From Fischerella sp. JS2 (GTDB taxonomy: Bacteria > Cyanobacteriota > Cyanobacteriia > Cyanobacteriales > Nostocaceae): a stretch of DNA of 64,000 bases. Shown piece by piece: positions 1 through 64,000 of this stretch. Below the pieces are notes generated by a model. It searched no databases. It was not told the DNA's origin and worked only from the letters and a program-made list of their open reading frames with translations. The position numbers and the translations under genes were made by a program. Location of the stretch: NCBI RefSeq assembly GCF_032393985.1, contig NZ_CP135918.1:6883724-6947723 (forward strand). Direction: 5' to 3'. How positions within the stretch are numbered: position 1 is the first letter of the stretch; the number at the start of each line of letters is the position of its first letter.

Positions 1-908
1 TCAAACTCATTCAAATTTTGCGAAATTAATGTTACCATTCCCGTATCATGCGGTCTAGGTGAAAGTTCTGAAAAGATTACCTCGTCTTTAGTAATAAAAA
101 ATTCCACACCAAAAATTCCCGCACCCCCTAAAGCATCAGTAACTTTTTTGGCTATTTCCTGTGCTTGTGCTGTCATCTGTTCAGAAATTCCTGCTGGTTG
201 CCAAGATTCTTGATAATCTCCTCTTTCTTGCCGATGACCGATAGGAGAACAGAAAATTGTGGGTGCATTCCATTGTTTAATGGTAAGTAAAGTAATCTCA
301 ATTTCAAAATTAATAAATTCTTCTACGATTACCTTTTGAGTATCGCCTCTAGAACCTGCGATCGCACAATTCCACGCTTTTTCTACTTCCGCTTTTTCTT
401 TGACAACTGACTGACCTTTACCAGAAGAAGACATTACAGGTTTGATCACATTGGGAAAACCAATTTCATCAGATATAGCAATTAACTCTTCTAGGGTAGA
501 AGCATAACCATATTTTGCAGTTCTGATGCCTAATTCTTGGTGTGCCAGTTCCCGGATGCGATCGCGATTCATCGTATAGTTCGTTGCTGCTGCGGTGGGG
601 ATAACTGTAATTCCCCTTGCTTCAAATTCCAGTAACTTTTCTGTTCTAATTGCTTCAATTTCCGGTATGATGAAATCTGGTTGATATTTATCAACTATTC
701 TTTCCAAATCATCAGCACTTAACATCGAAATTACTTCTGCACAATCAGCAACTTGCATTGCTGGGGCATTGTCGTAGCGGTCAACAGCAATGACATAATT
801 GCCAAGACGCCCAGCAGCAATTACAAATTCTTTTCCTAGTTCTCCAGAACCTAGCAACATTAATTTTTGTGGCAGTTTTATCGAATTATTTATAAATTTA
901 TTCATCAT
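1..908 (-). CDS. purT: Formate-dependent phosphoribosylglycinamide formyltransferase 2 (partial)
   Basis: The conceptual translation on the minus strand starts at tandem ATGs (908 or 905) and reads off the left edge, giving about 302 of the roughly 390 residues usual for PurT. The N-terminus carries the nucleotide-binding motif [10 protein letters not shown]. Further on come the ATP-grasp segments around [14 protein letters not shown] and, near the edge, [20 protein letters not shown], which are typical of PurT/PurK. The enzyme makes formylglycinamide ribonucleotide from formate and ATP in purine synthesis, in the cytoplasm. It lies 38 bp downstream of the pentapeptide-repeat gene on the same strand, so the two may be co-transcribed. 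PurK is the nearest alternative, but the GSGELGKE start favours PurT. The C-terminus is outside the window. Confidence 0.9.
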
Positions 909-946
909 CTATCTCTACATAGTCCACGCTTGTGCGGTTAACTATT

Positions 947-1441
947 TTAATCTAATTTTGAAGAGCTAAACATTGCACCACCCGAAAGTAAATCCTGGCG
1001 TTGTTGATTGCTTAAACCAATTCCTTCACCAAACTCACATTTATTAACTAAAGCTTTTAACCATATAGTCTCGTTGAGCGTAGTTCCTCGCAAATCTGCA
1101 TGTGTAAGATCTGCACCTGTAAAATTGGCAAAAATTAGGTCTGCATCAACTAAACTACTTCCTTTTAAATTTGCACCTGATAAATTTCCTCGGATAAAGT
1201 TTACTCCTTCTAAATCTAAGCCAGATAAATCTGCTCCCACCAAATTAGGAAATTTTAGTTGATTAGGATGGTCAAAAAATCGGCTGACACAAATGATATT
1301 TGCTTCATTGAAATGCATTTTAGTTAAAAAATCATAACGTGCTATTCCTAGTTGTTTGAGGATTTGCCAACGTTGCTGAGAATTTTGTTCCAAAAAATAA
1401 ATGGTTAGCTCACGGGATTTTAGATTGGTGATATTTAGCAT
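947..1441 (-). CDS. Pentapeptide repeat protein
   Basis: This 164-residue protein has a central block (about residues 68-130) of A(D/N)LxX pentapeptides such as [14 protein letters not shown] and [15 protein letters not shown], which fold as a right-handed quadrilateral beta-helix. The first 60 residues are a non-repeat, mostly helical leader. There is no signal peptide or membrane segment, so it is probably cytoplasmic. Such proteins are abundant in cyanobacteria and few have a known role. It sits just upstream of purT on the same strand. No specific function can be assigned. Confidence 0.85.
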
Positions 1442-1670
1442 TTTTATTTAAAATTGAAAAAAGTTTTGATTTTCAAATAACTCAAAATATATCACGAAAA
1501 TTCTCAATAGACCTGGTATTTACAACTATCATTTAGGCTTAAGGTATATTAAAACAGTGGCAATTGGTAATTATTAGTTTTATTCTCTGTTACCCATTAC
1601 CTAGCGAAAGTGAATTCACGATAGATGTCATTTGTAACTTAAATTAGTTGTTTAATTAATAAAATAAAGC

Positions 1671-2234
1671 ATGAAAATTAAAAAAATACTTATTAACTTT
1701 AGAGGTCGTTTACTGCTACTAAATACATTCTTCTTGATCGGTTTGCTCAGTGGATTAACTTTCTTTTCAGTTGATATTTTTAGAGCAAGAGTCATAGATA
1801 TTGATGAAGCAAATCAACTTTTAGAAGCAAAAAAACAAAAAGAAAATAATTCTTTTGGGGTTACTAAAGTACTTTTTTCCCAAGGATCTAGTGACAAAGG
1901 AATAGATTTGAGATGTCTATCTTGGTCTTCAAAATTTTTGTACAGTGGTTGGAGTGACAATCCGAAAGACCATGATTATTTTATCGATCATTACATACCT
2001 GCTGGGAAAAAAGCTATTATCTGTGCGACACCTGCGTTATCGGCTGCATTAGCCGTACATCCTCGTAAAAAATTTCTCTATGAAGTGTCAAAAATTGACT
2101 TAGATGATGGGTTATATGTTCGGGTTGTAGTTGGGGTATCAGAGGCAAGAGAACCTTGCAAATTACTTACAGGCAGCGTAGATTGCATGAACTCTATTTT
2201 GGCACGGCAAGCTGTAGTTAAATATGAACCGTAA
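1671..2234 (+). CDS. Hypothetical membrane-anchored protein
   Basis: This 187-residue protein is not recognised. A single hydrophobic segment at about residues 14-34 follows a lysine/arginine-rich start, consistent with an uncleaved signal anchor and an external C-terminal domain. The soluble part holds four cysteines (in RCLSW, ICATP, EPCKL and VDCMN), which could form two disulfides in the periplasm. AT-rich sequence precedes the start and no strong ribosome site is seen. It faces away from its left neighbour and converges with the histidine kinase on its right. The open frame and protein-like composition support a real gene. Confidence 0.6.
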   Translation: MKIKKILINFRGRLLLLNTFFLIGLLSGLTFFSVDIFRARVIDIDEANQLLEAKKQKENNSFGVTKVLFSQGSSDKGIDLRCLSWSSKFLYSGWSDNPKDHDYFIDHYIPAGKKAIICATPALSAALAVHPRKKFLYEVSKIDLDDGLYVRVVVGVSEAREPCKLLTGSVDCMNSILARQAVVKYEP

Positions 2235-2290
2235 TTTCAGTTATCAGTTATCAGTTATCAAATTCTATTATTGACTGCGGCTGGTACTGT

Positions 2291-3916
2291 TCACTGATTC
2301 TGTATATGTTGCTTTGGTAGGCAAACTGTAACTTTAGTGCCTTGAGCGGGTTGGCATTCCAAGGTAATACTACCACCATGTAATTCTACGCAAGCTTTTG
2401 TAATTGCCAATCCTAAACCTGTTCCAGGAATTGTGTCTACGTTACTTCCACGACAGAATGGTTGAAACAGGTTGGTTTGATCTTCTATTGGTATACCTAT
2501 ACCTTGGTCTTGAATACTAAATATAACTTCAGATTCTTGACCAATTAAGTGCAATTCGATGTTACCTCCCTCCGGAGAATATTTAATTGCATTAGAAATT
2601 AAATTACTAAAAATTAGCCTTAATAGTCCTTGATCGCCCCGGAAACCTTTATGATTTCCAGTACTCTTAAAAATAAATTCGTGGCGATCGCTAAAGAATT
2701 GTTGCTGTTCGCTGATCAAAACAGAGAAAAATTGCTCTAAGTCGAGGGGAATAGTTTTAAATTTAGTTTTATTAAGTTCAAATTGATTCATGACAAGCAT
2801 GTCATCTATCAATTTGGACATGTGTCGTGATTTTTGCTCAATGATATGTAAAAACTTTTGTTTTTTAAATTCATCTAAATAATCGCCATGTTGCTTAAGT
2901 GTAGATGCAGCAGCTAAAATTGAAGCCAATGGTGTACGGTACTCATGGGAAATCGTCGCAACGATTTGAGATTTAAATGCGTTGAGTTGTTTTTCTTTTT
3001 CTAGGGCAGCTTTTGTCTGTGCTAGTAATTCTGCTTGTTGAATTGCGATCGCTAACTGCACAGATACTTCATAAAGTATCTCTAGTTCGTCAGATTGCCA
3101 CTCTCGTTTTCCTGTACACTGCTGAGCAATCAAAAAGCCCCAAGGTTTTGATACTATTTCTTTATGACTCAAAGTAATGGGAACCACCAAATTTGCTTTA
3201 CTCTCTAATGGCTCTAACAGGTTTAAATTGCAATCGTTTGAGCCAGCCCAGTAACATAATAAAGAATTGTTTTGATCTGTTGTGTGATTTAGCCAAGTTT
3301 GCTGATTATCTATTTTTGGATGTGACTGGCACACCATGACGCGATCGCACTTGAGCAGTTGTTGCACTTCTCTAACAGCTGTGTATAAAATTTCCTCCAA
3401 ATCAATAGACTGACGAATTCGTAGCAACATAGTAGCAATCAAGCGCTGTCGTTCCTGAGTCTTTTGTAACTGAGTTTGCAGACATAATTGCTTAATTACG
3501 TTACGAACTGCTAGCTGCAATACATCCGCTTTCAAGTGTTGCTTAACTAGATAATCTTGGACACCCCTTTTCATCGCTTGTACAGCAATCTCTTCATCGC
3601 CACGCCCAGTAAGCATGATCACGGGTACGGAAGAACCAAAGGTTTTCTGCCTAAGCTCATCTAAAAATTCGATTCCGCTCATATCTGGTAAGCAAAAATC
3701 TAGCAAAATCAGATCACAAGGCGTGTGTTGACACAAGCCAAGTCCAACTTCTGCTGAGTCTGCCTCCAGAATTTGGTAATACTGGTGAGGATCTTTCAAA
3801 AGAAAGCGACGATAGATTTTCCGATCCGTTGCACAATCATCAACGATGAGTAGCTTCCAGGCATTCGGCATAAGAAAATGGGGCAGAGGTCTAATACTCT
3901 TCCTCAACATTGTCAT
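2291..3916 (-). CDS. REC-GAF-histidine kinase
   Basis: The 541-residue protein starts with a receiver domain (about 20-135; acidic pair D26-D27, phospho-acceptor D73, Lys125), then a GAF domain (about 165-300), HisKA with the phospho-histidine H324 in ISHEYRTPL, and a HATPase domain with N box LIFSNLISNAIKYS and glycine boxes DQGIGIP and GTGLGLA. No membrane segment is visible, so it should be soluble. The GAF domain lacks a clear bilin-binding cysteine in the canonical place. It follows the phytochrome and its response regulator on the same strand, 269 bp downstream. Its N-terminal receiver suggests it could take phosphate from the upstream pair; that is inference. Confidence 0.85.
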   Translation of the reverse strand: MTMLRKSIRPLPHFLMPNAWKLLIVDDCATDRKIYRRFLLKDPHQYYQILEADSAEVGLGLCQHTPCDLILLDFCLPDMSGIEFLDELRQKTFGSSVPVIMLTGRGDEEIAVQAMKRGVQDYLVKQHLKADVLQLAVRNVIKQLCLQTQLQKTQERQRLIATMLLRIRQSIDLEEILYTAVREVQQLLKCDRVMVCQSHPKIDNQQTWLNHTTDQNNSLLCYWAGSNDCNLNLLEPLESKANLVVPITLSHKEIVSKPWGFLIAQQCTGKREWQSDELEILYEVSVQLAIAIQQAELLAQTKAALEKEKQLNAFKSQIVATISHEYRTPLASILAAASTLKQHGDYLDEFKKQKFLHIIEQKSRHMSKLIDDMLVMNQFELNKTKFKTIPLDLEQFFSVLISEQQQFFSDRHEFIFKSTGNHKGFRGDQGLLRLIFSNLISNAIKYSPEGGNIELHLIGQESEVIFSIQDQGIGIPIEDQTNLFQPFCRGSNVDTIPGTGLGLAITKACVELHGGSITLECQPAQGTKVTVCLPKQHIQNQ

Positions 3917-4185
3917 AAATTACGAAAACATTAAGAAAAACTAAAAAAATTGTAAAAAAAATACAATGTTAGTAGTTAGTGGGTAAAGACGCGATGTTCC
4001 TCGTGTCTATATATTGGTGGTTAGTTGTTTACTCCACCCTACGGGAAGCCACTTGCGTGTCTACACACCCCACCCTTACCTTAAGCCGCGCAGGGCGCAC
4101 GGCAGGTGACGCCTCTTTCTTTATGCCGGGAAAGGAGTCCACCGCACTGCCTCGTCTATACACCCTCCCACTCCCCATCTCCCCA
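3917..4185. repeat. Intergenic repeats between the response regulator and the REC-GAF kinase
   Basis: This spacer contains an imperfect copy of the palindrome AGACGCGATGTTCCTCGYGTCT at about 3986-4007 and CT-rich dispersed repeats such as CCCACCCTTACCTTAAGCCG, whose inverse reappears near 28,600. The same palindrome is perfect at 16142-16163. Open frames here show no protein features and are treated as non-coding. Confidence 0.6.
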
Positions 4186-4629
4186 TCACCCAGAAGTCGG
4201 CGAAATATTCACTTGCAACCAATAATCTACAAACGCCTGAATGGTCTTTTGCAATTCTTGGACATCCATTGGCTTGACGAGATAGCCATTTGCACCCTTT
4301 TGATAACAAAATTCAATATCTTTGGGGTTAGATGAAGTAGTGAAGATTACTATGGGAATTTCTTTAAAACTTTGGTCTTGCTTAAGTTGCTCTAAAATGT
4401 CACGACCATCAATACCTGGTAGATTCAGGTCTAGCAAAATCACAGAAGGTCGGGATGAGCCATCGGGGTTTTTTCCTTCTTGATATAGGTAGTCTAAAAC
4501 TTCATCCCCACTACTACAGCGATGTATGGGGTTTTGGACAGCCATACGCCGCATCAAGCGCTGAAGCATCCGAAAATCCTCGTTGCTGTCCTCAACAACC
4601 AATAGTGGTTCGTTAAGTTTCGTTGCCAT
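4186..4629 (-). CDS. Rcp1-like response regulator
   Basis: This 147-residue single receiver domain has the acidic pair E13-D14, phospho-acceptor D67 in ILLDLNLPG, and Lys119 in YLVKP. Its short C-terminal extension is typical of the Rcp1/CheY-like regulators that follow cyanobacterial phytochromes. It begins 63 bp downstream of the phytochrome gene on the same strand, the usual cph1-rcp1 arrangement. It should receive phosphate from the phytochrome kinase. There is no output domain, so it probably acts through protein contacts or passes phosphate on. Confidence 0.9.
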   Translation of the reverse strand: MATKLNEPLLVVEDSNEDFRMLQRLMRRMAVQNPIHRCSSGDEVLDYLYQEGKNPDGSSRPSVILLDLNLPGIDGRDILEQLKQDQSFKEIPIVIFTTSSNPKDIEFCYQKGANGYLVKPMDVQELQKTIQAFVDYWLQVNISPTSG

Positions 4630-4692
4630 TAGTGAAGTTATGTTAAATAGCTATGTTTATTAAAAATGAAAGTTTTTTTAATATATCTTAAC

Positions 4693-6978
4693 TTATTCCA
4701 GTGTCAAGTAAAACGTTGATCCTTCGCCTGGGGTAGACTCTACCCAAATTTGACCACCGTGGCGTTCAATTATTTTCTTGGCAATAGCAAGTCCTGCACC
4801 TGTACCACCACCGTATTTTTCTTGAGTATGCAGCCGTTTGAAAAGTTTGAAGATGGTTTGGTGGTGATGGGGTGGAATGCCAATACCGTTATCTCGTACG
4901 TAGAAAGTGATTGGTGAGTGGGAATCGAAAGAAGACAAAGTAGAAAAATTACTTCCCTGTCCCCCTTGTCCCCCTTGTCCTCCTTGTCCCTCTTGTCCCC
5001 AATGTTGATCCAAATACCCAATCTCCACCCATCGTTCTGCTTTATCGTTGTATTTGAAAGCATTAGTGATGAGGTTACTAAACACCTCGTTTATCAGAAC
5101 TGGGTCACAGCGAATTGTAGGTAGAGGTCTGGGAATGCGAAGTTCAAAATTATGTTGCTGACGGCTAGCATGAAAGACGTTTATAACTTGATCAAGCAAT
5201 TCATTTAAATTAACCGGTTGTAATTGCAGTGCTGCTTGTCCTAATTGCGACAGTCGCAGTAGACCATTAATCAAGGCTTCCATACGTACCGACAAGGAAA
5301 TGACAGTCTCTAAGAACTCTGTAGCATCTTCATCTAGCACCGATGCATAATCTTCTAGGAGAATAACTGAGTAATTATATATACCGCGTAATGGTTCTTT
5401 GAGGTCGTGGGAAGCTGCATAGGCAAAGGAAGCTAATTCGCGGTTACTGCGTTCTAACTCTTGGTTAATTTTGGCTAATTCTTCTGCCTTTTTGAGGACA
5501 ATCCCCACGATCGCATTTCGCAAACTCAAGGCGCTATCAATTTCGCATTCTTGCCAAGGTGCAGACGTCAATCTGACAATTTCTTGCCATTGTTCAAAGG
5601 ACTCTCTGGGACAAAGGGTGACACTACCATCTGAGTTAACCTGGATTGATTCATGAGGATTACCAGCCCAGGTAACTGTGCGGATAACTTCGGGACGAAA
5701 CCACAGAATGTAATAGTGCCGTAATTTAGAAATCCGCAACAGCAATAAACCACTGGCGGTATCTTTAAATGTCTCAGCCTCTGGGTAAAGCTTTGGTAGA
5801 GAGTCAGTAAAAAATATATTATCGTTCACCTGACTATCTGCCCAGGTAATTAGCGATCGCACGTCCTCTAAATTTGGTGTTGCTCCCACCAAGGAAATTT
5901 CACCATCCAGACAAACCGCCGCCCCTGTCGCACCTACAAGACCTAGTAAACGGGGTTCAGGCTGGATTAATGCATCTTTGAAGTTATCTGCTTGGGAAAT
6001 CGATTCTACGACACCAGAACGCAGAGATTCTAATCTGGCTTTGTAGTCCACTTCTTCCTGAATAACTTTATTAGCTAACTCCGATGAGACAATTTGTCCC
6101 AAAAATTCACAGCCACTGCGGATTTCGTAAGGCACATATTTAGGAGTTTGATGATGACAGGAAATTAATCCCCACAGATTTCCATTTTTAATCAGGGGAA
6201 TTACCATCAAAGCTGCCACACCCATATTTTGATGAAATTCTACACAACAAGGATGAACACTCCGAAGTACAGATAGACTTAAATCAAGGGGAGTATCATC
6301 TATGCTAGAAATCAATTCCACAGGCTGGGCATTGATTCTGGGTATAAGTCGTAACGAATTGCGTCTGTATAACTCTCTAGCTGGTTCTGGGATATCTGTG
6401 GCTGGATAATGAAGTCCCAAATAAGGCGACAACTCTTGTATTTTTGCTTCAGCAATTACTTCCCCCGCCCCTTGATGGTCAAATTGGTAGACCATAACTC
6501 GATCAAACCCTGTCATTTCACGGATTTGTTGAGCTGTAAGTTGTAAGAAATCTATCAGATTATTTGTGCGTTTCAGTTTAGCGATCGCTCTTTTAATTAA
6601 AGCGTAGATGTTGAAGAAATTTACTTGGGCTGGTGATTGTGTTGATTCTAATTCCAGAATGATTTTGTCACCTAAGCGATACACAAAAGCATTAAAGTCT
6701 CGCTTACCTTCGTTTGTACGGACTGATAGCTTCAGGTAATTGAGAGTATCAATTTCTTCTGTGGGCAGTTGAGTGATCGCTTCTAAATCCGAGGCATCAA
6801 TCAGATAACTGAGCGGTTGACCAAGTAACTCCTCTGGCTGTCTACCCAAATAGACTTGGGTATTGCTGCTAACCTGTAGTATCTCCAACTGGGTACTTAC
6901 TGCTAGTAGTACACCATGAGGTTGGATTGAGCCAGGATTAAGAGTGAGTTCGTTGTGACTGTTTGATAGCAACTCCAA
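4693..6978 (-). CDS. Cph1-like phytochrome histidine kinase
   Basis: This 761-residue protein has PAS (about 15-115), GAF (145-305), PHY (320-490), HisKA (H524 in ASHDLKEPL) and HATPase (635-760) domains. The GAF has the ATDIP motif (Asp195) and a cysteine, Cys244, at the position of the Cph1 bilin-binding Cys259. The next residue is Cys245 instead of the usual histidine. The PHY tongue motif PRESF (457-461) is present. A glycine/glutamine-rich insert (about 660-678) interrupts the ATPase domain between two strands. It should bind a linear tetrapyrrole and signal red/far-red light. The Rcp1-like regulator follows directly. Family assignment is firm; photochemistry with the Cys-Cys pair is unknown. 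Confidence 0.93.
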   Translation of the reverse strand: MELLSNSHNELTLNPGSIQPHGVLLAVSTQLEILQVSSNTQVYLGRQPEELLGQPLSYLIDASDLEAITQLPTEEIDTLNYLKLSVRTNEGKRDFNAFVYRLGDKIILELESTQSPAQVNFFNIYALIKRAIAKLKRTNNLIDFLQLTAQQIREMTGFDRVMVYQFDHQGAGEVIAEAKIQELSPYLGLHYPATDIPEPARELYRRNSLRLIPRINAQPVELISSIDDTPLDLSLSVLRSVHPCCVEFHQNMGVAALMVIPLIKNGNLWGLISCHHQTPKYVPYEIRSGCEFLGQIVSSELANKVIQEEVDYKARLESLRSGVVESISQADNFKDALIQPEPRLLGLVGATGAAVCLDGEISLVGATPNLEDVRSLITWADSQVNDNIFFTDSLPKLYPEAETFKDTASGLLLLRISKLRHYYILWFRPEVIRTVTWAGNPHESIQVNSDGSVTLCPRESFEQWQEIVRLTSAPWQECEIDSALSLRNAIVGIVLKKAEELAKINQELERSNRELASFAYAASHDLKEPLRGIYNYSVILLEDYASVLDEDATEFLETVISLSVRMEALINGLLRLSQLGQAALQLQPVNLNELLDQVINVFHASRQQHNFELRIPRPLPTIRCDPVLINEVFSNLITNAFKYNDKAERWVEIGYLDQHWGQEGQGGQGGQGGQGSNFSTLSSFDSHSPITFYVRDNGIGIPPHHHQTIFKLFKRLHTQEKYGGGTGAGLAIAKKIIERHGGQIWVESTPGEGSTFYLTLE
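4956..5000. repeat. 9-bp tandem repeat inside the phytochrome gene
   Basis: About five copies of a 9-bp unit close to CTTGTCCCC lie in the coding strand complement and encode repeated Gly-Gln-Gly triplets in the HATPase domain. The same unit type occurs between genes near 42583-42605 (GGGAGGACAAGGGAG). This suggests that an intergenic short tandem repeat was captured in frame. Confidence 0.8.
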
Positions 6979-7277
6979 ATAATGAGATTTTGAATACAGT
7001 GTTCGTTAAACTACATTTTTGGGGTTGGTATTTTTCATACCCCAATATAAACAATTTTTTCCTATTTTAATATTTTTTAAAGATTTTGGATAGACAGAAA
7101 TCTAAATAGAAGAGATAAGGAATAGTTTAGGTTGTCCGTGCCAACACAGTTGACAAAAATTACAGATTATTGTTTCTCTGGGCGAGCTATGGCAAAATCG
7201 ACTGTAATACTTGGGTGATTTCCGGCATATTTCCTGAAAGCATCTGAGTAAACTTTTCCAAACACTACACCAATCTC
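6979..7277. promoter_or_regulatory. Divergent intergenic region, phytochrome / kinase-TPR
   Basis: The 299-bp AT-rich spacer separates two divergent genes and must hold both promoters. No open frame or strong hairpin was seen. No specific -10/-35 pair could be assigned with confidence. Confidence 0.4.
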
Positions 7278-7985
7278 ATGATCGGCAAAATACTAAATGG
7301 TCGCTACCACATAATCCGACAATTGGGAAAAGGTGGATTTGGTGAAACGTATTTAGCTGAAGATCAATGGTTAGATCGTGACAATCGGTGTGTCGTGAAG
7401 CGACTGAAGCCGGATGTCATCAATGCTGTGACGTTACGATTATTTGAAACAGAGGCTCAAGTTTTAACTAAGTTGGGTAGCCATGACCAAATTCCCCAGC
7501 TTTTAGCGCACTTTCAACAAGACCAAGAGTTTTACTTGGTACAAGAATTTATTGATGGACATGACCTGACGCAAGAAATCAGAACTAATTACCAATGGAG
7601 TGAAACTGAGGTCATTAAGTTACTAGAGGAAATTCTCGCCATTCTAGAGTTTGTACATCAGCAAAACCCGCCAGTCATTCACCGCGATATCAAGCCAGCC
7701 AATATCATGCGGCGACGTAAAGATGGCAAAATCATGCTGATTGACTTTGGCGGAGTCAAAAGAGTGAAGACAGAGGGTGGTGGTTCCACTTTATTAACTC
7801 CTGTTGTTGGTACACAGGGGTATACACCAGATGAACAATGGAAGAACAAAGCGCAATTGTGTAGTGATATCTATGCAGTCGGAATCATGGCTATCGAAGC
7901 GCTGACAGGATTGCAGCCTCGACAACATTTAAGAGATAGTAAAACCGGACAACTTTTATGGCGCGATCGCGCAGAGGTGGACTAG
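7278..7985 (+). pseudogene. Ser/Thr kinase domain, 5' part of frameshifted kinase-TPR gene
   Basis: The 235-residue frame holds almost a whole eukaryotic-type kinase domain: glycine loop GKGGFGET (17-24), Lys41, HRDIKPAN (135-142) and DFG (156-158). It stops after WRDRAEVD. The intact paralogue at 8881 continues from the same point into a final kinase helix and TPRs. Aligning the two shows that 21 bp of the paralogue after GCAGAGGTG are replaced by 14 bp here, a net loss of 7 bp that shifts the frame. The last helix of the kinase fold and the TPR tail are therefore in another frame (from 7958). It may be inactive, a sequencing error, or two separate proteins. Confidence 0.75.
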
Positions 7986-8668
7986 CTGATGTTTTAGATC
8001 AGATGGTGCAATTCCACTTTAGCGAACGCTATCAGTCAGCCAGTGAAGCGTTAGATGCAATCAAAAGATTATCAATTACAGCATTATATTGGTTTGGACG
8101 GGGTGATAAGTTAGTCGAGTTGAAAAGTTATCAACAGGGAATTGCAGCCTACAACGAAGCCATTAAAATAAATCCGAATTACTATCAAGCTTGGTATAGT
8201 CGCGGTTTGGTATTAGAGGAATTGGGTAGGTACGAAGAAGCGATCGCATCTTTTAAGCAAGTTACTAAAATTAAACCAGATTACTATCAAGCTTGGTATC
8301 ATTGCGGATTAGCGCTAGAAAAATTGAAAAGGTACAAAGAAGCACTTACATTTTATGACTCTGCAATAAAAATTCAGTCAAATTACGCCGAAGCCTGGTA
8401 TCAACGCGGTGTTGTACTAAATGCATTGAATCAATATAAAGAAGCTTTAGCAGCTTATGACAATGCAATTAAAATTAAATCCTATCATGCTGAGGCTTGG
8501 TATTCTCACGGTATCTTACTTAATAAATTGCAAAGGTATTCAGAAGCACTAGTATCATTTGAACAAGCGCTCTCCATTAACCCTGATTACCAATTAGCAA
8601 TAAAAGAACGCAATATTACACAGAGAATATTGCAGACACCGAGATTGTTACGTTGGCTATGGCTGTAA
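7958..8668 (+). pseudogene. TPR tail, 3' part of frameshifted kinase-TPR gene
   Basis: This 236-residue frame opens inside the preceding one. After about ten residues it resumes homology to the paralogue with LADVLDQMVQFHFSERYQSA, the end of the kinase fold. About five TPR units follow (typical core AWYSRGLVLEELGRYEEAIA). The first ten residues are probably out-of-frame sequence. With the upstream frame it would rebuild a kinase-TPR protein of about 460 residues. An independent start at 7958 (ATG, overlapping by 28 bp) is possible, but no ribosome site stands out. Confidence 0.7.
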
Positions 8669-8880
8669 AATTTTTAACTTCTTTATCTGAATGAACTAAT
8701 TCATAAAGTCAAAATAGTTTTCATTAATTACCAAACTATAAATTTAATTTCTCCTCAAATGGTATAATCAGAAATTATTTTTTCTCGGCAATTATTTATC
8801 TACAAATTTTACATATTTATAAGAATTAACTCTGTTTACTTTGTATCTATATAAAAATCAAAATATATAGTGTATTATTC

Positions 8881-11310
8881 ATGCTTGGTCAAATTCTTAA
8901 TAATCGCTATCTGATTATCAACAAATTAAGCAGGGGTGGATTTGGTGAAACCTATCTTGCTCAAGACCAGTGGCAAGATGGTGATAATCGCTGTGTTGTC
9001 AAGCAACTTAGACCAGAGATTATTAATGCGACGACTTTGCGTCTATTCGAGAAAGAAGCACAAGTCTTGTTCAAACTGGGAACTCATGACCAAATTCCTC
9101 AGCTTTTGGCTCACTTTCAGCAAGATCAAGAATTTTATCTAGTGCAAGAGTTTATAGAGGGTCATGACCTTAGCCAAGAAATTAAACCAGGAGAGCGCTG
9201 GAATGAAACAGAGGTTATCAAACTATTGCAAGAAATTTTAGAAATCTTAGCGTTTGTGCATCAAAATCAGGTCATCCACCGTGATATTAAACCAACAAAC
9301 ATCATGCGGCGCAAGGATGGCAAAATCGTACTGATAGATTTTGGTGGAGTCAAACAAGTTAAAACTAATTCTGATTCTACTGAATTAACTGCCGTTGTAG
9401 GTACACCAGGGTATATGCCCTTGGAACAAATAGAGAACAACGCACAATTATGCAGCGATATTTATGCTGTAGGAATGCTCGCTATTCAATTACTGACTGG
9501 GTGGAAACCTACTGAACTACCAACAGACCCCAAAACTTTCCAACACATCTGGCACGATAAAGCAGAGGTGAGCCAAAAGTTGGCAAATGTTTTAGATCAG
9601 ATGGTGCAGTTCCACTTTAGCGAACGCTACCAGTCAGCAGGTGAGACATTAGATGCTCTTACAAATCTGTCAGCTACAGTACTAGATTGGTACAACCGAG
9701 GGAAGGAGTTATTGCAATTGCAACGTTACAAGGAAGCAATTGCAGCCTTTGACCAAGTAATTAAAATCAAACCGGATTACCATCTCGCTTGGACTGGTCG
9801 TGGTTGGGCTTTTTTATACAACTTGGGAAATGACTCCGAGGCTGTTGGTTGTTTTGACCAAGCACTTAAATTCAAACATGATGACCATCTAGCTTTGGCA
9901 GGTCGCGGTTGGGCGCTTAGTAGGTTAAAAAGATATGACGAGGCTCTTGCTTGTTGTGAGCAAGCAATTGAAATAAAACCGGATGACTACTTAGTTTGGA
10001 TAGGTCGTGGTTGGGTTTTACACAACTGGGAAAGAGACTCTGAGGCTGTTGGTTGTTTTGACCAAGCACTGCAATTGCAACAAAACGATTATCTAGCTTT
10101 GACTGGTCGCGGTTGGGCGCTTAGTAAGTTAAAAAGATATAACGAGGCACTTGAGTGTTGTGAGCAAGCAATTGAAATAAAACCAGATGACTATCTGGCT
10201 TGGACTGGCCGCGGTTGGGCTTTGTACGGCTTGGAAAATGAGTCTGAGGCTCTCGATTGTTTTGACCAAGCACTTAAATTCAAACAACATGATCATCTAG
10301 CTTGGATTGGTCGCGGCTGGACACTATATAAGTTAGAGATTTATAATGATGCATTGGCATCATTTGACGAAGCAATTAAAATTAAACCGAATGAATCTCT
10401 AGCTTGGGCTAGTCGCGGTCAAACACTCAATCAGTTAAAAAGATATGATGATGCACTTGCGTGTTGTGAGCAAGCAATTAAATTAAAACAAGATGATCAT
10501 CTAGCTTGGATGGTTCGTGGGTGGGCACTTAGTAATTTAAAAAGATACGATGAGGCGCTTGCATCTTGTGACAAAGCAATTGTAATTAAACCGGATGACT
10601 CTAATGCTTGGATATATCATGGTTTAGTGCAATATTCTTTAAGAAGATACAAAAAGGCGCTTGCATGTTTTGAGCAAGCAATTCAAATAAAACCAGATGA
10701 CTATTATGCTTGGATAAATCATGGTTTGGTTCTATCTTGTTTAGGAAAACACAAGAAGGCGCTTGCGTCTTGTGACCAAGCAATTCAAATAAAACCAGAT
10801 AACTTTTACGCTTGGATTGATCGTGGTTACGTACTAGAAGCATGGCGAAAGTACTCTGATGCACGCACATCTTTTGAGCAAGCATTCAAAATGAAGTGTG
10901 TTACTTTTGATGCTTGGTATACTCGCGGCAATGTACTGCTAAATAAATTAGGAAAGTATTCTGAGGCACTGGCATCCTTTGACGAAGCAATTCAAATCAA
11001 AGAAGATGATCCTGATATTTGGTATAGTCGCGGCTTGGCGCTAGCTCAATTAAGAAAGTACAAAGAGGCGATCGCTTCTTTTGACGCTGCACTAGCAATT
11101 AAACCTGATGACCAATTAGTAATAGCAAAACGTAAGTTTGTACGGCAAAGGTTGCGAATACCACCATTTTTAGATTGGTTATTTTATCTTGGTGGCATTG
11201 GATTTTGTGTGCTTTTACTATATTCCTTGAAGAATATTAAATTTTTACCCATAGTAGCTATATTTTTTATTTTTTATTTAGTGTTTTGGCGAAGATACAT
11301 AAACAGGTAG
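8881..11310 (+). CDS. Ser/Thr protein kinase with long TPR array
   Basis: The 809-residue protein has an N-terminal kinase domain (1-270: glycine loop SRGGFGET, Lys41, HRD 133-135, DFG 153-155, GTPGYMPLEQ activation segment). About fourteen 34-residue TPRs follow from about residue 272 to 740. Two hydrophobic segments near the C-terminus (about 755-775 and 780-800) should anchor it in a membrane. Kinase and TPRs would then face the cytoplasm, with the TPRs as a docking platform. Neighbouring TPR units are very alike at DNA level (AAAGCAATT/CAAGCAATT cores), so the array may vary in copy number. The split paralogue lies 212 bp upstream and suggests tandem duplication. Confidence 0.9.
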   Translation: MLGQILNNRYLIINKLSRGGFGETYLAQDQWQDGDNRCVVKQLRPEIINATTLRLFEKEAQVLFKLGTHDQIPQLLAHFQQDQEFYLVQEFIEGHDLSQEIKPGERWNETEVIKLLQEILEILAFVHQNQVIHRDIKPTNIMRRKDGKIVLIDFGGVKQVKTNSDSTELTAVVGTPGYMPLEQIENNAQLCSDIYAVGMLAIQLLTGWKPTELPTDPKTFQHIWHDKAEVSQKLANVLDQMVQFHFSERYQSAGETLDALTNLSATVLDWYNRGKELLQLQRYKEAIAAFDQVIKIKPDYHLAWTGRGWAFLYNLGNDSEAVGCFDQALKFKHDDHLALAGRGWALSRLKRYDEALACCEQAIEIKPDDYLVWIGRGWVLHNWERDSEAVGCFDQALQLQQNDYLALTGRGWALSKLKRYNEALECCEQAIEIKPDDYLAWTGRGWALYGLENESEALDCFDQALKFKQHDHLAWIGRGWTLYKLEIYNDALASFDEAIKIKPNESLAWASRGQTLNQLKRYDDALACCEQAIKLKQDDHLAWMVRGWALSNLKRYDEALASCDKAIVIKPDDSNAWIYHGLVQYSLRRYKKALACFEQAIQIKPDDYYAWINHGLVLSCLGKHKKALASCDQAIQIKPDNFYAWIDRGYVLEAWRKYSDARTSFEQAFKMKCVTFDAWYTRGNVLLNKLGKYSEALASFDEAIQIKEDDPDIWYSRGLALAQLRKYKEAIASFDAALAIKPDDQLVIAKRKFVRQRLRIPPFLDWLFYLGGIGFCVLLLYSLKNIKFLPIVAIFFIFYLVFWRRYINR

Positions 11311-11711
11311 CTCAAGTTATAGCTGATGTTGAGCCTCGCTGACACGAAAATGAGATATGATACTCTCTTTACCAAGTTGATTACACTCATTTTAGTTTAG
11401 AATAGCCAAGCCAATATGCTGCTTTAAAGCATTAGAATCCAAAAGTGCTTTAGCGTCAAACAATAAAGTACCTAGTACCAGTAAGTTGAAATTAGTCTGT
11501 TAAACAAATGCGATCGCTATTCTATAAGCCGCCAAAATCAGGATTAATCCTATCCTATTTAATTTGTGAGAATCAAGACAAGCAGACCCCCGACTTCGTG
11601 AAAGTTGTCGGGGATCTTGTTGTTCACAAATGAGTTAGGACTGCTATAAGATTCAAGTAGATGCGATGAACAAAACAATATACATTGATCTTTCAAACAA
11701 GGATCTGTTCT
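11311..11711. other. Intergenic region with a hairpin
   Basis: About 400 bp without a supported gene. A hairpin at about 11587-11614 pairs CCCCCGACTT with AAAGTTGTCGGGG around a short loop. It could end transcription of the kinase-TPR gene or of the convergent minus-strand gene, although no clear T run follows. A HIP1-like GCGATCGC lies near 11511. Confidence 0.4.
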
Positions 11712-12161
11712 CTAGTTGCTAAAAGCATCCTTGATGTTATCAACAGCGCGTTCAACAGCATTTTTGGTATTATCTACTGCTGTTTGAGTCCGAGCTGCAT
11801 CTTCCTCTGCTCTTTTCTCAATGCGAGCCGCATCTCTTTTTGCTTTGCGCTCAACAAAACTACCGTTGTCATCTGTTGCTTGCTCAACTCGCTTAGCATT
11901 TGTCTTGGCTGTTTGTTCAACCTTATCTGCTGTATCACGGATGAAACTCTTGGCTCGTCCAGCATCTTTACTGGTTTTCTCTTGAACCTGATCACCCAGA
12001 TCTGATGATGCGATCAAGTTGACAGCAGGATCAGCCATTGCTGTGGTGTTCGAGAAAAATGCACCTTGCCAAATAAAAGCGATCGCTGATACACAAAACA
12101 CAGTTATAGCTATCCAACGTCCTACAGTTGAAAGCCGTTTCATTAAATAATTTAGTTTCAT
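11712..12161 (-). CDS. Hypothetical secreted or anchored protein with charged amphipathic helix
   Basis: The open frame could begin at TTG 12170, but the ATGs at 12161 or 12143 (MKRLSTVGR) are better starts. After a hydrophobic segment (WIAITVFCVSAIAFIWQG) with an AMADP cleavage-like site, the mature part is almost entirely polar helix. It is rich in Ala, Lys, Asp, Glu and Arg with 11-residue-like periodicity (VEQTAKTNAKRVEQAT, ERKAKRDAARIEKRAEEDAA). This resembles LEA-like or apolipoprotein-like stress proteins; the likeness is compositional only. The product is probably exported to the periplasm or thylakoid lumen. Function is unknown. Confidence 0.6.
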   Translation of the reverse strand: MKLNYLMKRLSTVGRWIAITVFCVSAIAFIWQGAFFSNTTAMADPAVNLIASSDLGDQVQEKTSKDAGRAKSFIRDTADKVEQTAKTNAKRVEQATDDNGSFVERKAKRDAARIEKRAEEDAARTQTAVDNTKNAVERAVDNIKDAFSN

Positions 12162-12301
12162 AGAATACAATATTCATGAGGTTTAGCATCCTATTTTTAC
12201 TCCATCTAGCTCATCAGCTAAAACATTCTCTAGACAGAGGTTCTCGCGCTATAAGTTGTGAAATAAATTCCCTCTTTCAACAGATTGAATAAACGAACGT
12301 C

Positions 12302-12865
12302 ATGCGATTGCGATCGCAACCATCCCCTAAATTACTTGATATGCCGTTACCATCTCCGCCTCTGATTGTGACACTCAAGCTCGATCCTATTGCTTTCGAC
12401 TTCCTTAACAGGCTGCGTCAGCAATATTTTCCCTCAGAGAGGAACTTCCTTCCTGCACACGTCACTCTTTTCCATATGCTACCTGGTGAGCAAGAATCAT
12501 CCATCCAGCAGACTCTGCAAGACATCTGCCTACATACTCCACTTTTATCTGTTTGCTTCCCAAACTTGCGTTTTCTGGGTAGAGGCGTAGCTGTGGAGGT
12601 AGACTGTCCCGAGTTAGTTCGGCTGCAAAAATTGCTCGCCGAGACTTGGAATTTATGGCTAAGTCCACAGGATCGGCAAGTATACCGTCCCCATGTCACA
12701 ATTCAGAACAAAGTCACCCCAGACGCAGCTCGCCAATTGTACAACCAACTCATAGGCACTTGGGAATCTTTTGACGGGTACGGGGAAGGGCTGCTACTTT
12801 GGCGTTACAAAGGTGGGCCGTGGCAACTGGCGGGTGAGTTTGCCTTTGGACTTGTTAATACATAA
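12302..12865 (+). CDS. 2'-5' RNA ligase / 2H phosphoesterase family protein
   Basis: The 187-residue protein has the two HxT motifs of the 2H phosphoesterase superfamily: HVT at 53-55 (PAHVTLFHML) and HVT at 131-133 (YRPHVTIQNK). Their spacing of about 78 residues is as expected. Family members hydrolyse or ligate 2'-5' or cyclic phosphodiester bonds in RNA or small nucleotides. There is no signal peptide, so it should act in the cytoplasm. It stands alone, divergent from the preceding gene. The actual substrate cannot be told from sequence. Confidence 0.85.
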   Translation: MRLRSQPSPKLLDMPLPSPPLIVTLKLDPIAFDFLNRLRQQYFPSERNFLPAHVTLFHMLPGEQESSIQQTLQDICLHTPLLSVCFPNLRFLGRGVAVEVDCPELVRLQKLLAETWNLWLSPQDRQVYRPHVTIQNKVTPDAARQLYNQLIGTWESFDGYGEGLLLWRYKGGPWQLAGEFAFGLVNT

Positions 12866-13494
12866 AGAATAAACTCTGTCCTTGCCATTTCTATAACTAC
12901 ACTCTTGCACTCAATAAATAGTTATATTTTTATCCTAAATCTATCTTTATTCTCAGTATTATTATGGAGAGCTACTATAGACAATCAAGTCATTGTGGCG
13001 TAAAGTGGAGATATTCAATAAAAAATCACATAATTATCAGTAATATTTCTGACATATATTATGGATTATCTTCAGTAAAATGACGGTTAACTGAGTAATC
13101 ATAATATCTGTCCTTAAGGTGATACTGAACCTACAAATAATTCCACAATCTACCGTAGAAGTGAATGTGGACAGCACACAATTAACAACCCAAACTCATC
13201 GTAAAGCTACTTTGACTCTACAAGCAGGTAGCAATATTATTCTAAATGCTGCTTTTACGATGGCAGAAGCATGGCTGCTGTACCGAAGGAGCATGTTTAT
13301 TGATAAAAATACAAAAAACCAATAAACACCTTGATTGGGTGTAAGAACAAAATAATTAGGAATTCTATGAGCAAATGAAAAACTTATACTAATTTTGGAT
13401 TTTAGAGTTTGAAGTAAGCATGTAAAACAATACTACCTATCCCAATTTATATTTATTCAAAATTTCGCGCTTTACTTACAAATCCTATTTACTA
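12866..13494. other. Intergenic region, no supported gene
   Basis: About 630 AT-rich bases. A GTG-started frame at 13119-13325 (68 codons) shows no recognisable domain and is not called. A fragment of the dispersed TTTTGGATTTTAGA repeat lies at about 13391. Promoter elements for the Nif11 gene are probably in the last 150 bp but could not be fixed. Confidence 0.4.
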
Positions 13495-13743
13495 ATGACT
13501 AAATTTATAAATCTTAGAAGATCTATGTCCAAACAAGAAGTGATTAGACTATTTAGAGCCGCTCAAACTAATGCTAATTTAAGAGAAACACTAAATTCGG
13601 CATCAGACCTAGAAACTTTTGTACAAATGGCGCAACAACAGGGGTATAACTTCACTGTTGAGGAATGGCAAAAAGCTACTGGCTTAGTAATGGAAGAGTC
13701 AGAATCTCAGGTATCTGAAATTCAGGGAAAGTATGAAGGATGA
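13495..13743 (+). CDS. Nif11-domain protein
   Basis: The 82-residue product matches the Nif11 (nitrogen fixation / leader) domain: MSKQEVIRLFRAAQTNANLR, then SDLETFVQMAQQQGYNFTVEEW. The second Met (13525) is the usual Nif11 start and is preceded by AGAAG, so the protein may be 72 residues. Family members are either genes near nif regions or leader peptides of ribosomal natural products (proteusins, nitrile-hydratase-like leaders). No Gly-Gly cleavage motif, core peptide or modification enzyme is seen next to it. It is therefore best read as a stand-alone Nif11 protein of unknown role. Confidence 0.85.
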   Translation: MTKFINLRRSMSKQEVIRLFRAAQTNANLRETLNSASDLETFVQMAQQQGYNFTVEEWQKATGLVMEESESQVSEIQGKYEG

Positions 13744-13809
13744 AGGGTGTAGACGCGCTCATAGACTTCAAGGTAGAGTAGGGTGAAGGATAAAGGGTGA
13801 AGGGTGAAT

Positions 13810-14979
13810 TTAATTTGTGACTGTAATTTCTCCCTTTTTATTAATCTTAACTGGCGCATTCGGAAAATCTTTTGCAACTAAATTGCGTACAAGTTTTACA
13901 GTCCGTAATTGCTGATCAATGTGGGGAATTCCCTGCCGATTCATATGTATAGGAATAATTTTACCTGCTACTAAATCCCCTCGGGAATTTAACTTAACTT
14001 CTAAAATCATTGAGTAACCAGTCTCGGCTCTTGTAGATAAAGTTCGATATCCTAAAAAATTTCCTAAAGAGTAAGCAATCAGTTTTCCTTTATAAACTTC
14101 TATGGCTCTAGGAACATGTGGGCCATGGCCAAGCACTAAATCTGCTCCTGCATCAATCATTGTCCTGGCAAACTTTACCGCGTTACCTCGATTTTCACCG
14201 TAGAAAGTCTCTGTCCGATTTTTCACTTGTAGTGCTTTTGTTCCTTCTGCTCCTGCGTGCATCGATACAATTACTACATCCGCACGTTTTTTGGCTTGTT
14301 GTACAAGGGCTTTGGCTGTTTGGAAATCGTGAATGGAGTTGTAACGTTCATAGGGTGCAAACCCTATCATTGCAACTGGAATATTTTTAGCTTGCAGCAA
14401 AAGTATTTGATTTTTATGGCCTAGTGTTTTGATACCAACAGCAGAGAGATTCTTAACTGTATCTGCAAATCCCACTAAACCAAAATCCATAGCATGATTG
14501 TTAGCTATATTGAATACATCAAAGCCGACATCAGCAAACAACTGAGCATAGGAAGGTGGAGAACGAAATGCAAACACCTGTCCACGACTGATGTCTTTGG
14601 TAGTGTAGGGATGCTTTGTTAAGCTGGTTTCAAAGTTACCAAACAAGATATCAGCTTTTTTTAGATGCATCCTTACCGACTTTGGGATTAATTGGTTGCG
14701 ATCGCGTGGCAATCTGTAGTTAGGAAAATTCGTACCAGGAATCACATCCCCAACTGCTTGAATCGTAATTGTGTCTATATAGCTAGGCTCTTTGATCAGT
14801 GGAGGTGAGTTCGGATCAGGGACAATGTCACTGGGTAGGTTATTTGTATCTGTGGCTTGCGATCGCTTCGAGCGGATACCCAATCCTATACTAATGCCTA
14901 CAAAAAAACATACACTGATAAAAGCCAAAGAAAGTAACCTTACCCCTGGTTGTGGATTAGCCATATTCCCACTCCTCAC
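13810..14979 (-). CDS. CapA family (PGA_cap) metallophosphatase-like protein
   Basis: The product has 389 residues from the first start, or 384 if MANPQPG (14964) is used. One membrane anchor (about residues 12-33) precedes the CapA domain: AVGDVIPGTNF, FGNFETSLT, NIANNHAMDFG, SMHAGAEGT, GHGPHVPRAIE and YSLGNFLGY. This set of Asp/Asn/His motifs marks the poly-gamma-glutamate capsule protein fold, related to metallophosphatases. The domain should sit outside the plasma membrane. CapB/CapC partners are absent here, so a role in polyglutamate is unproven. It stands alone between Nif11 and a GST-like gene. Confidence 0.85.
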   Translation of the reverse strand: MRSGNMANPQPGVRLLSLAFISVCFFVGISIGLGIRSKRSQATDTNNLPSDIVPDPNSPPLIKEPSYIDTITIQAVGDVIPGTNFPNYRLPRDRNQLIPKSVRMHLKKADILFGNFETSLTKHPYTTKDISRGQVFAFRSPPSYAQLFADVGFDVFNIANNHAMDFGLVGFADTVKNLSAVGIKTLGHKNQILLLQAKNIPVAMIGFAPYERYNSIHDFQTAKALVQQAKKRADVVIVSMHAGAEGTKALQVKNRTETFYGENRGNAVKFARTMIDAGADLVLGHGPHVPRAIEVYKGKLIAYSLGNFLGYRTLSTRAETGYSMILEVKLNSRGDLVAGKIIPIHMNRQGIPHIDQQLRTVKLVRNLVAKDFPNAPVKINKKGEITVTN

Positions 14980-15072
14980 ACCATGAGATTAGTCTACTCC
15001 ATAACTCAGAGGTTGTCGGTAGTGTTTTTGGTGCAATATGGCAAATTTAGCTGAATTAGCGAAAATTTTGAT

Positions 15073-16044
15073 TTATTTTGCAAATACGCGATCGCGATTA
15101 TGGGGAGCATCAAAATCAACCAGTGGCCCTTTCGGAACAATCCGAGTCGGGTTAACTTTAGGATGACTGCGGTAATAGTGTCGCTTAATGTGGTCTAAGT
15201 TACAAGTCTGTTTGACACCAGGCTGTTGGTACAAGTCTTTGAGATAATTCCACAAGTTAGGATAATCTACAATCCGGCGTAAGTTGCATTTGAAATGCAC
15301 ATAATAGACTGGGTCAAAGCGATACAAAGTTGTGAACATACACCAGTCTGCTTCAGTAATTTGATCCCCACACAGATAACGTTGCTCTCCTAAGACTTTT
15401 TCCCAATGATCAAGAGCATTAAATAGTTCTGTTACTGCTTGATCATAAGCTGCTTGCTTGGTTGCAAAACCCGCCCGATATACACCATTATTAATCGGTT
15501 GGTAAATAGCATCTATCGTCTCTTCAATCATCTTTTGTAAATTTTCTGGATAAAAATTTATATTATTCTGAGCAAGATGATGAAACTCAGTATCAAACAT
15601 CCGTATGATTTCGCGGGATTCGTTATTGACAATTGTGTTGGTTTGTGTATCCCATAAAACTGGAACTGTGACACGCCCGCTATAGTTGGGATCAGCTTTC
15701 AAATAAATTTGCCAAAGGTAATCAGCGCCGTTGACAGTATCAGGAATGCAGCCTGGTTCATCTGCAAATTCCCAGCCGTTGTCGTGAATTTCGGGAGCAA
15801 CCACAGACATACCAATAATATCTTGCAGTCCTTTTAGTTGGCGCATAATCGCAGTGCGGCACGCCCAAGGACAAGCCCAGGAAATATACAGATGATAACG
15901 ACCTGCTTCAGCTTTAAATCCACTTGTACCATCGGTGGTAATCTGATTACGGAAAGTGGTTGAAGGACGGATAAATTTACCTTCTGCGTCTTCCTGTTCC
16001 CGTTCAGATAACCATTTACCATCCTTGAGAATTCCCAAACCCAT
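15073..16044 (-). CDS. Glutathionyl-hydroquinone reductase (Xi-class GST)
   Basis: The 323-residue protein carries the CPWA motif (Cys58-Pro-Trp-Ala61, in WACPWACRT) of glutathionyl-hydroquinone reductases (YqjG/PcpF type). The NNESREIIRMF substrate-site segment and the C-terminal helical GST domain (DQITEADWCMFTTLYRFDPV) are also typical. Length is as usual for the family. It reduces glutathionyl-hydroquinones with glutathione in the cytoplasm. AGGAGG-like sequence just upstream (complement of 16048-16055) supports the chosen ATG. It is separated from gatC by a repeat-bearing spacer. Confidence 0.92.
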   Translation of the reverse strand: MGLGILKDGKWLSEREQEDAEGKFIRPSTTFRNQITTDGTSGFKAEAGRYHLYISWACPWACRTAIMRQLKGLQDIIGMSVVAPEIHDNGWEFADEPGCIPDTVNGADYLWQIYLKADPNYSGRVTVPVLWDTQTNTIVNNESREIIRMFDTEFHHLAQNNINFYPENLQKMIEETIDAIYQPINNGVYRAGFATKQAAYDQAVTELFNALDHWEKVLGEQRYLCGDQITEADWCMFTTLYRFDPVYYVHFKCNLRRIVDYPNLWNYLKDLYQQPGVKQTCNLDHIKRHYYRSHPKVNPTRIVPKGPLVDFDAPHNRDRVFAK

Positions 16045-16141
16045 AGTTATCCTCCTTTGATGGATGTTAGTGGTTAGTGGCTAATAACAATTACCAATTA
16101 CGCATTACCAATTACTTACTAACTACTAACTACTAATGTAC

Positions 16142-16163
16142 AGACGCGATGTTCCTCGCGTCT
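16142..16163. repeat. 22-bp palindromic dispersed repeat
   Basis: AGACGCGA-TGTTCC-TCGCGTCT forms a perfect 8-bp stem with a 6-base loop. An imperfect copy is at 3986-4007 and related AGACGCG cores occur near 13750 and 28600. It lies just past the gatC stop, so it might act as a transcription end, but no T run follows. Confidence 0.75.
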
Positions 16164-16181
16164 CTACCTACTAACTACTAA

Positions 16182-16472
16182 CTATTCTTCATTGAGAATT
16201 TTCGGCACTTTGAAAAATTCGCCTTCTTGTTCTGGCGCACTCTGAAGAATAGCTTCGCGATCGCTGTAAGGTTGTAGATCGTCGCTGCGTGTCACGTTGC
16301 TGACATCAATAGCCCGTGTTGTGGGTGGTACATCACTAACGTCTAATTCACTGAGTTGCTCAAAGTAGTCTAGAATGCTTGCCAATTGAGTAGTGAATTG
16401 CTCTTCCTCTTCTGGTGTCAATTCTAAACGAGCGAGATGGGCTACTTTATGGACTTGTTCGCGATCGAGCAT
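16182..16472 (-). CDS. gatC: Asp-tRNA(Asn)/Glu-tRNA(Gln) amidotransferase subunit C
   Basis: The 96-residue product matches GatC along its length: [19 protein letters not shown], a central [16 protein letters not shown], the PPT motif near [11 protein letters not shown], and a C-terminal FFKVPKIL. GatC stabilises the GatA-GatB complex that amidates misacylated Glu-tRNA(Gln) or Asp-tRNA(Asn). It acts in the cytoplasm. gatA and gatB are not adjacent, as is common in cyanobacteria. ycf3 lies just upstream on the same strand, separated by about 80 bp of TCAATGGTCAT-type tandem repeat. Confidence 0.95.
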
Positions 16473-16480
16473 AAAAAGTT

Positions 16481-16522
16481 ATTGGTCAATGGTCAATGGT
16501 CATTGGTCAATGGTCATTTGTA
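16481..16522. repeat. Short tandem repeat (TTGGTCAATGGTCA type)
   Basis: Four to five near-copies of an 11-12 bp unit, GGTCAATGGTCA, lie between ycf3 and gatC. The same sort of intergenic tandem repeat is common in filamentous cyanobacteria; no coding role is seen. Confidence 0.7.
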
Positions 16523-16554
16523 AAAACTCTGGACAATTGACAATTGACCCTGGA

Positions 16555-17076
16555 CTAAAAGAATACATCAATTTGCATTCTGCCTGTGGTTTTTAGCCAG
16601 TTTTGGGCTTCAATGTAGTTGTTAGGAGCAAGGCGAATAGCTCTAATCCAATAGTCAGCAGCTTTATCAAACAGTGCTTCGCCACCGTCTTCGTCTCCTG
16701 CTTCTTTGGCTTTATCACCCAAATAGTGATAAATTACCGCAATGTTGTTTAAGGCTTGGGGTAAGCGGGGATTGTACTCCAGTGCTTGGTGATATAACTC
16801 TAAAGCCTTCTCATGTTCGCCGTTACTAGCATAGATTAGTCCCATGTTGTAGAGAATGTAACCGCGATCAAGGGAATCATCTTCTAGTTCTAAGGCTTGT
16901 TTATAGTTATCTAAAGCTTCGGCGTATTCACCTTCTGACTGCGCCGACATCCCATCTCTGTAGTAAACAAAGGCTTCTTTGGCTCTTTTGTTCGTCGGCA
17001 GAATCTTCAGGATCAGATCTGCCATGACTGTAAAAGATTTATCGATAAAATTATCGTTTTTCTGAGTTCTTGGCAT
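16555..17076 (-). CDS. ycf3: Photosystem I assembly protein Ycf3
   Basis: The 173-residue protein begins [15 protein letters not shown] and contains three TPRs ([40 protein letters not shown] and the segment around [18 protein letters not shown]). This is the characteristic Ycf3 layout and length. Ycf3 is a thylakoid-associated chaperone needed for photosystem I assembly. It is conserved from cyanobacteria to plastids, which fixes the phylum of this window. The end reads [17 protein letters not shown], as in other Ycf3 proteins. Confidence 0.95.
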
Positions 17077-17325
17077 ATAACGCCTCTATTGAGGTTGGGC
17101 TACTGGCAGGGCTTTTTTTAACTATTAGCTAATTTAACAGTTATCAGTTATCAGTTGTCGGTTGTATGACTATTCAAGTGTTGGCAGAACAAAGGATGAA
17201 GGATTAAGTAAGAATTGCTACACGCCTCACCCTTCGTGGGCGAAAAAAATTAAGTTTTTCCTGATTCATGTCCCATCCCTTTATGGGTGAGGTAATTTCA
17301 TATTTCATACTTCATACTTTAGCCT

Positions 17326-17997
17326 TTAGTTGATTGGGGTAATGCACTCAGCGCTATTATTTTTGGGGCTGTTCACCAAGGTTGTTACAGGATAGCTAGT
17401 CATCGCCTCTGATGGGTAGGGGTGCAGTAGTGGTTGTAACAATTCCACGTTATGAACTTGGGGATCTAACCATAAATCATAATTTTCCTGTTGGAGAATT
17501 ACTGGCATACGATCATGAACCATTTGCAGTAATTCGTTAGCTTGGGTTGTCAAAATTGTACAAGATTTTATCTGTTCTTGTTGTGGAGATTGCCATTCTT
17601 CCCATAACCCTGCAAAACCAAAAGGTTTTCCATCCAAAAGACGAAAATAATATGGCTGTTTTTTACCGTCTTGCTGTTGCCATTCGTAAAAGCCATCTGC
17701 TACCACTAAACAACGTTGGCGCTTGAAAGCACGACGAAACGCTGGTTTTTCGGCTACGGTTTCTGCCCTAGCATTGATCAGCCTTGCTCCCATGCTCTGA
17801 TCTTTCGCCCATGAAGGTATTAAACCCCAACGTAGTCGCTCAATTTCGCGCTTGTGACCTTCAGAATTATACAAAACCACCAAAACCATTTGCGTAGGTG
17901 CGATGTTATATTGCGGCTCGAAATCAGGAATTTTTTCGACCTCAAATATTTGGGTTAAAACTTCTGGAAATACGCTTAAAGTAAATCTTCCACACAT
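17326..17997 (-). CDS. SOS response-associated peptidase (SRAP, YedK/HMCES family)
   Basis: The 223-residue protein starts MCGRF, with the catalytic Cys2 that links covalently to abasic sites in single-stranded DNA. Other SRAP motifs are YNIAPTQ, LIPSWAKD, NARAETVAEKPAFR, GFYEWQ and HDRMPVIL. Known relatives protect abasic sites in ssDNA by a DNA-protein crosslink. It should act in the cytoplasm/nucleoid. It stands alone with AT-rich flanks; no LexA-type operator was recognised by eye. Confidence 0.93.
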   Translation of the reverse strand: MCGRFTLSVFPEVLTQIFEVEKIPDFEPQYNIAPTQMVLVVLYNSEGHKREIERLRWGLIPSWAKDQSMGARLINARAETVAEKPAFRRAFKRQRCLVVADGFYEWQQQDGKKQPYYFRLLDGKPFGFAGLWEEWQSPQQEQIKSCTILTTQANELLQMVHDRMPVILQQENYDLWLDPQVHNVELLQPLLHPYPSEAMTSYPVTTLVNSPKNNSAECITPIN

Positions 17998-18199
17998 TTT
18001 TTGATCCTTAGATTTGACTCAAATTAAACATCTCAATGATAAAAATAATACTTAAATAAAATTTGTTTTTCAGAGAATTTATTTTGTCTAGAATTGCGGC
18101 ATTTATAAAAATTTTCTTCTATTTATTAGTTTTTTTGAAAAACCATTGTATTTTGCTGCATCATAATTAATCAAAACCTTCATCTCACAATATATTGGC

Positions 18200-18820
18200 A
18201 TGGAAACGCTAAGATTGTACGATTTTTTACCTTCAGGAAATGGCTACAAGATACGTCTTTTATTATCACAAATTGGTATGCCATTTGAGAGGGTAGAGGT
18301 GAATATCTTAAAAGGCGAAACTCGAACACCAGAGTTTTTAAGTAAAAATCCTAATGGTAAAATTCCATTATTGGAGGTGAAACCAGATAAATATTTGGCA
18401 GAATCAAATGCCATATTAGTTTATTTGAGTGAAGGCACAGAATTTTTACCTTATGACCGCTTTTTACGAGCGCAAGTAATGCAATGGTTGTTTTTTGAAC
18501 AGTGCAGCCTTAAGCCTTACATTGCGCCATTGAGATTTTGGATTTCTGTACTAGGTAAAGCGGAAGAACACAAGGAAGCCATAGAGCAAAATCGTGAATC
18601 TGGTTATGCAGCCTTAAAACTGATGGAAGATCATTTACAGAGTCATAACTTTTTTGTTGGCGAACGTTATACTATTGCAGATATTGCATTGTTTGCTTAC
18701 ACTCATGTAGCCGATGAAGGTGGATATGATTTGAAACAATTTCCTGCTATCCAAGCATGGATTGAAAGAGTAAAAACACAGCCAAGATATATCTCAATTA
18801 AAGAAGAATTACAGCATTGA
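18200..18820 (+). CDS. Glutathione S-transferase family protein
   Basis: The 206-residue protein shows a thioredoxin-like N-terminal domain (RLYDFLPSGNGYKIRLLLSQ, then NPNGKIPLLE with the cis-Pro, and AESNAILVYL) and a helical C-terminal domain ending in TIADIALFAYTHVADEGG. The Ser in LPSGNG is at the place of the catalytic Ser/Cys. Cytoplasmic glutathione conjugation or peroxidase activity is expected from the family; substrate is unknown. A strong hairpin directly after the stop probably ends its transcript. Confidence 0.9.
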   Translation: METLRLYDFLPSGNGYKIRLLLSQIGMPFERVEVNILKGETRTPEFLSKNPNGKIPLLEVKPDKYLAESNAILVYLSEGTEFLPYDRFLRAQVMQWLFFEQCSLKPYIAPLRFWISVLGKAEEHKEAIEQNRESGYAALKLMEDHLQSHNFFVGERYTIADIALFAYTHVADEGGYDLKQFPAIQAWIERVKTQPRYISIKEELQH

Positions 18821-18845
18821 TTGGTTCATATAATTTGCATCTACC

Positions 18846-18880
18846 AACTCGTTTTCTCAGCTGATCCTGGAAAACGAGTT
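18846..18880 (+). terminator. Hairpin after the GST gene
   Basis: AACTCGTTTTC and GAAAACGAGTT form a perfect 11-bp stem around a 13-base loop, 26 bp past the stop codon. The following bases TGTTGTATTT are T-rich but not a clean T run. It is a likely intrinsic terminator or 3' stabiliser. Confidence 0.6.
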
Positions 18881-19065
18881 TGTTGTATTTCAGAGTATTT
18901 TTAATAGTTTATAGCGGTTTTTAGATGAACATCATATCTGGCGAATATTAATCAGAGTGGGGATTGTCGAGTTTATAAAGCAATTTTTGGTTTACTCCCA
19001 TTATATCATTGAAATTTTTCACCGATTCTGATTCTTGGTTAACTTTGTTTAACTGTTATGCGGCT

Positions 19066-19293
19066 TTATAAATCAGTGTCTATTTCAATCAGCTTTTGTC
19101 TTGATGATAACCCATACCTAATTCTAATCTTAGATTGTGGGACGTCAAAATTTTCAGATAAAACTTTTATTAATTCTTCATTTGCTTTACCATCAACAGG
19201 CAGCGATTTTAAATGTACGATCAAACTGCCATCGGCAGTTTCTTCTATTTTTTGCATCTTTGAGTTTGGTTTAACTTTGATCTTTATTTGCAT
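19066..19293 (-). CDS. DUF167 (YggU) family protein
   Basis: The 75-residue product, [18 protein letters not shown] with a C-terminal [18 protein letters not shown], matches the small alpha/beta DUF167/YggU fold along its whole length. The function is unknown in the family. Its start overlaps the end of the DUF2809 gene by 23 bp, which indicates translational coupling in a two-gene operon. Confidence 0.9.
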
Positions 19294-19684
19294 AACCCTT
19301 TATTTGTAATTGTCGCAGCCACCACCAACCTAAAAAACAGCCTAATACGTAATGAGGAAAATCCCACCAAACAAAGGTTGTACCAAGTAGTAGTTTACCT
19401 ACCAAAGTAGCGCGAATTTGCTCTAAAAAGGGAGGATGCCAGAGTTGTAGAAATTCTAATATACAGGTAATAATAAAGACCCATAAAGGAATTTTTATAA
19501 TAAATTTTGGACTCCGGAGAAATAAAAATGCAAACAAGCACCAAAATATTTCGTAGAAAACAGCAGCCCCATAATCATTGAACCATTTATGAGCAAAACC
19601 AGTATAGTATTTAAATAAAAAGCCCATCCCTGTAACGATGAGCAAAGAAACTATTATATAAAGGCTTAGTGTTTTTTTTGACAC
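19271..19684 (-). CDS. DUF2809 family membrane protein
   Basis: The 137-residue protein has about four hydrophobic segments ([53 protein letters not shown], and [20 protein letters not shown]). The [14 protein letters not shown] and WDFPHYVLG motifs are typical of DUF2809. It should lie in the plasma membrane. The role is unknown. It overlaps the downstream DUF167 gene by 23 bp. Confidence 0.85.
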
Positions 19685-19964
19685 ATTTTTTTCAGTATAC
19701 AGGACAAGTCAATTAAAAATTAAAAATTGAAAATTAAAAATATATAGTTTACAATTTTTAATTTTTCTTTAGTCCCTCGATGAAAATGGGTAGAGGTGTA
19801 GGGGTATAGGCAAAGAAACATTGAGTGTTAATCTACTTATGCCTAATGCCCCTACATCAAAACCTGAGGATGAACATCAGTTTATTGAAATACTCTGTGT
19901 TCCTTTGCGTAGACTCTGCGTCCCTGGTGCGTTTAAAAACGCTATGGTCTTAGGCAAAGTCGTA

Positions 19965-20507
19965 CTAAGGTTGGTTTGGATTCCCGTTGCCAATCACAGA
20001 AATTTTATGTCGGTATACTAATTCACCGCCGTACCAACCGGAAATGCCAAGAAGCGTAGCTACAAGTACCGAGATTACGAGTCCCCAAGGTAGTACAGCA
20101 GATATAGGGTTATTCCAACGTAATACTAGGTTGATAATTGTCAGCACCAAAGCACTCACATTCAGGATTAAGTGCGCCCAACCAGCAGTACGCTTACGGA
20201 CTCGTCCGATTCTTAAAAAGTCCATAAGCCCTGTTAAGGCTGCTGCTACACCACCCACCAATCCACCAGCTATTAACCAAAAAGAACCCCTTGCCCAAAA
20301 ACTATCATCTGTGAACCAGAAGACTGCATCAGTTAATAAGGCCCCTACAAGAAAAGCAATTGGGAATTGTACAAGAATAGGATGGATGGGATGACCTGCA
20401 ACTGCTACAGTACTAGGTACACCAGGGTCACGAAACTCTCTGTCGTCACTTTCCAAAAAGGCTGGAATATTAGGATAGGGTGTAGAGCTTCTTTCTTGAG
20501 TTTCCAT
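19965..20507 (-). CDS. DUF2231 domain membrane protein
   Basis: The frame is open to 20558, but the ATG at 20507 (METQERSS) has a good AAAGGTGAG ribosome site seven bases upstream and is preferred, giving 180 residues. The DUF2231 signature HPIHPILVQFPIAF is followed by four hydrophobic segments. The HPxHP motif could bind a metal or haem; this is inference. It lies 28 bp downstream of the DUF2993 gene on the same strand, suggesting an operon. Confidence 0.85.
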   Translation of the reverse strand: METQERSSTPYPNIPAFLESDDREFRDPGVPSTVAVAGHPIHPILVQFPIAFLVGALLTDAVFWFTDDSFWARGSFWLIAGGLVGGVAAALTGLMDFLRIGRVRKRTAGWAHLILNVSALVLTIINLVLRWNNPISAVLPWGLVISVLVATLLGISGWYGGELVYRHKISVIGNGNPNQP

Positions 20508-20535
20508 AGTCTCACCTTTAAGAATTGAAGTAACT

Positions 20536-21276
20536 TTATGCTGAAGGGATTTGCTCAACTTCTGCTTCTGCTTGAAGGATGAGTTTGCCTATTTCCATCT
20601 TTAATCTTTTGATTCTTAGGTTTATTCCCTCTAAATCAAAGTTGTTCAAATTCAAAATTTGGCTAGTTGCATCTACTAAAGCTTTTGTCAGTTCCAGTGA
20701 TACTTCTTGACTATCACCATACTCGACATTCTCAAGTGTCACTGTTTCTCCGTTCTCACTCACACGTGGAATTGCTGAAAAGCTTATTTTACGAGTTTCG
20801 TTGCTTTCTTTTAAAACTAAAGTTGCACTCAAAGCTACTTTACCATCTCCAGGCAATCGAAACTCAACATTTTGCGGCACAACAGTCATTAATTGCCCAT
20901 CAACTCGAATTTTTTGGCTTTGCAGCTGAGAACGGATATATTCAGAATTAAAGGCACGGTTAATATCCTCTTCGGTTAATACTACTAATGCGCGACCTGC
21001 TGTTGGTTTTGTTAATTCAATTTTGCCGAAAGCAGCGCTAAGAGGATTAATAGCAACGCTACTAATTTCCATCTCTATTTTCTCCATACGGAGTTCTTGC
21101 TGCATTACCAAACCTTCGCCGTCAATAGAGACTGCTTCCACTTCTCCTTGGACTAGATTGAGTGGTTCAGCTTTGATATTGATATCTAAATATTCAACTT
21201 CATCTAACTGATTAGATAAACCCATTTCTACGGCTTTATTTACCGCCTGTTCTCCTAGCCCAGGATTTTCAGACAT
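20536..21276 (-). CDS. DUF2993 (LmeA-like) protein
   Basis: The 246-residue protein matches DUF2993: GLGEQAVNKAVEMGLSNQLD at the start, a beta-rich body (VQGEVEAVSIDGEGLVMQ, VRVDG-like segments) and a C-terminal NLNNFDLEGINLRIKRLKM. The domain belongs to the lipid-binding LmeA/TULIP-like group. No signal peptide is visible, so it may be a cytoplasmic membrane-associated form common in cyanobacteria. It precedes the DUF2231 gene. Confidence 0.8.
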   Translation of the reverse strand: MSENPGLGEQAVNKAVEMGLSNQLDEVEYLDINIKAEPLNLVQGEVEAVSIDGEGLVMQQELRMEKIEMEISSVAINPLSAAFGKIELTKPTAGRALVVLTEEDINRAFNSEYIRSQLQSQKIRVDGQLMTVVPQNVEFRLPGDGKVALSATLVLKESNETRKISFSAIPRVSENGETVTLENVEYGDSQEVSLELTKALVDATSQILNLNNFDLEGINLRIKRLKMEIGKLILQAEAEVEQIPSA

Positions 21277-21540
21277 TACGAATCAATCTCCAGTTCAACT
21301 ATCCTTGAGTCAATCTAGAAAAGTGGAAAAGGAATTTTATCTATCTGGCGATGGAGGTATAATTTTCGTAGTTATCTATCTCAATGTATAGATATATTTT
21401 TATTTTTAAAATTATCCTAAAAATGAAATTTTTATTTCCTTGGTTTTGAGGTTATCGTTCAAAAGAAAGATGGTACTCTCCGAAACTGTTATGTAACCTG
21501 AGAAAAGTGAAGAGACAAATTTTTTAGAGGAGAATACAAG

Positions 21541-22575
21541 ATGGTTGTCGCTTTAGATGATGCTAAGCGTTCTGCTATTGCCATGAAATTGGCAGACATG
21601 AAAGCAATTCAAGAATTGATCATTCAAAACGAAGAACAGTTTTTAAAGGAAATTAACGATAGCGAAATTGCCGATCGCGTCCGCAAAATGCTCGAAGATG
21701 ATCGCAAAAACAAGGGCGTTCTGGAAACAGTTAATGTGCAATATGGCATTCAAGCAGAGCCAGAAAACACAGTTACAGAAATGATTAATAAGGTTCGGCA
21801 ATTGATGCAAGGCTCTGAATTAAGCTTGTATGAAAAAGTATTTCAGCATGAATTATTAAAGCATCAACAAGTAATGTCCGGCTTGACAATTCACAAAGCA
21901 GCACAAAAAGTTGGTGCGGATGTGATGATGGCGATTGGGCCTTTGAATACTGTTAACTTTGAGAACCGCGCTCACCAAGAACAACTCAAAGGTATCTTGG
22001 AAATCTTAGGTGTTCGTGAACTCACCGGACAAGACGCAGATCAGGGTATTTGGGCACGTGTACAAGATGCGATGGCAGCATTAAGCGGTGTTGTAGGTAG
22101 TGCTGTTACCCAAAGTAGTGATAAAAGCGATATGAACGTCCAAGATGTTATTCGCTTGGATCACAACAAAGTAAACACCTTATTTACTGAATTGTTGGCA
22201 AGCAATGACCCTCAAAAAATTCAAGAGTACTTTGGTCAAATTTACAAAGACTTGACCGCTCATGCTGTAGCTGAGGAAGAAGTAGTCTACCCAAGAGTAC
22301 GTCCTTTCTACGGTCAAAGCGATACTCAAGAATTGTATGACGAACAAGCTGAAATGAAGCGGATGTTAGAGGAAATTAAGGCAATTAATCCCTCTTCTTC
22401 TCAATTCAAAGATAAGATTAAACAGCTAATGGATGCTGTCGGCGACCACATTCGTCAAGAAGAAAGCACAATGTTTGCTGCAATTCGTAACAACTTGAGT
22501 AGTGATGAAAGTGAGCAATTAGCTACTCAATTCAAAGCTGCTAAGCAAAGAATCCAACAGAAAGCAGCTAAGTAG
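21541..22575 (+). CDS. Hemerythrin-domain protein
   Basis: The 344-residue protein has a helical N-terminal half of unknown type (about 1-190). A hemerythrin HHE domain (about 200-340) follows, with iron-ligand motifs LDHNKV, HAVAEEEVVYPRV and GDHIRQEESTMF. This domain binds a di-iron centre and senses or stores oxygen, NO or iron. The ribosome site AGAGGAG lies eight bases before the ATG. The long upstream spacer (264 bp) and its stress-type neighbours suggest regulated expression, but no operator was found. A strong hairpin follows the gene. Confidence 0.88.
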   Translation: MVVALDDAKRSAIAMKLADMKAIQELIIQNEEQFLKEINDSEIADRVRKMLEDDRKNKGVLETVNVQYGIQAEPENTVTEMINKVRQLMQGSELSLYEKVFQHELLKHQQVMSGLTIHKAAQKVGADVMMAIGPLNTVNFENRAHQEQLKGILEILGVRELTGQDADQGIWARVQDAMAALSGVVGSAVTQSSDKSDMNVQDVIRLDHNKVNTLFTELLASNDPQKIQEYFGQIYKDLTAHAVAEEEVVYPRVRPFYGQSDTQELYDEQAEMKRMLEEIKAINPSSSQFKDKIKQLMDAVGDHIRQEESTMFAAIRNNLSSDESEQLATQFKAAKQRIQQKAAK

Positions 22576-22650
22576 TTAGAGGTCTGTTTTGCTAGTAGCA
22601 AAATAGTTAATAACTGCAACTAATTTCATCACTTTGGATCACAATGTCTT

Positions 22651-22678
22651 GTAGGGGTGTACAGCCGTACGCCCCTAC
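22651..22678. repeat. GC-rich hairpin repeat after the hemerythrin gene
   Basis: GTAGGGGTGTAC and GTACGCCCCTAC pair over 12 bp (one G-T) around AGCC. This is a widespread cyanobacterial dispersed hairpin and could act as a 3' transcript stabiliser or terminator. A copy of the TTTTGGATTTTAGATTTTGG repeat follows at about 22693-22716. Confidence 0.7.
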
Positions 22679-22801
22679 GGCATTTTATACCAATTTTGGA
22701 TTTTAGATTTTGGATTAAAACTACTGATTCATAGGCATTCCAGAATTTTGAAACAAGACTTCCACGTGCCAATTTGGTATTATTTGAAAATAATAAAAAG
22801 A

Positions 22802-24337
22802 CTAACAACCTATATCCTTGAGCATTTGTAAATGCTTATTAACAGGTGCAAGTGTATTGGCAGTAATCATACCGCTAGCTGCAACTGCTGGTAGGCCAAT
22901 ACCAGGAAATGTCGAATCTCCACAGCATAGCAGTCCTTTGAGGGGTGTAGTGGAACCAGGAAAGAAAGCTTTTCCGGCTGGGATTGCTGGGCCATAGGAA
23001 CCTCGGTGACGACGTAAAAATCGTTCGTGAGTGAGGGGTGTACCCACAAGAGTAACATCACAACGCGATCGCACATCGGGAATAATTCGTTCTAAGGCTT
23101 GCCACATCACCTCTGACCGTGTTTGCTTTTGTTGCTGATACTCGTAGCTGTTTCTATGTATTCCCTGCCACAATGCATACGGCTCATTACCAGGAGTATA
23201 GACGTGAATCACATGCTTTCCTGGGGGTGCAAGCGATGGGTCTAAAATAGATGGAATCGATACCAAAACAACGTTTTGTTCGGCGCTAACACCTCTTTCC
23301 CAGTCGTTGACTATGATATGATGACAGGCCAAATCAGGGCACAGTCTTTGGGCATCAATACCTAGATGTAGATGCATAAAGCTATCACACTCTGGTGTGT
23401 TGGCTCGCCGTTGAAACGATTTTGCCAAAGCTGTTTTAGGCAATAATTTCAGCGTATCCCATACCGATGCATTAGATATAACAGCCCGACGTGCCCGGAT
23501 CACCTTGCCATTACGCAAACATACACCTGTGGCGCGGTTATTTTCTACAAGCACTTGTTCCACATGAGCATTGAGTATCAACTGACCCCCATGTCGTTGC
23601 AGTCCTCGTACCAGTGCATCTACGATCGCACCACTACCACCAACGGGATAATCTAGCACAACACCAGGTCGATACCAATCTGCAAACATAAATGCCATCT
23701 CTGCGGCGCTGGTTGCATTAGCTGGCAGCCCAGAAAGCAGAAAACAAAGCAAATCTAGCCAGTTACGAATAAAAGGATCACGAACAACACCATCTATGAT
23801 TTGGCTAAAAGCCCCGGTCAATTTGGTAATATTGGGCGCATAGCGCGCCATAGATAATGCAAATTGAGCCACTGTGATTGTTGCACCCAAATCATAGCGC
23901 ACTGCCGCCGGAGGAATTGCTACAGCTGCCCTAGCTAGGGGTGCCATTACACGTTGAAGATGACGCCATTCGGCTACAGCATCCTGACCACACAATTGGG
24001 AAAGAACTTCACAAAATTGATCAGCACCGACGGTAGTATCAAAATCGCCTTCTGGTAGGCAACAACCCCATGTATCGTATGTCACCCATGTTAAATCTTC
24101 TGCGATCGCATCTAGTACTTGACGCAGGGGGTTGGCAGAAGGTTTGTAAGATAGTCCAGAATAAAGCGATGGTCCAGAGTCAAATTTAAATCCATGACGC
24201 TCAAAAGCATGAGCAGCACCACCAGCGATAGAATGGCTCTCGTAAACGACTACATCAAAGCCATATCGTGCTAGCAATGCTGCACAACTCAGACCACCAA
24301 TACCGCTACCAATAACAACTATATCTGCACTATCCAT
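22802..24337 (-). CDS. CrtISO/phytoene-dehydrogenase-like FAD oxidoreductase
   Basis: The 511-residue protein begins with a Rossmann FAD site, DIVVIGSGIGGLSCAALLAR, then GGAAHAFERHGFKFDSGPS. It ends with LLCCGDSTFPGIGLPAVAAS, the C-terminal motif of the carotenoid isomerase / phytoene desaturase family. Relatives isomerise poly-cis lycopene or desaturate carotenoids and retinoids on the membrane surface. It belongs to the CrtISO-like side of the family, but several paralogues exist in cyanobacteria and their substrates differ. It stands alone, with G-rich tandem repeats upstream. Confidence 0.85.
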   Translation of the reverse strand: MDSADIVVIGSGIGGLSCAALLARYGFDVVVYESHSIAGGAAHAFERHGFKFDSGPSLYSGLSYKPSANPLRQVLDAIAEDLTWVTYDTWGCCLPEGDFDTTVGADQFCEVLSQLCGQDAVAEWRHLQRVMAPLARAAVAIPPAAVRYDLGATITVAQFALSMARYAPNITKLTGAFSQIIDGVVRDPFIRNWLDLLCFLLSGLPANATSAAEMAFMFADWYRPGVVLDYPVGGSGAIVDALVRGLQRHGGQLILNAHVEQVLVENNRATGVCLRNGKVIRARRAVISNASVWDTLKLLPKTALAKSFQRRANTPECDSFMHLHLGIDAQRLCPDLACHHIIVNDWERGVSAEQNVVLVSIPSILDPSLAPPGKHVIHVYTPGNEPYALWQGIHRNSYEYQQQKQTRSEVMWQALERIIPDVRSRCDVTLVGTPLTHERFLRRHRGSYGPAIPAGKAFFPGSTTPLKGLLCCGDSTFPGIGLPAVAASGMITANTLAPVNKHLQMLKDIGC

Positions 24338-24343
24338 TAGTTA

Positions 24344-24510
24344 TTTGAAAAAGGGGTATAAGGGTATAAGGGTGTAGGGGTGTAGGAGGAGTCAAAAATT
24401 TTTCACCCTAGTGTATACAGTTCATGGAGGCTACTTGATTACTAGGGGTGTGAGGGGATAGGGGTGTAAGCGTGAATTTGCTTTTCTTCTATACCTCTAC
24501 ACCCCTAACT
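24344..24510. repeat. G-rich short tandem repeats
   Basis: Runs of the heptamer-like unit GGGTATAA/GGGTGTAG lie at 24355-24390 and again at about 24445-24470, with complement-type copies (CTACACCCCT) near 24490-24505. These are short tandemly repeated repetitive sequences of the kind seen between genes in filamentous cyanobacteria. Confidence 0.7.
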
Positions 24511-24527
24511 AAACCCTTACATCCATC

Positions 24528-24839
24528 TTAAGGGGCTTTATTCACCTCTTGGGCCATCTTACGAAAATAATCCATTTTGGGGTCGGGACGACGACGAGCA
24601 GTGATTGCAGGTTCTGGAGTCATCTTTGACTCAGGTTCAGTAACTTGCTTGTTTTGAGAAGATTTGATAGTGTTGGCATCATCGCTTTCCAAAAAATAGC
24701 CAGTATTGGAGAACCCGAATATTCTAGCCAAAAAACCAAATACTTGAGAGAAGATGTTTCTGATCAAACCAAAGAATTGATATAAAAGACCTTCTAGGCG
24801 AATAAAGAAGTTTCTCATGATTTGCATTAAACCAGACAT
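24528..24839 (-). CDS. Small hypothetical protein with amphipathic N-terminal helices
   Basis: The 103-residue protein has an N-terminal half of aromatic, amphipathic helices (FFIRLEGLLYQFFGLIRNIF, QVFGFLARIFGF). A polar, disordered C-terminal half ends KMDYFRKMAQEVNKAP. The first half may lie on a membrane surface. A GGAGG ribosome site just before the ATG supports the start. It looks like a conserved cyanobacterial protein, but no family name can be given. Confidence 0.65.
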   Translation of the reverse strand: MSGLMQIMRNFFIRLEGLLYQFFGLIRNIFSQVFGFLARIFGFSNTGYFLESDDANTIKSSQNKQVTEPESKMTPEPAITARRRPDPKMDYFRKMAQEVNKAP

Positions 24840-24940
24840 GGCACTGCCTCCTGATTACAGCTTATTATTATTTTGACTTATAGGATTTTTCTTGTCATGT
24901 TCCTATCTGTATATCTATGTACTACCAAATGACTAATCAA

Positions 24941-24962
24941 GGGACACAAAGCTTTGTGTCCC
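24941..24962. promoter_or_regulatory. Perfect 22-bp palindrome
   Basis: GGGACACAAAGCTTTGTGTCCC reads the same on both strands with no loop. It lies in the spacer between two minus-strand genes, 102 bp upstream of the 103-aa gene start. It could be a dimer-binding operator or a cruciform/terminator; no T run follows. Confidence 0.5.
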
Positions 24963-25041
24963 TCGGTTGGGAGTGGAACGATCGCACTTAATTTTTCCCA
25001 AGATTTATTGCTTGTATTTGTCAATGGAATTCGACTGTGTG

Positions 25042-25215
25042 TTACTCAGCAATCCACTTGGCAACTAAAATTTCACGTTCTCCTTTGTATTCTTTCACCC
25101 AAATCATAGAAAGTTTTGGTTTTTCATGAATAATATTCTGATTAACAGAATCATTTTTGAATGATAATGATGCTAGGGAAAATTGTTTATTAGCATTTTC
25201 TACATAGGTTTTCAT
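25042..25215 (-). CDS. Small hypothetical protein (57 aa)
   Basis: This short frame begins at ATG 25215 with a good AAGGAG ribosome site seven to eight bases upstream. It encodes MKTYVENANKQFSLASLSF and ends KEYKGEREILVAKWIAE. It is soluble and charged, with no cysteine or membrane segment. Not recognised. The ribosome site and balanced composition support expression. Confidence 0.55.
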   Translation of the reverse strand: MKTYVENANKQFSLASLSFKNDSVNQNIIHEKPKLSMIWVKEYKGEREILVAKWIAE

Positions 25216-25745
25216 TTTTATTTCTCCTTGTTTTGATTATTATTAAAATTAAGTTTTCTGCTATAGATAAATGTATAAAGATTTTGTTATTGTTCTCAAT
25301 CCAACAATAACTTTATCAATAGTTTTTATTTTTTAGTACTATTTGTATTTATCTAAGGTTGTTTAATTTTTTGTTTCTATAGTCTTAATCAAGACCTGCT
25401 TGCCACTTTACGCATATTTTCAAAATAAATCCCTGACTTCTCTAGCAAGTTGGTGTAAGAAAAGTTTACTGAGTTAAGTAAAGAAGAGTTAAGCTATGAA
25501 TACACGGGATTTTCAACAAATAAGTTATTCCAAACAATAAACCGCAGAGAACGCAGAGAACACAAAGGTATGAGAAACAGAGAAGGTTAGTGCGTTTGCT
25601 TTATAGATTTTTTCTATGGAAGTTCTGATCATGTCAAACTTGAGTAAGTATGATGTCATCTACTGTTCTAAGCGATTTGCGTAAAAGTCTGTTTATCAAT
25701 AGTTAATTAACTAGAAAATGCGATCGCACTCAAAGGAGAATTACC
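25216..25745. other. Divergent intergenic region with repeat
   Basis: About 530 AT-rich bases between the 57-aa gene (minus) and the cupin gene (plus). A copy of the dispersed repeat AACCGCAGAGAACGCAGAG is at about 25540-25560. Otherwise no gene or RNA was recognised. A HIP1 site and AAAGGAG precede the cupin ATG. Confidence 0.4.
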
Positions 25746-26243
25746 ATGACATTCAATCATAAAACTACATTAGTTCCGCCGGGTAAGGGTTCTACATATT
25801 TAGTGTTGGGTGATTTATACACTTTTTTGGCTACGGGGGAAGATACAGGTGGAGTCTATTCAATAACTGAAGTTTTGATGCAACCGCAAAGTGTAATACC
25901 ACCTCATCGTCATGATCAAGCTGATGAAGCACACTATATTTTAGAAGGAGAAATTGAGTACCAACTTGCAGATCGCACTATGATTGCTAATTCTGGAACA
26001 TTTCTTAATTTTCCTAAAAATCAATCTCACGGTTTTAAGAATATTGGTTCAAATTCTGCCAAAATTTTAATGGTAATTACACCATCAGGAGCCGAGCAGT
26101 TTTTCTCAGAAATAGGACAGCAAATTGTGGAACCAATGAGTGAGGAAGAAAAGCGCAATCTTTTGTGTCCTCCAAATCCTGCTGACGTTGAAAAGGCGAT
26201 TGAAGTTGCTGTCACTAAGTATGGACTACAGTTTCTTGCTTAG
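25746..26243 (+). CDS. Cupin-domain protein
   Basis: The 165-residue protein has a single cupin barrel. Motif 1 reads PPHRHDQADEAHYILEGEIE and supplies two His and a Glu/His as metal ligands, and motif 2 is around NFPKNQSHGFKNIG. It resembles the quercetinase-like or small storage-type cupins. AAAGGAG lies before the ATG. It is followed 258 bp later by the YdhR-like gene, but co-transcription is uncertain. Substrate unknown. Confidence 0.85.
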   Translation: MTFNHKTTLVPPGKGSTYLVLGDLYTFLATGEDTGGVYSITEVLMQPQSVIPPHRHDQADEAHYILEGEIEYQLADRTMIANSGTFLNFPKNQSHGFKNIGSNSAKILMVITPSGAEQFFSEIGQQIVEPMSEEEKRNLLCPPNPADVEKAIEVAVTKYGLQFLA

Positions 26244-26501
26244 CAAAATTATAGTGGTTTGCAATTGGATTTAAGTAGCTGGCAAAATGAATTTCATCCT
26301 AACTTCCTACTTAATAAGCGTTGGAGTCGATTGTGATGGATTATTTATATAAGCACTTAAATATTTGAGAAAACGAACACTGTCTTGGAAAGCTTTGATC
26401 GGAGGAAACCTCCGCACCCTAGGGGGAAGCCACTCCGTATCTACAAACTTTCCGCCGATGCACACAGATAGACACCGATGAAGCAAAAGAGGTAGATTAC
26501 A

Positions 26502-26828
26502 ATGGGTTTAAAGCTTTTGCAGATTAATTTTCCTTTTAATGGGCCGTGGGGAAATGAGATGGCGCAAGCATATTCAGAACTGGCGCACAAACTTTCCGAA
26601 ACACCAGGTTTGTTGTGGAAAATATGGATAGAAAATTCTCATGATGGAGAAACGGGAGGGATTTATTTGTTTGAGGATGCATCTTCACTAGACACATTCC
26701 TCACAGAACACATAACACGTTTAAAATCTTTTGGGATTGAAAATATCAGCACCAAGCAATTTGATGTTAACGAACAATTAACTCAAATTACTGGAGGAAA
26801 GCTGAATTGGGGAACTTTCTCATCATAG
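26502..26828 (+). CDS. YdhR-family putative monooxygenase
   Basis: The 108-residue protein matches the YdhR family: KLLQINFPFNGPWGNEMAQA, PGLLWKIWIENSHDGETGG, IYLFEDASSLDTFLTEHITR. The fold is a dimeric alpha+beta barrel like the ABM monooxygenases, although the activity of YdhR proteins is not settled. Length is normal. It converges on the broken ATP adenylyltransferase gene, whose stop lies 7 bp away. Confidence 0.87.
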   Translation: MGLKLLQINFPFNGPWGNEMAQAYSELAHKLSETPGLLWKIWIENSHDGETGGIYLFEDASSLDTFLTEHITRLKSFGIENISTKQFDVNEQLTQITGGKLNWGTFSS

Positions 26829-27156
26829 GCGATCGCTAGTTGATTGGTACAGCGACATTTTTCAGCACATTCATTGGTCCGTGTTGTTTGAGAGTCTGCA
26901 TTTGTTGCTCGTTTCGCACAAACAAAGTCCCAGCAAATCCTAGTGAGTTGACTGGTATAGATGCAAAACATTCTTGCGATCGCGGTACGAGCAGCATCCA
27001 TTCTCGTGTCACCAAAAGATTGTAAGCTTTAGATTGTTTTTCTTTTAAACCGACTGCCTGTAGTAGAGAATGATAATACTCTAACGTTACTTGAGCAGCG
27101 GTAAATGGCGACTGCTCCCAGAGAGAATCTAGCGGTGCGAAAGCATGTACAAATTC

Positions 27157-27912
27157 GGCGTTGCATAATAGCGGTATGAATTGAGGTCAATTAATCATGG
27201 AATGTCCACGCTGTGGATCTTGTCATAACCGTAAGAATGGAAAGAAAAGAGGTAAACAGAATCACATTTGCTGTGATTGTGGTCGTCAATTCATTGATGT
27301 CTATAAACCACCCAGGGGCTACTCGGATGAAATCAAACAAGAATGCCTAAAAATGTACGTCAATGGTATGGGATTTCGTGGAATTGAAAGGGTGAAAAAC
27401 GTTCATCATACTACCATTATTCATTGGGTTAAACGAGTGGGTACACAATTGGCGGATACACCAAATTCAAAGGAAATTCCGCAGGTGGGAGAACTAGATG
27501 AATTAGAAACATTTATTGGTTCAAAAAAAATAAAATCTGGTTGTGGACGGCGGTAAATCACTTTACTCAAGGTATTCTTGCTTGGGTTTTAGGTGATCGT
27601 AGTTCGACTACTTTCCAACAGTTATGGAACATTGTCCAGTGTTGGCAGAGTTATTTTTACGTCACAGATGGATACCCTGTTTACCCTTGTTTTGTTCCTG
27701 ATGGTGACCAAATTGTGAGTAAGACCTACATGACACGAGTCGAAAATGAAAACACAAGGCTTAGACATTATTTGGCTCGTCTTCATCGTAAAACTTTATG
27801 TTATTCCAAAACTGAGGAAATGCTGAGATACTCTGTTCGATTGTTATTGCACTACCTCAAATATCGTTCTGTTCCCTTACCTGCCTAAAACATACCTTTA
27901 TTCAGCAACGCC
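27157..27912 (+). mobile_element. IS1-family insertion sequence, copy 1 (756 bp)
   Basis: The ends are imperfect inverted repeats (GGCGTTGCATAATAGCGGTA at the left; the complement of the right end reads GGCGTTGCTGAATAAAGGTA). The element is flanked on both sides by ACAAATTC, a perfect 8-bp target duplication at 27149-27156 and 27913-27920. It carries the two overlapping transposase frames. It is identical in length, and in both translated frames, to the copy at 31626-32381, which lies in the opposite orientation. Confidence 0.95.
27197..27888 (+). CDS. IS1-family transposase (two frames, programmed -1 frameshift)
   Basis: Frame A (27197-27556) begins with a zinc-ribbon, MECPRCGSCHNRKNGKKRGK, then a helix-turn-helix (GFRGIERVKNVHHTTIIHWV) and DELETFIGSKK. 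Frame B (from 27541) has AWVLGDRSSTTF, YVTDGYPVYPCF and RVENENTRLRHYLARL, the rest of the DDE catalytic core. An A8 run at 27523-27530 is the likely -1 slip site. It would give the continuous FIGSKKNKIWLWTAVNHF seen in IS1 InsAB' proteins. Frame A alone would act as a repressor, as in IS1. Confidence 0.92.
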
Positions 27913-28505
27913 ACAAATTCAAATCCTGGTAGAGTTGCGATCGAGTTATGAATTTGTGCAGATTTAAGTAGAGGTTCAATTGGTAGCTGCAATCCTGCTG
28001 TAGGTGTCAGTGGTAATGGCACAAGTTGCAAGTGTTTGTGTCTTTGACTAGCACCAGCGATCTTGCCGGCATTGTAGAATGCTAACCCATCAAATTGAGC
28101 CATACACGCCCACATAGCAGCAAAATCTGCTAAAGTCAGTAAACTTTCTTGTTCTTCAAAGGCACGGGTAATCAATAGCAAGTGATATTTAGCAACGTTG
28201 TATTTATTTAAAATACACACATGGGTATCAGAAATATCTGCAACAAATAAATCCTGTTCGTAGGGAAGAAAAGGATTAAAATCTTTGGGGGAGGAATTGT
28301 TTTGTTTTTCTTGTTTCTGCTTGAGTTCGTCCTTACGAGCTAGGTTAGACACAATCCGCACCAAAAAGCAAACACCGTTTTGCTCGATAAATTCCGATTC
28401 TGTCGGTATTGAAACCATAGCATTGGTAGCAAGAGCATGTTCAGTCTGCTGTTTGATTCTTGTCCAGAATGTATGAGCTTGCAGTAATATTTTTCCCTGT
28501 GCCAT

Positions 28506-28817
28506 TTGTTAAGGTCTAAGTGATACCAACAAAATTTTATATTATGTTTGTTTGAGGGTTTGTGGGGAGTGGAAGGGAGTGGGGATTAGGGGCAATGGGG
28601 AGTGTGTAGACGCACCTTCTTCGGCTTAAGGTAGGGTGGAGTGTGGGGAGTGTGTAGACGCGCAAGCGGCTTAAGGTAAGGGTGGAGTAGTAAGTCATTA
28701 ACTACTAACCACTAACTACTAACAAACAACAAACAACAACTATCAACTATCAACCAACTAATTTTGGTCACAATTGCGGGAAACTATAAAAGCAGAATGC
28801 TCAACAGAGGAGAATCT
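28506..28817. other. Repeat-rich spacer upstream of the Rieske gene
   Basis: About 310 bases hold two copies of a GTGTAGACGC...CTTCGGCTTAAGGTA-type dispersed repeat (about 28603-28635 and 28650-28685), G-rich GGGGAGTGTGG tracts, and a run of ACTACTAACCACTAACTACT. No gene was seen. Confidence 0.6.
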
Positions 28818-29171
28818 ATGAGTTGGACGAAAGTTCTAGCATCTGATGCACTTTCCCCTGGTGCGAGACAAGTAGTAACAGTTGGTAGCCGAAAAATCTT
28901 ATTGGTTAATCATGAAGGTCAATTTTATGCAGTGGATAATGCTTGTCCTCATCTGAAATTGTCTTTGAAAAAGGGCAAAATTGTAGATGGGGCAATTGTT
29001 TGTCCTTGGCATCGTAGTGCTTTTGATCTTTGCACTGGTGAAGTCAAAGACTGGATTGCATGGCCGCCTGTTATCGGTAAGGCAATGAGTGTAGTATCAC
29101 GAGAAAAAACACTGCCAGTTTATCCTGTGCGTGTGGAAGAAGGGAGTATCTGGGTTGATGTAGCAGAATAA
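28818..29171 (+). CDS. Rieske [2Fe-2S] domain protein
   Basis: The frame is open from 28764, but the ATG at 28818 (MSWTKVLASDALSPG) has GAGGAG seven bases upstream and is chosen, giving 117 residues. The Rieske motifs are NACPHLKLSLKKGK and VCPWHRSAFDLCTGE (CxH and CxxH), which bind a [2Fe-2S] cluster. It has no membrane anchor, so it is a soluble nitrite-reductase-small-subunit / ferredoxin-like Rieske protein. No oxygenase partner lies next to it. Electron-transfer partner unknown. Confidence 0.9.
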   Translation: MSWTKVLASDALSPGARQVVTVGSRKILLVNHEGQFYAVDNACPHLKLSLKKGKIVDGAIVCPWHRSAFDLCTGEVKDWIAWPPVIGKAMSVVSREKTLPVYPVRVEEGSIWVDVAE

Positions 29172-29481
29172 CCAACTGCTGGATCTCATACTTGCTTGCA
29201 TATCAAGCGATCGCCTCAGCAAAGTAGAATGCAAATTTGTTGTGGCGATCGCTAAACGCCTAAATATCATAATATTTTAATCAAAAAAAGCACACAGCAG
29301 TACTCCTTGTGCTATCTGCCTTCTGCAAACAGTAAAAAAACAGCCTATTGATAGATGCCAATTAACCCTCACTATCTAATAATTGTGTATGAGTAGAACC
29401 CTTACCTAATTTCTTGAGTTTTAGTGTCAGCAGACTTATGGTTTAATACTCAAAGACGGCGTAGATTCAGATTTAAGGCAT
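29172..29481. other. Intergenic region, no gene seen
   Basis: Two HIP1-like GCGATCGC sites (about 29208 and 29246) and AT-rich sequence, with no supported open frame, hairpin terminator or RNA. Confidence 0.35.
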
Positions 29482-29706
29482 ATGAATATCTCAGGTCGTA
29501 ATTACAATATAGAACCTTACGAAGATCCCAATATAGATCCCTATACAAACTCTAATCCAGAACCTTATGCTGATCCCAATGTGGAACCCTATGTAGATCC
29601 CAACCCAGAACCTTATGCTGATCCCAATGTGGAACCCTATGTAGATCCCAACCCAGAACCTTATGCCAACGCTAATAGGTATGAGAGTTACTCAGAAATT
29701 AGATAA
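29482..29706 (+). CDS. EPYxDPN-repeat small protein
   Basis: The 74-residue product is built almost wholly of an 8-residue repeat, (E/D)PY(x)DPN(x). It contains two exact 48-bp DNA repeats at 29560-29607 and 29608-29655. It is acidic and rich in Pro, Asn and Tyr, with no signal peptide or cysteine. There is only a weak ribosome site. It may be a real disordered repeat protein, or a fragment of a larger one left in this IS-damaged region. Function unknown. Confidence 0.45.
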   Translation: MNISGRNYNIEPYEDPNIDPYTNSNPEPYADPNVEPYVDPNPEPYADPNVEPYVDPNPEPYANANRYESYSEIR

Positions 29707-29732
29707 TTTCTATTTTGCCGAGTTGTAAATAA

Positions 29733-29997
29733 CTAGTCTAAATCTGGTTCTACGCCGAGCGATGGCAACTGTACTATCAACCTCTGCGTTTGTTGCTGTT
29801 CCTGTTCTGTAGGTGTTAACACCCAGCTACCTGTCGTATCATACCAGCGTAACCACAGTTGATCAATATTTTGATATTGTCCTTGCCACACACCTAGACC
29901 TAATTCTAATTCTGCAATCCAGAAGCGTTGCTCTTGTAAAATGACCTCAGCATAACGGCCCCCATCCAATTTAAACATTCTGAATGCAGAGGTGTGA
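29733..29997 (-). pseudogene. Uma2 family endonuclease, C-terminal fragment
   Basis: The minus-strand frame reads KLDGGRYAEVILQEQRFWIA, ELGLGVWQGQYQNIDQLWLR, then a polar tail ending LGVEPDLD. This is the C-terminal third of the Uma2 (DUF820) PD-(D/E)XK-like family that is expanded in cyanobacteria. The catalytic N-terminal part is missing. Upstream, the sequence runs straight into an ISAs1-type transposase fragment on the other strand, so the gene was probably cut by that element. Confidence 0.7.
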
Positions 29998-30309
29998 AGC
30001 TCAAGCCCAAAATCACCATTGCTGACCAGTTTGCACAGATGACAGATGCAAGAATAGAGCGCACGAAGCGACACAAGTTGATAGATATTTTGACAATTGC
30101 AATCTGTGCAGTGATATGTGGAGCAGATAGTTGGATGGCGATTGAACTGTATGGCTGCACGAAGTATGAGTGGTTATAAACATTTTTAGAGTTACCAAAT
30201 GGGAGACCCTCACACGATACATTTGCGAGAGTATTTGCACATTTGAATCCACAGCAATTTCAGGAATGTTTCTTAAACTGGATGAAATCAATCCAGAAAA
30301 TAATACCAA
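29994..30309 (+). pseudogene. ISAs1-family transposase, N-terminal remnant
   Basis: Reads QMTDARIERTKRHKLIDILT, IAICAVICGADSWMAIELYG, then after an in-frame stop FLELPNGRPSHDTFARVFAH and LNPQQFQECFLNWMKSIQK. These are the N-terminal motifs of the ISAs1/H-repeat transposases. An internal TAA (about 30177) and loss of the rest show it is dead. It abuts the truncated Uma2 gene. Confidence 0.8.
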
Positions 30310-30334
30310 TTAAAATAATGTTTGCGACAGATAA

Positions 30335-30388
30335 CCCCACCCGCCTAACGGCACCCTCTCCTTTCCAAGGGGAGGGTTGGGGTGGGGT
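30335..30388. repeat. C/G-rich inverted repeat
   Basis: CCCCACCCGCCTAACGGCAC and the facing GGGAGGGTTGGGGTGGGGT can fold into a long imperfect hairpin. A related element (CTCACCCCGCCTTCGGCACC ... GGGATGGTGGTGAGG) lies at 30654-30712. Both are dispersed repeats of the fold-back kind. Confidence 0.6.
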
Positions 30389-30484
30389 CTTATATATCCA
30401 TGTGTTGTATTCTTTTTTCAAATTGGTATTATTTTCTCGTTACAATACTTTTTCTTTAGACAAAATAGCTATTAAAAACTTGTT

Positions 30485-30571
30485 TGATAATGATAATTAA
30501 ATAGAGGAGGAAGGATTAGAAGAGAAGCTCCCATCCTTCCCCCCTCTCTACCTACACTATTATCATTATCA
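30485..30571. repeat. Fold-back (MITE-like) inverted repeat
   Basis: Outer arms TGATAATGATAAT (30485-30497) and ATTATCATTATCA (30559-30571) are perfect complements. Inside them AGAGGAGGAAGGAT faces ATCCTTCCCCCCTCT. The whole 87-bp unit could form one long stem. No coding capacity. Confidence 0.65.
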
Positions 30572-30819
30572 TTTAATTATTTTGGGTATTTTAGCTGATT
30601 GACAAAATGCACTCTAATATAAAGTTCGCATGATTACTTACAATTCCCTTTTACCTCACCCCGCCTTCGGCACCCCTGTTCTTAGCAAGGAGAGGGGATG
30701 GTGGTGAGGTTTTTTATTCTAAGTGATTAACCGAACTTGATATAATTTAACCTCTCACGGATGCTTGCAGGAGAGGTAAGAGTATCTACCAGTTCTTCTG
30801 TCACTATTGGAAATAACCC

Positions 30820-31294
30820 AAGTTGATGAATTGGAAACTTTTATCGCTAAAAAAACGAAATTTGGTTGTGGACAGCAGTCAATAAGAACACTCCGGGAGT
30901 TATAGCCTGAGTTTTAGGAGACCGGAGTGCAGAGACATTTAGGCAGTTGTGGCAGGTAATTAGTTGTTGGCATTCTTTCTTTTATGTTACAGATGGTTAC
31001 CCGGTTTATCCTTGTTTTATTAGCAATGAAGACCATATTGTTAGTAAAACTTATATGACCAGAGTCGTAGACACAAAGCGGCTTGCCGAAGGCTAGCAGA
31101 AAACAGTCGTTTTAAACATTATTTGGCTCGACTACATCGTAAATCTTTTTGTTACTCTAAGTCACTACAAATGCTGAAACTATCCATACGAGTAGTCATA
31201 CATTATTTTAAGTATGGCTCAGTTCCACTCTTTGATGTATCGCACCCATCTGATTGCAGCGATCGCCTGATTTATATTTTCATTCAGCAACACC
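30820..31294 (+). pseudogene. Degenerate IS1-family transposase remnant
   Basis: Homologous pieces of an IS1-type transposase read DELETFIAKKTKFGCG, VLGDRSAETFRQLWQVISCW, YVTDGYPVYPCFISNEDHIV and HYLARLHRKSFCYSKSLQML. The 5' end is missing, there is an in-frame TGA, and a roughly 32-bp repeat is inserted at 31068-31099. It ends with an IS-like right end, ATTCAGCAACACC (to 31294), close to that of the two intact copies. It is a related but older element. Confidence 0.8.
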
Positions 31295-31466
31295 GGAATT
31301 TTTATTAGCTGCTGATATCGTCAGCACAGCTATTTCTCCCTCTTGGGATGCAGTGGCAAAACTGGCAGCGATTACTGAAATTCGTACCTTCCTCAACTTC
31401 TTTTCACAACGAGAAGTACGAGAATTACAACAAACAACCCACCCTATTGACGGCAAAGTTCAGTGA
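31295..31466 (+). pseudogene. C-terminal fragment of an unknown protein
   Basis: Immediately after the old IS end the frame reads EFLLAADIVSTAISPSWDAV, AKLAAITEIRTFLNFFSQRE and on to DGKVQ-stop. It looks protein-like and helical, and is probably the 3' end of a gene cut by the old IS1 insertion. Not recognised. Confidence 0.35.
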
Positions 31467-31625
31467 AAAACTGAGTTTCTTTAAAAGTTTATTTATTTAA
31501 GTAACAACATCTTGAGAGTAAAGCTGATGGTTACAATAACTAAAAACAACACTAAATCGTTCATTTACTCAACAAGAATTGACATTCCTGCAGAAATCCC
31601 ATCGCAAGTGAATACCTTATTTTTG

Positions 31626-32381
31626 GGCGTTGCTGAATAAAGGTATGTTTTAGGCAGGTAAGGGAACAGAACGATATTTGAGGTAGTGCAATAACAATCG
31701 AACAGAGTATCTCAGCATTTCCTCGGTTTTGGAATAACATAAAGTTTTACGATGAAGACGAGCCAAATAATGTCTAAGCCTTGTGTTTTCATTTTCGACT
31801 CGTGTCATGTAGGTCTTACTCACAATTTGGTCACCATCAGGAACAAAACAAGGGTAAACAGGGTATCCATCTGTGACGTAAAAATAACTCTGCCAACACT
31901 GGACAATGTTCCATAACTGTTGGAAAGTAGTCGAACTACGATCACCTAAAACCCAAGCAAGAATACCTTGAGTAAAGTGATTTACCGCCGTCCACAACCA
32001 GATTTTATTTTTTTTGAACCAATAAATGTTTCTAATTCATCTAGTTCTCCCACCTGCGGAATTTCCTTTGAATTTGGTGTATCCGCCAATTGTGTACCCA
32101 CTCGTTTAACCCAATGAATAATGGTAGTATGATGAACGTTTTTCACCCTTTCAATTCCACGAAATCCCATACCATTGACGTACATTTTTAGGCATTCTTG
32201 TTTGATTTCATCCGAGTAGCCCCTGGGTGGTTTATAGACATCAATGAATTGACGACCACAATCACAGCAAATGTGATTCTGTTTACCTCTTTTCTTTCCA
32301 TTCTTACGGTTATGACAAGATCCACAGCGTGGACATTCCATGATTAATTGACCTCAATTCATACCGCTATTATGCAACGCC
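31626..32381 (-). mobile_element. IS1-family insertion sequence, copy 2 (756 bp)
   Basis: It has the same length and ends as copy 1 but is inverted. It is flanked by TATTTTTG on both sides (31618-31625 and 32382-32389), a perfect 8-bp target duplication. Transposase frames are identical to copy 1 residue for residue. It interrupts a short frame that starts at ATG 31527 (MVTITKNNTKSFIYSTRIDI); after IS removal that frame still stops shortly after the site, so the target may be a small gene or spacer. Confidence 0.95.
31650..32341 (-). CDS. IS1-family transposase (copy 2, two frames)
   Basis: Frames 32341-31982 (zinc-ribbon and helix-turn-helix part, ending GSKKIKSGCGRR) and 31997-31650 (catalytic part) overlap by 16 bp. 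They would be joined by -1 slippage on the same A8 run as copy 1. The translations equal those of copy 1, so the element is intact and may be active. Confidence 0.92.
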
Positions 32382-32568
32382 TATTTTTGGCATACTAGGT
32401 ACTGAAGAACCACCAAGATCACCAAAAGTCGGAAAAAATCACATTTTGGGTTTTATTCATGGGAAAATTATGCCAAATTCTCTCTCCCTGTTACTGTCCG
32501 TTAACCTGACAAAACCTAGTTGATTTCGTCCTCTAAATTAATTCGGTGAAATAAGGATTTGTTCTGTT

Positions 32569-34059
32569 ATGTGTGTACATCCAATGGCTCGTAGGAACTT
32601 ACTATCTTGCTTAATAGTAGTTTCTCTAGTTTTGACAAGTGCCTGTTCTAATCAGAGTTCTAATCAGAATTCGACCAACAATACCAGCAACGCTGGCAGC
32701 AAAAAAGTAATTCGCATTGCGATCGGAACCCAAGATCAAACGATTAACACAGTAACGGGGGGTGCAGTCATTCGGGAAGAGAAACTTTTAGAAAAGTACT
32801 TACCCAAAACTGGAAAGTATGAAAATGTAGAATACAAAATCGAATGGACAAGCTATACATCAGGACCTCCGATAAACAATAAGATGCTGGCCAATCAAAT
32901 TGATATTGGTATGATGGGTGACTTTCCATTGACCATTAATGTGACAACTTTCCAGCAGAAGGGAAATGGTGTAAGAACTATTTACATTGGCAGCCTTGCC
33001 TATAGTCCAAATGGAGCAGGGAATGCTGTGGTAGTTCCCAAAAATAGCCCTATTAATTCTTTAACTGAGTTGAAAGGCAAGCAAGTTTCTGTACCTTTTG
33101 GTTCAGCAGCTCATGGAATGTTATTAAAAGCTTTAAGGGATGTAGGGATCAATCCGAATAAAGATGTAACTCTGATTAGCCAAAGTCCAGAAGTCGGAGG
33201 AAGCAGTTTGAAGACAGGTCAAATTGATGCTCATGCTAACTTTGTTCCTTTCGGCGAACTATTTCCTTTTCGGGGTTTTGCTCGTAAAATTTTTGACGGA
33301 GCACAGACAGGAGTTCCAACCTTTCATGGAGTATTAGTCCGCTCAGATTTTGCTCAAGAAAATCCGGAAATTGTTGTTGCTTATCTTAAAGCATTGTTAG
33401 AAGCAAATAAGATGTTCCGAGAACAGCCAGAGGCAATGGCCACTAAAATTGAGAAATGGTGTGGGGTTGAGCGTGAAGTAGTCTATATGTTTCTTGGTCC
33501 TTCCGGCTTACAACAGATTAATCCAACAATTCGTCAAGTTAACTTTGATGCTTTAAAAAATAGCGTTGTCACCTTAAAGCAATTAGGTCGATTAGATGCT
33601 AGTGTCAATCCCGAAGATGTGACAAAGTGGGGGGATGATAAATATTTGCGGCAAGCTATGAAAGAAGTTGGTCTAAATTATGATGAGGTTGCAAATGCAA
33701 AAGATTTTGTGATTTCCGGTGAAGATGCCCAAACTAAAGAACCGATTAAAGATCCGAAAATGGCAGCCCAACTTTGGCTCAAAGGTAACGATAAGGTGAT
33801 CAATTTTGCCTCAATCAAAAATATGATGATAATGTTACAAAAGCTGAAGACTGAAAATAAACAAGATAAAGGGGTAATTTTCGTTCACGATCGCAACAAT
33901 GGCTGGAAACTGCTTGCCGAAAATTCCTTCTATGTTCAAAATGGCAATGAAATTTCTGCATTCTTAACTCAGAAAGATGCTCAAGACTTTGCTCAAAAAT
34001 CAGGTGTCAAAGTTGTTGACTTTAAGGGACTACAGCAATTTTATGCTCAAACTCAGTAA
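32569..34059 (+). CDS. NitT/TauT-type ABC transporter substrate-binding lipoprotein
   Basis: The 496-residue protein (or 491 from the ATG at 32584) has a lipoprotein signal with lipobox VLTSAC (Cys26). A periplasmic-binding domain of the nitrate/sulfonate/taurine type follows: GMMGDFPLTINVTTFQQ, LTELKGKQVSVPFGSAAHGM, VGGSSLKTGQIDAHANFVPF, GVLVRSDFAQENPEIVVAYL. At about 496 residues it is much longer than the usual 320-340 of SsuA/TauA; the extra C-terminal part (about 350-496) is unassigned. It is the first gene of a six-gene plus-strand cluster. The ligand is unknown; a sulfonate or similar anion is plausible. Confidence 0.85.
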   Translation: MCVHPMARRNLLSCLIVVSLVLTSACSNQSSNQNSTNNTSNAGSKKVIRIAIGTQDQTINTVTGGAVIREEKLLEKYLPKTGKYENVEYKIEWTSYTSGPPINNKMLANQIDIGMMGDFPLTINVTTFQQKGNGVRTIYIGSLAYSPNGAGNAVVVPKNSPINSLTELKGKQVSVPFGSAAHGMLLKALRDVGINPNKDVTLISQSPEVGGSSLKTGQIDAHANFVPFGELFPFRGFARKIFDGAQTGVPTFHGVLVRSDFAQENPEIVVAYLKALLEANKMFREQPEAMATKIEKWCGVEREVVYMFLGPSGLQQINPTIRQVNFDALKNSVVTLKQLGRLDASVNPEDVTKWGDDKYLRQAMKEVGLNYDEVANAKDFVISGEDAQTKEPIKDPKMAAQLWLKGNDKVINFASIKNMMIMLQKLKTENKQDKGVIFVHDRNNGWKLLAENSFYVQNGNEISAFLTQKDAQDFAQKSGVKVVDFKGLQQFYAQTQ

Positions 34060-34165
34060 CCATCAAAGTTATAAAAATTAAAAATAGCTTTGAACATTGT
34101 TACAAAACAGCTGCGAGATTTATGAGAAGCTAAGTTGGGGACACCTAAATATCTAGAGGTATTCA

Positions 34166-35059
34166 ATGTCTGGCCCGTTTTCTGAGCGTTCTTCACTCAA
34201 GACCAAAGTGTTTGGAGGCTTCAGCGCCACAATCGCCCACTCATTGAATGTGTTACACCGCCGTGAGCGATTACCCTTGGAGTTCCTATTTAGTCCCAAA
34301 GGATTGCGAAGGGTTCTTTCTCTAGTGTTATTTTTTGGTGTTTGGCAATTTCTATGTACCATCAAATTCAACTTCTTTATTAATTTCGCGTTAATACCGT
34401 CACCCCTAGAAGTTCTGGGATCAACCATCGAGTTCTTCTCCAACAACCCGATGTTGCACATATGGGCAAGTGCAGCTCGGGTTCTGTCTGGCTTTGCGAT
34501 CGCTGCTTCGGTTGGTATCAGCCTGGGCATTTTAATAGGCTGGTTCCAACAGATTGAAGATTTGATATTTCTACCCTTGGAGTTATTAAGACCAATTCCC
34601 GCCGTTGCTTGGATTCCGCTAGCGATCCTGATGTTTCCCTCTTCTGAATCTGGAATGATTTATATCACATTCGTTGGTGCGTTCTTCCCAATTCTCATCA
34701 GTACAATCCGAGGTGTCGAGAATACAGATTTATTACTGCTGCGAGTGGGTCAATGCTTGGGGGCAAAGCAATGGCATTTGTTCAAAGATATTGTAGTGCC
34801 AGGAGCAATGCCAAGTATTGCCAGTGGTCTTGTGATTGGCATGGGTAACGCCTGGTTCTGCTTGGTAACGGCTGAAATTCTCGCAGGTCGTTATGGTATA
34901 GGCTATCTGACTTGGGAGTCCTATGTAACATCAAACTATCCCCCGATCGTGATGGGGATGTTACTAATTGGTTTAATGGGTGCTTCCAGTACCTATGCGG
35001 TTGATCGACTGACTCGGTTGTTCATGCCCTGGCGAGTAACGAAAAAGCAGAGTCGATAA
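34166..35059 (+). CDS. ABC transporter permease (SsuC/TauC/NrtB type)
   Basis: The 297-residue protein has about six membrane segments and the cytoplasmic EAA-type loop GAKQWHLFKDIVVPGAMPSI, which docks to the ATPase. LRPIPAVAWIPLAILMF is the signature of taurine/sulfonate/nitrate permeases. It lies 106 bp after the binding protein and 77 bp before the ATPase gene. Together the three make a complete importer in the plasma membrane. Confidence 0.9.
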   Translation: MSGPFSERSSLKTKVFGGFSATIAHSLNVLHRRERLPLEFLFSPKGLRRVLSLVLFFGVWQFLCTIKFNFFINFALIPSPLEVLGSTIEFFSNNPMLHIWASAARVLSGFAIAASVGISLGILIGWFQQIEDLIFLPLELLRPIPAVAWIPLAILMFPSSESGMIYITFVGAFFPILISTIRGVENTDLLLLRVGQCLGAKQWHLFKDIVVPGAMPSIASGLVIGMGNAWFCLVTAEILAGRYGIGYLTWESYVTSNYPPIVMGMLLIGLMGASSTYAVDRLTRLFMPWRVTKKQSR

Positions 35060-35136
35060 ATTCAGTTAACAGTTATCAGTTAACAATCAACTATCAACCA
35101 ACAATCTTTGCTGTACCTCCAGGAGATATATCACAA

Positions 35137-35955
35137 ATGGCTACGCTGGCAGATATAAGTTCGGTGCGATCGCTTAAAGGATCTGTTGAAATTGAGAATT
35201 TATCTGTATCTTTTAGGCGAAAGGGTCATACAGTGCAGGTTTTAGATTCTATCAATCTGCAAATCTATCCTGGTGAATTTGCTTGTTTGTTGGGACCCTC
35301 AGGCTGTGGTAAATCAACGATCCTAAATGTGATCGCAGGGTTCATTAAACCAACTAACGGCTCTGTCTTTGTTGACAAGCAACAAGTCACTACTCCTGGT
35401 GCAGACCGAGGGTTTGTTTTTCAGCAGTATTCTTTGTTACCTTGGAAAACCACATTTGAGAATGTCGAGTTTGGACTTAAGATTCAGGGATTACCGAAAT
35501 TACAACGGCAGGAGTTGGTGAATGATTACTTAAATAGAGTAGGTCTCTATAAGCACCGTCATTCTTACCCTCATCAACTTTCAGGAGGAATGCAGCAACG
35601 GGCAAGTATTGTTAGAGCATTGGTAAACTCTCCTTCAGTACTACTGATGGATGAACCTTTCGCAGCTTTAGATGCCCAAACACGTCAAATGATGCGGGAG
35701 CTTTTATTAACTATTTGGAGTAACCTCAAGCTAACAGTAATTTTTGTTACTCACGATATTGAAGAAGCCATTTTTCTGAGTGACAAAATTTTTGTCATGG
35801 GTTTTTATCCAGGTAATATCAAAGCAAAGATAGATATAGGCTTAGAGCGACCTCGTCATATAGATTGTTTATTATCCTCTGAATTTGCCAAACTGAATCG
35901 GCAAATTTTTGAATTAATTCGCGAAGAAACACTCAAAAGCATGGAGTTAGATTAA
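35137..35955 (+). CDS. ABC transporter ATP-binding protein (SsuB/TauB/NrtD type)
   Basis: The 272-residue ATPase has Walker A GPSGCGKST, Q-loop FVFQQYSLLPWKT, signature LSGGMQQR, Walker B VLLMDEPFAALD and the H-loop VTHDIEEA. It belongs to the nitrate/sulfonate/taurine class (the LLPWKT segment is typical). A CCAGGAG ribosome site precedes the ATG. It energises the adjacent permease. The redox genes follow 57 bp later. Confidence 0.93.
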   Translation: MATLADISSVRSLKGSVEIENLSVSFRRKGHTVQVLDSINLQIYPGEFACLLGPSGCGKSTILNVIAGFIKPTNGSVFVDKQQVTTPGADRGFVFQQYSLLPWKTTFENVEFGLKIQGLPKLQRQELVNDYLNRVGLYKHRHSYPHQLSGGMQQRASIVRALVNSPSVLLMDEPFAALDAQTRQMMRELLLTIWSNLKLTVIFVTHDIEEAIFLSDKIFVMGFYPGNIKAKIDIGLERPRHIDCLLSSEFAKLNRQIFELIREETLKSMELD

Positions 35956-36012
35956 TAACCAATATAAAGAGTATTTTCTCAGAAATTATTACAAATACTG
36001 AGGAGCTTGGAA

Positions 36013-37734
36013 GTGGATATTCAAATTAACACACAACGAATACAAACAGATGTTCTAGTCATTGGGGGGGGTACGGCTGGAACAATGGCAGCGATCAAGG
36101 CGAAGCAAGCTCATCCTGATGGTGATGTACTGATTTTAGAAAAGGCAAACATTCGTCGCAGTGGTGCGATCGCGATGGGTATGGATGGAGTCAACACAGC
36201 CGTTATCCCCGGCAATTCCACCCCAGAGCAGTATGTTCGCGAAGTGACAATTGCTAATGATGGCATCGTCAACCAAAAAGCAGTCTATCAAACAGGCAAG
36301 CTTGGCTTTGAAGTTATCCAAGAACTGGAAAGTTGGGGAGTTAAATTTCAAAAAGATACTCAAGGAAATTACGACTTAAAACAAGTGCATCGGGTAGGAA
36401 AATATGTATTACCGATGCCAGAAGGCAAGGATCTCAAAACAATTTTGACCCGTCAGGTAAAACGACATAAAGTCAGAGTCACTAATCGCGTCATGGCAAC
36501 TCGCGTGCTTGTGCAGAATGGGCGTGCGATCGGGGCAGTTGGGTTTGACGTGCGATCAGGGGATTTTGTCGTCATTCAAGCAAAGGCAGTAATTCTCTGT
36601 ACTGGAGCCTGTGGACGTTTGGGGCTGCCTTTGTCTGGCTACCTCTACGGCACCTATGAAAATCCCACAAATGCAGGCGATGGCTACTCAATGGCATATC
36701 ACGCCGGAGCAGAACTAACAAATATTGAGTGCTTTCAGATCAATCCATTGATCAAAGACTATAACGGACCCGCCTGTGCTTATGTTGCTGGTCCCTTTGG
36801 TGCTTACACCGCCAATGCTGAAGGTTATCGCTTCATCCGGTGTGATTATTGGAGCGGTCAAATGATGCTGGAGATTTGGAAGGAACTTAACTCTGGTAAA
36901 GGACCGATCCAACTCAAAATGACCCACCTTGATGAAGATACGATCGCAGAGATTGAATCTATTCTTTGGTCAAACGAGCGCCCTAGTCGTGGGCGATTCC
37001 ATGAAGGGCGAGGAGAAAATTACCGCACTCATGGCGTAGAAATGCACATTTCAGAGATTGGTTTGTGCAGTGGTCACAGCGCATCTGGCGTTTGGGTAAA
37101 TGAGAAAGCCGAAACGACAATACCAGGATTGTATGCAGCAGGGGATATGGCAAGTGTTCCCCATAATTACATGATTGGGGCATTTGTATTTGGACGATTA
37201 GCAGGTATCCATGCTGTAGACTATATCCAAGAATTGGAGCATATCGAGCCTGATTTAGACTTTTTAAAAGCAGAGAAAGCACGGATTTATGCTCCGCTCA
37301 CTCGCCCGAATGGTATCCCCCATACGCAAGTGGAGTATAAATTGCGCCGACTGGTTAACGATTATCTACAACCACCGAAGGTGGGTCACAAGATGGAAAT
37401 TGGGTTAAACTACTTTACCCGCTACAACGAAACTTTGGACATGATGGGTGCGCGTGATCCCCACGAACTCATGCGGTGTATGGAAGTTCACTTTATTCGG
37501 GATTGCGCAGAAATGGCAGCACGGTCATCGCTTTATCGGCGGGAAAGTCGTTGGGGATTATACCACTACCGATTAGATTACCCAGAGAAAAATAATGAGG
37601 AATGGTTCTGTCACATTAACTTGAAAAAGCATGAGTCGGGAGAAATGATTCTCTTTAAGCGCCAGGTTGAGCCATACGTGGTAGAAGTGGATTTAGAGAA
37701 AGAAGTCTATGATGTTGCGGTTCGTAAGAGATAA
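36013..37734 (+). CDS. APS-reductase-alpha / fumarate-reductase-like flavoprotein
   Basis: The frame opens at TTG 36007, but GTG 36013 has GAGGAG at the right distance and is preferred (573 residues). The FAD-binding N-terminus reads TDVLVIGGGTAGTMAAIKAK, followed by RRSGAIAMGMDGVN. The C-terminal FAD motif is GLYAAGDMASVPHNYMIGAF. This layout and the late HINLKKHESGEMILFKR region fit the AprA-like branch of the fumarate reductase/succinate dehydrogenase flavoproteins. A ferredoxin like the N-terminal part of AprB follows, so the two may form one enzyme. Substrate unknown. Position behind a sulfonate-type importer suggests an organosulfur or related redox reaction (inference). Confidence 0.8.
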   Translation: MDIQINTQRIQTDVLVIGGGTAGTMAAIKAKQAHPDGDVLILEKANIRRSGAIAMGMDGVNTAVIPGNSTPEQYVREVTIANDGIVNQKAVYQTGKLGFEVIQELESWGVKFQKDTQGNYDLKQVHRVGKYVLPMPEGKDLKTILTRQVKRHKVRVTNRVMATRVLVQNGRAIGAVGFDVRSGDFVVIQAKAVILCTGACGRLGLPLSGYLYGTYENPTNAGDGYSMAYHAGAELTNIECFQINPLIKDYNGPACAYVAGPFGAYTANAEGYRFIRCDYWSGQMMLEIWKELNSGKGPIQLKMTHLDEDTIAEIESILWSNERPSRGRFHEGRGENYRTHGVEMHISEIGLCSGHSASGVWVNEKAETTIPGLYAAGDMASVPHNYMIGAFVFGRLAGIHAVDYIQELEHIEPDLDFLKAEKARIYAPLTRPNGIPHTQVEYKLRRLVNDYLQPPKVGHKMEIGLNYFTRYNETLDMMGARDPHELMRCMEVHFIRDCAEMAARSSLYRRESRWGLYHYRLDYPEKNNEEWFCHINLKKHESGEMILFKRQVEPYVVEVDLEKEVYDVAVRKR

Positions 37735-37843
37735 GTGCTTTTTTAACGCAGAGGAGCGCGGAGGTTTTCGCAGAGGAACGCAGAGTTTTTGTGAATTTGT
37801 GTAATGTTGTAGTAGGTTATCAAAGCAAGGGGTATAAAATTTT
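37735..37843. repeat. CGCAGAGG dispersed repeat
   Basis: The 109-bp spacer holds AACGCAGAGGAGCGCGGAGG and GCAGAGGAACGCAGAG, copies of a dispersed repeat also found near 25545, 19900 and 58392-58517. Confidence 0.65.
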
Positions 37844-38071
37844 ATGGCTTTAGCAATCCAAAGAGTGGATGTTCCTGTGATTGTCGATGAGTCGAAGTGT
37901 CTGGAAAAATGTACAGCTTGCATTGAGGTTTGTCCGTTAGATGTGCTGGTGAAGAATCCAGAAACAGGCAAGGCATATATGAAGTACGATGAGTGCTGGT
38001 TCTGTTTGCCGTGTGAGAAGGAGTGTCCCACCAACGCTATTACTGTGCAAATTCCATTTTTGTTACGGTAA
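37844..38071 (+). CDS. Two-cluster [4Fe-4S] ferredoxin (AprB-like)
   Basis: The 75-residue protein has two cysteine sets: CLEKCTACIEVCP (CxxxCxxCxxxCP) and CWFCLPCEKECP (CxxCxxCxxxCP). It should carry two [4Fe-4S] clusters. The spacing resembles the ferredoxin part of APS reductase beta, which lies next to AprA in known operons. Here it follows the AprA-like gene by 109 bp and precedes the HEAT-repeat gene by 28 bp. It is the likely electron carrier or small subunit for the flavoprotein. Confidence 0.88.
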   Translation: MALAIQRVDVPVIVDESKCLEKCTACIEVCPLDVLVKNPETGKAYMKYDECWFCLPCEKECPTNAITVQIPFLLR

Positions 38072-38099
38072 TTAATTAGAGAAGATGTAAATAAAAAAC

Positions 38100-39074
38100 A
38101 TGTTTGCTGATACGGATTCTGAACTGAAGCAATGGTTAGATATGCTGGGATCGCCTGAGATAAGCGATCGCTTGGTTGCAGTCAAAGCCCTGCAACATTT
38201 AGGTGATGAGGCAGCGCTACAGCCGTTGATGACGGCACTACAGGATGAGAGTTTGGCGGTGCAAAAGTTAGCAGTAACAGCACTTTGGGAGTTGGCAAAC
38301 GAAAATGCTGTTCCAGCTTTATTGAGGTGCTTAGAATCACCTGATGCAGAGATTCGCCAAGAGGCGCTGTCAGCTTTGGGGGAGTTAGTTACACCGGATC
38401 ATCTGCTGTTGCTTTTGGATGTTCTGCAAAAGGACAATTTCCATGTCCAGATCAGTGTGCTGACTCTGCTAAGAAAAATTCATGATGCTCAGTTTCTACC
38501 TTATGTGTTACCCTTGTTGGAAGCAAAACAGGCAGCTTTACGAGAAGCAGCAGTGACTACACTCCGGTATCTCAACCAAGTGGAGCGGTGTCAGCCAATT
38601 CTGGCGCTGATGACAGACTCGGATGCAACGGTACGCCGTGCTGCTGCTCTCACTCTAGGGCATTTGGCAGACGAACAGGTGGTTAGTTTGCTATGTCAAG
38701 CTTTGACATCGGATGCTGATTGGCAGGTGCGCCGTAATGCAGCCCAATCTCTTGCCCTTCATGCATCGAGTGATGCATTGCCAGCCCTTGCGACTGCTCT
38801 GGAGGATGAACATTGGCAAGTCCGCAAATTTGCTATTCAAGTAATACAAAAAACGCCGGATGAGCGGTTTTTACCTAGATTAGTGAAAGCGTTGACTGAT
38901 GAATCTTCGGATGTCCGTCGAGATGCTGCGATCGCGCTTGGTATTCTCAAAAACCCCGCAGCGCTGAATGCGCTCCAGCAAGCGTTAGACGATCCGGATC
39001 GAGACGTGTGTATTTACGCACAACGAGCCATTCAAAGTATTCAAGAATCGCAAGGGGGAGGTACTCATGCCTAA
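38100..39074 (+). CDS. HEAT-repeat protein
   Basis: The 324-residue protein is built of about ten HEAT/PBS-lyase-like repeats of about 30 residues, such as DRLVAVKALQHLGDEAALQP, DAEIRQEALSALGELV, ATVRRAAALTLGHLADEQVV and SDVRRDAAIALGILKNPAAL. It has no membrane segment. HEAT proteins of this type act as scaffolds or, as CpcE/CpcF, as lyase subunits. In this cluster, 28 bp behind the ferredoxin, a chaperone or assembly role for the flavoprotein-ferredoxin complex is plausible but unproven. Confidence 0.88.
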   Translation: MFADTDSELKQWLDMLGSPEISDRLVAVKALQHLGDEAALQPLMTALQDESLAVQKLAVTALWELANENAVPALLRCLESPDAEIRQEALSALGELVTPDHLLLLLDVLQKDNFHVQISVLTLLRKIHDAQFLPYVLPLLEAKQAALREAAVTTLRYLNQVERCQPILALMTDSDATVRRAAALTLGHLADEQVVSLLCQALTSDADWQVRRNAAQSLALHASSDALPALATALEDEHWQVRKFAIQVIQKTPDERFLPRLVKALTDESSDVRRDAAIALGILKNPAALNALQQALDDPDRDVCIYAQRAIQSIQESQGGGTHA

Positions 39075-39261
39075 AGACGATTCTCCTTTTGGACAAGCTA
39101 GGTTATTATGGGTAATTGCCTACAATGAGGAGATATTAACGAACACAGATGCACACCGATGCATACAGATGGATTATGGGTTGGCTGCTTAGTTAATTGC
39201 CGATCCCTATTCCCCGTTGCCCTTGATCTGTGCTCCCTATTTTCAAGAGATTGCACAGAAG

Positions 39262-42200
39262 TCATCTTTGACTTTTATGAGCAGTGTCCGCAAGGATATT
39301 ATTCACTGTCATGATAAACTCTTGTTCCAGATAGGGTTTGGTGAAGTAAGCTGTGGCACCTAATTGCATTGCTAATTGGTAATGTTTCTCATTGCCACGA
39401 GATGTAAGCATCACAACTGGAATCTGTGAAAGTTGAGGATTTCGACGACGGTAGCTGAGAAACTCAAAGCCATTCATTCGAGGCATTTCGATGTCACAAA
39501 TCACAAGTTGCACTGAAGAATTTTGTTGTAATTTCTCGATCGCTTCTTGTCCATTTTGTGCATGTAGGACTCGAAAACCAGATCTTTTTAGGGAAAGAGC
39601 TAAGCTTCGGCGCAGAGTAACTGCATCATCAACAACTAGAACTACTGGTGCTGAAATCTGTTTGCTGGTAGGTAAGGAGGGACGAAATGATGCACTTTCA
39701 GTTTCAGCAGTGATTTGCAAACTAGATGTATCGCTAATTGCATCCCGGTTTTGGGTTTGAACAAAACTCAAGAGGCTATTAGCATCAATCACAGGAATTA
39801 GACTGCCATCGCCCAGGATGGTACAGCCGTAAGTATAGCCAGGAGGCGCGATCGCACTACCAAACGGTTTAATGACTAACTCTTGCTCGGTTAGCAATTG
39901 AGCAACCTGCAAAGCAACGATCTGCTGCTCGTGTCTGAGGAGCAGTACTGGCAATTCCCAAGATTCAGATGCAAAAATAGAAGTCCATAGCCGATTAGGA
40001 GGAGTTTCTGGTAGTGGACAGCTATAGTCTAAAAGGTCAGCCAGTTGATAAAGTGGAATAATTTTTTCTTCCCAAAGGAGAAAACGTTGGGTTCCAGATT
40101 GTCTGATTTGTGCGGCTTCAGGTGCTAAGATTTCAACTACATTGTCCGTGCGTAGGGCAATACTGGTCGAGCCACTGCTACAAATCATTAATCTTGCCAT
40201 TGTGAGAGTCAACGGCAGATATAGCGTAAAGCTTGTTCCCTGTTTAGGAACAGATTTAACGGTAATTCTTCCTTTGATTGATTGTAATTGCGATCGCACG
40301 ACATCCAGACCAATGCCTCGCCCTGAGAGCTGATTCACCTGAGAGACTGTGGAGAATCCTGGCTCAAAAATGAACTCGTAAAGCTCAGTTGCACAGGCAA
40401 CCGCGAGTTGTTGTATTGACAAGTAGCCTAGTTCTAAGGCTCGACTCCGAATCCGTTCTAAATTTAGTCCCTGACCATCATCCTTCACTTCAATAATTGT
40501 TTGATTGCCTTTATGATAGGCACAAATTTCAATCTGTCCCTGTTCTGGTTTAGAGTGCTGTCGCCTGACCTCTGGTGGCTCAATACCGTGATCGAAGGCG
40601 TTGCGAAGCAAATGTAATAGTGGATCGTAAAGTTTTTCTAGGATTGCTTTTTCCACCAATACATCTGCACCAGTAAGCTTTAAAATCACAGGCTTGCGAT
40701 AAGTTGTAGATAGATCCCGCAATACACGAGGAAAACTATTCAAAATTTCGCCCAAGGGTAACATGCGTGCCTGGAGTAGGTCATCCCGTAGGTTTGTCAG
40801 CATATGTCGCTGTTGAACCAGGATTTGCTCTGATTGCTTAGCAAACAGATCCATGTCGTCAGTAACTTCTTCTAGCTGCACCATCTCCTCAAGAATCTCT
40901 TGGACATGGGAGTGCAAAGCTCCGTACCTATCTATCTCTAGGGAATCAAAATCAGGGGTAGTAATACGATCCCCACTCGTAGCAGTGTCTTTTTCGCTAA
41001 TCTGTGAGAGGTTGCTTTGTTGTGGAACTTTATTGGGAGGAAAGTTACTTCGCTGTTTTCCTTGAGGGCGATCGCACTCTGGGGTCACGAGTGTTTGGTC
41101 ACAAATTTGCCGCAACTGGTTCATTTGCTTCTGTAAGCGAGCAAAGCGTTGCCGTAGATTTCGCAACGCTGCCAAAAGCTGCTCATTTTGGAGGAAAATC
41201 CCTTCACGGCTAATGACCAGTTCACCCACAAGGTTGTTCATGCTTTCTAGGCGCTCTGAGTCTACTCGTACGCTGAGACTTGGATTAGTCGGCAATTCAG
41301 CCTGATGAACGTAGAACGGAGGAATTGTCTGGTATTGCTCGGTTGATTGGCTCACTTGCAAGGCACTACCAAGCTCGGAGCGAACAGTTTTGGCACAGAG
41401 GTCTAGCTGATGTTGAGGAATGAGGTGTAATTGGTTGTGAAGGTTCAGGAACTCCTGCTTTTGGGATGTTGTCACAACTTCCGCACTGACTGGCTCATCT
41501 CCATTTTCTTCAACTTGAGGAATGCCTGAAAATTCGACTGCCGTTGTCGATTCAGTATCTTCTGTTGGCAGGTGCAATAAATCGTTACTTACAGAGATGG
41601 AACTTTCTAAACTAGCGGTTGGGTTAGCGTCCTCAAGCTGAGGCATGACGTTGATGGTGTCAGTGATCACTGCCTCGGTTTGCGAAATTGACTCCGCCGT
41701 AGTTAGCGGCTCGGAGATTGGTAGAGTTGTTGTTGTGGCGTCTGCCAATGCCATTAAGGCAGCTGAAGCACCTGTTTGTTGTGTGCGATCACCTGACAGC
41801 ATTGCATTTCGATAGCGCTCAAAATCAGTTAATGTCAGTAGTGTAATTTCCAAGGCTCGATGTGGATGAGTATTGAGAGCTTGGAGGGCCGTGTTGGCAA
41901 TTGCCCCAAATTCTGGCAGGTTCAGGAGTTCAGCAAATCCAGCAAAGACTTCTGCCTGCGCTCGTAACTCTCCTGCGACTTGATACTGATGAGGAGCGGC
42001 CAAAACCTTCGCTAGTCGTTCCAACCCTTGAGCAACATCTACAGTAAAAATGTCAGTCACCAGATTGATACCTAAATCGGGTGAACTCGGAATATATCGA
42101 TCCGTGTGGAATAGCGCGTCTCCACAACGTGCTTCCAGTTGGGTAAAAATCGGCTCAGCGATCGCCAATGCTGCCTCTGGGTCAAAACGTCCTGTTGTGA

Positions 42201-42522
42201 TTTGCTCTATTAAAGGTAAACGCAGACAGTCGTAAGCTTGTAATAGGTAAGTTTCTAGCTCTGTATCAATTTCTAATGTTTCGTCATACAAAGCTTTGAG
42301 AATGTTTTCTAGACGATGCGCTAGTATTGCGATCGCATTTAATCCAACACTAGCGGCTCCTCCTTTGAGGGTGTGAGCAGTACGCATTAAGTCATGGACT
42401 TTGGCAATACTCCGCTCTTGGTTGAGGGACAATAGTCCAACTTCGAGTACTTGCAGTAACTCAGATGCTTCTTCTATGAAGAATTGGTAGGCTTGGTCAC
42501 GAATTTCGGGGGGGATTGCCAT
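39262..42522 (-). CDS. CheA-like hybrid histidine kinase with C-terminal receiver
   Basis: The 1086-residue protein has an N-terminal Hpt domain (His50 in RTAHTLKGG), a long linker, and a CheA dimerisation domain (VGELVISREGIFLQNE). The HATPase has N box HLLRNAFDHGIE and glycine boxes DDGQGLN and GRGIGLDVV. A CheW-like domain and a receiver (VVDDAVTLRRSLALSLK, CDIEMPRMNGFEF, TKPYLEQEF) complete it. It is the last gene of the minus-strand operon CheY-CheW-MCP-CheA, the organisation of cyanobacterial Pix/Hmp/Pil-type systems that control motility or hormogonium development. The output here cannot be told from sequence. Confidence 0.93.
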   Translation of the reverse strand: MAIPPEIRDQAYQFFIEEASELLQVLEVGLLSLNQERSIAKVHDLMRTAHTLKGGAASVGLNAIAILAHRLENILKALYDETLEIDTELETYLLQAYDCLRLPLIEQITTGRFDPEAALAIAEPIFTQLEARCGDALFHTDRYIPSSPDLGINLVTDIFTVDVAQGLERLAKVLAAPHQYQVAGELRAQAEVFAGFAELLNLPEFGAIANTALQALNTHPHRALEITLLTLTDFERYRNAMLSGDRTQQTGASAALMALADATTTTLPISEPLTTAESISQTEAVITDTINVMPQLEDANPTASLESSISVSNDLLHLPTEDTESTTAVEFSGIPQVEENGDEPVSAEVVTTSQKQEFLNLHNQLHLIPQHQLDLCAKTVRSELGSALQVSQSTEQYQTIPPFYVHQAELPTNPSLSVRVDSERLESMNNLVGELVISREGIFLQNEQLLAALRNLRQRFARLQKQMNQLRQICDQTLVTPECDRPQGKQRSNFPPNKVPQQSNLSQISEKDTATSGDRITTPDFDSLEIDRYGALHSHVQEILEEMVQLEEVTDDMDLFAKQSEQILVQQRHMLTNLRDDLLQARMLPLGEILNSFPRVLRDLSTTYRKPVILKLTGADVLVEKAILEKLYDPLLHLLRNAFDHGIEPPEVRRQHSKPEQGQIEICAYHKGNQTIIEVKDDGQGLNLERIRSRALELGYLSIQQLAVACATELYEFIFEPGFSTVSQVNQLSGRGIGLDVVRSQLQSIKGRITVKSVPKQGTSFTLYLPLTLTMARLMICSSGSTSIALRTDNVVEILAPEAAQIRQSGTQRFLLWEEKIIPLYQLADLLDYSCPLPETPPNRLWTSIFASESWELPVLLLRHEQQIVALQVAQLLTEQELVIKPFGSAIAPPGYTYGCTILGDGSLIPVIDANSLLSFVQTQNRDAISDTSSLQITAETESASFRPSLPTSKQISAPVVLVVDDAVTLRRSLALSLKRSGFRVLHAQNGQEAIEKLQQNSSVQLVICDIEMPRMNGFEFLSYRRRNPQLSQIPVVMLTSRGNEKHYQLAMQLGATAYFTKPYLEQEFIMTVNNILADTAHKSQR

Positions 42523-42539
42523 AGTAGTCTGTCAACAGG

Positions 42540-42713
42540 GATCGGGAATTGGCGGAAGTGTGAAGGGTAGGGAAGGTGGAGAAGACAGGGAGGACAAGGG
42601 AGTGTGGGGAGTGTGGGGAGTAAGTAGTTTAAAGAATAAGTAACTACTAACCACTAACCACTAACTACTAACTACTAACTACTAACCAATGACAAATGAC
42701 AATTGACCATTTA
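42540..42713. repeat. Tandem-repeat spacer inside the chemotaxis operon
   Basis: Contains GGAGGACAAGGGAGTGTGGG (about 42588-42607), GGGGAGTGTGGGGAGT and a run of ACTAACCACTAACTACTAAC. The first is related to the repeat captured in the phytochrome gene. Confidence 0.6.
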
Positions 42714-45644
42714 CTACTTGACTTTAAATTGCCCAATACTCTCCTGTAACAATTGTGCTACTTGACGCAATTGTTCAAACGATGATAAGACCTGATTAGC
42801 TTGTGTTGAGGTTTGATTGGCGATTAAGGCAACATCTTGCATAGTTCGGGTAACAGCTTCGGAGGTTTGAGATTGAGAAATCGTTGCCTGAGAGATCGTG
42901 GTAACGCGTTGGCTAATTTCAGAACTGACTGCTGTAATTTGATTTAAGCTTTGGCGAGTGTCGTCTATGAGCTTGGTTCCTGTTACAACCTGTTCTGTTC
43001 CCAATTCCATCGCTGTAATCACTTCCCTCGTTTCTGCCTGAATGGTGAGAACTAATTGTCTAATTTCTTCTGTCGCTTCTGCGGATTGTCGTGCCAAGGT
43101 TCGTATCTCCTCAGCAATCATGGAAAAACCTCTGCCTTCTGAACCAGCACGAGATGCCTCCACCGAAGCATTGATTGCCAGAATATTGGTTCGAGCAGCA
43201 AAAGCACTAATGAGTTCAACGGCTTTAGAAATTCTTTGGGAAGACTCTCCCAGATATTTTACCTTCTTAGCAGCCTCTGCAACCGTTGTCCGGATTGCCT
43301 GCATTCCGTCCACCGTTTGGTTCATGACAGCATCTCCTTCTGCCACAGTCTGATCTGCGAGTTTCACAGCCTCTTCTGCCTGTGCTGCATTGGCAGCAAC
43401 TTCTCGGGCAGCGTTCGCCATTGCTGTCACCAATTCTAAGGCGGCGCTCACTTCCTCTGCTTGCCGTAATGCTTCTACTGACAAAGATTGCACGGAGAGA
43501 TCATTGGTGTTTGTTGTCACAACTACTTGATTAGTTGCTTTTTGCACCTGAAGTACTATTTTCCGTAAGCTAGCCACAGTAGCATTGTAAACATCTGCAA
43601 TTGTACCAATCTCATCATCTGTTACCTTCGCCCGAACCATTAAATTCCCTCGACTGATTGGGTCTACTTCCGTAAGCAGTTCTATTGCCCGTTTTTGCAG
43701 CCTTTCTTTGAGCTGACGCTGTTCTTCTGCTAAGCGGATTGTTCGCTCTAACAATTCGACTCGGTTGATCGAAAGCCCAAGTTCATTGCTTAAGCGTTTG
43801 AGGAAATTGATTTCAAACTCGTGCCAATGGCGAGAACTTGAGCAGTTATGAGCAATCAATAACCCGAAAATTTCATCACCACTGAGAATGGGAATTACTA
43901 AACTTGCTTTGACTTGTAACTGTTTTAGTAACTTGAGATGTTCGAGATGAAACCCTGCTTGGGAGATGTCATTTTCGACCAAAACTCGGCCTTGATAGTA
44001 GGCATCACGGACTACTTGGGGAATGCAGGAATCATTGACATTAAGCTCAAGAGCGCTTGACCATTTTGCTGCCACAGATTCTGAGATAATGCCTCCGCTT
44101 GAGCCAGCATCAAAGCGATAAATCACCAGCCGATCTAGTTGCAGGAGATTTCGTGTTCCCTCAAGGGTCTGATCAAAAATATTTTGCAGATCCGGTGTTC
44201 GTAATGCTCCAGACCCTTGTGCTGTCATCAGTAACCGCTCCTGTGCTGCTTCCAACGCTTGTGCCCCTGAAGTCTCCTGCAACTGTTGTGCCATCTGGTT
44301 GATGTTGTTTGCCAATGAAGCAATTTCATCTGTCCCCTGAAAATGCAGGCGAGTTCCCAACGCTCCTTGACCAATTTTTTCGACTGCCGTTGCCGCTACT
44401 AAAATCGGACGAATTGCTCGGTTCGCTACAATCGCTGCGATCGCAGCCACTAATAAAGCGGTGATACTAGTTCCAATTGACAGCGTCAGCAGGAATTGTC
44501 GTTGTGCGGCGAACGCAGTATCTGTATCAACAGAAACAATCGCTCGCCAATTCAGATTTGGCAACCCTCGAAGTTTTACAGGAGGACTATAGCTGATCAG
44601 TTGCTCAGTCTTAGTTTTGGAATTGTAGGAGATAGTAGTGCTGACCTCATTGGCTGCCTGGAGGCGATTAAATAAAGGATAAATTTCTTGAGGAACAATT
44701 TTCTTGTATTCCTCTTGGCGCTCCGTTGTGCCTGTATTTGAAGGATCAAATGTTACTACTCTTGTGCCTTCAGTAGAGCCTTCAGGACCTAGAAAAACCT
44801 CGTTAGAAGCATTAATCAGGTAATACTGTGTTCCTTGAGTTCCATAATTTCGCAGTACTTCATCCAGAAATTCCATCGGCACACGGGCCCGGATGAACCC
44901 AATGGGTCGGTCTGTAGCTTTATCTTTAATAATGGAAGCTGCATAAAGACAAAAAACCTTTGAGCTTTCCGAAATTCTTGGTTGGCTGATGCTTGCTCCG
45001 TTGTTTTTTAATGCTGCTTGAATATAATCTTGGTTAAGCTGGTTTCCAAGCAGGGAGCCTGCTGTTTGAGCAATTACATTTCCCTGTAAATCAAAAACTG
45101 CAATACTGTCATAGATGCCATAGCTATTCATGAGGCGCGTAAGAGCTGCTACTTGATCTTCGGCTGTCATTCGCGATCGCAACTGAGGATCAGTAAAAAC
45201 ATCTAGACTTGCCATTGCTTGAATATCATTAAAGCGTTGACGCATAAACAGGTTTGCTTTCTGTTGCAAGTCAATTACCTTCGCTTTCCCAAAAGCTTCT
45301 ACTTGCTGGGTAATTGACTGATTGGCAAAATAATAGGCAGTTCCCCCAATCGCTAACACTGGAATTGTACTCATTGCGATCGCAACATAGGTGGCTTTTG
45401 CTCTGACATTAACGTTTTGCCACCAGCGAACTAGCCGATCTCGCAGAGGCATCTGTAAGTTCTCGCTGCTCAAATTGTGTCGGTTTAACAGGGGCAGTTT
45501 AGAAGTTTTGCGTGATTGCAGGAGCTGTTTGTGATGTGGAAGAGCATCAGGGGAAGTTATATAGATCAAATCAGTACTCTGCTGATCTGTAACTTTGGAA
45601 GGTTGGTGTTTTTCAGGATCGGACTTGAATGGCTGTTGAACCAT
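42714..45644 (-). CDS. Methyl-accepting chemotaxis protein with Cache, HAMP and GAF domains
   Basis: The 976-residue protein has one membrane helix at about 83-105 and another at about 388-410, enclosing a periplasmic Cache-type domain. HAMP (about 410-460) and a GAF domain (about 480-640) follow, then a second HAMP-like linker and the MCP signalling domain (750-976; core AFAARTNILAINASVEASRA). The GAF is of the cyanobacteriochrome type, but the canonical bilin cysteine is replaced (HLEHLKLLKQLQ) while NDSCI resembles the second-cysteine (DXCF) site. It sits between CheW and CheA and should drive that kinase. Ligand unknown. Confidence 0.92.
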   Translation of the reverse strand: MVQQPFKSDPEKHQPSKVTDQQSTDLIYITSPDALPHHKQLLQSRKTSKLPLLNRHNLSSENLQMPLRDRLVRWWQNVNVRAKATYVAIAMSTIPVLAIGGTAYYFANQSITQQVEAFGKAKVIDLQQKANLFMRQRFNDIQAMASLDVFTDPQLRSRMTAEDQVAALTRLMNSYGIYDSIAVFDLQGNVIAQTAGSLLGNQLNQDYIQAALKNNGASISQPRISESSKVFCLYAASIIKDKATDRPIGFIRARVPMEFLDEVLRNYGTQGTQYYLINASNEVFLGPEGSTEGTRVVTFDPSNTGTTERQEEYKKIVPQEIYPLFNRLQAANEVSTTISYNSKTKTEQLISYSPPVKLRGLPNLNWRAIVSVDTDTAFAAQRQFLLTLSIGTSITALLVAAIAAIVANRAIRPILVAATAVEKIGQGALGTRLHFQGTDEIASLANNINQMAQQLQETSGAQALEAAQERLLMTAQGSGALRTPDLQNIFDQTLEGTRNLLQLDRLVIYRFDAGSSGGIISESVAAKWSSALELNVNDSCIPQVVRDAYYQGRVLVENDISQAGFHLEHLKLLKQLQVKASLVIPILSGDEIFGLLIAHNCSSSRHWHEFEINFLKRLSNELGLSINRVELLERTIRLAEEQRQLKERLQKRAIELLTEVDPISRGNLMVRAKVTDDEIGTIADVYNATVASLRKIVLQVQKATNQVVVTTNTNDLSVQSLSVEALRQAEEVSAALELVTAMANAAREVAANAAQAEEAVKLADQTVAEGDAVMNQTVDGMQAIRTTVAEAAKKVKYLGESSQRISKAVELISAFAARTNILAINASVEASRAGSEGRGFSMIAEEIRTLARQSAEATEEIRQLVLTIQAETREVITAMELGTEQVVTGTKLIDDTRQSLNQITAVSSEISQRVTTISQATISQSQTSEAVTRTMQDVALIANQTSTQANQVLSSFEQLRQVAQLLQESIGQFKVK

Positions 45645-45759
45645 AATTACACATTGTTAATTAGTTGGAAAAAATTAAACTTGTTAGTGGAAATAGGGAA
45701 CACGCAATAGTAAACAAGAAAACAATGTGTGTAATTAATTCTGTGTGAGTACCTATTTA

Positions 45760-46347
45760 CTATCTGGGCATGGCTTGCAAAATGGCAGAACCATCTAAAA
45801 CTGCTAACATCACATCATTCGATTTCCACCAATATCCGCGCAAAAATTGTTTTAGCTTAGGATTTAGCGTGAAGTTTGGCGGGCATTGAATGGCTTGCCA
45901 GTCACACCATTCAATATCTTCGACTCGATCAACGACTAGTCCTAGCGTTTGATTTTTAGGCTGAGTCTGTGTGGACGGATCATCTGCCACTTGTAACACG
46001 ATCGCCTCATACACTGAAGAACTAGTGACCTGCTCATACCAAGGAGTAAGCCCGCACAAGTGCCCAAGGTCGACCATCCACAGAACTTCACCCCGCCAGT
46101 TATAAACTCCTATTACCCAAGGCGGCATATGAGGAATCGGCACAATTGTACCCATCGCAATTGTCAGCGCCTCTGCTACCTGTTGAATGGGTAACAGAGC
46201 CGTCATGTCTTGCACAACATGTAGCCGCAAAAATTGCTCACTCTGAGCTGACACTGATACTAGTGCAGTTTCTTGCTTATTTTCAGGGTATGGGCTAGAG
46301 TTTCCCAGAAATGAAGAGTTAGTCATGGAAGTTGCTTCAGGCATCAC
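45760..46347 (-). CDS. CheW-like adaptor
   Basis: The 195-residue protein has a CheW domain from about residue 45: VPIPHMPPWVIGVYNWRGEV, LWMVDLGHLCGL, LGLVVDRVEDIEW. It couples the MCP to the CheA kinase. The start at 46347 overlaps the CheY stop by 11 bp, pointing to translational coupling; MTNSSF at a later ATG is an alternative. No other domain is present. It lies upstream of the MCP gene in the operon. Confidence 0.9.
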   Translation of the reverse strand: MMPEATSMTNSSFLGNSSPYPENKQETALVSVSAQSEQFLRLHVVQDMTALLPIQQVAEALTIAMGTIVPIPHMPPWVIGVYNWRGEVLWMVDLGHLCGLTPWYEQVTSSSVYEAIVLQVADDPSTQTQPKNQTLGLVVDRVEDIEWCDWQAIQCPPNFTLNPKLKQFLRGYWWKSNDVMLAVLDGSAILQAMPR

Positions 46348-46711
46348 TACTTTTGATCAACTGTTTAATTGTGCGTACCAGTTCTTCTTGATCGATTGGT
46401 TTCGTTAAGTAAGCAGATGCTCCTTGCTTCATGCCCCAAAATTTATCCATTTCGCCTCCTTTAGTGGAACATAAGACGATTGGAATATTATTCGTATCAG
46501 CGTTCCCCTTGACTTCACGACAAACCTCAAATCCACTACAGCCAGGTAGAACAACATCCAGAAGGATGACATCTGGCTTGTAGCGGCTAATAGTGGCAAT
46601 GGCTTCTTCTCCTGTTTGGGCAATTATGACGTCGATTCCCCCTTTTTGAAGACAGCCAATTAATATTTGCATATCCGTTAATGAATCCTCAACAATTAGC
46701 ACGGTTCCCAT
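46337..46711 (-). CDS. CheY/PilH-type response regulator
   Basis: This 124-residue single receiver domain has acidic pair E8-D9, phospho-acceptor D52 in VILLDVVLPG, and Lys104 in YLTKP. It is the first gene of the operon and overlaps the CheW gene by 11 bp. It should be phosphorylated by the CheA-like kinase. The CSTKGGEMDKFWGMKQG segment is typical of the PilH/PixH class. The operon promoter must lie in the 900 bp upstream. Confidence 0.92.
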   Translation of the reverse strand: MGTVLIVEDSLTDMQILIGCLQKGGIDVIIAQTGEEAIATISRYKPDVILLDVVLPGCSGFEVCREVKGNADTNNIPIVLCSTKGGEMDKFWGMKQGASAYLTKPIDQEELVRTIKQLIKSSDA

Positions 46712-47615
46712 AGCTTTACACAGAATAAATATATAAGGTCAATTGCTGAATGGTTACTAGCACTAGAGAAGCCGTATACTGCTCTAAATGCTTTTGGGGC
46801 ATGTTAAGTACAGCATCAGCATCTAAGGCCTACTGAGAAAATCTGAGACTCCAACATAAATTAAAGTGGTGATATACGCGGAACCACTGTTGCCTATCAA
46901 AATAAAGATTAAAACATTATGAAAACATGCAATAACTTGTTTAAATTTGAGCAACAGAGCTTTAAGCTGACACGCACTCAAACGTATGATGACCCAAATA
47001 AAGTAGTTCCTTTACGAACTAAAGTTGTTCAACACGACAGTTTAAACCCGCTACCATAACTCATAAGTCTTAGTGGGTATAATTGACTGCTTTAGGTATT
47101 ACCAAGTCTAGGAAGACTAAATTTGGCTTTCGTGTTGGTAGCACCCCAATTAACCATATGGGTCATCCACACCTATGAATTAATACCCAGCAATAATAGT
47201 AATGTTTTCATCGTGCGGAAGACCGACAACCTCTATATGATCATTATGCGTCAAGTCTCTTTTGAGCACAGGAAGTTTTCATGTTTAGCTAAATCTTTAG
47301 ATTAGCTTTATATAAAAATAAAAAAATTATTCAACTTATTTAGAATTTTCATGTTGACAAAGGTAAACCTATATGAATATATAGGTTGCCGTTGCAAAAA
47401 CTTGTTGAAGAAGTAGATTAGCATAGCTTTAACGCTCTTACTGGCGTTTGAGTTGATAAAGCTAGGGAATAGCAAAACTGGTACAGTCTAAATTTTGCGA
47501 ATTTCCGTGCAATGATGTCCTTTCCCAATGCGTTTGTCATAACTGAAATCAATCTCTGAAAAATTATCTGCTTTAGCTGTTTCAAACCATTCCTGCATAA
47601 CTGATAGAAAACAAA
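46712..47615. other. Long intergenic region upstream of the chemotaxis operon and mrp
   Basis: About 900 AT-rich bases between divergent genes. A 46-codon frame at 46919-47059 (MKTCNNLFKFEQQ) has no clear ribosome site and is only a weak candidate. The last 250 bp contain a protein-like minus-strand frame (GLKQLKQIIFQRLISVMTNA) that may be an old transposase remnant, not identified. No RNA gene recognised. Confidence 0.35.
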
Positions 47616-48632
47616 ATGCAACCAAATTCCGATTCCCGTCAACAAGAAGTAATCCAACTCCTCAAACAAGTCATCGAACCTACTCTCAAAAATGACATAG
47701 TGAATTTGGGAATGGTGAGAAACCTACGTATAGTCGATGACTATATTTATCTACGCTTATATATTGGTTGCCATCAGCATCAATTACAAGCAGAAATTCA
47801 ATCTGTACTATCATCTATATCTTGGTGTAAAAAAAATTACATTCAAATCTGCACAATTCCCGGTGTCAAAACAACTCTAGCAATTTCTAGCGGTAAAGGT
47901 GGTGTAGGCAAATCTACAACAGCCGTGAATATAGCTGCAGCTTTAAAGTTACAAGGTGCTAAAGTTGGTTTACTTGATGCTGATGTTTACGGTCCGAATG
48001 TACCGCAAATGTTGGGTTTGGGACAAGCTGATATTCAAGTTATTCAAACTCCCACAGGCGAGAAGTTTTTGCCGCTAGAAGTTCAAGGAATTAAACTCAT
48101 GTCAGTGGGTTTACTGACAGAAGCAAATCGTCCTTTGGCATGGCGCGGACCAGTGTTGCACAAAATTATTACTCAATTTTTGCAAGATGTAGAATGGGGC
48201 GAATTAGATTATTTGTTGATTGATTTACCGCCAGGAACAGGTGATGCTCAAATTACAATCATTCAAGAAAGTCCTATTTGTGGGGTAATTTTAGTGACGA
48301 CTCCCCAACAAGTTGTGATCGCAGATGTGCGACGGAATATTTATATGTTTCGCCAGGTGGGTGTTCCTATCCTGGGTATTATTGAAAATATGAGCTATTT
48401 AATATGTGGTGACTGTGGTTCACATACACCAATTTTTGGTAGTGGTGGCGGTGAACTACTTGCAGCAGAATTACAAGCGCCTCTACTAGGGCAAATTCCC
48501 ATTGATTCCCGCATTTGTAGCGGTGGTGATACTGGATACCCAATAGCAATAACTGATCGCACTTCGCTAGCAAGTAAAGTTTTTGTACAAATTGCTGTTG
48601 CGCTAAATGCTACTTTTAGCAGGTGCAGTTGA
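47616..48632 (+). CDS. mrp: Mrp/NBP35 family Fe-S cluster carrier ATPase
   Basis: The 338-residue protein has an N-terminal MIP18/DUF59-like domain (1-70), then a deviant Walker A (SSGKGGVGKST, 91-101). DADVYGPNVPQMLG, DYLLIDLPPGTGDAQ and the C-terminal ICGDCGSHTPIFG with a CxxC follow. Family members bind and transfer [4Fe-4S] clusters in the cytoplasm with ATP. The second set of motifs is complete, so it should be functional. It is monocistronic by context. Confidence 0.92.
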   Translation: MQPNSDSRQQEVIQLLKQVIEPTLKNDIVNLGMVRNLRIVDDYIYLRLYIGCHQHQLQAEIQSVLSSISWCKKNYIQICTIPGVKTTLAISSGKGGVGKSTTAVNIAAALKLQGAKVGLLDADVYGPNVPQMLGLGQADIQVIQTPTGEKFLPLEVQGIKLMSVGLLTEANRPLAWRGPVLHKIITQFLQDVEWGELDYLLIDLPPGTGDAQITIIQESPICGVILVTTPQQVVIADVRRNIYMFRQVGVPILGIIENMSYLICGDCGSHTPIFGSGGGELLAAELQAPLLGQIPIDSRICSGGDTGYPIAITDRTSLASKVFVQIAVALNATFSRCS

Positions 48633-49065
48633 GAGCGAAAAATTTCAGGTTCTCGCGCCATTTTGATACTGATAGCGAAATGTTTCTTATACCAATTCTG
48701 TATGAAGATGCGCTAAATTATCAGCAAGAGTGCATTTGGTATCAGTGTGATAGGTTTGAGATTGGTCTTTGATACCACGAAAAAACCCAGTTTAAGCTTC
48801 TTCTTGCGGATGAGTAGAGGGGCTAACATCCGTAAAGATTACTTATAAACTAACTACAAACCTTGCCAAGAACCACAGCATGGTTTTGATAGAAGACTTG
48901 GAATAATTACTGTTTTGCTGCCCTTAGTTTGGGTCCAACGCTCCAGGCTGAATCCACACAAGCCTTGTAGCGCGCACAAACCAGGCGTATACTTTATGCT
49001 AACCCGAAAGACGAAACCACCCATCATCCGAACTGACAAATGGGGATTATCCTTGGAGAAAAACA
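48633..49065. other. Intergenic region with an unexplained conserved-looking block
   Basis: About 430 bases. Positions about 48860-49060 are less AT-rich than the flanks, and the minus strand is open for 70 codons (a segment reads TPGLCALQGLCGFSLERWTQ), but no family is recognised. It might be a structured RNA or a gene remnant. A GGAGAAAAACA ribosome site precedes the next gene. Confidence 0.3.
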
Positions 49066-49476
49066 ATGAATGTTGAGCAGACTGTTTTAGAAGTTTCAGG
49101 AGTAGAAATCACCAAGGCTATCTTGGTGGATTTACAAAAACTCCAACAATACTCTGGAGAACCAATGGCGGCTGTCTATGCTGATGACTTGCTGCGAAAA
49201 ATGCGCTTGCTGCGCGATCAATTATCTTTTGACCCTTATACAGAAGTATTAATGGCACTGCATGATGCACTTGCATACTCTAACCGTTGGATTGACTATA
49301 ATGCCAGTCAATATCAGGGAATTTGTGACTTACTTACATCCCTAGTGAATCAGGAAACAATCAGCAATTCGGAAGTTGAAGACTCAATTTTAACTCTAGA
49401 AAATTTAGGCTTTGAGACTCTACCGTTTGGGGTAAAAATTGACGATAGCCTCGATAGAGATTCAGACGAGGAATGA
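49066..49476 (+). CDS. Hypothetical protein, possible first gene of a two-gene module
   Basis: The 136-residue protein is soluble, mostly helical and acidic (IDDSLDRDSDEE at the end). It starts MNVEQTVLEVSGVEITKAIL with a good ribosome site. It is not recognised. The next gene starts 6 bp after its stop, a spacing typical of paired genes such as toxin-antitoxin modules. The pair is broken because the second gene is degenerate. Confidence 0.6.
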   Translation: MNVEQTVLEVSGVEITKAILVDLQKLQQYSGEPMAAVYADDLLRKMRLLRDQLSFDPYTEVLMALHDALAYSNRWIDYNASQYQGICDLLTSLVNQETISNSEVEDSILTLENLGFETLPFGVKIDDSLDRDSDEE

Positions 49477-49482
49477 CACAAA

Positions 49483-49829
49483 ATGGAGGAGCAGTCCGGA
49501 CAAGAACACTTTTTAGAAACCTCAGTTCTACGTTCTCTACTACTTGGTACGCAAGCTTATAAGCAGTATTTTGAAACTCAATTTGCTGACCAACCGCTTT
49601 ATATCTCCAACTACATTCAAATGGAAATGAAGCTCTCTCTATCTTGGCAATTTATATTAAACGTTTTGAACTAATTCTGAGAAGAAAATTTAACAATATC
49701 AACAATGATTCAACTGCCTGCACCCGCGCTACTGTACCCCTTACAATTGACTTAAAAAATTCGGCAGGGAAAAGCATTGTTGGTTTATTTATCACTTTTA
49801 ATAAACGCTTAATTTCGCGCTCAATCTGA
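49483..49829 (+). pseudogene. Degenerate partner gene, possibly PIN-like
   Basis: The first frame (49483-49674) reads HFLETSVLRSLLLGTQAYKQ, YFETQFADQPLYISNYIQME and then loses sense. A second frame (about 49633-49829) continues with KRFELILRRKFNNINNDSTA and CTRATVPLTIDLKN. They look like the start and a later part of one protein joined by an internal deletion and a frameshift. LETSVLR recalls the start of PIN nucleases, but the key Asp would be Glu; that link is weak. Confidence 0.45.
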
Positions 49830-50004
49830 GGCTATTTTGGTAAGTATTTCTTGACTTTACAACCATTAAGCAACAACTCGATGAGTGGTTTTTCGTCAAC
49901 TTTTATGTCATTTAGTTGATACATTTTTTGGTTTAGTAAATAAAAAACCAATTTTACCATCGAGTGTTTACGGGAGTGCTGATGACAAGTCGAGATATTA
50001 GGGT

Positions 50005-50166
50005 GCAGGTAGTGACTTTAGGTTCCAAGGACAGTGGTTGGAGTCGGAAAGTGGATTGTATCATTTTAGAGCTAGGAATTATGATCCTGCAACGGGGTTG
50101 TTCATCAGTCGTGACCCGGTAGATATTATTGCAACTGCACCGGAGAGTTTTAATACCTATAGTTAA
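50005..50166 (+). pseudogene. RHS-repeat core fragment
   Basis: The frame reads FQGQWLESESGLYHFRARNY, DPATGLFISRDPVD and ends PESFNTYS-stop. This is the RHS-associated core motif that precedes the variable toxin tip in RHS/polymorphic toxins. Everything upstream and the tip are lost. An ankyrin-repeat sequence follows at once, so the two were joined by a deletion. Confidence 0.75.
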
Positions 50167-50598
50167 GTTATTGTTGAAGCATGGAGCTAATATAAACTGC
50201 AAAACAGAAGATGAGCAGAAAACCCCATTAATTGCAGCAACGGAAGGAACGAGCCTTACAAAGTATGCAAAATTTACCTCAGTTACAACAGATGAAAATC
50301 AGATTGCTGTAATTAAACTTTTACTTGAGGGGGTGCAGATGTTAATGCAAAAACAAATGAAGGTAGAAATGCACTCATGGCAGCTGCTAATGCTGGTAGT
50401 ATAAACGCCGTTCAATTATTAATTGAACATGGTGCAAATATTGATATCAAGGATAATAGGGAAGATACAGCTTTAAGTCTTGCAAAACAAGCAGGACATA
50501 CGGATATTGTTCAACTTCTCCAAAAAGCAGGAGCAAAAGAAGATTCAAATAAAATATTCAAGCGCGATCGCACTTTCAATTACTCTGCTGGCTATTAG
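50167..50598 (+). pseudogene. Ankyrin-repeat protein, frameshifted
   Basis: Two frames together give ankyrin repeats: VKLLLKHGANINCKTEDEQK, IAVIKLLLEG, then after a shift near 50335 ADVNAKTNEGRNALMAAANA, INAVQLLIEHGANIDIKDNR and DIVQLLQKAGAKE. The 5' end is fused to the RHS fragment. Ankyrin proteins next to RHS genes are often immunity proteins; here the gene is broken. Confidence 0.7.
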
Positions 50599-50728
50599 TT
50601 AGATACTGTTAGTAAAGCGGGTAAAATGGAAAATTATGATTATAATATTTTTTAATTATTAACCAAGTAACTTTTACTCATTCCATCTAACCAACACTCC
50701 ATCTGCCGCCATCAATCCCCTAATTCTA

Positions 50729-51067
50729 ATGAACGAAAATGTAATTGGTGATCAAAGAACATTTGCCATTGAATATTCGATATTAATGGTCGATCCATCT
50801 CGACCTCTTGGTTATTGCCAAATTTGGCCCGGAGGAAATTTTCTGGGTGGAATAAAAGGCGAAATTTATTTGACTAGAGTATGTCAACTTCTCGAAAGCG
50901 TAACCTCAATTAAGAATAAACTTTTTCTTGAGGAGTATCAGCAGTGCAGAACTGCCAGCAGACATAAAAGAATAAGCAATTATGTATCTGAGTGTTGCAA
51001 TTTTTGCCACACTCAAAGCACAACCGAACAAAACACTAGTTGCAACCAACCTTGGAGGTATGGCTGA
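50729..51067 (+). CDS. Possible Imm42-like immunity protein (damaged C-terminus)
   Basis: The first 55 residues (VIGDQRTFAIEYSILMVDPS, RPLGYCQIWPGGNFLGGIKG) resemble small immunity proteins of the Imm42 type (GDxxxFAIE start, then a glycine-rich strand). After about residue 70 the frame seems to shift; the alternative frame ends SAELPADIKE-stop near 50975. Its place behind RHS and ankyrin pieces fits an orphan immunity gene. The family call is tentative. Confidence 0.35.
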   Translation: MNENVIGDQRTFAIEYSILMVDPSRPLGYCQIWPGGNFLGGIKGEIYLTRVCQLLESVTSIKNKLFLEEYQQCRTASRHKRISNYVSECCNFCHTQSTTEQNTSCNQPWRYG

Positions 51068-51206
51068 AACCTTACTAAATGCCTGCCAAAACGAAGCAAA
51101 AGCTAAGGCAGTTTGGGAGAAAGCAAAGCCCGTCTTGTTGAAAATAGCTGATTGGTTGGGTCAAGCAGTAATTATTAAGCTAAATCCCCTACTAATTCTC
51201 GTCTGA
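50982..51206 (+). CDS. Small hypothetical protein
   Basis: This 74-codon frame, MYLSVAIFATLKAQPNKTLV then GGMAETLLNACQNEAKAKAV and EKAKPVLLKIADWLGQ, looks like a helical soluble protein. It overlaps the damaged immunity-like frame and runs into an IS701-like remnant. It may be a small gene or part of a broken one. Not recognised. Confidence 0.35.
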   Translation: MYLSVAIFATLKAQPNKTLVATNLGGMAETLLNACQNEAKAKAVWEKAKPVLLKIADWLGQAVIIKLNPLLILV

Positions 51207-51470
51207 CTACACTGGTTCATTATCGCTAAGCGGCGTTCATTGACCTCAGCATCTGACAGGGCGCTAAAGTTAAAAACTGGTGTAATTGATGATATTCTAC
51301 CCCTATGGCGTTCTCTGCGATTTGATATAAGATTTTTCGCTCACTTTTCCCCAATAATTCCCCTAAATAATGCCTAAACCTTTTTTTTGGGCTTTACGCG
51401 TAAACGCTTCATCAAACCGTTGACACTATCCTTCAAAACATGGTGGCATGGCTGCGGGGGTTGTCTCTTT
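51200..51470 (-). pseudogene. IS701-like transposase remnant
   Basis: The minus strand reads AMPPCFEG, a stop, then CQRFDEAFTRKAQKKG. After a frameshift it continues GKSERKILYQIAENAIGVEY, HQLHQFLTLAP and DAEVNERRLAIMNQC. This matches the N-terminal region of IS701-type DDE transposases. Stops and frameshifts show it is dead. Confidence 0.65.
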
Positions 51471-51958
51471 CATCGGGTGTTACTTGAACGTGAAAGCTAC
51501 TTTGGCTAAGCATTATACCTTATTTTTATTAAATTTTTTGTTTAAGTCCCGCTAAGACTAACAAGAACCTAACGAATCACTAACTACTAAAACTATTCCA
51601 AGGGATGTAGTTTGATAGCCCATCCTTGGCTATGCTTCTATGTAATTACCATTGCTTTCAACAGGGTGAATTATGGAAACCTAAGTACAACAACCAAGAT
51701 CGGTAAATAGTAATTCTTTAGATAGAATGCAATAAAAAAAAACAAATGGAGATCCTGCTGACCAGCAGTACCGCCGATGGTAAAGATCCTTTGTATTATT
51801 CACATCACTTTACAGTCTTAGTCATGCTCAAGTAGAAAAATGAATTTCTACTTGACTACTTTCTAGTTAAAAACCAGTACTCTTGAACCTTTCAAAAGTC
51901 ACCTCGTCAGTGCTTTTTGTGCTTTGTCGAGTCAACTTATTAATATCCATTTACTACC
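51471..51958. other. Intergenic region upstream of the HMA/ExoD pair
   Basis: About 490 AT-rich bases. It ends with one copy of a 31-bp direct repeat (51907-51937). No gene, RNA or clear promoter was recognised. Confidence 0.4.
51907..51937. repeat. 31-bp direct repeat, left copy
   Basis: Starts TCAGTGCTTTTTGTGCTTTG. The right copy at 54214-54244 matches 28 of 31 bases, in the same orientation. The two copies enclose exactly the HMA/ExoD and HMA genes. Confidence 0.8.
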
Positions 51959-52885
51959 ATGACTTTTAAAAAGCCGTTTGATTCACACCACCAGTGGGCA
52001 CAGACAACCTCAACCTCGGCAAATGCTACATCACCACCCCAGGAAATATTGTATCGCGTTGCCCATGCAATTGTTGGGCGTATCCGGTTTTGTATTCCTC
52101 GACTAGCAACAGATTCTGAGTATGCCGATCAACTCAAGATGGTAATGGAATCTGATTATAGGATTACAGATGTTCGTATTAATCCATTAGCTGCATCCAT
52201 TGTCATCAATTATACTTCAGAATTGATTTGTGATCAGCAAATGCGCTCTGATTTGGTAAATCTGATTCAAGCTGCTGCAAATACAGTGCTAATTCCCTTG
52301 GTTCGTGATCCTCAAACGGATAGTAACACTGTGCGAGTCAGTGAACTTTTGCGGCGATTTCTCGATCACCATCAAGGTGATGAAGTGCGCCTGCGGGATC
52401 TGTTTAACTTCATGGGATCTCGGTCGTTTGGCCCAACCCTACTGATCTGCGCCTTACCGGAAGCCTTACCTCTGCCAATCGCTGGAATTTCCGCCCTCGT
52501 TGCTATGCCCTTACTGCTGGTTTCCGGGCAATTAGTACTCGGATTCAGTCAACCCTGGCTGCCCGACTGGCTTTTGGATCAGCCCTTCAAAGGGGAACTT
52601 TGTCAGCAGGTTATTTCCGGGGCTATCCCTGTTCTAGAAAAGCTGGAATGCTTTTTTGAACCCCGGTGGTCGTTTTTTACAAGTCCTGAAGCACAACGGT
52701 GTGTGGGCGTGATTTTGTTACTTCTGGGGTTCATCATTGCCCTGCCAATTCCTTTTGGTAATATGCTGCCAGCGATCGCTATCGTTGTCATCTGTCTTGG
52801 CTTGATTGACAAAGACGGGTTGATAATTGCAATCAGTAGTCTAATTACCGGCATTACTGTAGCACTTCTATTGTTAGTCCTGTGA
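51959..52885 (+). CDS. HMA-like domain fused to an ExoD exopolysaccharide-synthesis domain
   Basis: The 308-residue protein has an N-terminal HMA_2-type ferredoxin-like domain (about 28-105: YRVAHAIVGRIRFCIPRLAT, TDVRINPLAASIVINY) without a CxxC metal site. An ExoD domain (about 125-308) follows: LRDLFNFMGSRSFGPTLLIC, ALPEALPLPIAG and four hydrophobic segments. ExoD proteins are membrane proteins of poorly known role in exopolysaccharide production and alkali tolerance. The fusion is unusual. The next gene carries the same N-terminal module. Confidence 0.82.
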   Translation: MTFKKPFDSHHQWAQTTSTSANATSPPQEILYRVAHAIVGRIRFCIPRLATDSEYADQLKMVMESDYRITDVRINPLAASIVINYTSELICDQQMRSDLVNLIQAAANTVLIPLVRDPQTDSNTVRVSELLRRFLDHHQGDEVRLRDLFNFMGSRSFGPTLLICALPEALPLPIAGISALVAMPLLLVSGQLVLGFSQPWLPDWLLDQPFKGELCQQVISGAIPVLEKLECFFEPRWSFFTSPEAQRCVGVILLLLGFIIALPIPFGNMLPAIAIVVICLGLIDKDGLIIAISSLITGITVALLLLVL

Positions 52886-53059
52886 TGTTAGTCGTGGGAT
52901 TAACAGCGATGGCAAATCAACACAACTACAGGTGAAAGCTTGACTTCTCCCCGATTTCAAGAAGGGGGAGGGAGTTCCCGCAGATGCAAAAGAGGACAAC
53001 AACGACTGTTCACTCAGTGAAAAACTGATTAATCCGAAAGTGGAAAAGCGTTTGTAATT
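52886..53059. other. Spacer with possible IS200/IS605-end sequence
   Basis: Contains AGCTTGACTTCTCCCCGATT and AAGAAGGGGGAGGGAGTTCC, which can pair as an imperfect hairpin and recall IS605-type ends. Too short to prove. Confidence 0.3.
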
Positions 53060-54199
53060 ATGACAGTTCAATCACAGAGAATAGATTATCAAGTTGTTCA
53101 TGCGATCGCTGGACGGATTCGCATTAAAATTCCTCGTCTGCAAATAGATCCCGACTATGCCGAGGCGTTACAGCGATTGGTGAAGTCTTTGGGTGCGGTA
53201 ACAGATGTGCATATTAATTATGCTAGTGCTTCGATTGTAGTTGAGTATAATACGAATGGCATTGAGAACAAAGCAATACAAAAAGAACTAGCAAACTGCA
53301 TTCAGCAAGCTGGTGGCATTGGAACAGCTGTGTCAGTTCGTAGCCAATCTTGTGATCAACATGTACCAGAAACAACCAACAAACATGATGCTTCCACCGA
53401 GGCGGTTTCTCCGGCTTTTGAGCAACCATTAAGTGAGTATTTAGCACAAACAAACAACAAACAGAATGCAAACACCTCAGTGGTTTCGGCGGCAAAGCAA
53501 CCTGAAAATAATGTTTCCAAGGTCTTAAACAAATCCATCCAAATCCAAATCCCTGATTCCTATTTATCTAGCGATCAATTCCCCATTAACGTCGATCTGG
53601 CTAGGAAAGTGTTTGAGGTTGGTATTCCCGCCGCCTACGTACTAAAACCTCTGAATGCTGAACTTGAATTGTTTGAAGCTGAAAATGAGAAAAACACACA
53701 GTTGCAGCGCATCAGACTTAAACTTGAAGCCTTTCTCAAGTCAGGAGGTTTTCTGGTCTACGGCAAAGCTTATGCTCAATTGAGACAATCTTTTGTTTTA
53801 AATCCTATAAGTCGCAAAAAACATTACACCCCCTGGGTTTCGATTACTGCTGTGGGGTTAGCAGAACTTGATGCCAGTGTTGTTGATGAAACAATCTGTG
53901 TTAACCTCAGCAAATTGAATATCTCTGCTGTTGAGGACCAGTGGTACAAAAAATTAGTCTTATATGCATTTGAGTTCTTCTTCAAAACCAAACTCGTAGC
54001 CAAAATTAACGATGCTTTATCTCAAATTAATGGTGTAAAGATCCAGCAACTTTTCTTTGAGATCAAAGGAGATGAAAAGTTACGCAAACGTGCTCAGGAG
54101 CTAGGTTTGTCTCAGGCGAGGCTAGATGAGTTGTTGGAGTTAGTCTCGGTCAACGCTAGAGTTTCTCCCGACTATTTGTGGCTATATGTTCAGCTTTAA
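53060..54199 (+). CDS. HMA-like domain protein with unknown C-terminal domain
   Basis: The 379-residue protein starts with a domain clearly paralogous to that of the preceding gene (DYQVVHAIAGRIRIKIPRLQ, TDVHINYASASIVVEY). A Gln/Asn/Thr-rich linker (about 95-175) and a C-terminal region (about 190-379) follow, with no membrane segment. The C-terminus (LGLSQARLDELLELVSVNAR, VSPDYLWLYVQL) is not recognised. The two genes share the module and orientation and are bracketed by direct repeats, so they probably act together. Function unknown. Confidence 0.7.
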   Translation: MTVQSQRIDYQVVHAIAGRIRIKIPRLQIDPDYAEALQRLVKSLGAVTDVHINYASASIVVEYNTNGIENKAIQKELANCIQQAGGIGTAVSVRSQSCDQHVPETTNKHDASTEAVSPAFEQPLSEYLAQTNNKQNANTSVVSAAKQPENNVSKVLNKSIQIQIPDSYLSSDQFPINVDLARKVFEVGIPAAYVLKPLNAELELFEAENEKNTQLQRIRLKLEAFLKSGGFLVYGKAYAQLRQSFVLNPISRKKHYTPWVSITAVGLAELDASVVDETICVNLSKLNISAVEDQWYKKLVLYAFEFFFKTKLVAKINDALSQINGVKIQQLFFEIKGDEKLRKRAQELGLSQARLDELLELVSVNARVSPDYLWLYVQL

Positions 54200-54677
54200 C
54201 TCGCAACGCAGCATCAGTGCTTTTTGTGCTTTGTGGGGTTAACTAACTTGTATGACTGGTTAGGTTCAGGAGTTGGAGCAAAGGGATTGCCTTCTGGTTG
54301 ATGTCACTTCTAAGCCCCTCGCGCTTTCAGGGATAAGCTTACTTACTTATGCCTGAATAGTCAGCTATTTTAGCCTTGACCAGAGTTATTTTATCATGGA
54401 TAAGCTAATTCATGATTGGCGATAAAATTGTTTTATTGTGTTTATCTTTTCATCAAATTTTGCACTTCAGTAGCTCATTTAGAAACTCTTTAAAAACTCT
54501 TATTATTTTTTATTAGGAAATAAGATGCGTTTCCCCTAGGGTCTTCACTCTTGAGATCGTACATGGTAGGTAGCACATCTTTTGGTGAAGGTGGCGGATC
54601 GGTTTGATACATCGGCAAGCATTCCTGATGGTGGAGCTTTTAGTTCTATTATGACGTTGGCTTGGTTAATGAATTTT
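54200..54677. other. Intergenic region with right copy of the 31-bp direct repeat
   Basis: The right repeat is at 54214-54244. The rest is AT-rich with no supported gene. The frame of the next gene is open from 54582, but that part lacks family features. Confidence 0.45.
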
Positions 54678-55142
54678 ATGAATATCAGAAAATTGCATCC
54701 TCAAGATACGCAAGAAATTATGCAGTTATTCTATGATACCGTCCACAATATTAATATTCGAGATTATACCCCAGAGCAAGTAGATGCATGGGCGCCTCAA
54801 GATATGGATGATCACAGATGGAATGCACATTTACATTCCAAGATGACTTATGTTGCAGAATTAGATGGTAAGATTGTTGGATTTGCTCAACTAGAACCCG
54901 ACGGACATATAGATTGTTTTTATTGCCATAAAGATTTTCAAGGTATTGGGGTAGGCAGTCAACTTTTAGATACTCTACAAACACAGGCGGAAAAATTAGG
55001 AATTACAAGACTATTTGCAGAAGTAAGTATCACCGCTAAGGGTTTTTTCGAGCGTAAAGGATTTCAAGTCATCAATCAACAAACAGTTGAACGACGGGGT
55101 ATAGAATTGATTAATTATCGTATGGATAAAAATATTGATTAA
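54678..55142 (+). CDS. GNAT family N-acetyltransferase
   Basis: The ATG at 54678 (MNIRKLHPQDTQEIMQLFYD) is where family similarity begins; the frame is open from 54582. The 154-residue protein shows the acetyl-CoA site DFQGIGVGSQLL and a C-terminal FFERKGFQVINQQTVERRGI. FAQLEPDGHIDCFYCHKDFQ is typical of the small YafP-like subgroup. It acetylates an amine in the cytoplasm, target unknown. Stands alone. Confidence 0.88.
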   Translation: MNIRKLHPQDTQEIMQLFYDTVHNINIRDYTPEQVDAWAPQDMDDHRWNAHLHSKMTYVAELDGKIVGFAQLEPDGHIDCFYCHKDFQGIGVGSQLLDTLQTQAEKLGITRLFAEVSITAKGFFERKGFQVINQQTVERRGIELINYRMDKNID

Positions 55143-55340
55143 CTTAAATAGCTAGTAACTATCAGTTTGCTTGATTATGTGCAAATATGTTAAAAGTTTT
55201 TACTGAAGCTTTACTTAATATCTTGCTCAATTCAATTTTAAGAGAGAATATAAATATACAAGCTTTCAAGAATTCATAGGAGGACTAAAGTCCTCACTAC
55301 AGACCCTTCAAAGTTTTGTGCAGGAAAGGGGGTGAAACTG

Positions 55341-55451
55341 ATGTACGATATTCCCATACCTGATAACATCATTTACTTAATTGTCAAAATAAGTCTACTT
55401 ATTTTGGTGTTAAGTCTTTGGTTAGCTACCACTGCAACACCAGCATATTAG
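55341..55451 (+). CDS. Small single-span membrane peptide (36 aa)
   Basis: The ATG at 55341 has AAAGGGGG about eight bases upstream. The product MYDIPIPDNIIYLIVKISLL then ILVLSLWLATTATPAY is one hydrophobic helix with short polar ends. It resembles small thylakoid or plasma-membrane subunits in size but matches none that I recognise. Confidence 0.45.
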   Translation: MYDIPIPDNIIYLIVKISLLILVLSLWLATTATPAY

Positions 55452-55500
55452 TTGGGTATTTGTTGTTTGTTGTTCGTTCCAACCACCAATTACCAACATC

Positions 55501-55662
55501 TTAACTAGCATGTGACCAGTCGCTGAGTGCTTCATATTCCTGCTTTTTCTGGCGTTGGCGTACTGGTTTTAAAGGAGTGCCAATATCCATGTTCCGAAAA
55601 GACTGTTTTCTCTTTGTGGATTTGGGTGCTTTTGTGTTTAGTTGAGTTTGTGTAGTTGTCAT
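55501..55662 (-). CDS. Small basic hypothetical protein (53 aa)
   Basis: The ATG at 55662 is preceded by AAGGTGAG at good spacing. The product MTTTQTQLNTKAPKSTKRKQ then SFRNMDIGTPLKPVRQRQKK ends EALSDWSHAS. It is strongly basic and disordered, with no cysteine. Not recognised. Ribosome site and composition favour a real gene. Confidence 0.5.
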   Translation of the reverse strand: MTTTQTQLNTKAPKSTKRKQSFRNMDIGTPLKPVRQRQKKQEYEALSDWSHAS

Positions 55663-55967
55663 TGTACTCACCTTAGTTTTTTAGATAAAACAGTAATTTT
55701 AAATAAATAAATCTTAAAATCAATAGTAAATGCTCTGCTTAGGTTACTGCATCTGCCTTAGCTATGAATATCAAGGCGGATTATGATATCACTCTGTCTA
55801 GCAACAGGTTTATGCCTACAGATGTGGATGAATTGAAAATCTTCAGCCTTAATGTATATCCTCCCTGACTGAATGTCTGTTTCCGGAAAAACGATGAAAT
55901 AAATTTGAGTTTGTTAGGAAAATAACGTTTTTCTGGATTTTCAAGCTATTATATACTAGCGATCGCT
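55663..55967. other. Intergenic region, no gene seen
   Basis: AT-rich spacer of about 300 bases. It includes a HIP1 GCGATCGC near 55960, just past the pbpC stop. No other signal recognised. Confidence 0.35.
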
Positions 55968-58292
55968 CTACCTTTGAGAATTAACGACAGAAAAGCCTCT
56001 ACGCATAGGTGTTGTCTTAGCTAACTCCACCTGAAAAGTTACCTTGTCAGTCATATCACCATTTTTAACTTCCAAAGTCCAGTTACCGGGATACAAATAC
56101 CAAAACAAAGACTTTGCTGAATTTGTAGTCAGTTTTTCACCATTCAACCACCACTCTACAGACTCAGATGAGGTTCCTGCTAACTTGAACTCTAATTTTT
56201 GTTGTCCTTCTTCACCAGGAGACAGTAAAAATAAATCGTCATTGCGAGGAGACAATATTTTCAGCTTGCCAGAACCAAAGTTAGACTGTGGTTGTTTAGC
56301 TAACCAATCATCATACTCATTGGATAAATTGAAAGTATCTTGATGTTCGTAAGCGTTAATATCTTCTGGATAAAAATATTCCTGAACTACAGATGTGCAA
56401 TCTGGTGTTGGTTTTAACCCAGAAATTGCACAAATCGGTAATTGCACTAATCCTTCTGGAACTGGAAAATTAGCAGGTTGATGATGTTCGTGCATGTGCA
56501 ACATAATTCGATTCCATAGAGGTGCTGCTCCGGTAACACCTGATACCTGACGCATCGGGTCGCCATCGAAATTACCTACCCAGGTAGCAACGGTGTAATC
56601 TGTGGTAAAGCCAACTGTCCAGGTGTCGCGAAAATTAGAGGAAGTGCCTGTTTTAACAGCTGCTTTTAAGGGTAAATTTAGTACTGAGTCTACACCAAAA
56701 GCTGTGGCACGGGCATAGTTGTCACTCAACATATCAGTAATTAATTGCCATGTCGTCGGATTTTGGATTTTAGATTTTAGATTTTGGATTGAGGAATCGG
56801 AAAATGTAGTTAATAATGGCGTACTTTCTCCCATTCGTGCCATTGTGAGGTAAGCTTGGGCTAGTTCCCATAAATTCACCTCGCCACTACCCAAAGTTAA
56901 ACCAAGTCCATAGTATTCTGGGGTTTGATTGAGGTGTGCGAATCCCAATTCATGTAAACGACTTAAAAAATTCTCGACACCTACTTTTTCCAACACCCTG
57001 ACTGCTGGGATATTGAGAGAATTCGCTAACGCTATTCGTACCCGCACAGGACCGAGAAAACTTTTATTGTAATCTGTGGGATTGTAAACTTTTGCGCCAG
57101 GAATGGCGTAGTATGTAGGTACATCTGCCAAGATAGTATTTGGGCGAATCACACCTTTTTCTAAAGCTAATTCATATAAAAAAGGTTTGAGGGTAGAGCC
57201 TGGTTGACGTAGCGCCTGTACTCCATCATTACGCCCCAATTTTGCTTCATCAAAATAATTCGGTGAACCGACGTAGGCTAGAACTTCGCCTGTGTGGTTG
57301 TCTACTACTAAAGCAGCTGCGTGGTGAACGTTATTCGCAGCGAGGGAGGAAAGTACTTGCTGTACCTGTGCTTCCACAAATTGTTGTAAAGGCTTATTTA
57401 TTGTTGTGCGGATAGAGTTGCTGTGATTGGGTGATGGGGTGTTTTGCTGAGTTGCTAACCAAAACAAAAAATGTGGTGCGGCGATAATTCCTCGTTGGCG
57501 TGAGTGAAAGGTAACTTCTTCTGCATATGCACGTTGTGCGATCGCATTACTAACATACCTATCCTGTACCATCCGATTAAGAACGTATTTTTGGCGTTGT
57601 TTGAGGCGTTCTCGATGTTGCAGTGGATCAAAATAAGTGGGATTGTTAGGAATAGCAGCTAAAAGACTTGCTTGAGCCAGGTTCAAATCGCTCGCAGGTA
57701 TGGAAAAATAGGTACGAGCAGCAGCCTCCACACCATAAACATTACCGCCCATTGGTAGACGATTGATATAAGCAGCGAGAATTTCATCTTTACTTATTCC
57801 TGCTGCTAATCGCCAAGCTAACCAAACTTCCTGAATTTTACCTGACAGATTACGCGGAGAGTTATCTAGCATCCGTGCTAGTTGCATAGTAATTGTAGAA
57901 GCACCGGAAACAATTTTTTTAGTTTGAATTGCATCTTTAACAGCGCGGGCAACAGCTTTTAAATCTAGCGCTCCGTGATGATAAAATTGACTATCTTCAG
58001 CAGCTAAGATTGCTTGGATAAATTGGGGAGAAACTTGATCAAGTGCTACTACTGCTGTATGTTCTTGGTCACGGGTGAGGATTGTTCCTAATGGTAATCC
58101 ATTGCGATCGCTAAATTCTAATGCCAGTTGTGTTTGTAAAATATCATTGGCACGGATTGGGGCTAAATAGGGTGTTGAGCGGATCAGAAAACAGATTAAT
58201 AGTAAAGTTAGGATAATTTTGCTTGTTTTGCGGTTGAGTTGATGCAAAATTTTCTGCTTAATTGGGATTAGCAATCTCTTTGCTTTTTTCAT
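55968..58292 (-). CDS. pbpC: Penicillin-binding protein 1C
   Basis: The 774-residue protein has an N-terminal membrane anchor (IILTLLLICFLI). The glycosyltransferase domain carries AAEDSQFYHHGALDLKAVAR and GASTITMQLARML, and the transpeptidase domain has SxxK (GSTLKPF), SLN and KTGTSSNFRD. The C-terminal BiPBP_C domain (VEWWLNGEKL, WTLEVKNGDM) is typical of PBP1C. It polymerises and cross-links peptidoglycan outside the plasma membrane. A dispersed intergenic repeat has been captured in frame at about 56759-56790. It is divergent from the alpha-2-macroglobulin-like gene, its usual partner. Confidence 0.93.
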   Translation of the reverse strand: MKKAKRLLIPIKQKILHQLNRKTSKIILTLLLICFLIRSTPYLAPIRANDILQTQLALEFSDRNGLPLGTILTRDQEHTAVVALDQVSPQFIQAILAAEDSQFYHHGALDLKAVARAVKDAIQTKKIVSGASTITMQLARMLDNSPRNLSGKIQEVWLAWRLAAGISKDEILAAYINRLPMGGNVYGVEAAARTYFSIPASDLNLAQASLLAAIPNNPTYFDPLQHRERLKQRQKYVLNRMVQDRYVSNAIAQRAYAEEVTFHSRQRGIIAAPHFLFWLATQQNTPSPNHSNSIRTTINKPLQQFVEAQVQQVLSSLAANNVHHAAALVVDNHTGEVLAYVGSPNYFDEAKLGRNDGVQALRQPGSTLKPFLYELALEKGVIRPNTILADVPTYYAIPGAKVYNPTDYNKSFLGPVRVRIALANSLNIPAVRVLEKVGVENFLSRLHELGFAHLNQTPEYYGLGLTLGSGEVNLWELAQAYLTMARMGESTPLLTTFSDSSIQNLKSKIQNPTTWQLITDMLSDNYARATAFGVDSVLNLPLKAAVKTGTSSNFRDTWTVGFTTDYTVATWVGNFDGDPMRQVSGVTGAAPLWNRIMLHMHEHHQPANFPVPEGLVQLPICAISGLKPTPDCTSVVQEYFYPEDINAYEHQDTFNLSNEYDDWLAKQPQSNFGSGKLKILSPRNDDLFLLSPGEEGQQKLEFKLAGTSSESVEWWLNGEKLTTNSAKSLFWYLYPGNWTLEVKNGDMTDKVTFQVELAKTTPMRRGFSVVNSQR
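56759..56790. repeat. Dispersed repeat captured within pbpC
   Basis: TTTTGGATTTTAGATTTTAG plus ATTTTGGATT encodes IQNLKSKIQNP in the minus-strand protein. The same repeat lies between genes at 22693-22716 and, in part, at 13391. Confidence 0.75.
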
Positions 58293-58706
58293 CAGCCAAT
58301 CCTCTATCTGGAAAAAATTATATTAATTGTTGCGTGGAGATTATAGTTTGTTCAGGAAACATTTCTAAGTTGTAGTAAATATTTTTTGATTAAACCGCGA
58401 AGGACGCAAAGTACACAAAGAAAGAGAGAAAATCCTAATTTTTCAAAAATTTACGGAACGATGCAAAAGCCCTTTAGACTTCTCTTACCTTTGCGCTCTT
58501 TGCTTTCTTCACGGTTTGTTTGTTAGTTATCTCAGTATATCGCCTAAATTTTATAAACCGGGATACTCTTTATTATCTGTTAAAGTTTATTAATTTTTTA
58601 AAATTTGTAGGACTTTCCTGGAACAAACAGTTATCTTAGGGTATCAAGATAAATCATTATTATGTACTTTTACAATGGGCATTGTCCATTAAGTTTTTGC
58701 TATGAC
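58293..58706. promoter_or_regulatory. Divergent intergenic region with inverted repeat element
   Basis: The spacer between pbpC and the alpha-2-macroglobulin-like gene must hold both promoters. An inverted repeat pair, AAACCGCGAAGGACGCAAAG (from 58392) and CTTTGCTTTCTTCACGGTTT (to 58517), matching about 23 of 29 bases, encloses about 70 bp. It belongs to the CGCAGAG dispersed family. Confidence 0.6.
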
Positions 58707-61700
58707 ATGGTTATAAAAATTTTTATAAAATTCTTGCTATTCCTCACGTTAATTATCGGAATAGCAGGATGTAATATATTTGGGATTAATTCTGGTAAAG
58801 AAAGATTACCAGAGATTGCGGCGTTACCTTTACCGCAGTTACCAGACTGGATTGAACAAATTAGTCCCATAAAAGAAGCTGCACCTTTGAATCAAGTTCG
58901 GATTCGATTTAAGGAAGCTTTAATTCCGGTTGAGAGTTTGGATAGTCCTCAACAGCAGAATTTATTACAAAAGTTTGTGCTTGAGCCACCTTTACCGGGC
59001 AAGTTTCGTTTTTTAACGCCGCGTATGGTAGGATTTCAAGCTGATCAGGCTTTGCCAAAGGCGACAAGATTTCAAGTTACTATCAAAGCTGGTTTAACTG
59101 ATTTAAAAAATCATCGGTTAGAGAAGGATTTGGCTTGGACTTTTAATACGGAACCGATTAAACTAACTAATTTACCTGGAAAAAATCCGGTGGAAAATTC
59201 GGAGGCTGAACCAATTGATTTACAGCCGAAGTTACAAGTTACTTCTAATGTGGAATTGGATTTAGCTTCACTACAAGAGCATTTACAGCTAATTCCCGAT
59301 GGTAAAAACAAAGGTGTACATTTTAAAGTAGATTTAGCCAAAGAGGATAAACCAACAGAGAGTCAAGATCCGTTTGAAAAATTCGATCCCTCAGCAAAAA
59401 ATTGGATTTATAATTTTGTACCACAGCAAAGATTAGATAAGGCAACTAATTATCGTTTAGAGTTTTCTCAGGGGATACGTCCAGCTTATGGGAATTTAGC
59501 TAGCGATCAAGCGTTTGTGAGTAAGGTAAGTACCTATGCGCCTTTAGCGTTTAGGGGGATGAAATTTTATGGACAGCCAGATGCGGGAGGTGCTTACGGT
59601 AGATTTGTCAAAGGTAGTCCGCAGCTAGAGTTTAACAATGGCTTGGTTGCAGATACAGCAATTGCAAATATTCAAATTAATCCTGCACCAAAATCAATTC
59701 CGCGCTTGATTCAAGCTAATGATCAGGACAAGATTATTAGTATCAATCCTTATGCTTTAGAACCAACTACTAACTATACAATTACAATTGGCGGTAATCT
59801 TAAAGATCAATTTGGACAAACTTTAGGTAAACCAGTTACGGTTAGGTATAATACTGGAGATTTAGCAGGAGATATTTGGGTTCCTGATGGTTTAAATATT
59901 TTCCCTGCGGGTAAAGATTTACAACTAAATATTGCGACGGTGAATCTACCGGAAGCTAAGTATAAGGCTGCTTATCGGGTAGTGGAACCGACAGATTTAG
60001 TTTATTTTAATTCTGGTAATGATGTATTACCGAAAGTATCTGAATGGCAGAGTTTCAAGATAGCTGCTAATAAAAATCAGTCCCTTGATATCAATGTACC
60101 TTTGCGAGAAAAGCTAAATTCTGCCACGGGAATGTTAGCTTATGGAGTGCAAGCGCGGACTAATAAATATCAGGAAAATGGTAAGGATGTGTGGCGAGAA
60201 CCCACTACTTATGGTTTGGTACAGTTAACGAATTTAGGTGTATTTAGTCAATGGTTTCCTGATTCGGGTTTGATTAGGGTAAATCATCTTGCTGATGGTT
60301 CACCTGTAAAAGCTGCTGATATTCAAATTTATCCATCAAAGTTAGAAGCAAAATCTCGTCCCCAACCTGTATCTTGTGCTTCGGGAAAAACTGATGAAAA
60401 TGGTACGCTGAGGTTAAAAAAAGAAGATTTACAGCAATGTTTTGATAGTCAGCAAAATTTTGTCACTCCACCACAGTTGTTGGTGATTGCGCGAGAAAAT
60501 CAAGATTGGGCGTTTGCGCGTACGGAAGAATATAGTGGTGCTTATGGTTATGGAATTGATGCAGATTGGAATAATGGCAAACCAGTATCACGCGGGGTGA
60601 TATTTTCTGATCGACAATTATATCAGCCAGGAGAAAAAGCTTGGTTGACTGGTTTTGCTGATTATTTGCAAAATGGCGTTATCCAACAGAATAAGAATTC
60701 TACTTACCAATTAAATCTAGTAAATCCGAATGGACAAAAAACAGATTTAGGTAAGAAAACAACGAACGAATTTGGGACTTTCTCTGTGGAATTACCCATC
60801 AACAAAACTCAGCCTTTGGGATACTATACAATTGAGGCTAAGGGTCAGAATGGGAAAGAAATAACAGGAGAGTTACGTGTGGCTGAGTTTAAGCCACCAA
60901 ATTTTAAAGTCGAACTCAATCTGGATCGAGAATTTGCTTTAATTAATGAAAAGGTAGAAGCTAACGCTACGAGTAATTATTTATTTGGTTCACCGACAGA
61001 AGGAGGTAAAGCCAAATATTTTGTGACTCGCCAACAAGCGAATTTTATTCCTAAAGGTTGGGAAGAATTTAGTTTTGGGAGACAATGGTTTTGGCCGGAG
61101 GAACCTCCGTCAGTACCAAGCGATGTTTTGCAAACTAATACTCAACTTGACGCGAATGGTAAAACCAGTCAAACGGTAACGGTGGCGAAAGATTTACCTT
61201 ACCCCATGACTTACCGAGTGGATGTGGAAGTTACAGATATTTCTAATATGGCTGTCGCTAATTCTAAAACGTTTACGGCTTTGCCGAGCGATCGCTTAAT
61301 TGGATTAAAAAGTAATTTTGTCGCGGAAGCGCTTAAAGCTTTACCCATAGAAGTGATTGTAACTGACCCCACAGGTAAACCTCTATCAGGTCAACGGGTA
61401 CGTCTGGAACTGCAACAAATGAAATACAATAGCGTTACTCAAGTAGTGGAAGGTAGTCGCACACCAAAAAATCAAGTTGAATATAAAACAGTCGGACAAA
61501 CAGAAGTTACATCTAGGGACAATCCTCAGTCTGTAAGTTTGACTCCAACCGAATCTGGTTCATACCGGATTCAAGCTAATTTTAGCGATACTAAAGATGA
61601 ATCTACCGCTACTGATTTACAAATTTGGGCAACGGGAGAAAACCCGGTATACTGGGGTTCACAAGAACGTGATCGCATCGAAGTTAAACTCAATAAACAA

Positions 61701-64000
61701 GAATTTCAACCTGGTGAAACTGCTACTGCTTTGATTCAATCTCCCTATCCCGAAGGTGAGTTATACTTTGCTGTCATTAAAGACAAACCCCTCTATCAAC
61801 AAATTATCAAAGTCAAAGGCGGCGCACCGCAAATTCAGTTTCCCGTTACTCCAGATATGTTACCAAATGCAGCCGTCGAAGCTGTGTTGGTGAGACAGGG
61901 TAAGCCTTTGGGTCAAGTCGAACCAGGTAGCTTAGATAAACTGGTAAAAATTGGCTTTGCACCTTTTAAAGTCAACTTACAAGACAAATATTTGAAAGTG
62001 CAAGTTACGCCACAACTAACAACCCTCGCACCAGGTACAGAACAAACCCTAAAACTCCAACTCCAAGACAACCAAGGAAACCTCGTCAAAGGACAATTGA
62101 CAGTCATGGCTGTGAATGAAGCAGTCCTGCAACTTTCTGGTTATCGTCCACCGGATTTGGTAAATACAGTATATGCCGAACAAGCGATCGCGACTCGTTT
62201 CAGTGATAATCGTCCCCAAGTAGTCGTAGAACAAGCATCTTTGGCTGAACCCAAAGGTTGGGGATACGGTGGTGGGTTATCTGCTGGTGCTGCAAATACG
62301 CGCATCCGCAAAGATTTTCAAGCGCTTGCTTACTACAATGGTTCTGTGATTACAGATAATGATGGTCAAGCACAAATTACATTTAAACTACCAGATGACT
62401 TAACCACGTGGCGAGTCATGGTTGTTGCTACCGATGGCAATCTGCGCTTTGGCAATGGCGAAAGTACTTTTGTGACGACAAAGCCATTGTTAACTAACGC
62501 TATTCTACCACAATTTGCTCGTCCCGGCGATAACTTCCAAGCAGGTTTAACAGTGACAAACAACACTGGTAAAACAGGTAATCTCAATATTCATGGTGAA
62601 GTTCGCGGTACAGTGCAGTTTTCTAGTAAGAATCCCCACACAACTAATTTGCGAACCAAAGCAGAATCCGCTACCCAAGCCTACCGCTTTCCCATAGTAG
62701 CAACTCATGTCGGCGAAAGTCAGCTGCACTTTACCACTCAGCTAAATGATATTGCCGTCGATGCCTTTGAGGTACCATTGGAAATTAAGCCATTGGCGAT
62801 TAAAGAACAAGTTGTGGAAACAGGCGTAACCCCAAAGCAAATCAAAATTCCTCTAAACGTCGAGAAAAATACTCTTTCCCAAGAAGGTGGTTTAGATATT
62901 CAACTAGCAAGTACCCTCATCCTGGAAATTAAAGCACCAGTGCAGGAAGTTTGGCAAGATGATGACTTACCATTTGCAGAACCTGCGGCGAGTCAGTTAT
63001 TAATTGCTGCTAATCTGCAAACTTTTTCGGAAAAATATGGTCAAACTTTTACAGAGTTTAACTCTACCCAACAAGCAAGCCAAGCTATTGAACAATTACA
63101 AAAACTTCAACTTAGCGATGGTGGTTTTGCTGCTTTCCCAGGACAAGAAAAATCAGATCCTTGGATTTCTGCTTACACAGCAGAATCTTTAGCCACAGCA
63201 GATCAAGTCTTCCCTAATCTTATCGATACCAAAATGGTGTCTCACCTGAAGGGATATTTGCAGAAAATCCTGGCGAACCCCGGAAAATACGAGTTTTGCA
63301 AACAGCAACCCTGTAAAAGCCAAATGCAACTCAACGCTTTAATCGCTTTGGAAGAATTAGGAGACAAACGCAATACTTTCCTTGCAGATATCTATCAACA
63401 GCGTAAGGCTTTCGATACAGTCACGCAGATTAAATTAGCGCGGTATTTATCCCAGTTTAGCGAATGGCAAGACGAGTCTGGGCAACTTTTGAATCAGCTA
63501 CAACAATATATATACGAAACTGGTCGCACCGCAACTGTGAGTTTACCCCGCAGTTGGGGATGGATGAATTCACCGACAACAACGCAAGCACAAGCTTTAC
63601 GGTTGTTTATTTCCCAACAGGCGAAACCAGAAGTTGTGGATAGACTATTGCAAAGTCTACTCTCACTGCGACGGGATGGCACATGGCAAACTAGTTATGA
63701 TAACGCCCAAGCGCTGACTGCTTTGGTAGAATACGCTCAACTAGAACCGACATCACCGAATTTTGTCGCTACTGTGCAATTAGCTGGGAGAAAACTAGGA
63801 GAAGTAAAATTTACACGCAGTAGCAATCTTAGTGCAGAGATTAAAGTACCTATGGATAAGCTACCCCGTGGACGTTATGATTTGCAACTACAAAAATCCG
63901 GTCAAGGGAATTTGCATTATCTCGTTGCTTATCGCTATCGCTTACAAGGCAATCAACCAGGTAAGTATAATGGTTTACGAGTATCGCGTGGAATTCGCGG
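58707..64000 (+). CDS. Alpha-2-macroglobulin family lipoprotein (partial)
   Basis: The frame starts at ATG 58707 with a lipoprotein signal (lipobox IAGC, Cys22) and stays open to the right edge, at least 1764 residues. It has repeated macroglobulin beta domains (LYQPGEKAWLTGFADYLQNG, NGQAQITFKLPDDLTTWRVM reading as DNDGQAQITFKLPDD) and the TED-like helical region (DGGFAAFPGQEKSDPWISAY). The thioester CxEQ is absent: VWQDDDLPFAEPAASQLL stands where YPYGCLEQT is usual. Bacterial A2M proteins trap proteases in the periplasm beside PBP1C, which is encoded divergently here. The thioester-free form may trap or bind in another way. Confidence 0.9.
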   Translation, partial: MVIKIFIKFLLFLTLIIGIAGCNIFGINSGKERLPEIAALPLPQLPDWIEQISPIKEAAPLNQVRIRFKEALIPVESLDSPQQQNLLQKFVLEPPLPGKFRFLTPRMVGFQADQALPKATRFQVTIKAGLTDLKNHRLEKDLAWTFNTEPIKLTNLPGKNPVENSEAEPIDLQPKLQVTSNVELDLASLQEHLQLIPDGKNKGVHFKVDLAKEDKPTESQDPFEKFDPSAKNWIYNFVPQQRLDKATNYRLEFSQGIRPAYGNLASDQAFVSKVSTYAPLAFRGMKFYGQPDAGGAYGRFVKGSPQLEFNNGLVADTAIANIQINPAPKSIPRLIQANDQDKIISINPYALEPTTNYTITIGGNLKDQFGQTLGKPVTVRYNTGDLAGDIWVPDGLNIFPAGKDLQLNIATVNLPEAKYKAAYRVVEPTDLVYFNSGNDVLPKVSEWQSFKIAANKNQSLDINVPLREKLNSATGMLAYGVQARTNKYQENGKDVWREPTTYGLVQLTNLGVFSQWFPDSGLIRVNHLADGSPVKAADIQIYPSKLEAKSRPQPVSCASGKTDENGTLRLKKEDLQQCFDSQQNFVTPPQLLVIARENQDWAFARTEEYSGAYGYGIDADWNNGKPVSRGVIFSDRQLYQPGEKAWLTGFADYLQNGVIQQNKNSTYQLNLVNPNGQKTDLGKKTTNEFGTFSVELPINKTQPLGYYTIEAKGQNGKEITGELRVAEFKPPNFKVELNLDREFALINEKVEANATSNYLFGSPTEGGKAKYFVTRQQANFIPKGWEEFSFGRQWFWPEEPPSVPSDVLQTNTQLDANGKTSQTVTVAKDLPYPMTYRVDVEVTDISNMAVANSKTFTALPSDRLIGLKSNFVAEALKALPIEVIVTDPTGKPLSGQRVRLELQQMKYNSVTQVVEGSRTPKNQVEYKTVGQTEVTSRDNPQSVSLTPTESGSYRIQANFSDTKDESTATDLQIWATGENPVYWGSQERDRIEVKLNKQEFQPGETATALIQSPYPEGELYFAVIKDKPLYQQIIKVKGGAPQIQFPVTPDMLPNAAVEAVLVRQGKPLGQVEPGSLDKLVKIGFAPFKVNLQDKYLKVQVTPQLTTLAPGTEQTLKLQLQDNQGNLVKGQLTVMAVNEAVLQLSGYRPPDLVNTVYAEQAIATRFSDNRPQVVVEQASLAEPKGWGYGGGLSAGAANTRIRKDFQALAYYNGSVITDNDGQAQITFKLPDDLTTWRVMVVATDGNLRFGNGESTFVTTKPLLTNAILPQFARPGDNFQAGLTVTNNTGKTGNLNIHGEVRGTVQFSSKNPHTTNLRTKAESATQAYRFPIVATHVGESQLHFTTQLNDIAVDAFEVPLEIKPLAIKEQVVETGVTPKQIKIPLNVEKNTLSQEGGLDIQLASTLILEIKAPVQEVWQDDDLPFAEPAASQLLIAANLQTFSEKYGQTFTEFNSTQQASQAIEQLQKLQLSDGGFAAFPGQEKSDPWISAYTAESLATADQVFPNLIDTKMVSHLKGYLQKILANPGKYEFCKQQPCKSQMQLNALIALEELGDKRNTFLADIYQQRKAFDTVTQIKLARYLSQFSEWQDESGQLLNQLQQYIYETGRTATVSLPRSWGWMNSPTTTQAQALRLFISQQAKPEVVDRLLQSLLSLRRDGTWQTSYDNAQALTALVEYAQLEPTSPNFVATVQLAGRKLGEVKFTRSSNLSAEIKVPMDKLPRGRYDLQLQKSGQGNLHYLVAYRYRLQGNQPGKYNGLRVSRGIR

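Follow-up and report, generated by a model that had tools for sequence, protein, structure and literature searches.

Which compound is taken up, and what chemistry follows, when the genes of a sulfonate-type ABC importer run directly into those of a flavoprotein resembling APS reductase? This question is raised by a six-gene cluster of Fischerella sp. JS2, which was analysed within a stretch of 64,000 nucleotides (the window; contig NZ_CP135918.1, positions 6,883,724 to 6,947,723). All six open reading frames lie on the plus strand between window positions 32569 and 39074, with intergenic gaps of 106, 77, 51, 109 and 28 bp, so that the same-strand run with gaps of 28-109 bp described in the first-pass annotation was borne out. 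In gene order, the families are an NMT1/SsuA-like binding protein, a BPD_transp_1 permease, an ABC ATPase, a flavoprotein, a two-cluster 4Fe-4S ferredoxin and a HEAT protein. The features were assigned as follows:

32569..34059, plus strand, SsuA/TauA-like (NMT1 fold) substrate-binding lipoprotein with long C-terminal extension (family matches, predicted fold, lipobox)
33754..34035, plus strand, NosL-like domain at the C-terminus of the binding protein (residues 396-489; Pfam PF05573)
34166..35059, plus strand, ABC permease (PF00528; nearest NCBIfam models SaoP, NtrB, SsuC and TauC, all below cut-off)
35137..35955, plus strand, ABC ATPase (PF00005; nearest NCBIfam models SaoA, TauB and NtrCD)
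36007..37734, plus strand, core enzyme, a flavoprotein like AprA and the PAPS reductase alpha subunit (NF006131, PDB match 8a8o_A; starts with TTG)
37844..38071, plus strand, two-cluster [4Fe-4S] ferredoxin; Trp52 is the tryptophan of an AprB-type CWxC motif (family matches; Cys/Trp conservation)
38100..39074, plus strand, HEAT-repeat protein (PF13646, 8 stretches; aligns with PRK13800, the fusion family, at positions 610-896)
39067..39101, plus strand, remnant of the Mrp gene native to the cluster, start only (overlaps the HEAT stop by 8 nt)
47616..48632, plus strand, second Mrp-type Fe-S carrier (73% identity with Mrp in Fischerella muscicola, L087)

Genes in the loci of relatives were located by tblastn, and recurrence was counted in the 59 loci, window included, with at least 8 kb on both sides of the flavoprotein gene. 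The ferredoxin and HEAT genes were found at most 8 kb from the flavoprotein gene in all of them (59/59) and the complete set of six within 8 kb in 36/59, so that the test of co-occurrence proposed in the first-pass annotation turned out positive. The 'SsuA' and 'LysRSBP' columns of the locus table were kept out of the counts, since either query can pick up the long binding protein. The trio of flavoprotein, ferredoxin and HEAT protein occurs in distantly related bacteria (cyanobacteria, Proteobacteria and Actinobacteria). Among the best 80 of 587 flavoprotein relatives, carriers include the sulfur oxidisers Thiobacillus, Halothiobacillus and Acidithiobacillus as well as Prochlorococcus; a pure scavenging role is weakened by these organisms, since they are not expected to lack sulfur. 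The trio is also present on plasmids of rhizobia, some of them root-nodule isolates. One viral-contig scan yielded 23 pattern matches with no relative among them, and phage carriage was set aside.

The flavoprotein has the Pfam domains FAD_binding_2 and Succ_DH_flav_C. It scored 1018.8 bits against the PRK08275 model (NF006131, cut-off 587) and missed both AprA cut-offs (319.9 of 557 for NF005331, 190.8 of 641.75 for TIGR02061). The best PDB match by sequence and by fold was 8a8o_A, the PAPS reductase of Methanothermococcus thermolithotrophicus, which is therefore the closest solved relative; APS reductase came next by fold, and the AprA-type fold is kept. According to PMC10322725, the 8a8o enzyme consists of an FAD-containing alpha subunit and a beta subunit with two [4Fe-4S] clusters, and a tryptophan is proposed for electron transfer. 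The AprA tree that had been proposed as a check was computed from 113 family rows above 600 bits plus the window (122 different rows of 127 in all). These 114 flavoprotein rows formed a clade of their own, apart from AprA and PAPS-reductase-like rows, and SdhA and NadB of the same genome fell outside it with an SH-aLRT of 100 (one row each, both on long branches).

The column of AprA Arg265, which we take to be the residue holding sulfate, contains Leu in 114/114 family rows and Arg in 4/4 AprA and 7/7 PAPS-reductase-like rows. Tyr stands in the Trp234 column in 114/114. Asn and His are kept, again in 114/114, in the columns of the AprA residues Asn74 and His398. Since Leu occupies the arginine column throughout, APS or PAPS reductase activity is unlikely, as judged from the alignment; for the same reason, the likeness to AprA does not imply that a sulfonate would be attacked in the AprA manner. 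Three genomes with a true AprA carry a flavoprotein of this family as well.

All eight cluster cysteines and Trp52 were present in 85/85 ferredoxins, window included (85 of 89 loci; matches below 95 bits or shorter than 66 residues excluded), and CWEC was found in 4/4 AprB-like frames adjoining AprA. By NCBIfam score, HgcB was best (37.9 of 99) and AprB (TIGR02060) missed its cut-off with 37.4 of 135.65; the best PDB matches were FwdF polyferredoxins. The AprB likeness of the ferredoxin, weak by score, thus derives from the CWxC motif and the pairing with the flavoprotein. Of the initial comparison with the two subunits of APS reductase, the clear AprA likeness of the flavoprotein and the AprAB-like character of the pair stood, and the ferredoxin matched AprB only weakly.

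The binding protein comprises 496 aa with the lipobox LTSAC (read by eye). Its predicted structure (pLDDT 85.5) had TauA 6ssy and SsuA 3ksx as best fold matches. Every SsuA/TauA cut-off was missed, with 145.7 bits for SsuA_fam (cut-off 163.5) and 88.1 for TauA (cut-off 304.25). The excess of about 150 residues noted in the first-pass annotation is real and holds a NosL-like domain: residues 396-489 match PF05573 with 26.3 bits (cut-off 24), which accounts for the unusual length, and a NosL match at E <= 0.01 was obtained in 23 of 38 scanned members. The alignment for structural comparison used all 38 references, window counted, after exclusion of short, weak or frame-broken matches. NosL binds copper by conserved Met/Cys. 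Over the NosL-like part as a whole, no Met or Cys was invariant in the 7-row and 38-row alignments, so that copper delivery received no support from this weak test of conservation. The ATPase was below cut-off in all 25 of 188 NCBIfam matches listed, and by NCBIfam comparison the importer does not belong to the sulfate type.

Six of 386 genomes of the phylum, the own genome included, encode the long binding protein. All six belong to the 17 close flavoprotein carriers (Fisher p 2.8e-9), and in all six its gene is at most about 6 kb from the flavoprotein gene; the tie is more than chance. The 386 genomes were taken as the same set across the underlying searches on the basis of equal number and shared handles.

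In Tsukamurella (L044), the HEAT protein is fused to the flavoprotein, and the fusion passes the PRK13800 cut-off, which fits an action of the HEAT protein on the flavoprotein; the first-pass annotation had suggested a possible assembly factor. PRK13800 and PRK08275 are sequence families named after fumarate reductase; we know of no tested function for either. A frequent further member of the cluster is an Mrp-type Fe-S protein in cyanobacteria or a DUF971 protein in Proteobacteria. The Mrp start in the window is cut off by an inverted block, and its junction matches that of L087, where a full Mrp follows. Nine cyanobacterial loci that lack the long binding protein (L039, L051, L063, L064, L066, L070, L071, L075, L083) encode an Mrp with 85-91% identity to the second Mrp-type carrier, which is, by sequence comparison, a possible replacement for the truncated one.

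Many trio neighbourhoods carry organosulfur genes (SsuA, SsuD, sulfite/sulfate exporters, encapsulins), in agreement with the organosulfur setting first proposed. The flavoprotein gene of L088 and L118 directly follows an ssuA-ssuD-permease-ATPase set, with SsuD over cut-off in both. Genes of the ssuA, ssuD and transport type are upstream at a gap of about 2-2.6 kb in L086 and L091, and an SsuA-type protein over its cut-off is encoded directly upstream in Nostoc edaphicum. LysR regulators with a binding-protein-like second half lie inside many cyanobacterial clusters. TauE was found in 9/43 and a YeiH-like protein in 12/43 cyanobacterial loci; sulfite/sulfate exporters are present in a minority of loci and in only one non-cyanobacterial locus. 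Type 2A encapsulin with cysteine desulfurase occurred in 7/45 non-cyanobacterial loci. Some neighbours scored weakly, namely SsuD-like (L066, 238 of 518.2), TauD (L063, 254.1 of 313) and YeiH (L056, 216.2 of 232.6). Genome by genome, SsuD was present in 14/17 flavoprotein carriers and in 16/369 other genomes (386 of the phylum; kinship uncorrected), where carriers were the 17 at >=84% identity and seven at 30-34% were counted as non-carriers; SsuD and flavoprotein were far apart on one contig in 2/14 and on different contigs in 7/14. This association, too, speaks for an organosulfur role.

The pairing of a sulfonate-type importer with an APS-reductase-like enzyme of changed active site makes uptake and reduction of a sulfur compound probable. 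We give an even chance to cytoplasmic reduction of a sulfonate-like organosulfur compound that the cluster itself brings into the cell. Ferredoxin-driven reduction of such a compound, perhaps a desulfonation, is the best reading, for which we infer substrate and direction. The compound would be caught by the binding lipoprotein and imported by permease and ATPase. Flavoprotein and small ferredoxin would form an AprAB-like enzyme, in which FAD would receive electrons of cellular ferredoxin by way of both [4Fe-4S] clusters and Trp52. The reduced FAD would act on the substrate, most likely freeing sulfite, which would enter normal sulfur assimilation or be exported. The HEAT protein may bind the flavoprotein as subunit or assembly partner, and Fe-S clusters may be supplied by Mrp, or by DUF971 in Proteobacteria; these roles are plausible. 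A sulfonate-like substrate class is fairly likely and the reductive direction likely; sulfite as product of an attack on sulfur is less likely.

The opposite direction, in which an amine or alcohol group of the imported sulfonate would be dehydrogenated by the flavoprotein and the electrons passed to the ferredoxin, is considered rather unlikely. AprAB-type enzymes run both ways, and amidase or GNAT genes are present in some trio neighbourhoods. A pyridine-nucleotide flavoprotein of 1194 aa (8/45 non-cyanobacterial loci; no cut-off reached, highest score 584.5 of 1072) could accept electrons too. However, this protein and FdxA (10/45) look like an electron supply in operons of chemolithotroph lineages and were read as a source of reduced ferredoxin. 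Two-[4Fe-4S] ferredoxins are usually low-potential donors, and the sulfite export genes nearby suggest sulfite as product, which likewise argues for reduction.

A fumarate-reductase-type enzyme that would reduce C=C or a similar bond of an imported organic acid, with sulfur incidental, is doubtful. The flavoprotein superfamily and the NCBI family name (fumarate reductase/succinate dehydrogenase flavoprotein) are in its favour; the six genes include neither a membrane anchor nor an SdhB-like gene, and in the tree SdhA and NadB (one row each) fall outside the clade. SdhA of the own genome contains the stretch HGANRLGSNSL, presumably with the substrate-carboxylate arginine, whereas the window flavoprotein reads PHNYMIGAF at that place, with P, H, N, Y, M, G, A and F invariant in 39 rows (39 of 72 references, window counted; short, weak or frame-broken matches excluded). 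Identity as fumarate reductase or NadB is thus disfavoured by tree and motif. The predicted flavoprotein structure is weak around the pocket, too weak for ligand placement.

Import and redox conversion of an organometal or metalloid compound instead of sulfur is improbable. The NosL fold is common to MerB, and three cysteines at or near AprA pocket-residue columns are almost invariant in the flavoprotein family. Permease and ATPase are nearest to SaoP and SaoA of the predicted organometallic SAO system (as described in PMC13188914), to which the ABC subunits are distantly similar, but all scores are far below cut-off (SaoA 264.5 of 360, SaoP 127.3 of 295, SaoX 20.3 of 300), which disfavours an SAO identity. 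No MerB-like family was matched in Pfam among 20 representatives of recurrent neighbours, and many genes near the trio are organosulfur ones.

The trio could also handle sulfite from SsuD or TauD, by detoxification or conversion via a flavin-sulfite adduct, for which we see an equally small chance. The co-occurrence of SsuD with the flavoprotein across genomes, the operons sometimes shared with it and the sulfite exporters nearby would fit. Against sulfite handling, many loci have an importer of their own beside the trio, and SsuD is absent from 3/6 genomes that encode the long binding protein, among them that of the window. Nor is the trio simply a stand-in for SsuD, because SsuD adjoins it in some loci. 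Finally, recruitment of a normal APS or PAPS reductase into sulfate assimilation, as fold and partner type might suggest, is hardly credible given the Arg265 and Trp234 columns, the missed AprA cut-offs, the separate clade, the additional true AprA in three genomes and an importer of another kind.

The preferred reductive reading places the cluster beside several known systems. Unlike the 8a8o PAPS reductase, its flavoprotein has Leu at the arginine column and comes with an importer and with a HEAT protein as partner. Dissimilatory APS reductase AprBA shares fold, FAD, CWxC motif and the Asn74 and His398 columns, and differs in the two changed columns and in clade. SsuABC/TauABC with SsuD or TauD have importers of the same families, and SsuD is tied to the trio in some operons; by contrast, the cluster's binding protein is under the family cut-offs and bears the NosL-like domain, and its enzyme is a flavoprotein with ferredoxin, not an oxygenase. 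Searches of a library of open-licence papers turned up no description of the trio or its route. In a term search of the main texts of three sulfur-source expression studies (PMC7661421, PMC8557817, PMC11852219), 'fumarate reductase' was absent, and flavoprotein, ferredoxin and heat occurred in other senses only.

Tentatively, we propose an oxygen-independent desulfonation route, in which an APS-reductase-like flavoprotein without the sulfate arginine would use ferredoxin electrons to free sulfite from imported sulfonates by cleaving their bond to sulfur. The route would extend over distant phyla, with Prochlorococcus, free-living cyanobacteria and symbionts of plants among its carriers. If true, the AprA/PAPS-reductase family would include a third branch in cyanobacteria, Proteobacteria and Actinobacteria, one that acts on another substrate and is served by an importer of its own. 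Oxygen-free assimilation of sulfonate sulfur has been reported, and the flavoprotein would be a concrete candidate enzyme for it. Moss colonisation by Nostoc needs a sulfonate gene, according to PMC7784912. With the trio on rhizobial plasmids and adjoining SsuA in Nostoc edaphicum, the route may have a bearing on plant symbioses.

The six genes of the cluster, described in the first-pass annotation as lying on one strand with short gaps, were recovered as open reading frames on the forward strand at 32569-39074, with gaps of 106, 77, 51, 109 and 28 bp. Pfam and NCBIfam assigned them to an NMT1/SsuA-like binding protein, a BPD permease, an ABC ATPase, an FAD flavoprotein, a two-cluster ferredoxin and a HEAT protein. 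A lipobox was read by eye in the binding protein. The unusual length noticed earlier in this protein was explained for the most part by a NosL-like domain at residues 396-489 (Pfam), and NosL was matched at E <= 0.01 in 23 of 38 binding-protein members. An IS1-type element (DDE_Tnp_IS1) was present in two inverted copies, at 27142-27917 and 31621-32396, which are about 99% alike and separated by 3.7 kb; about 170 bp lie between the end of the second copy and the start of the binding-protein gene. On Pseudanabaena and Leptolyngbya plasmids, too, IS1-family transposases are annotated just upstream of the cluster. The window also holds a small ORF built of tandem EPYxDPN-type repeats (29482-29706) and, at 51959-54199, two adjacent genes whose products contain HMA_2 heavy-metal-associated domains, in one case linked to an ExoD domain.

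The flavoprotein was distributed patchily among cyanobacteria, occurring in 16 of the 60 nearest genomes, own genome included. In the phylum it was detected in 24 of 386 genomes (E <= 1e-60): 17, own included, at 84% identity or more (the carriers), and 7 at 30-34%, all from one family of the phylum (f49; loci L031-L037). The plasmid collection yielded 51 records, a few of them chromosome-sized, from rhizobia, Paraburkholderia, Acinetobacter, Methylocystis, Acidithiobacillus, Tsukamurella and cyanobacteria among others. At least 587 stretches of the genome collection encoded a relative, and the best 80 of these were used further. Each of eight annotated regions had either all six genes, arranged as in the window or differently, or the flavoprotein-ferredoxin-HEAT trio accompanied by other genes. 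Within 8 kb of the flavoprotein, the ferredoxin was found in 85 and the HEAT protein in 83 of 89 loci, window included; the six loci missing a partner all have a contig end less than 8 kb away, one of them (L069) keeping more than 4.6 kb on each side. The expected co-occurrence of the genes was borne out in the 59 loci with 8 kb on both sides, where ferredoxin and HEAT protein were both near in 59 and all six genes in 36. Tsukamurella encodes the flavoprotein and the HEAT part as one fused protein.

The long binding protein occurred in 6 of the 386 genomes, all flavoprotein carriers (Fisher p 2.8e-9) and all with the gene within about 6 kb of the flavoprotein; the four loci read had the gene set in order. 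Two Prochlorococcus genomes, AG-412-J13 (L080) and AG-469-F22 (L082), carry the gene set beside an amidase and a TauA-like protein that does not reach the TauA cut-off. Their flavoprotein nests in the tree among Nodosilinea/Leptolyngbya relatives, which suggests transfer.

The closest solved structures to the flavoprotein by sequence were the alpha subunit of the M. thermolithotrophicus PAPS reductase and then A. fulgidus APS reductase. A structural model (pLDDT 74.6, pTM 0.84; parts of the pocket low) ranked the PAPS reductase alpha subunit first by fold, followed by A. fulgidus APS reductase and fumarate reductase. In a tree of 127 rows, built by a quick method and with long outgroup branches, a branch with SH-aLRT 100 separated 114 family rows from four true AprA, seven PAPS-reductase-like, one SdhA and one NadB row. 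The flavoprotein does not group with SdhA or NadB, each represented by that single row. Three genomes supplied the four AprA rows, and all three carry the family's flavoprotein as well. The PAPS-reductase-like label was given by grouping, except for one row scoring 697 bits against M. thermolithotrophicus PAPS reductase. The AprA-type arginine is kept in L031-L037, and the one flavoprotein of these tested was very close to the Methanothermococcus PAPS reductase (697 bits).

The pocket of the family is altered. With AprA residue numbers counted by eye on the alignment, the Asn74 and His398 columns were kept in all 114 family rows, the Trp234 column held Tyr in all 114, and the Arg265 column held Leu in 114/114 vs Arg in 4/4 AprA and 7/7 PAPS-reductase-like rows. 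Arg265 and His398 both have functional roles in AprA. Cys242 (113/114), Cys257 and Cys354 (both 114/114) are conserved in the family, and outgroup rows have no Cys there.

For the M. thermolithotrophicus PAPS reductase, Trp42 has been proposed to take part in electron transfer (PMC10322725); in the cluster ferredoxin the CWxC Trp is invariant, being kept with all eight Cys in 85/85. CWEC was also read in 4/4 AprB-like frames beside AprA genes. By score the ferredoxin was no nearer AprB than HgcB, both far under cut-off, and its best PDB matches were FwdF polyferredoxins.

Neighbours were counted within 8 kb of the flavoprotein in 43 cyanobacterial and 45 other loci, with one actinobacterial locus kept apart. 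The cyanobacterial loci contained Mrp (36/43), YeiH-like (12/43) and TauE (9/43) genes. The others contained a GntR-UTRA regulator (38/45), DUF971 (29/45), FdxA (10/45), a 1194-aa protein (8/45), encapsulin 2A with cysteine desulfurase (7/45) and TauE (1/45), and YeiH in 0/45. L102, L114, L117, L118, L120, L121 and L123 have genes for a type 2A encapsulin, a cysteine desulfurase and a hexapeptide-repeat protein that may be serine acetyltransferase, placed no more than 8 kb from the flavoprotein or close by. The 1194-aa protein, under every cut-off, resembles glutamate-synthase-beta-type and FAD/NAD-binding electron-transfer proteins and would pass NAD(P)H electrons to ferredoxin; four of its eight loci are named Acidithiobacillus, Hydrogenophilales, Halothiobacillus or Thiobacillus, and the rest are unclassified Proteobacteria or Burkholderiales.

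The sulfur context is frequent. L118 runs SsuA, SsuD, permease, ATPase, flavoprotein, ferredoxin, HEAT, with SsuA and SsuD exceeding their cut-offs; L088 runs SsuD, permease, ATPase, flavoprotein to the contig end; L086 and L091 have SsuA/SsuD/permease/ATPase-type genes about 2-2.6 kb upstream of the flavoprotein; and in Nostoc edaphicum an SsuA exceeding its cut-off lies directly upstream. SsuD exceeded the cut-off in 30 of the 386 genomes (positive control: E. coli and two others matched), namely in 14 of 17 carriers vs 16 of 369 other genomes (Fisher p 6e-15, kinship ignored). It was present in 11/11 carriers without the long binding protein; three of the six with it lack SsuD, among them the window's genome, which has two TauD-superfamily proteins. 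In the 14 carriers, SsuD lay 1.5-44 kb from the flavoprotein in five, on the same contig but at a long distance in two and on another contig in seven.

LysR regulators about 630-690 aa long, in which the second half resembles a binding protein, were found either in the gap from ATPase to flavoprotein or on the upstream side of the latter; they occur in no fewer than ten of the loci read (L038, L040, L047, L057, L080, L082, L164-L167). Three of these fusions, whose binding-protein-like domain is related to the cluster's binding protein, are:

L047, 7851-9785: LysR-binding-protein-like fusion
L057, 1797-3695: LysR-binding-protein-like fusion
L080, 7770-9746: LysR-binding-protein-like fusion

Where matched, identity to the window's binding protein was 33-36%; no such fusion was found in the window's genome. 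Because the regulators carry this second half, their sequences suggest that the imported compound may double as inducer.

At the window's locus, a chemotaxis block (39.3-46.7 kb; CheA-, MCP-, CheW- and response-regulator-type genes) is inverted relative to Fischerella muscicola (L087), with the breakpoint inside the cluster's Mrp gene. About the first dozen codons of Mrp remain 3' of the HEAT gene, and another, different Mrp lies at 47616-48632, at the far end of the rearranged stretch (39067-48632). The identical break was found in G002, a genome of the same genus.

In the proposed mechanism, an imported sulfonate-like compound would be reduced by the ferredoxin-driven enzyme; reduced flavin would attack sulfur and sulfite would be the product. 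The substrate is likely organosulfur. Sulfite formation by this route is less sure, as the arginine that serves this flavin attack in AprA is missing here. The redox step would be a reduction, mainly because non-photosynthetic carriers add FdxA and the 1194-aa protein to their operons where cyanobacteria have photosynthetic ferredoxin. Two points speak against a plain scavenging role: the set occurs in sulfur oxidisers and in two Prochlorococcus genomes, and SsuD is already present in some of the operons. No description of this system was found in the open-licence papers searched. The system is real, widely kept and assembled from known families; it adds to the AprA/PAPS-reductase kind a variant that has a dedicated importer.
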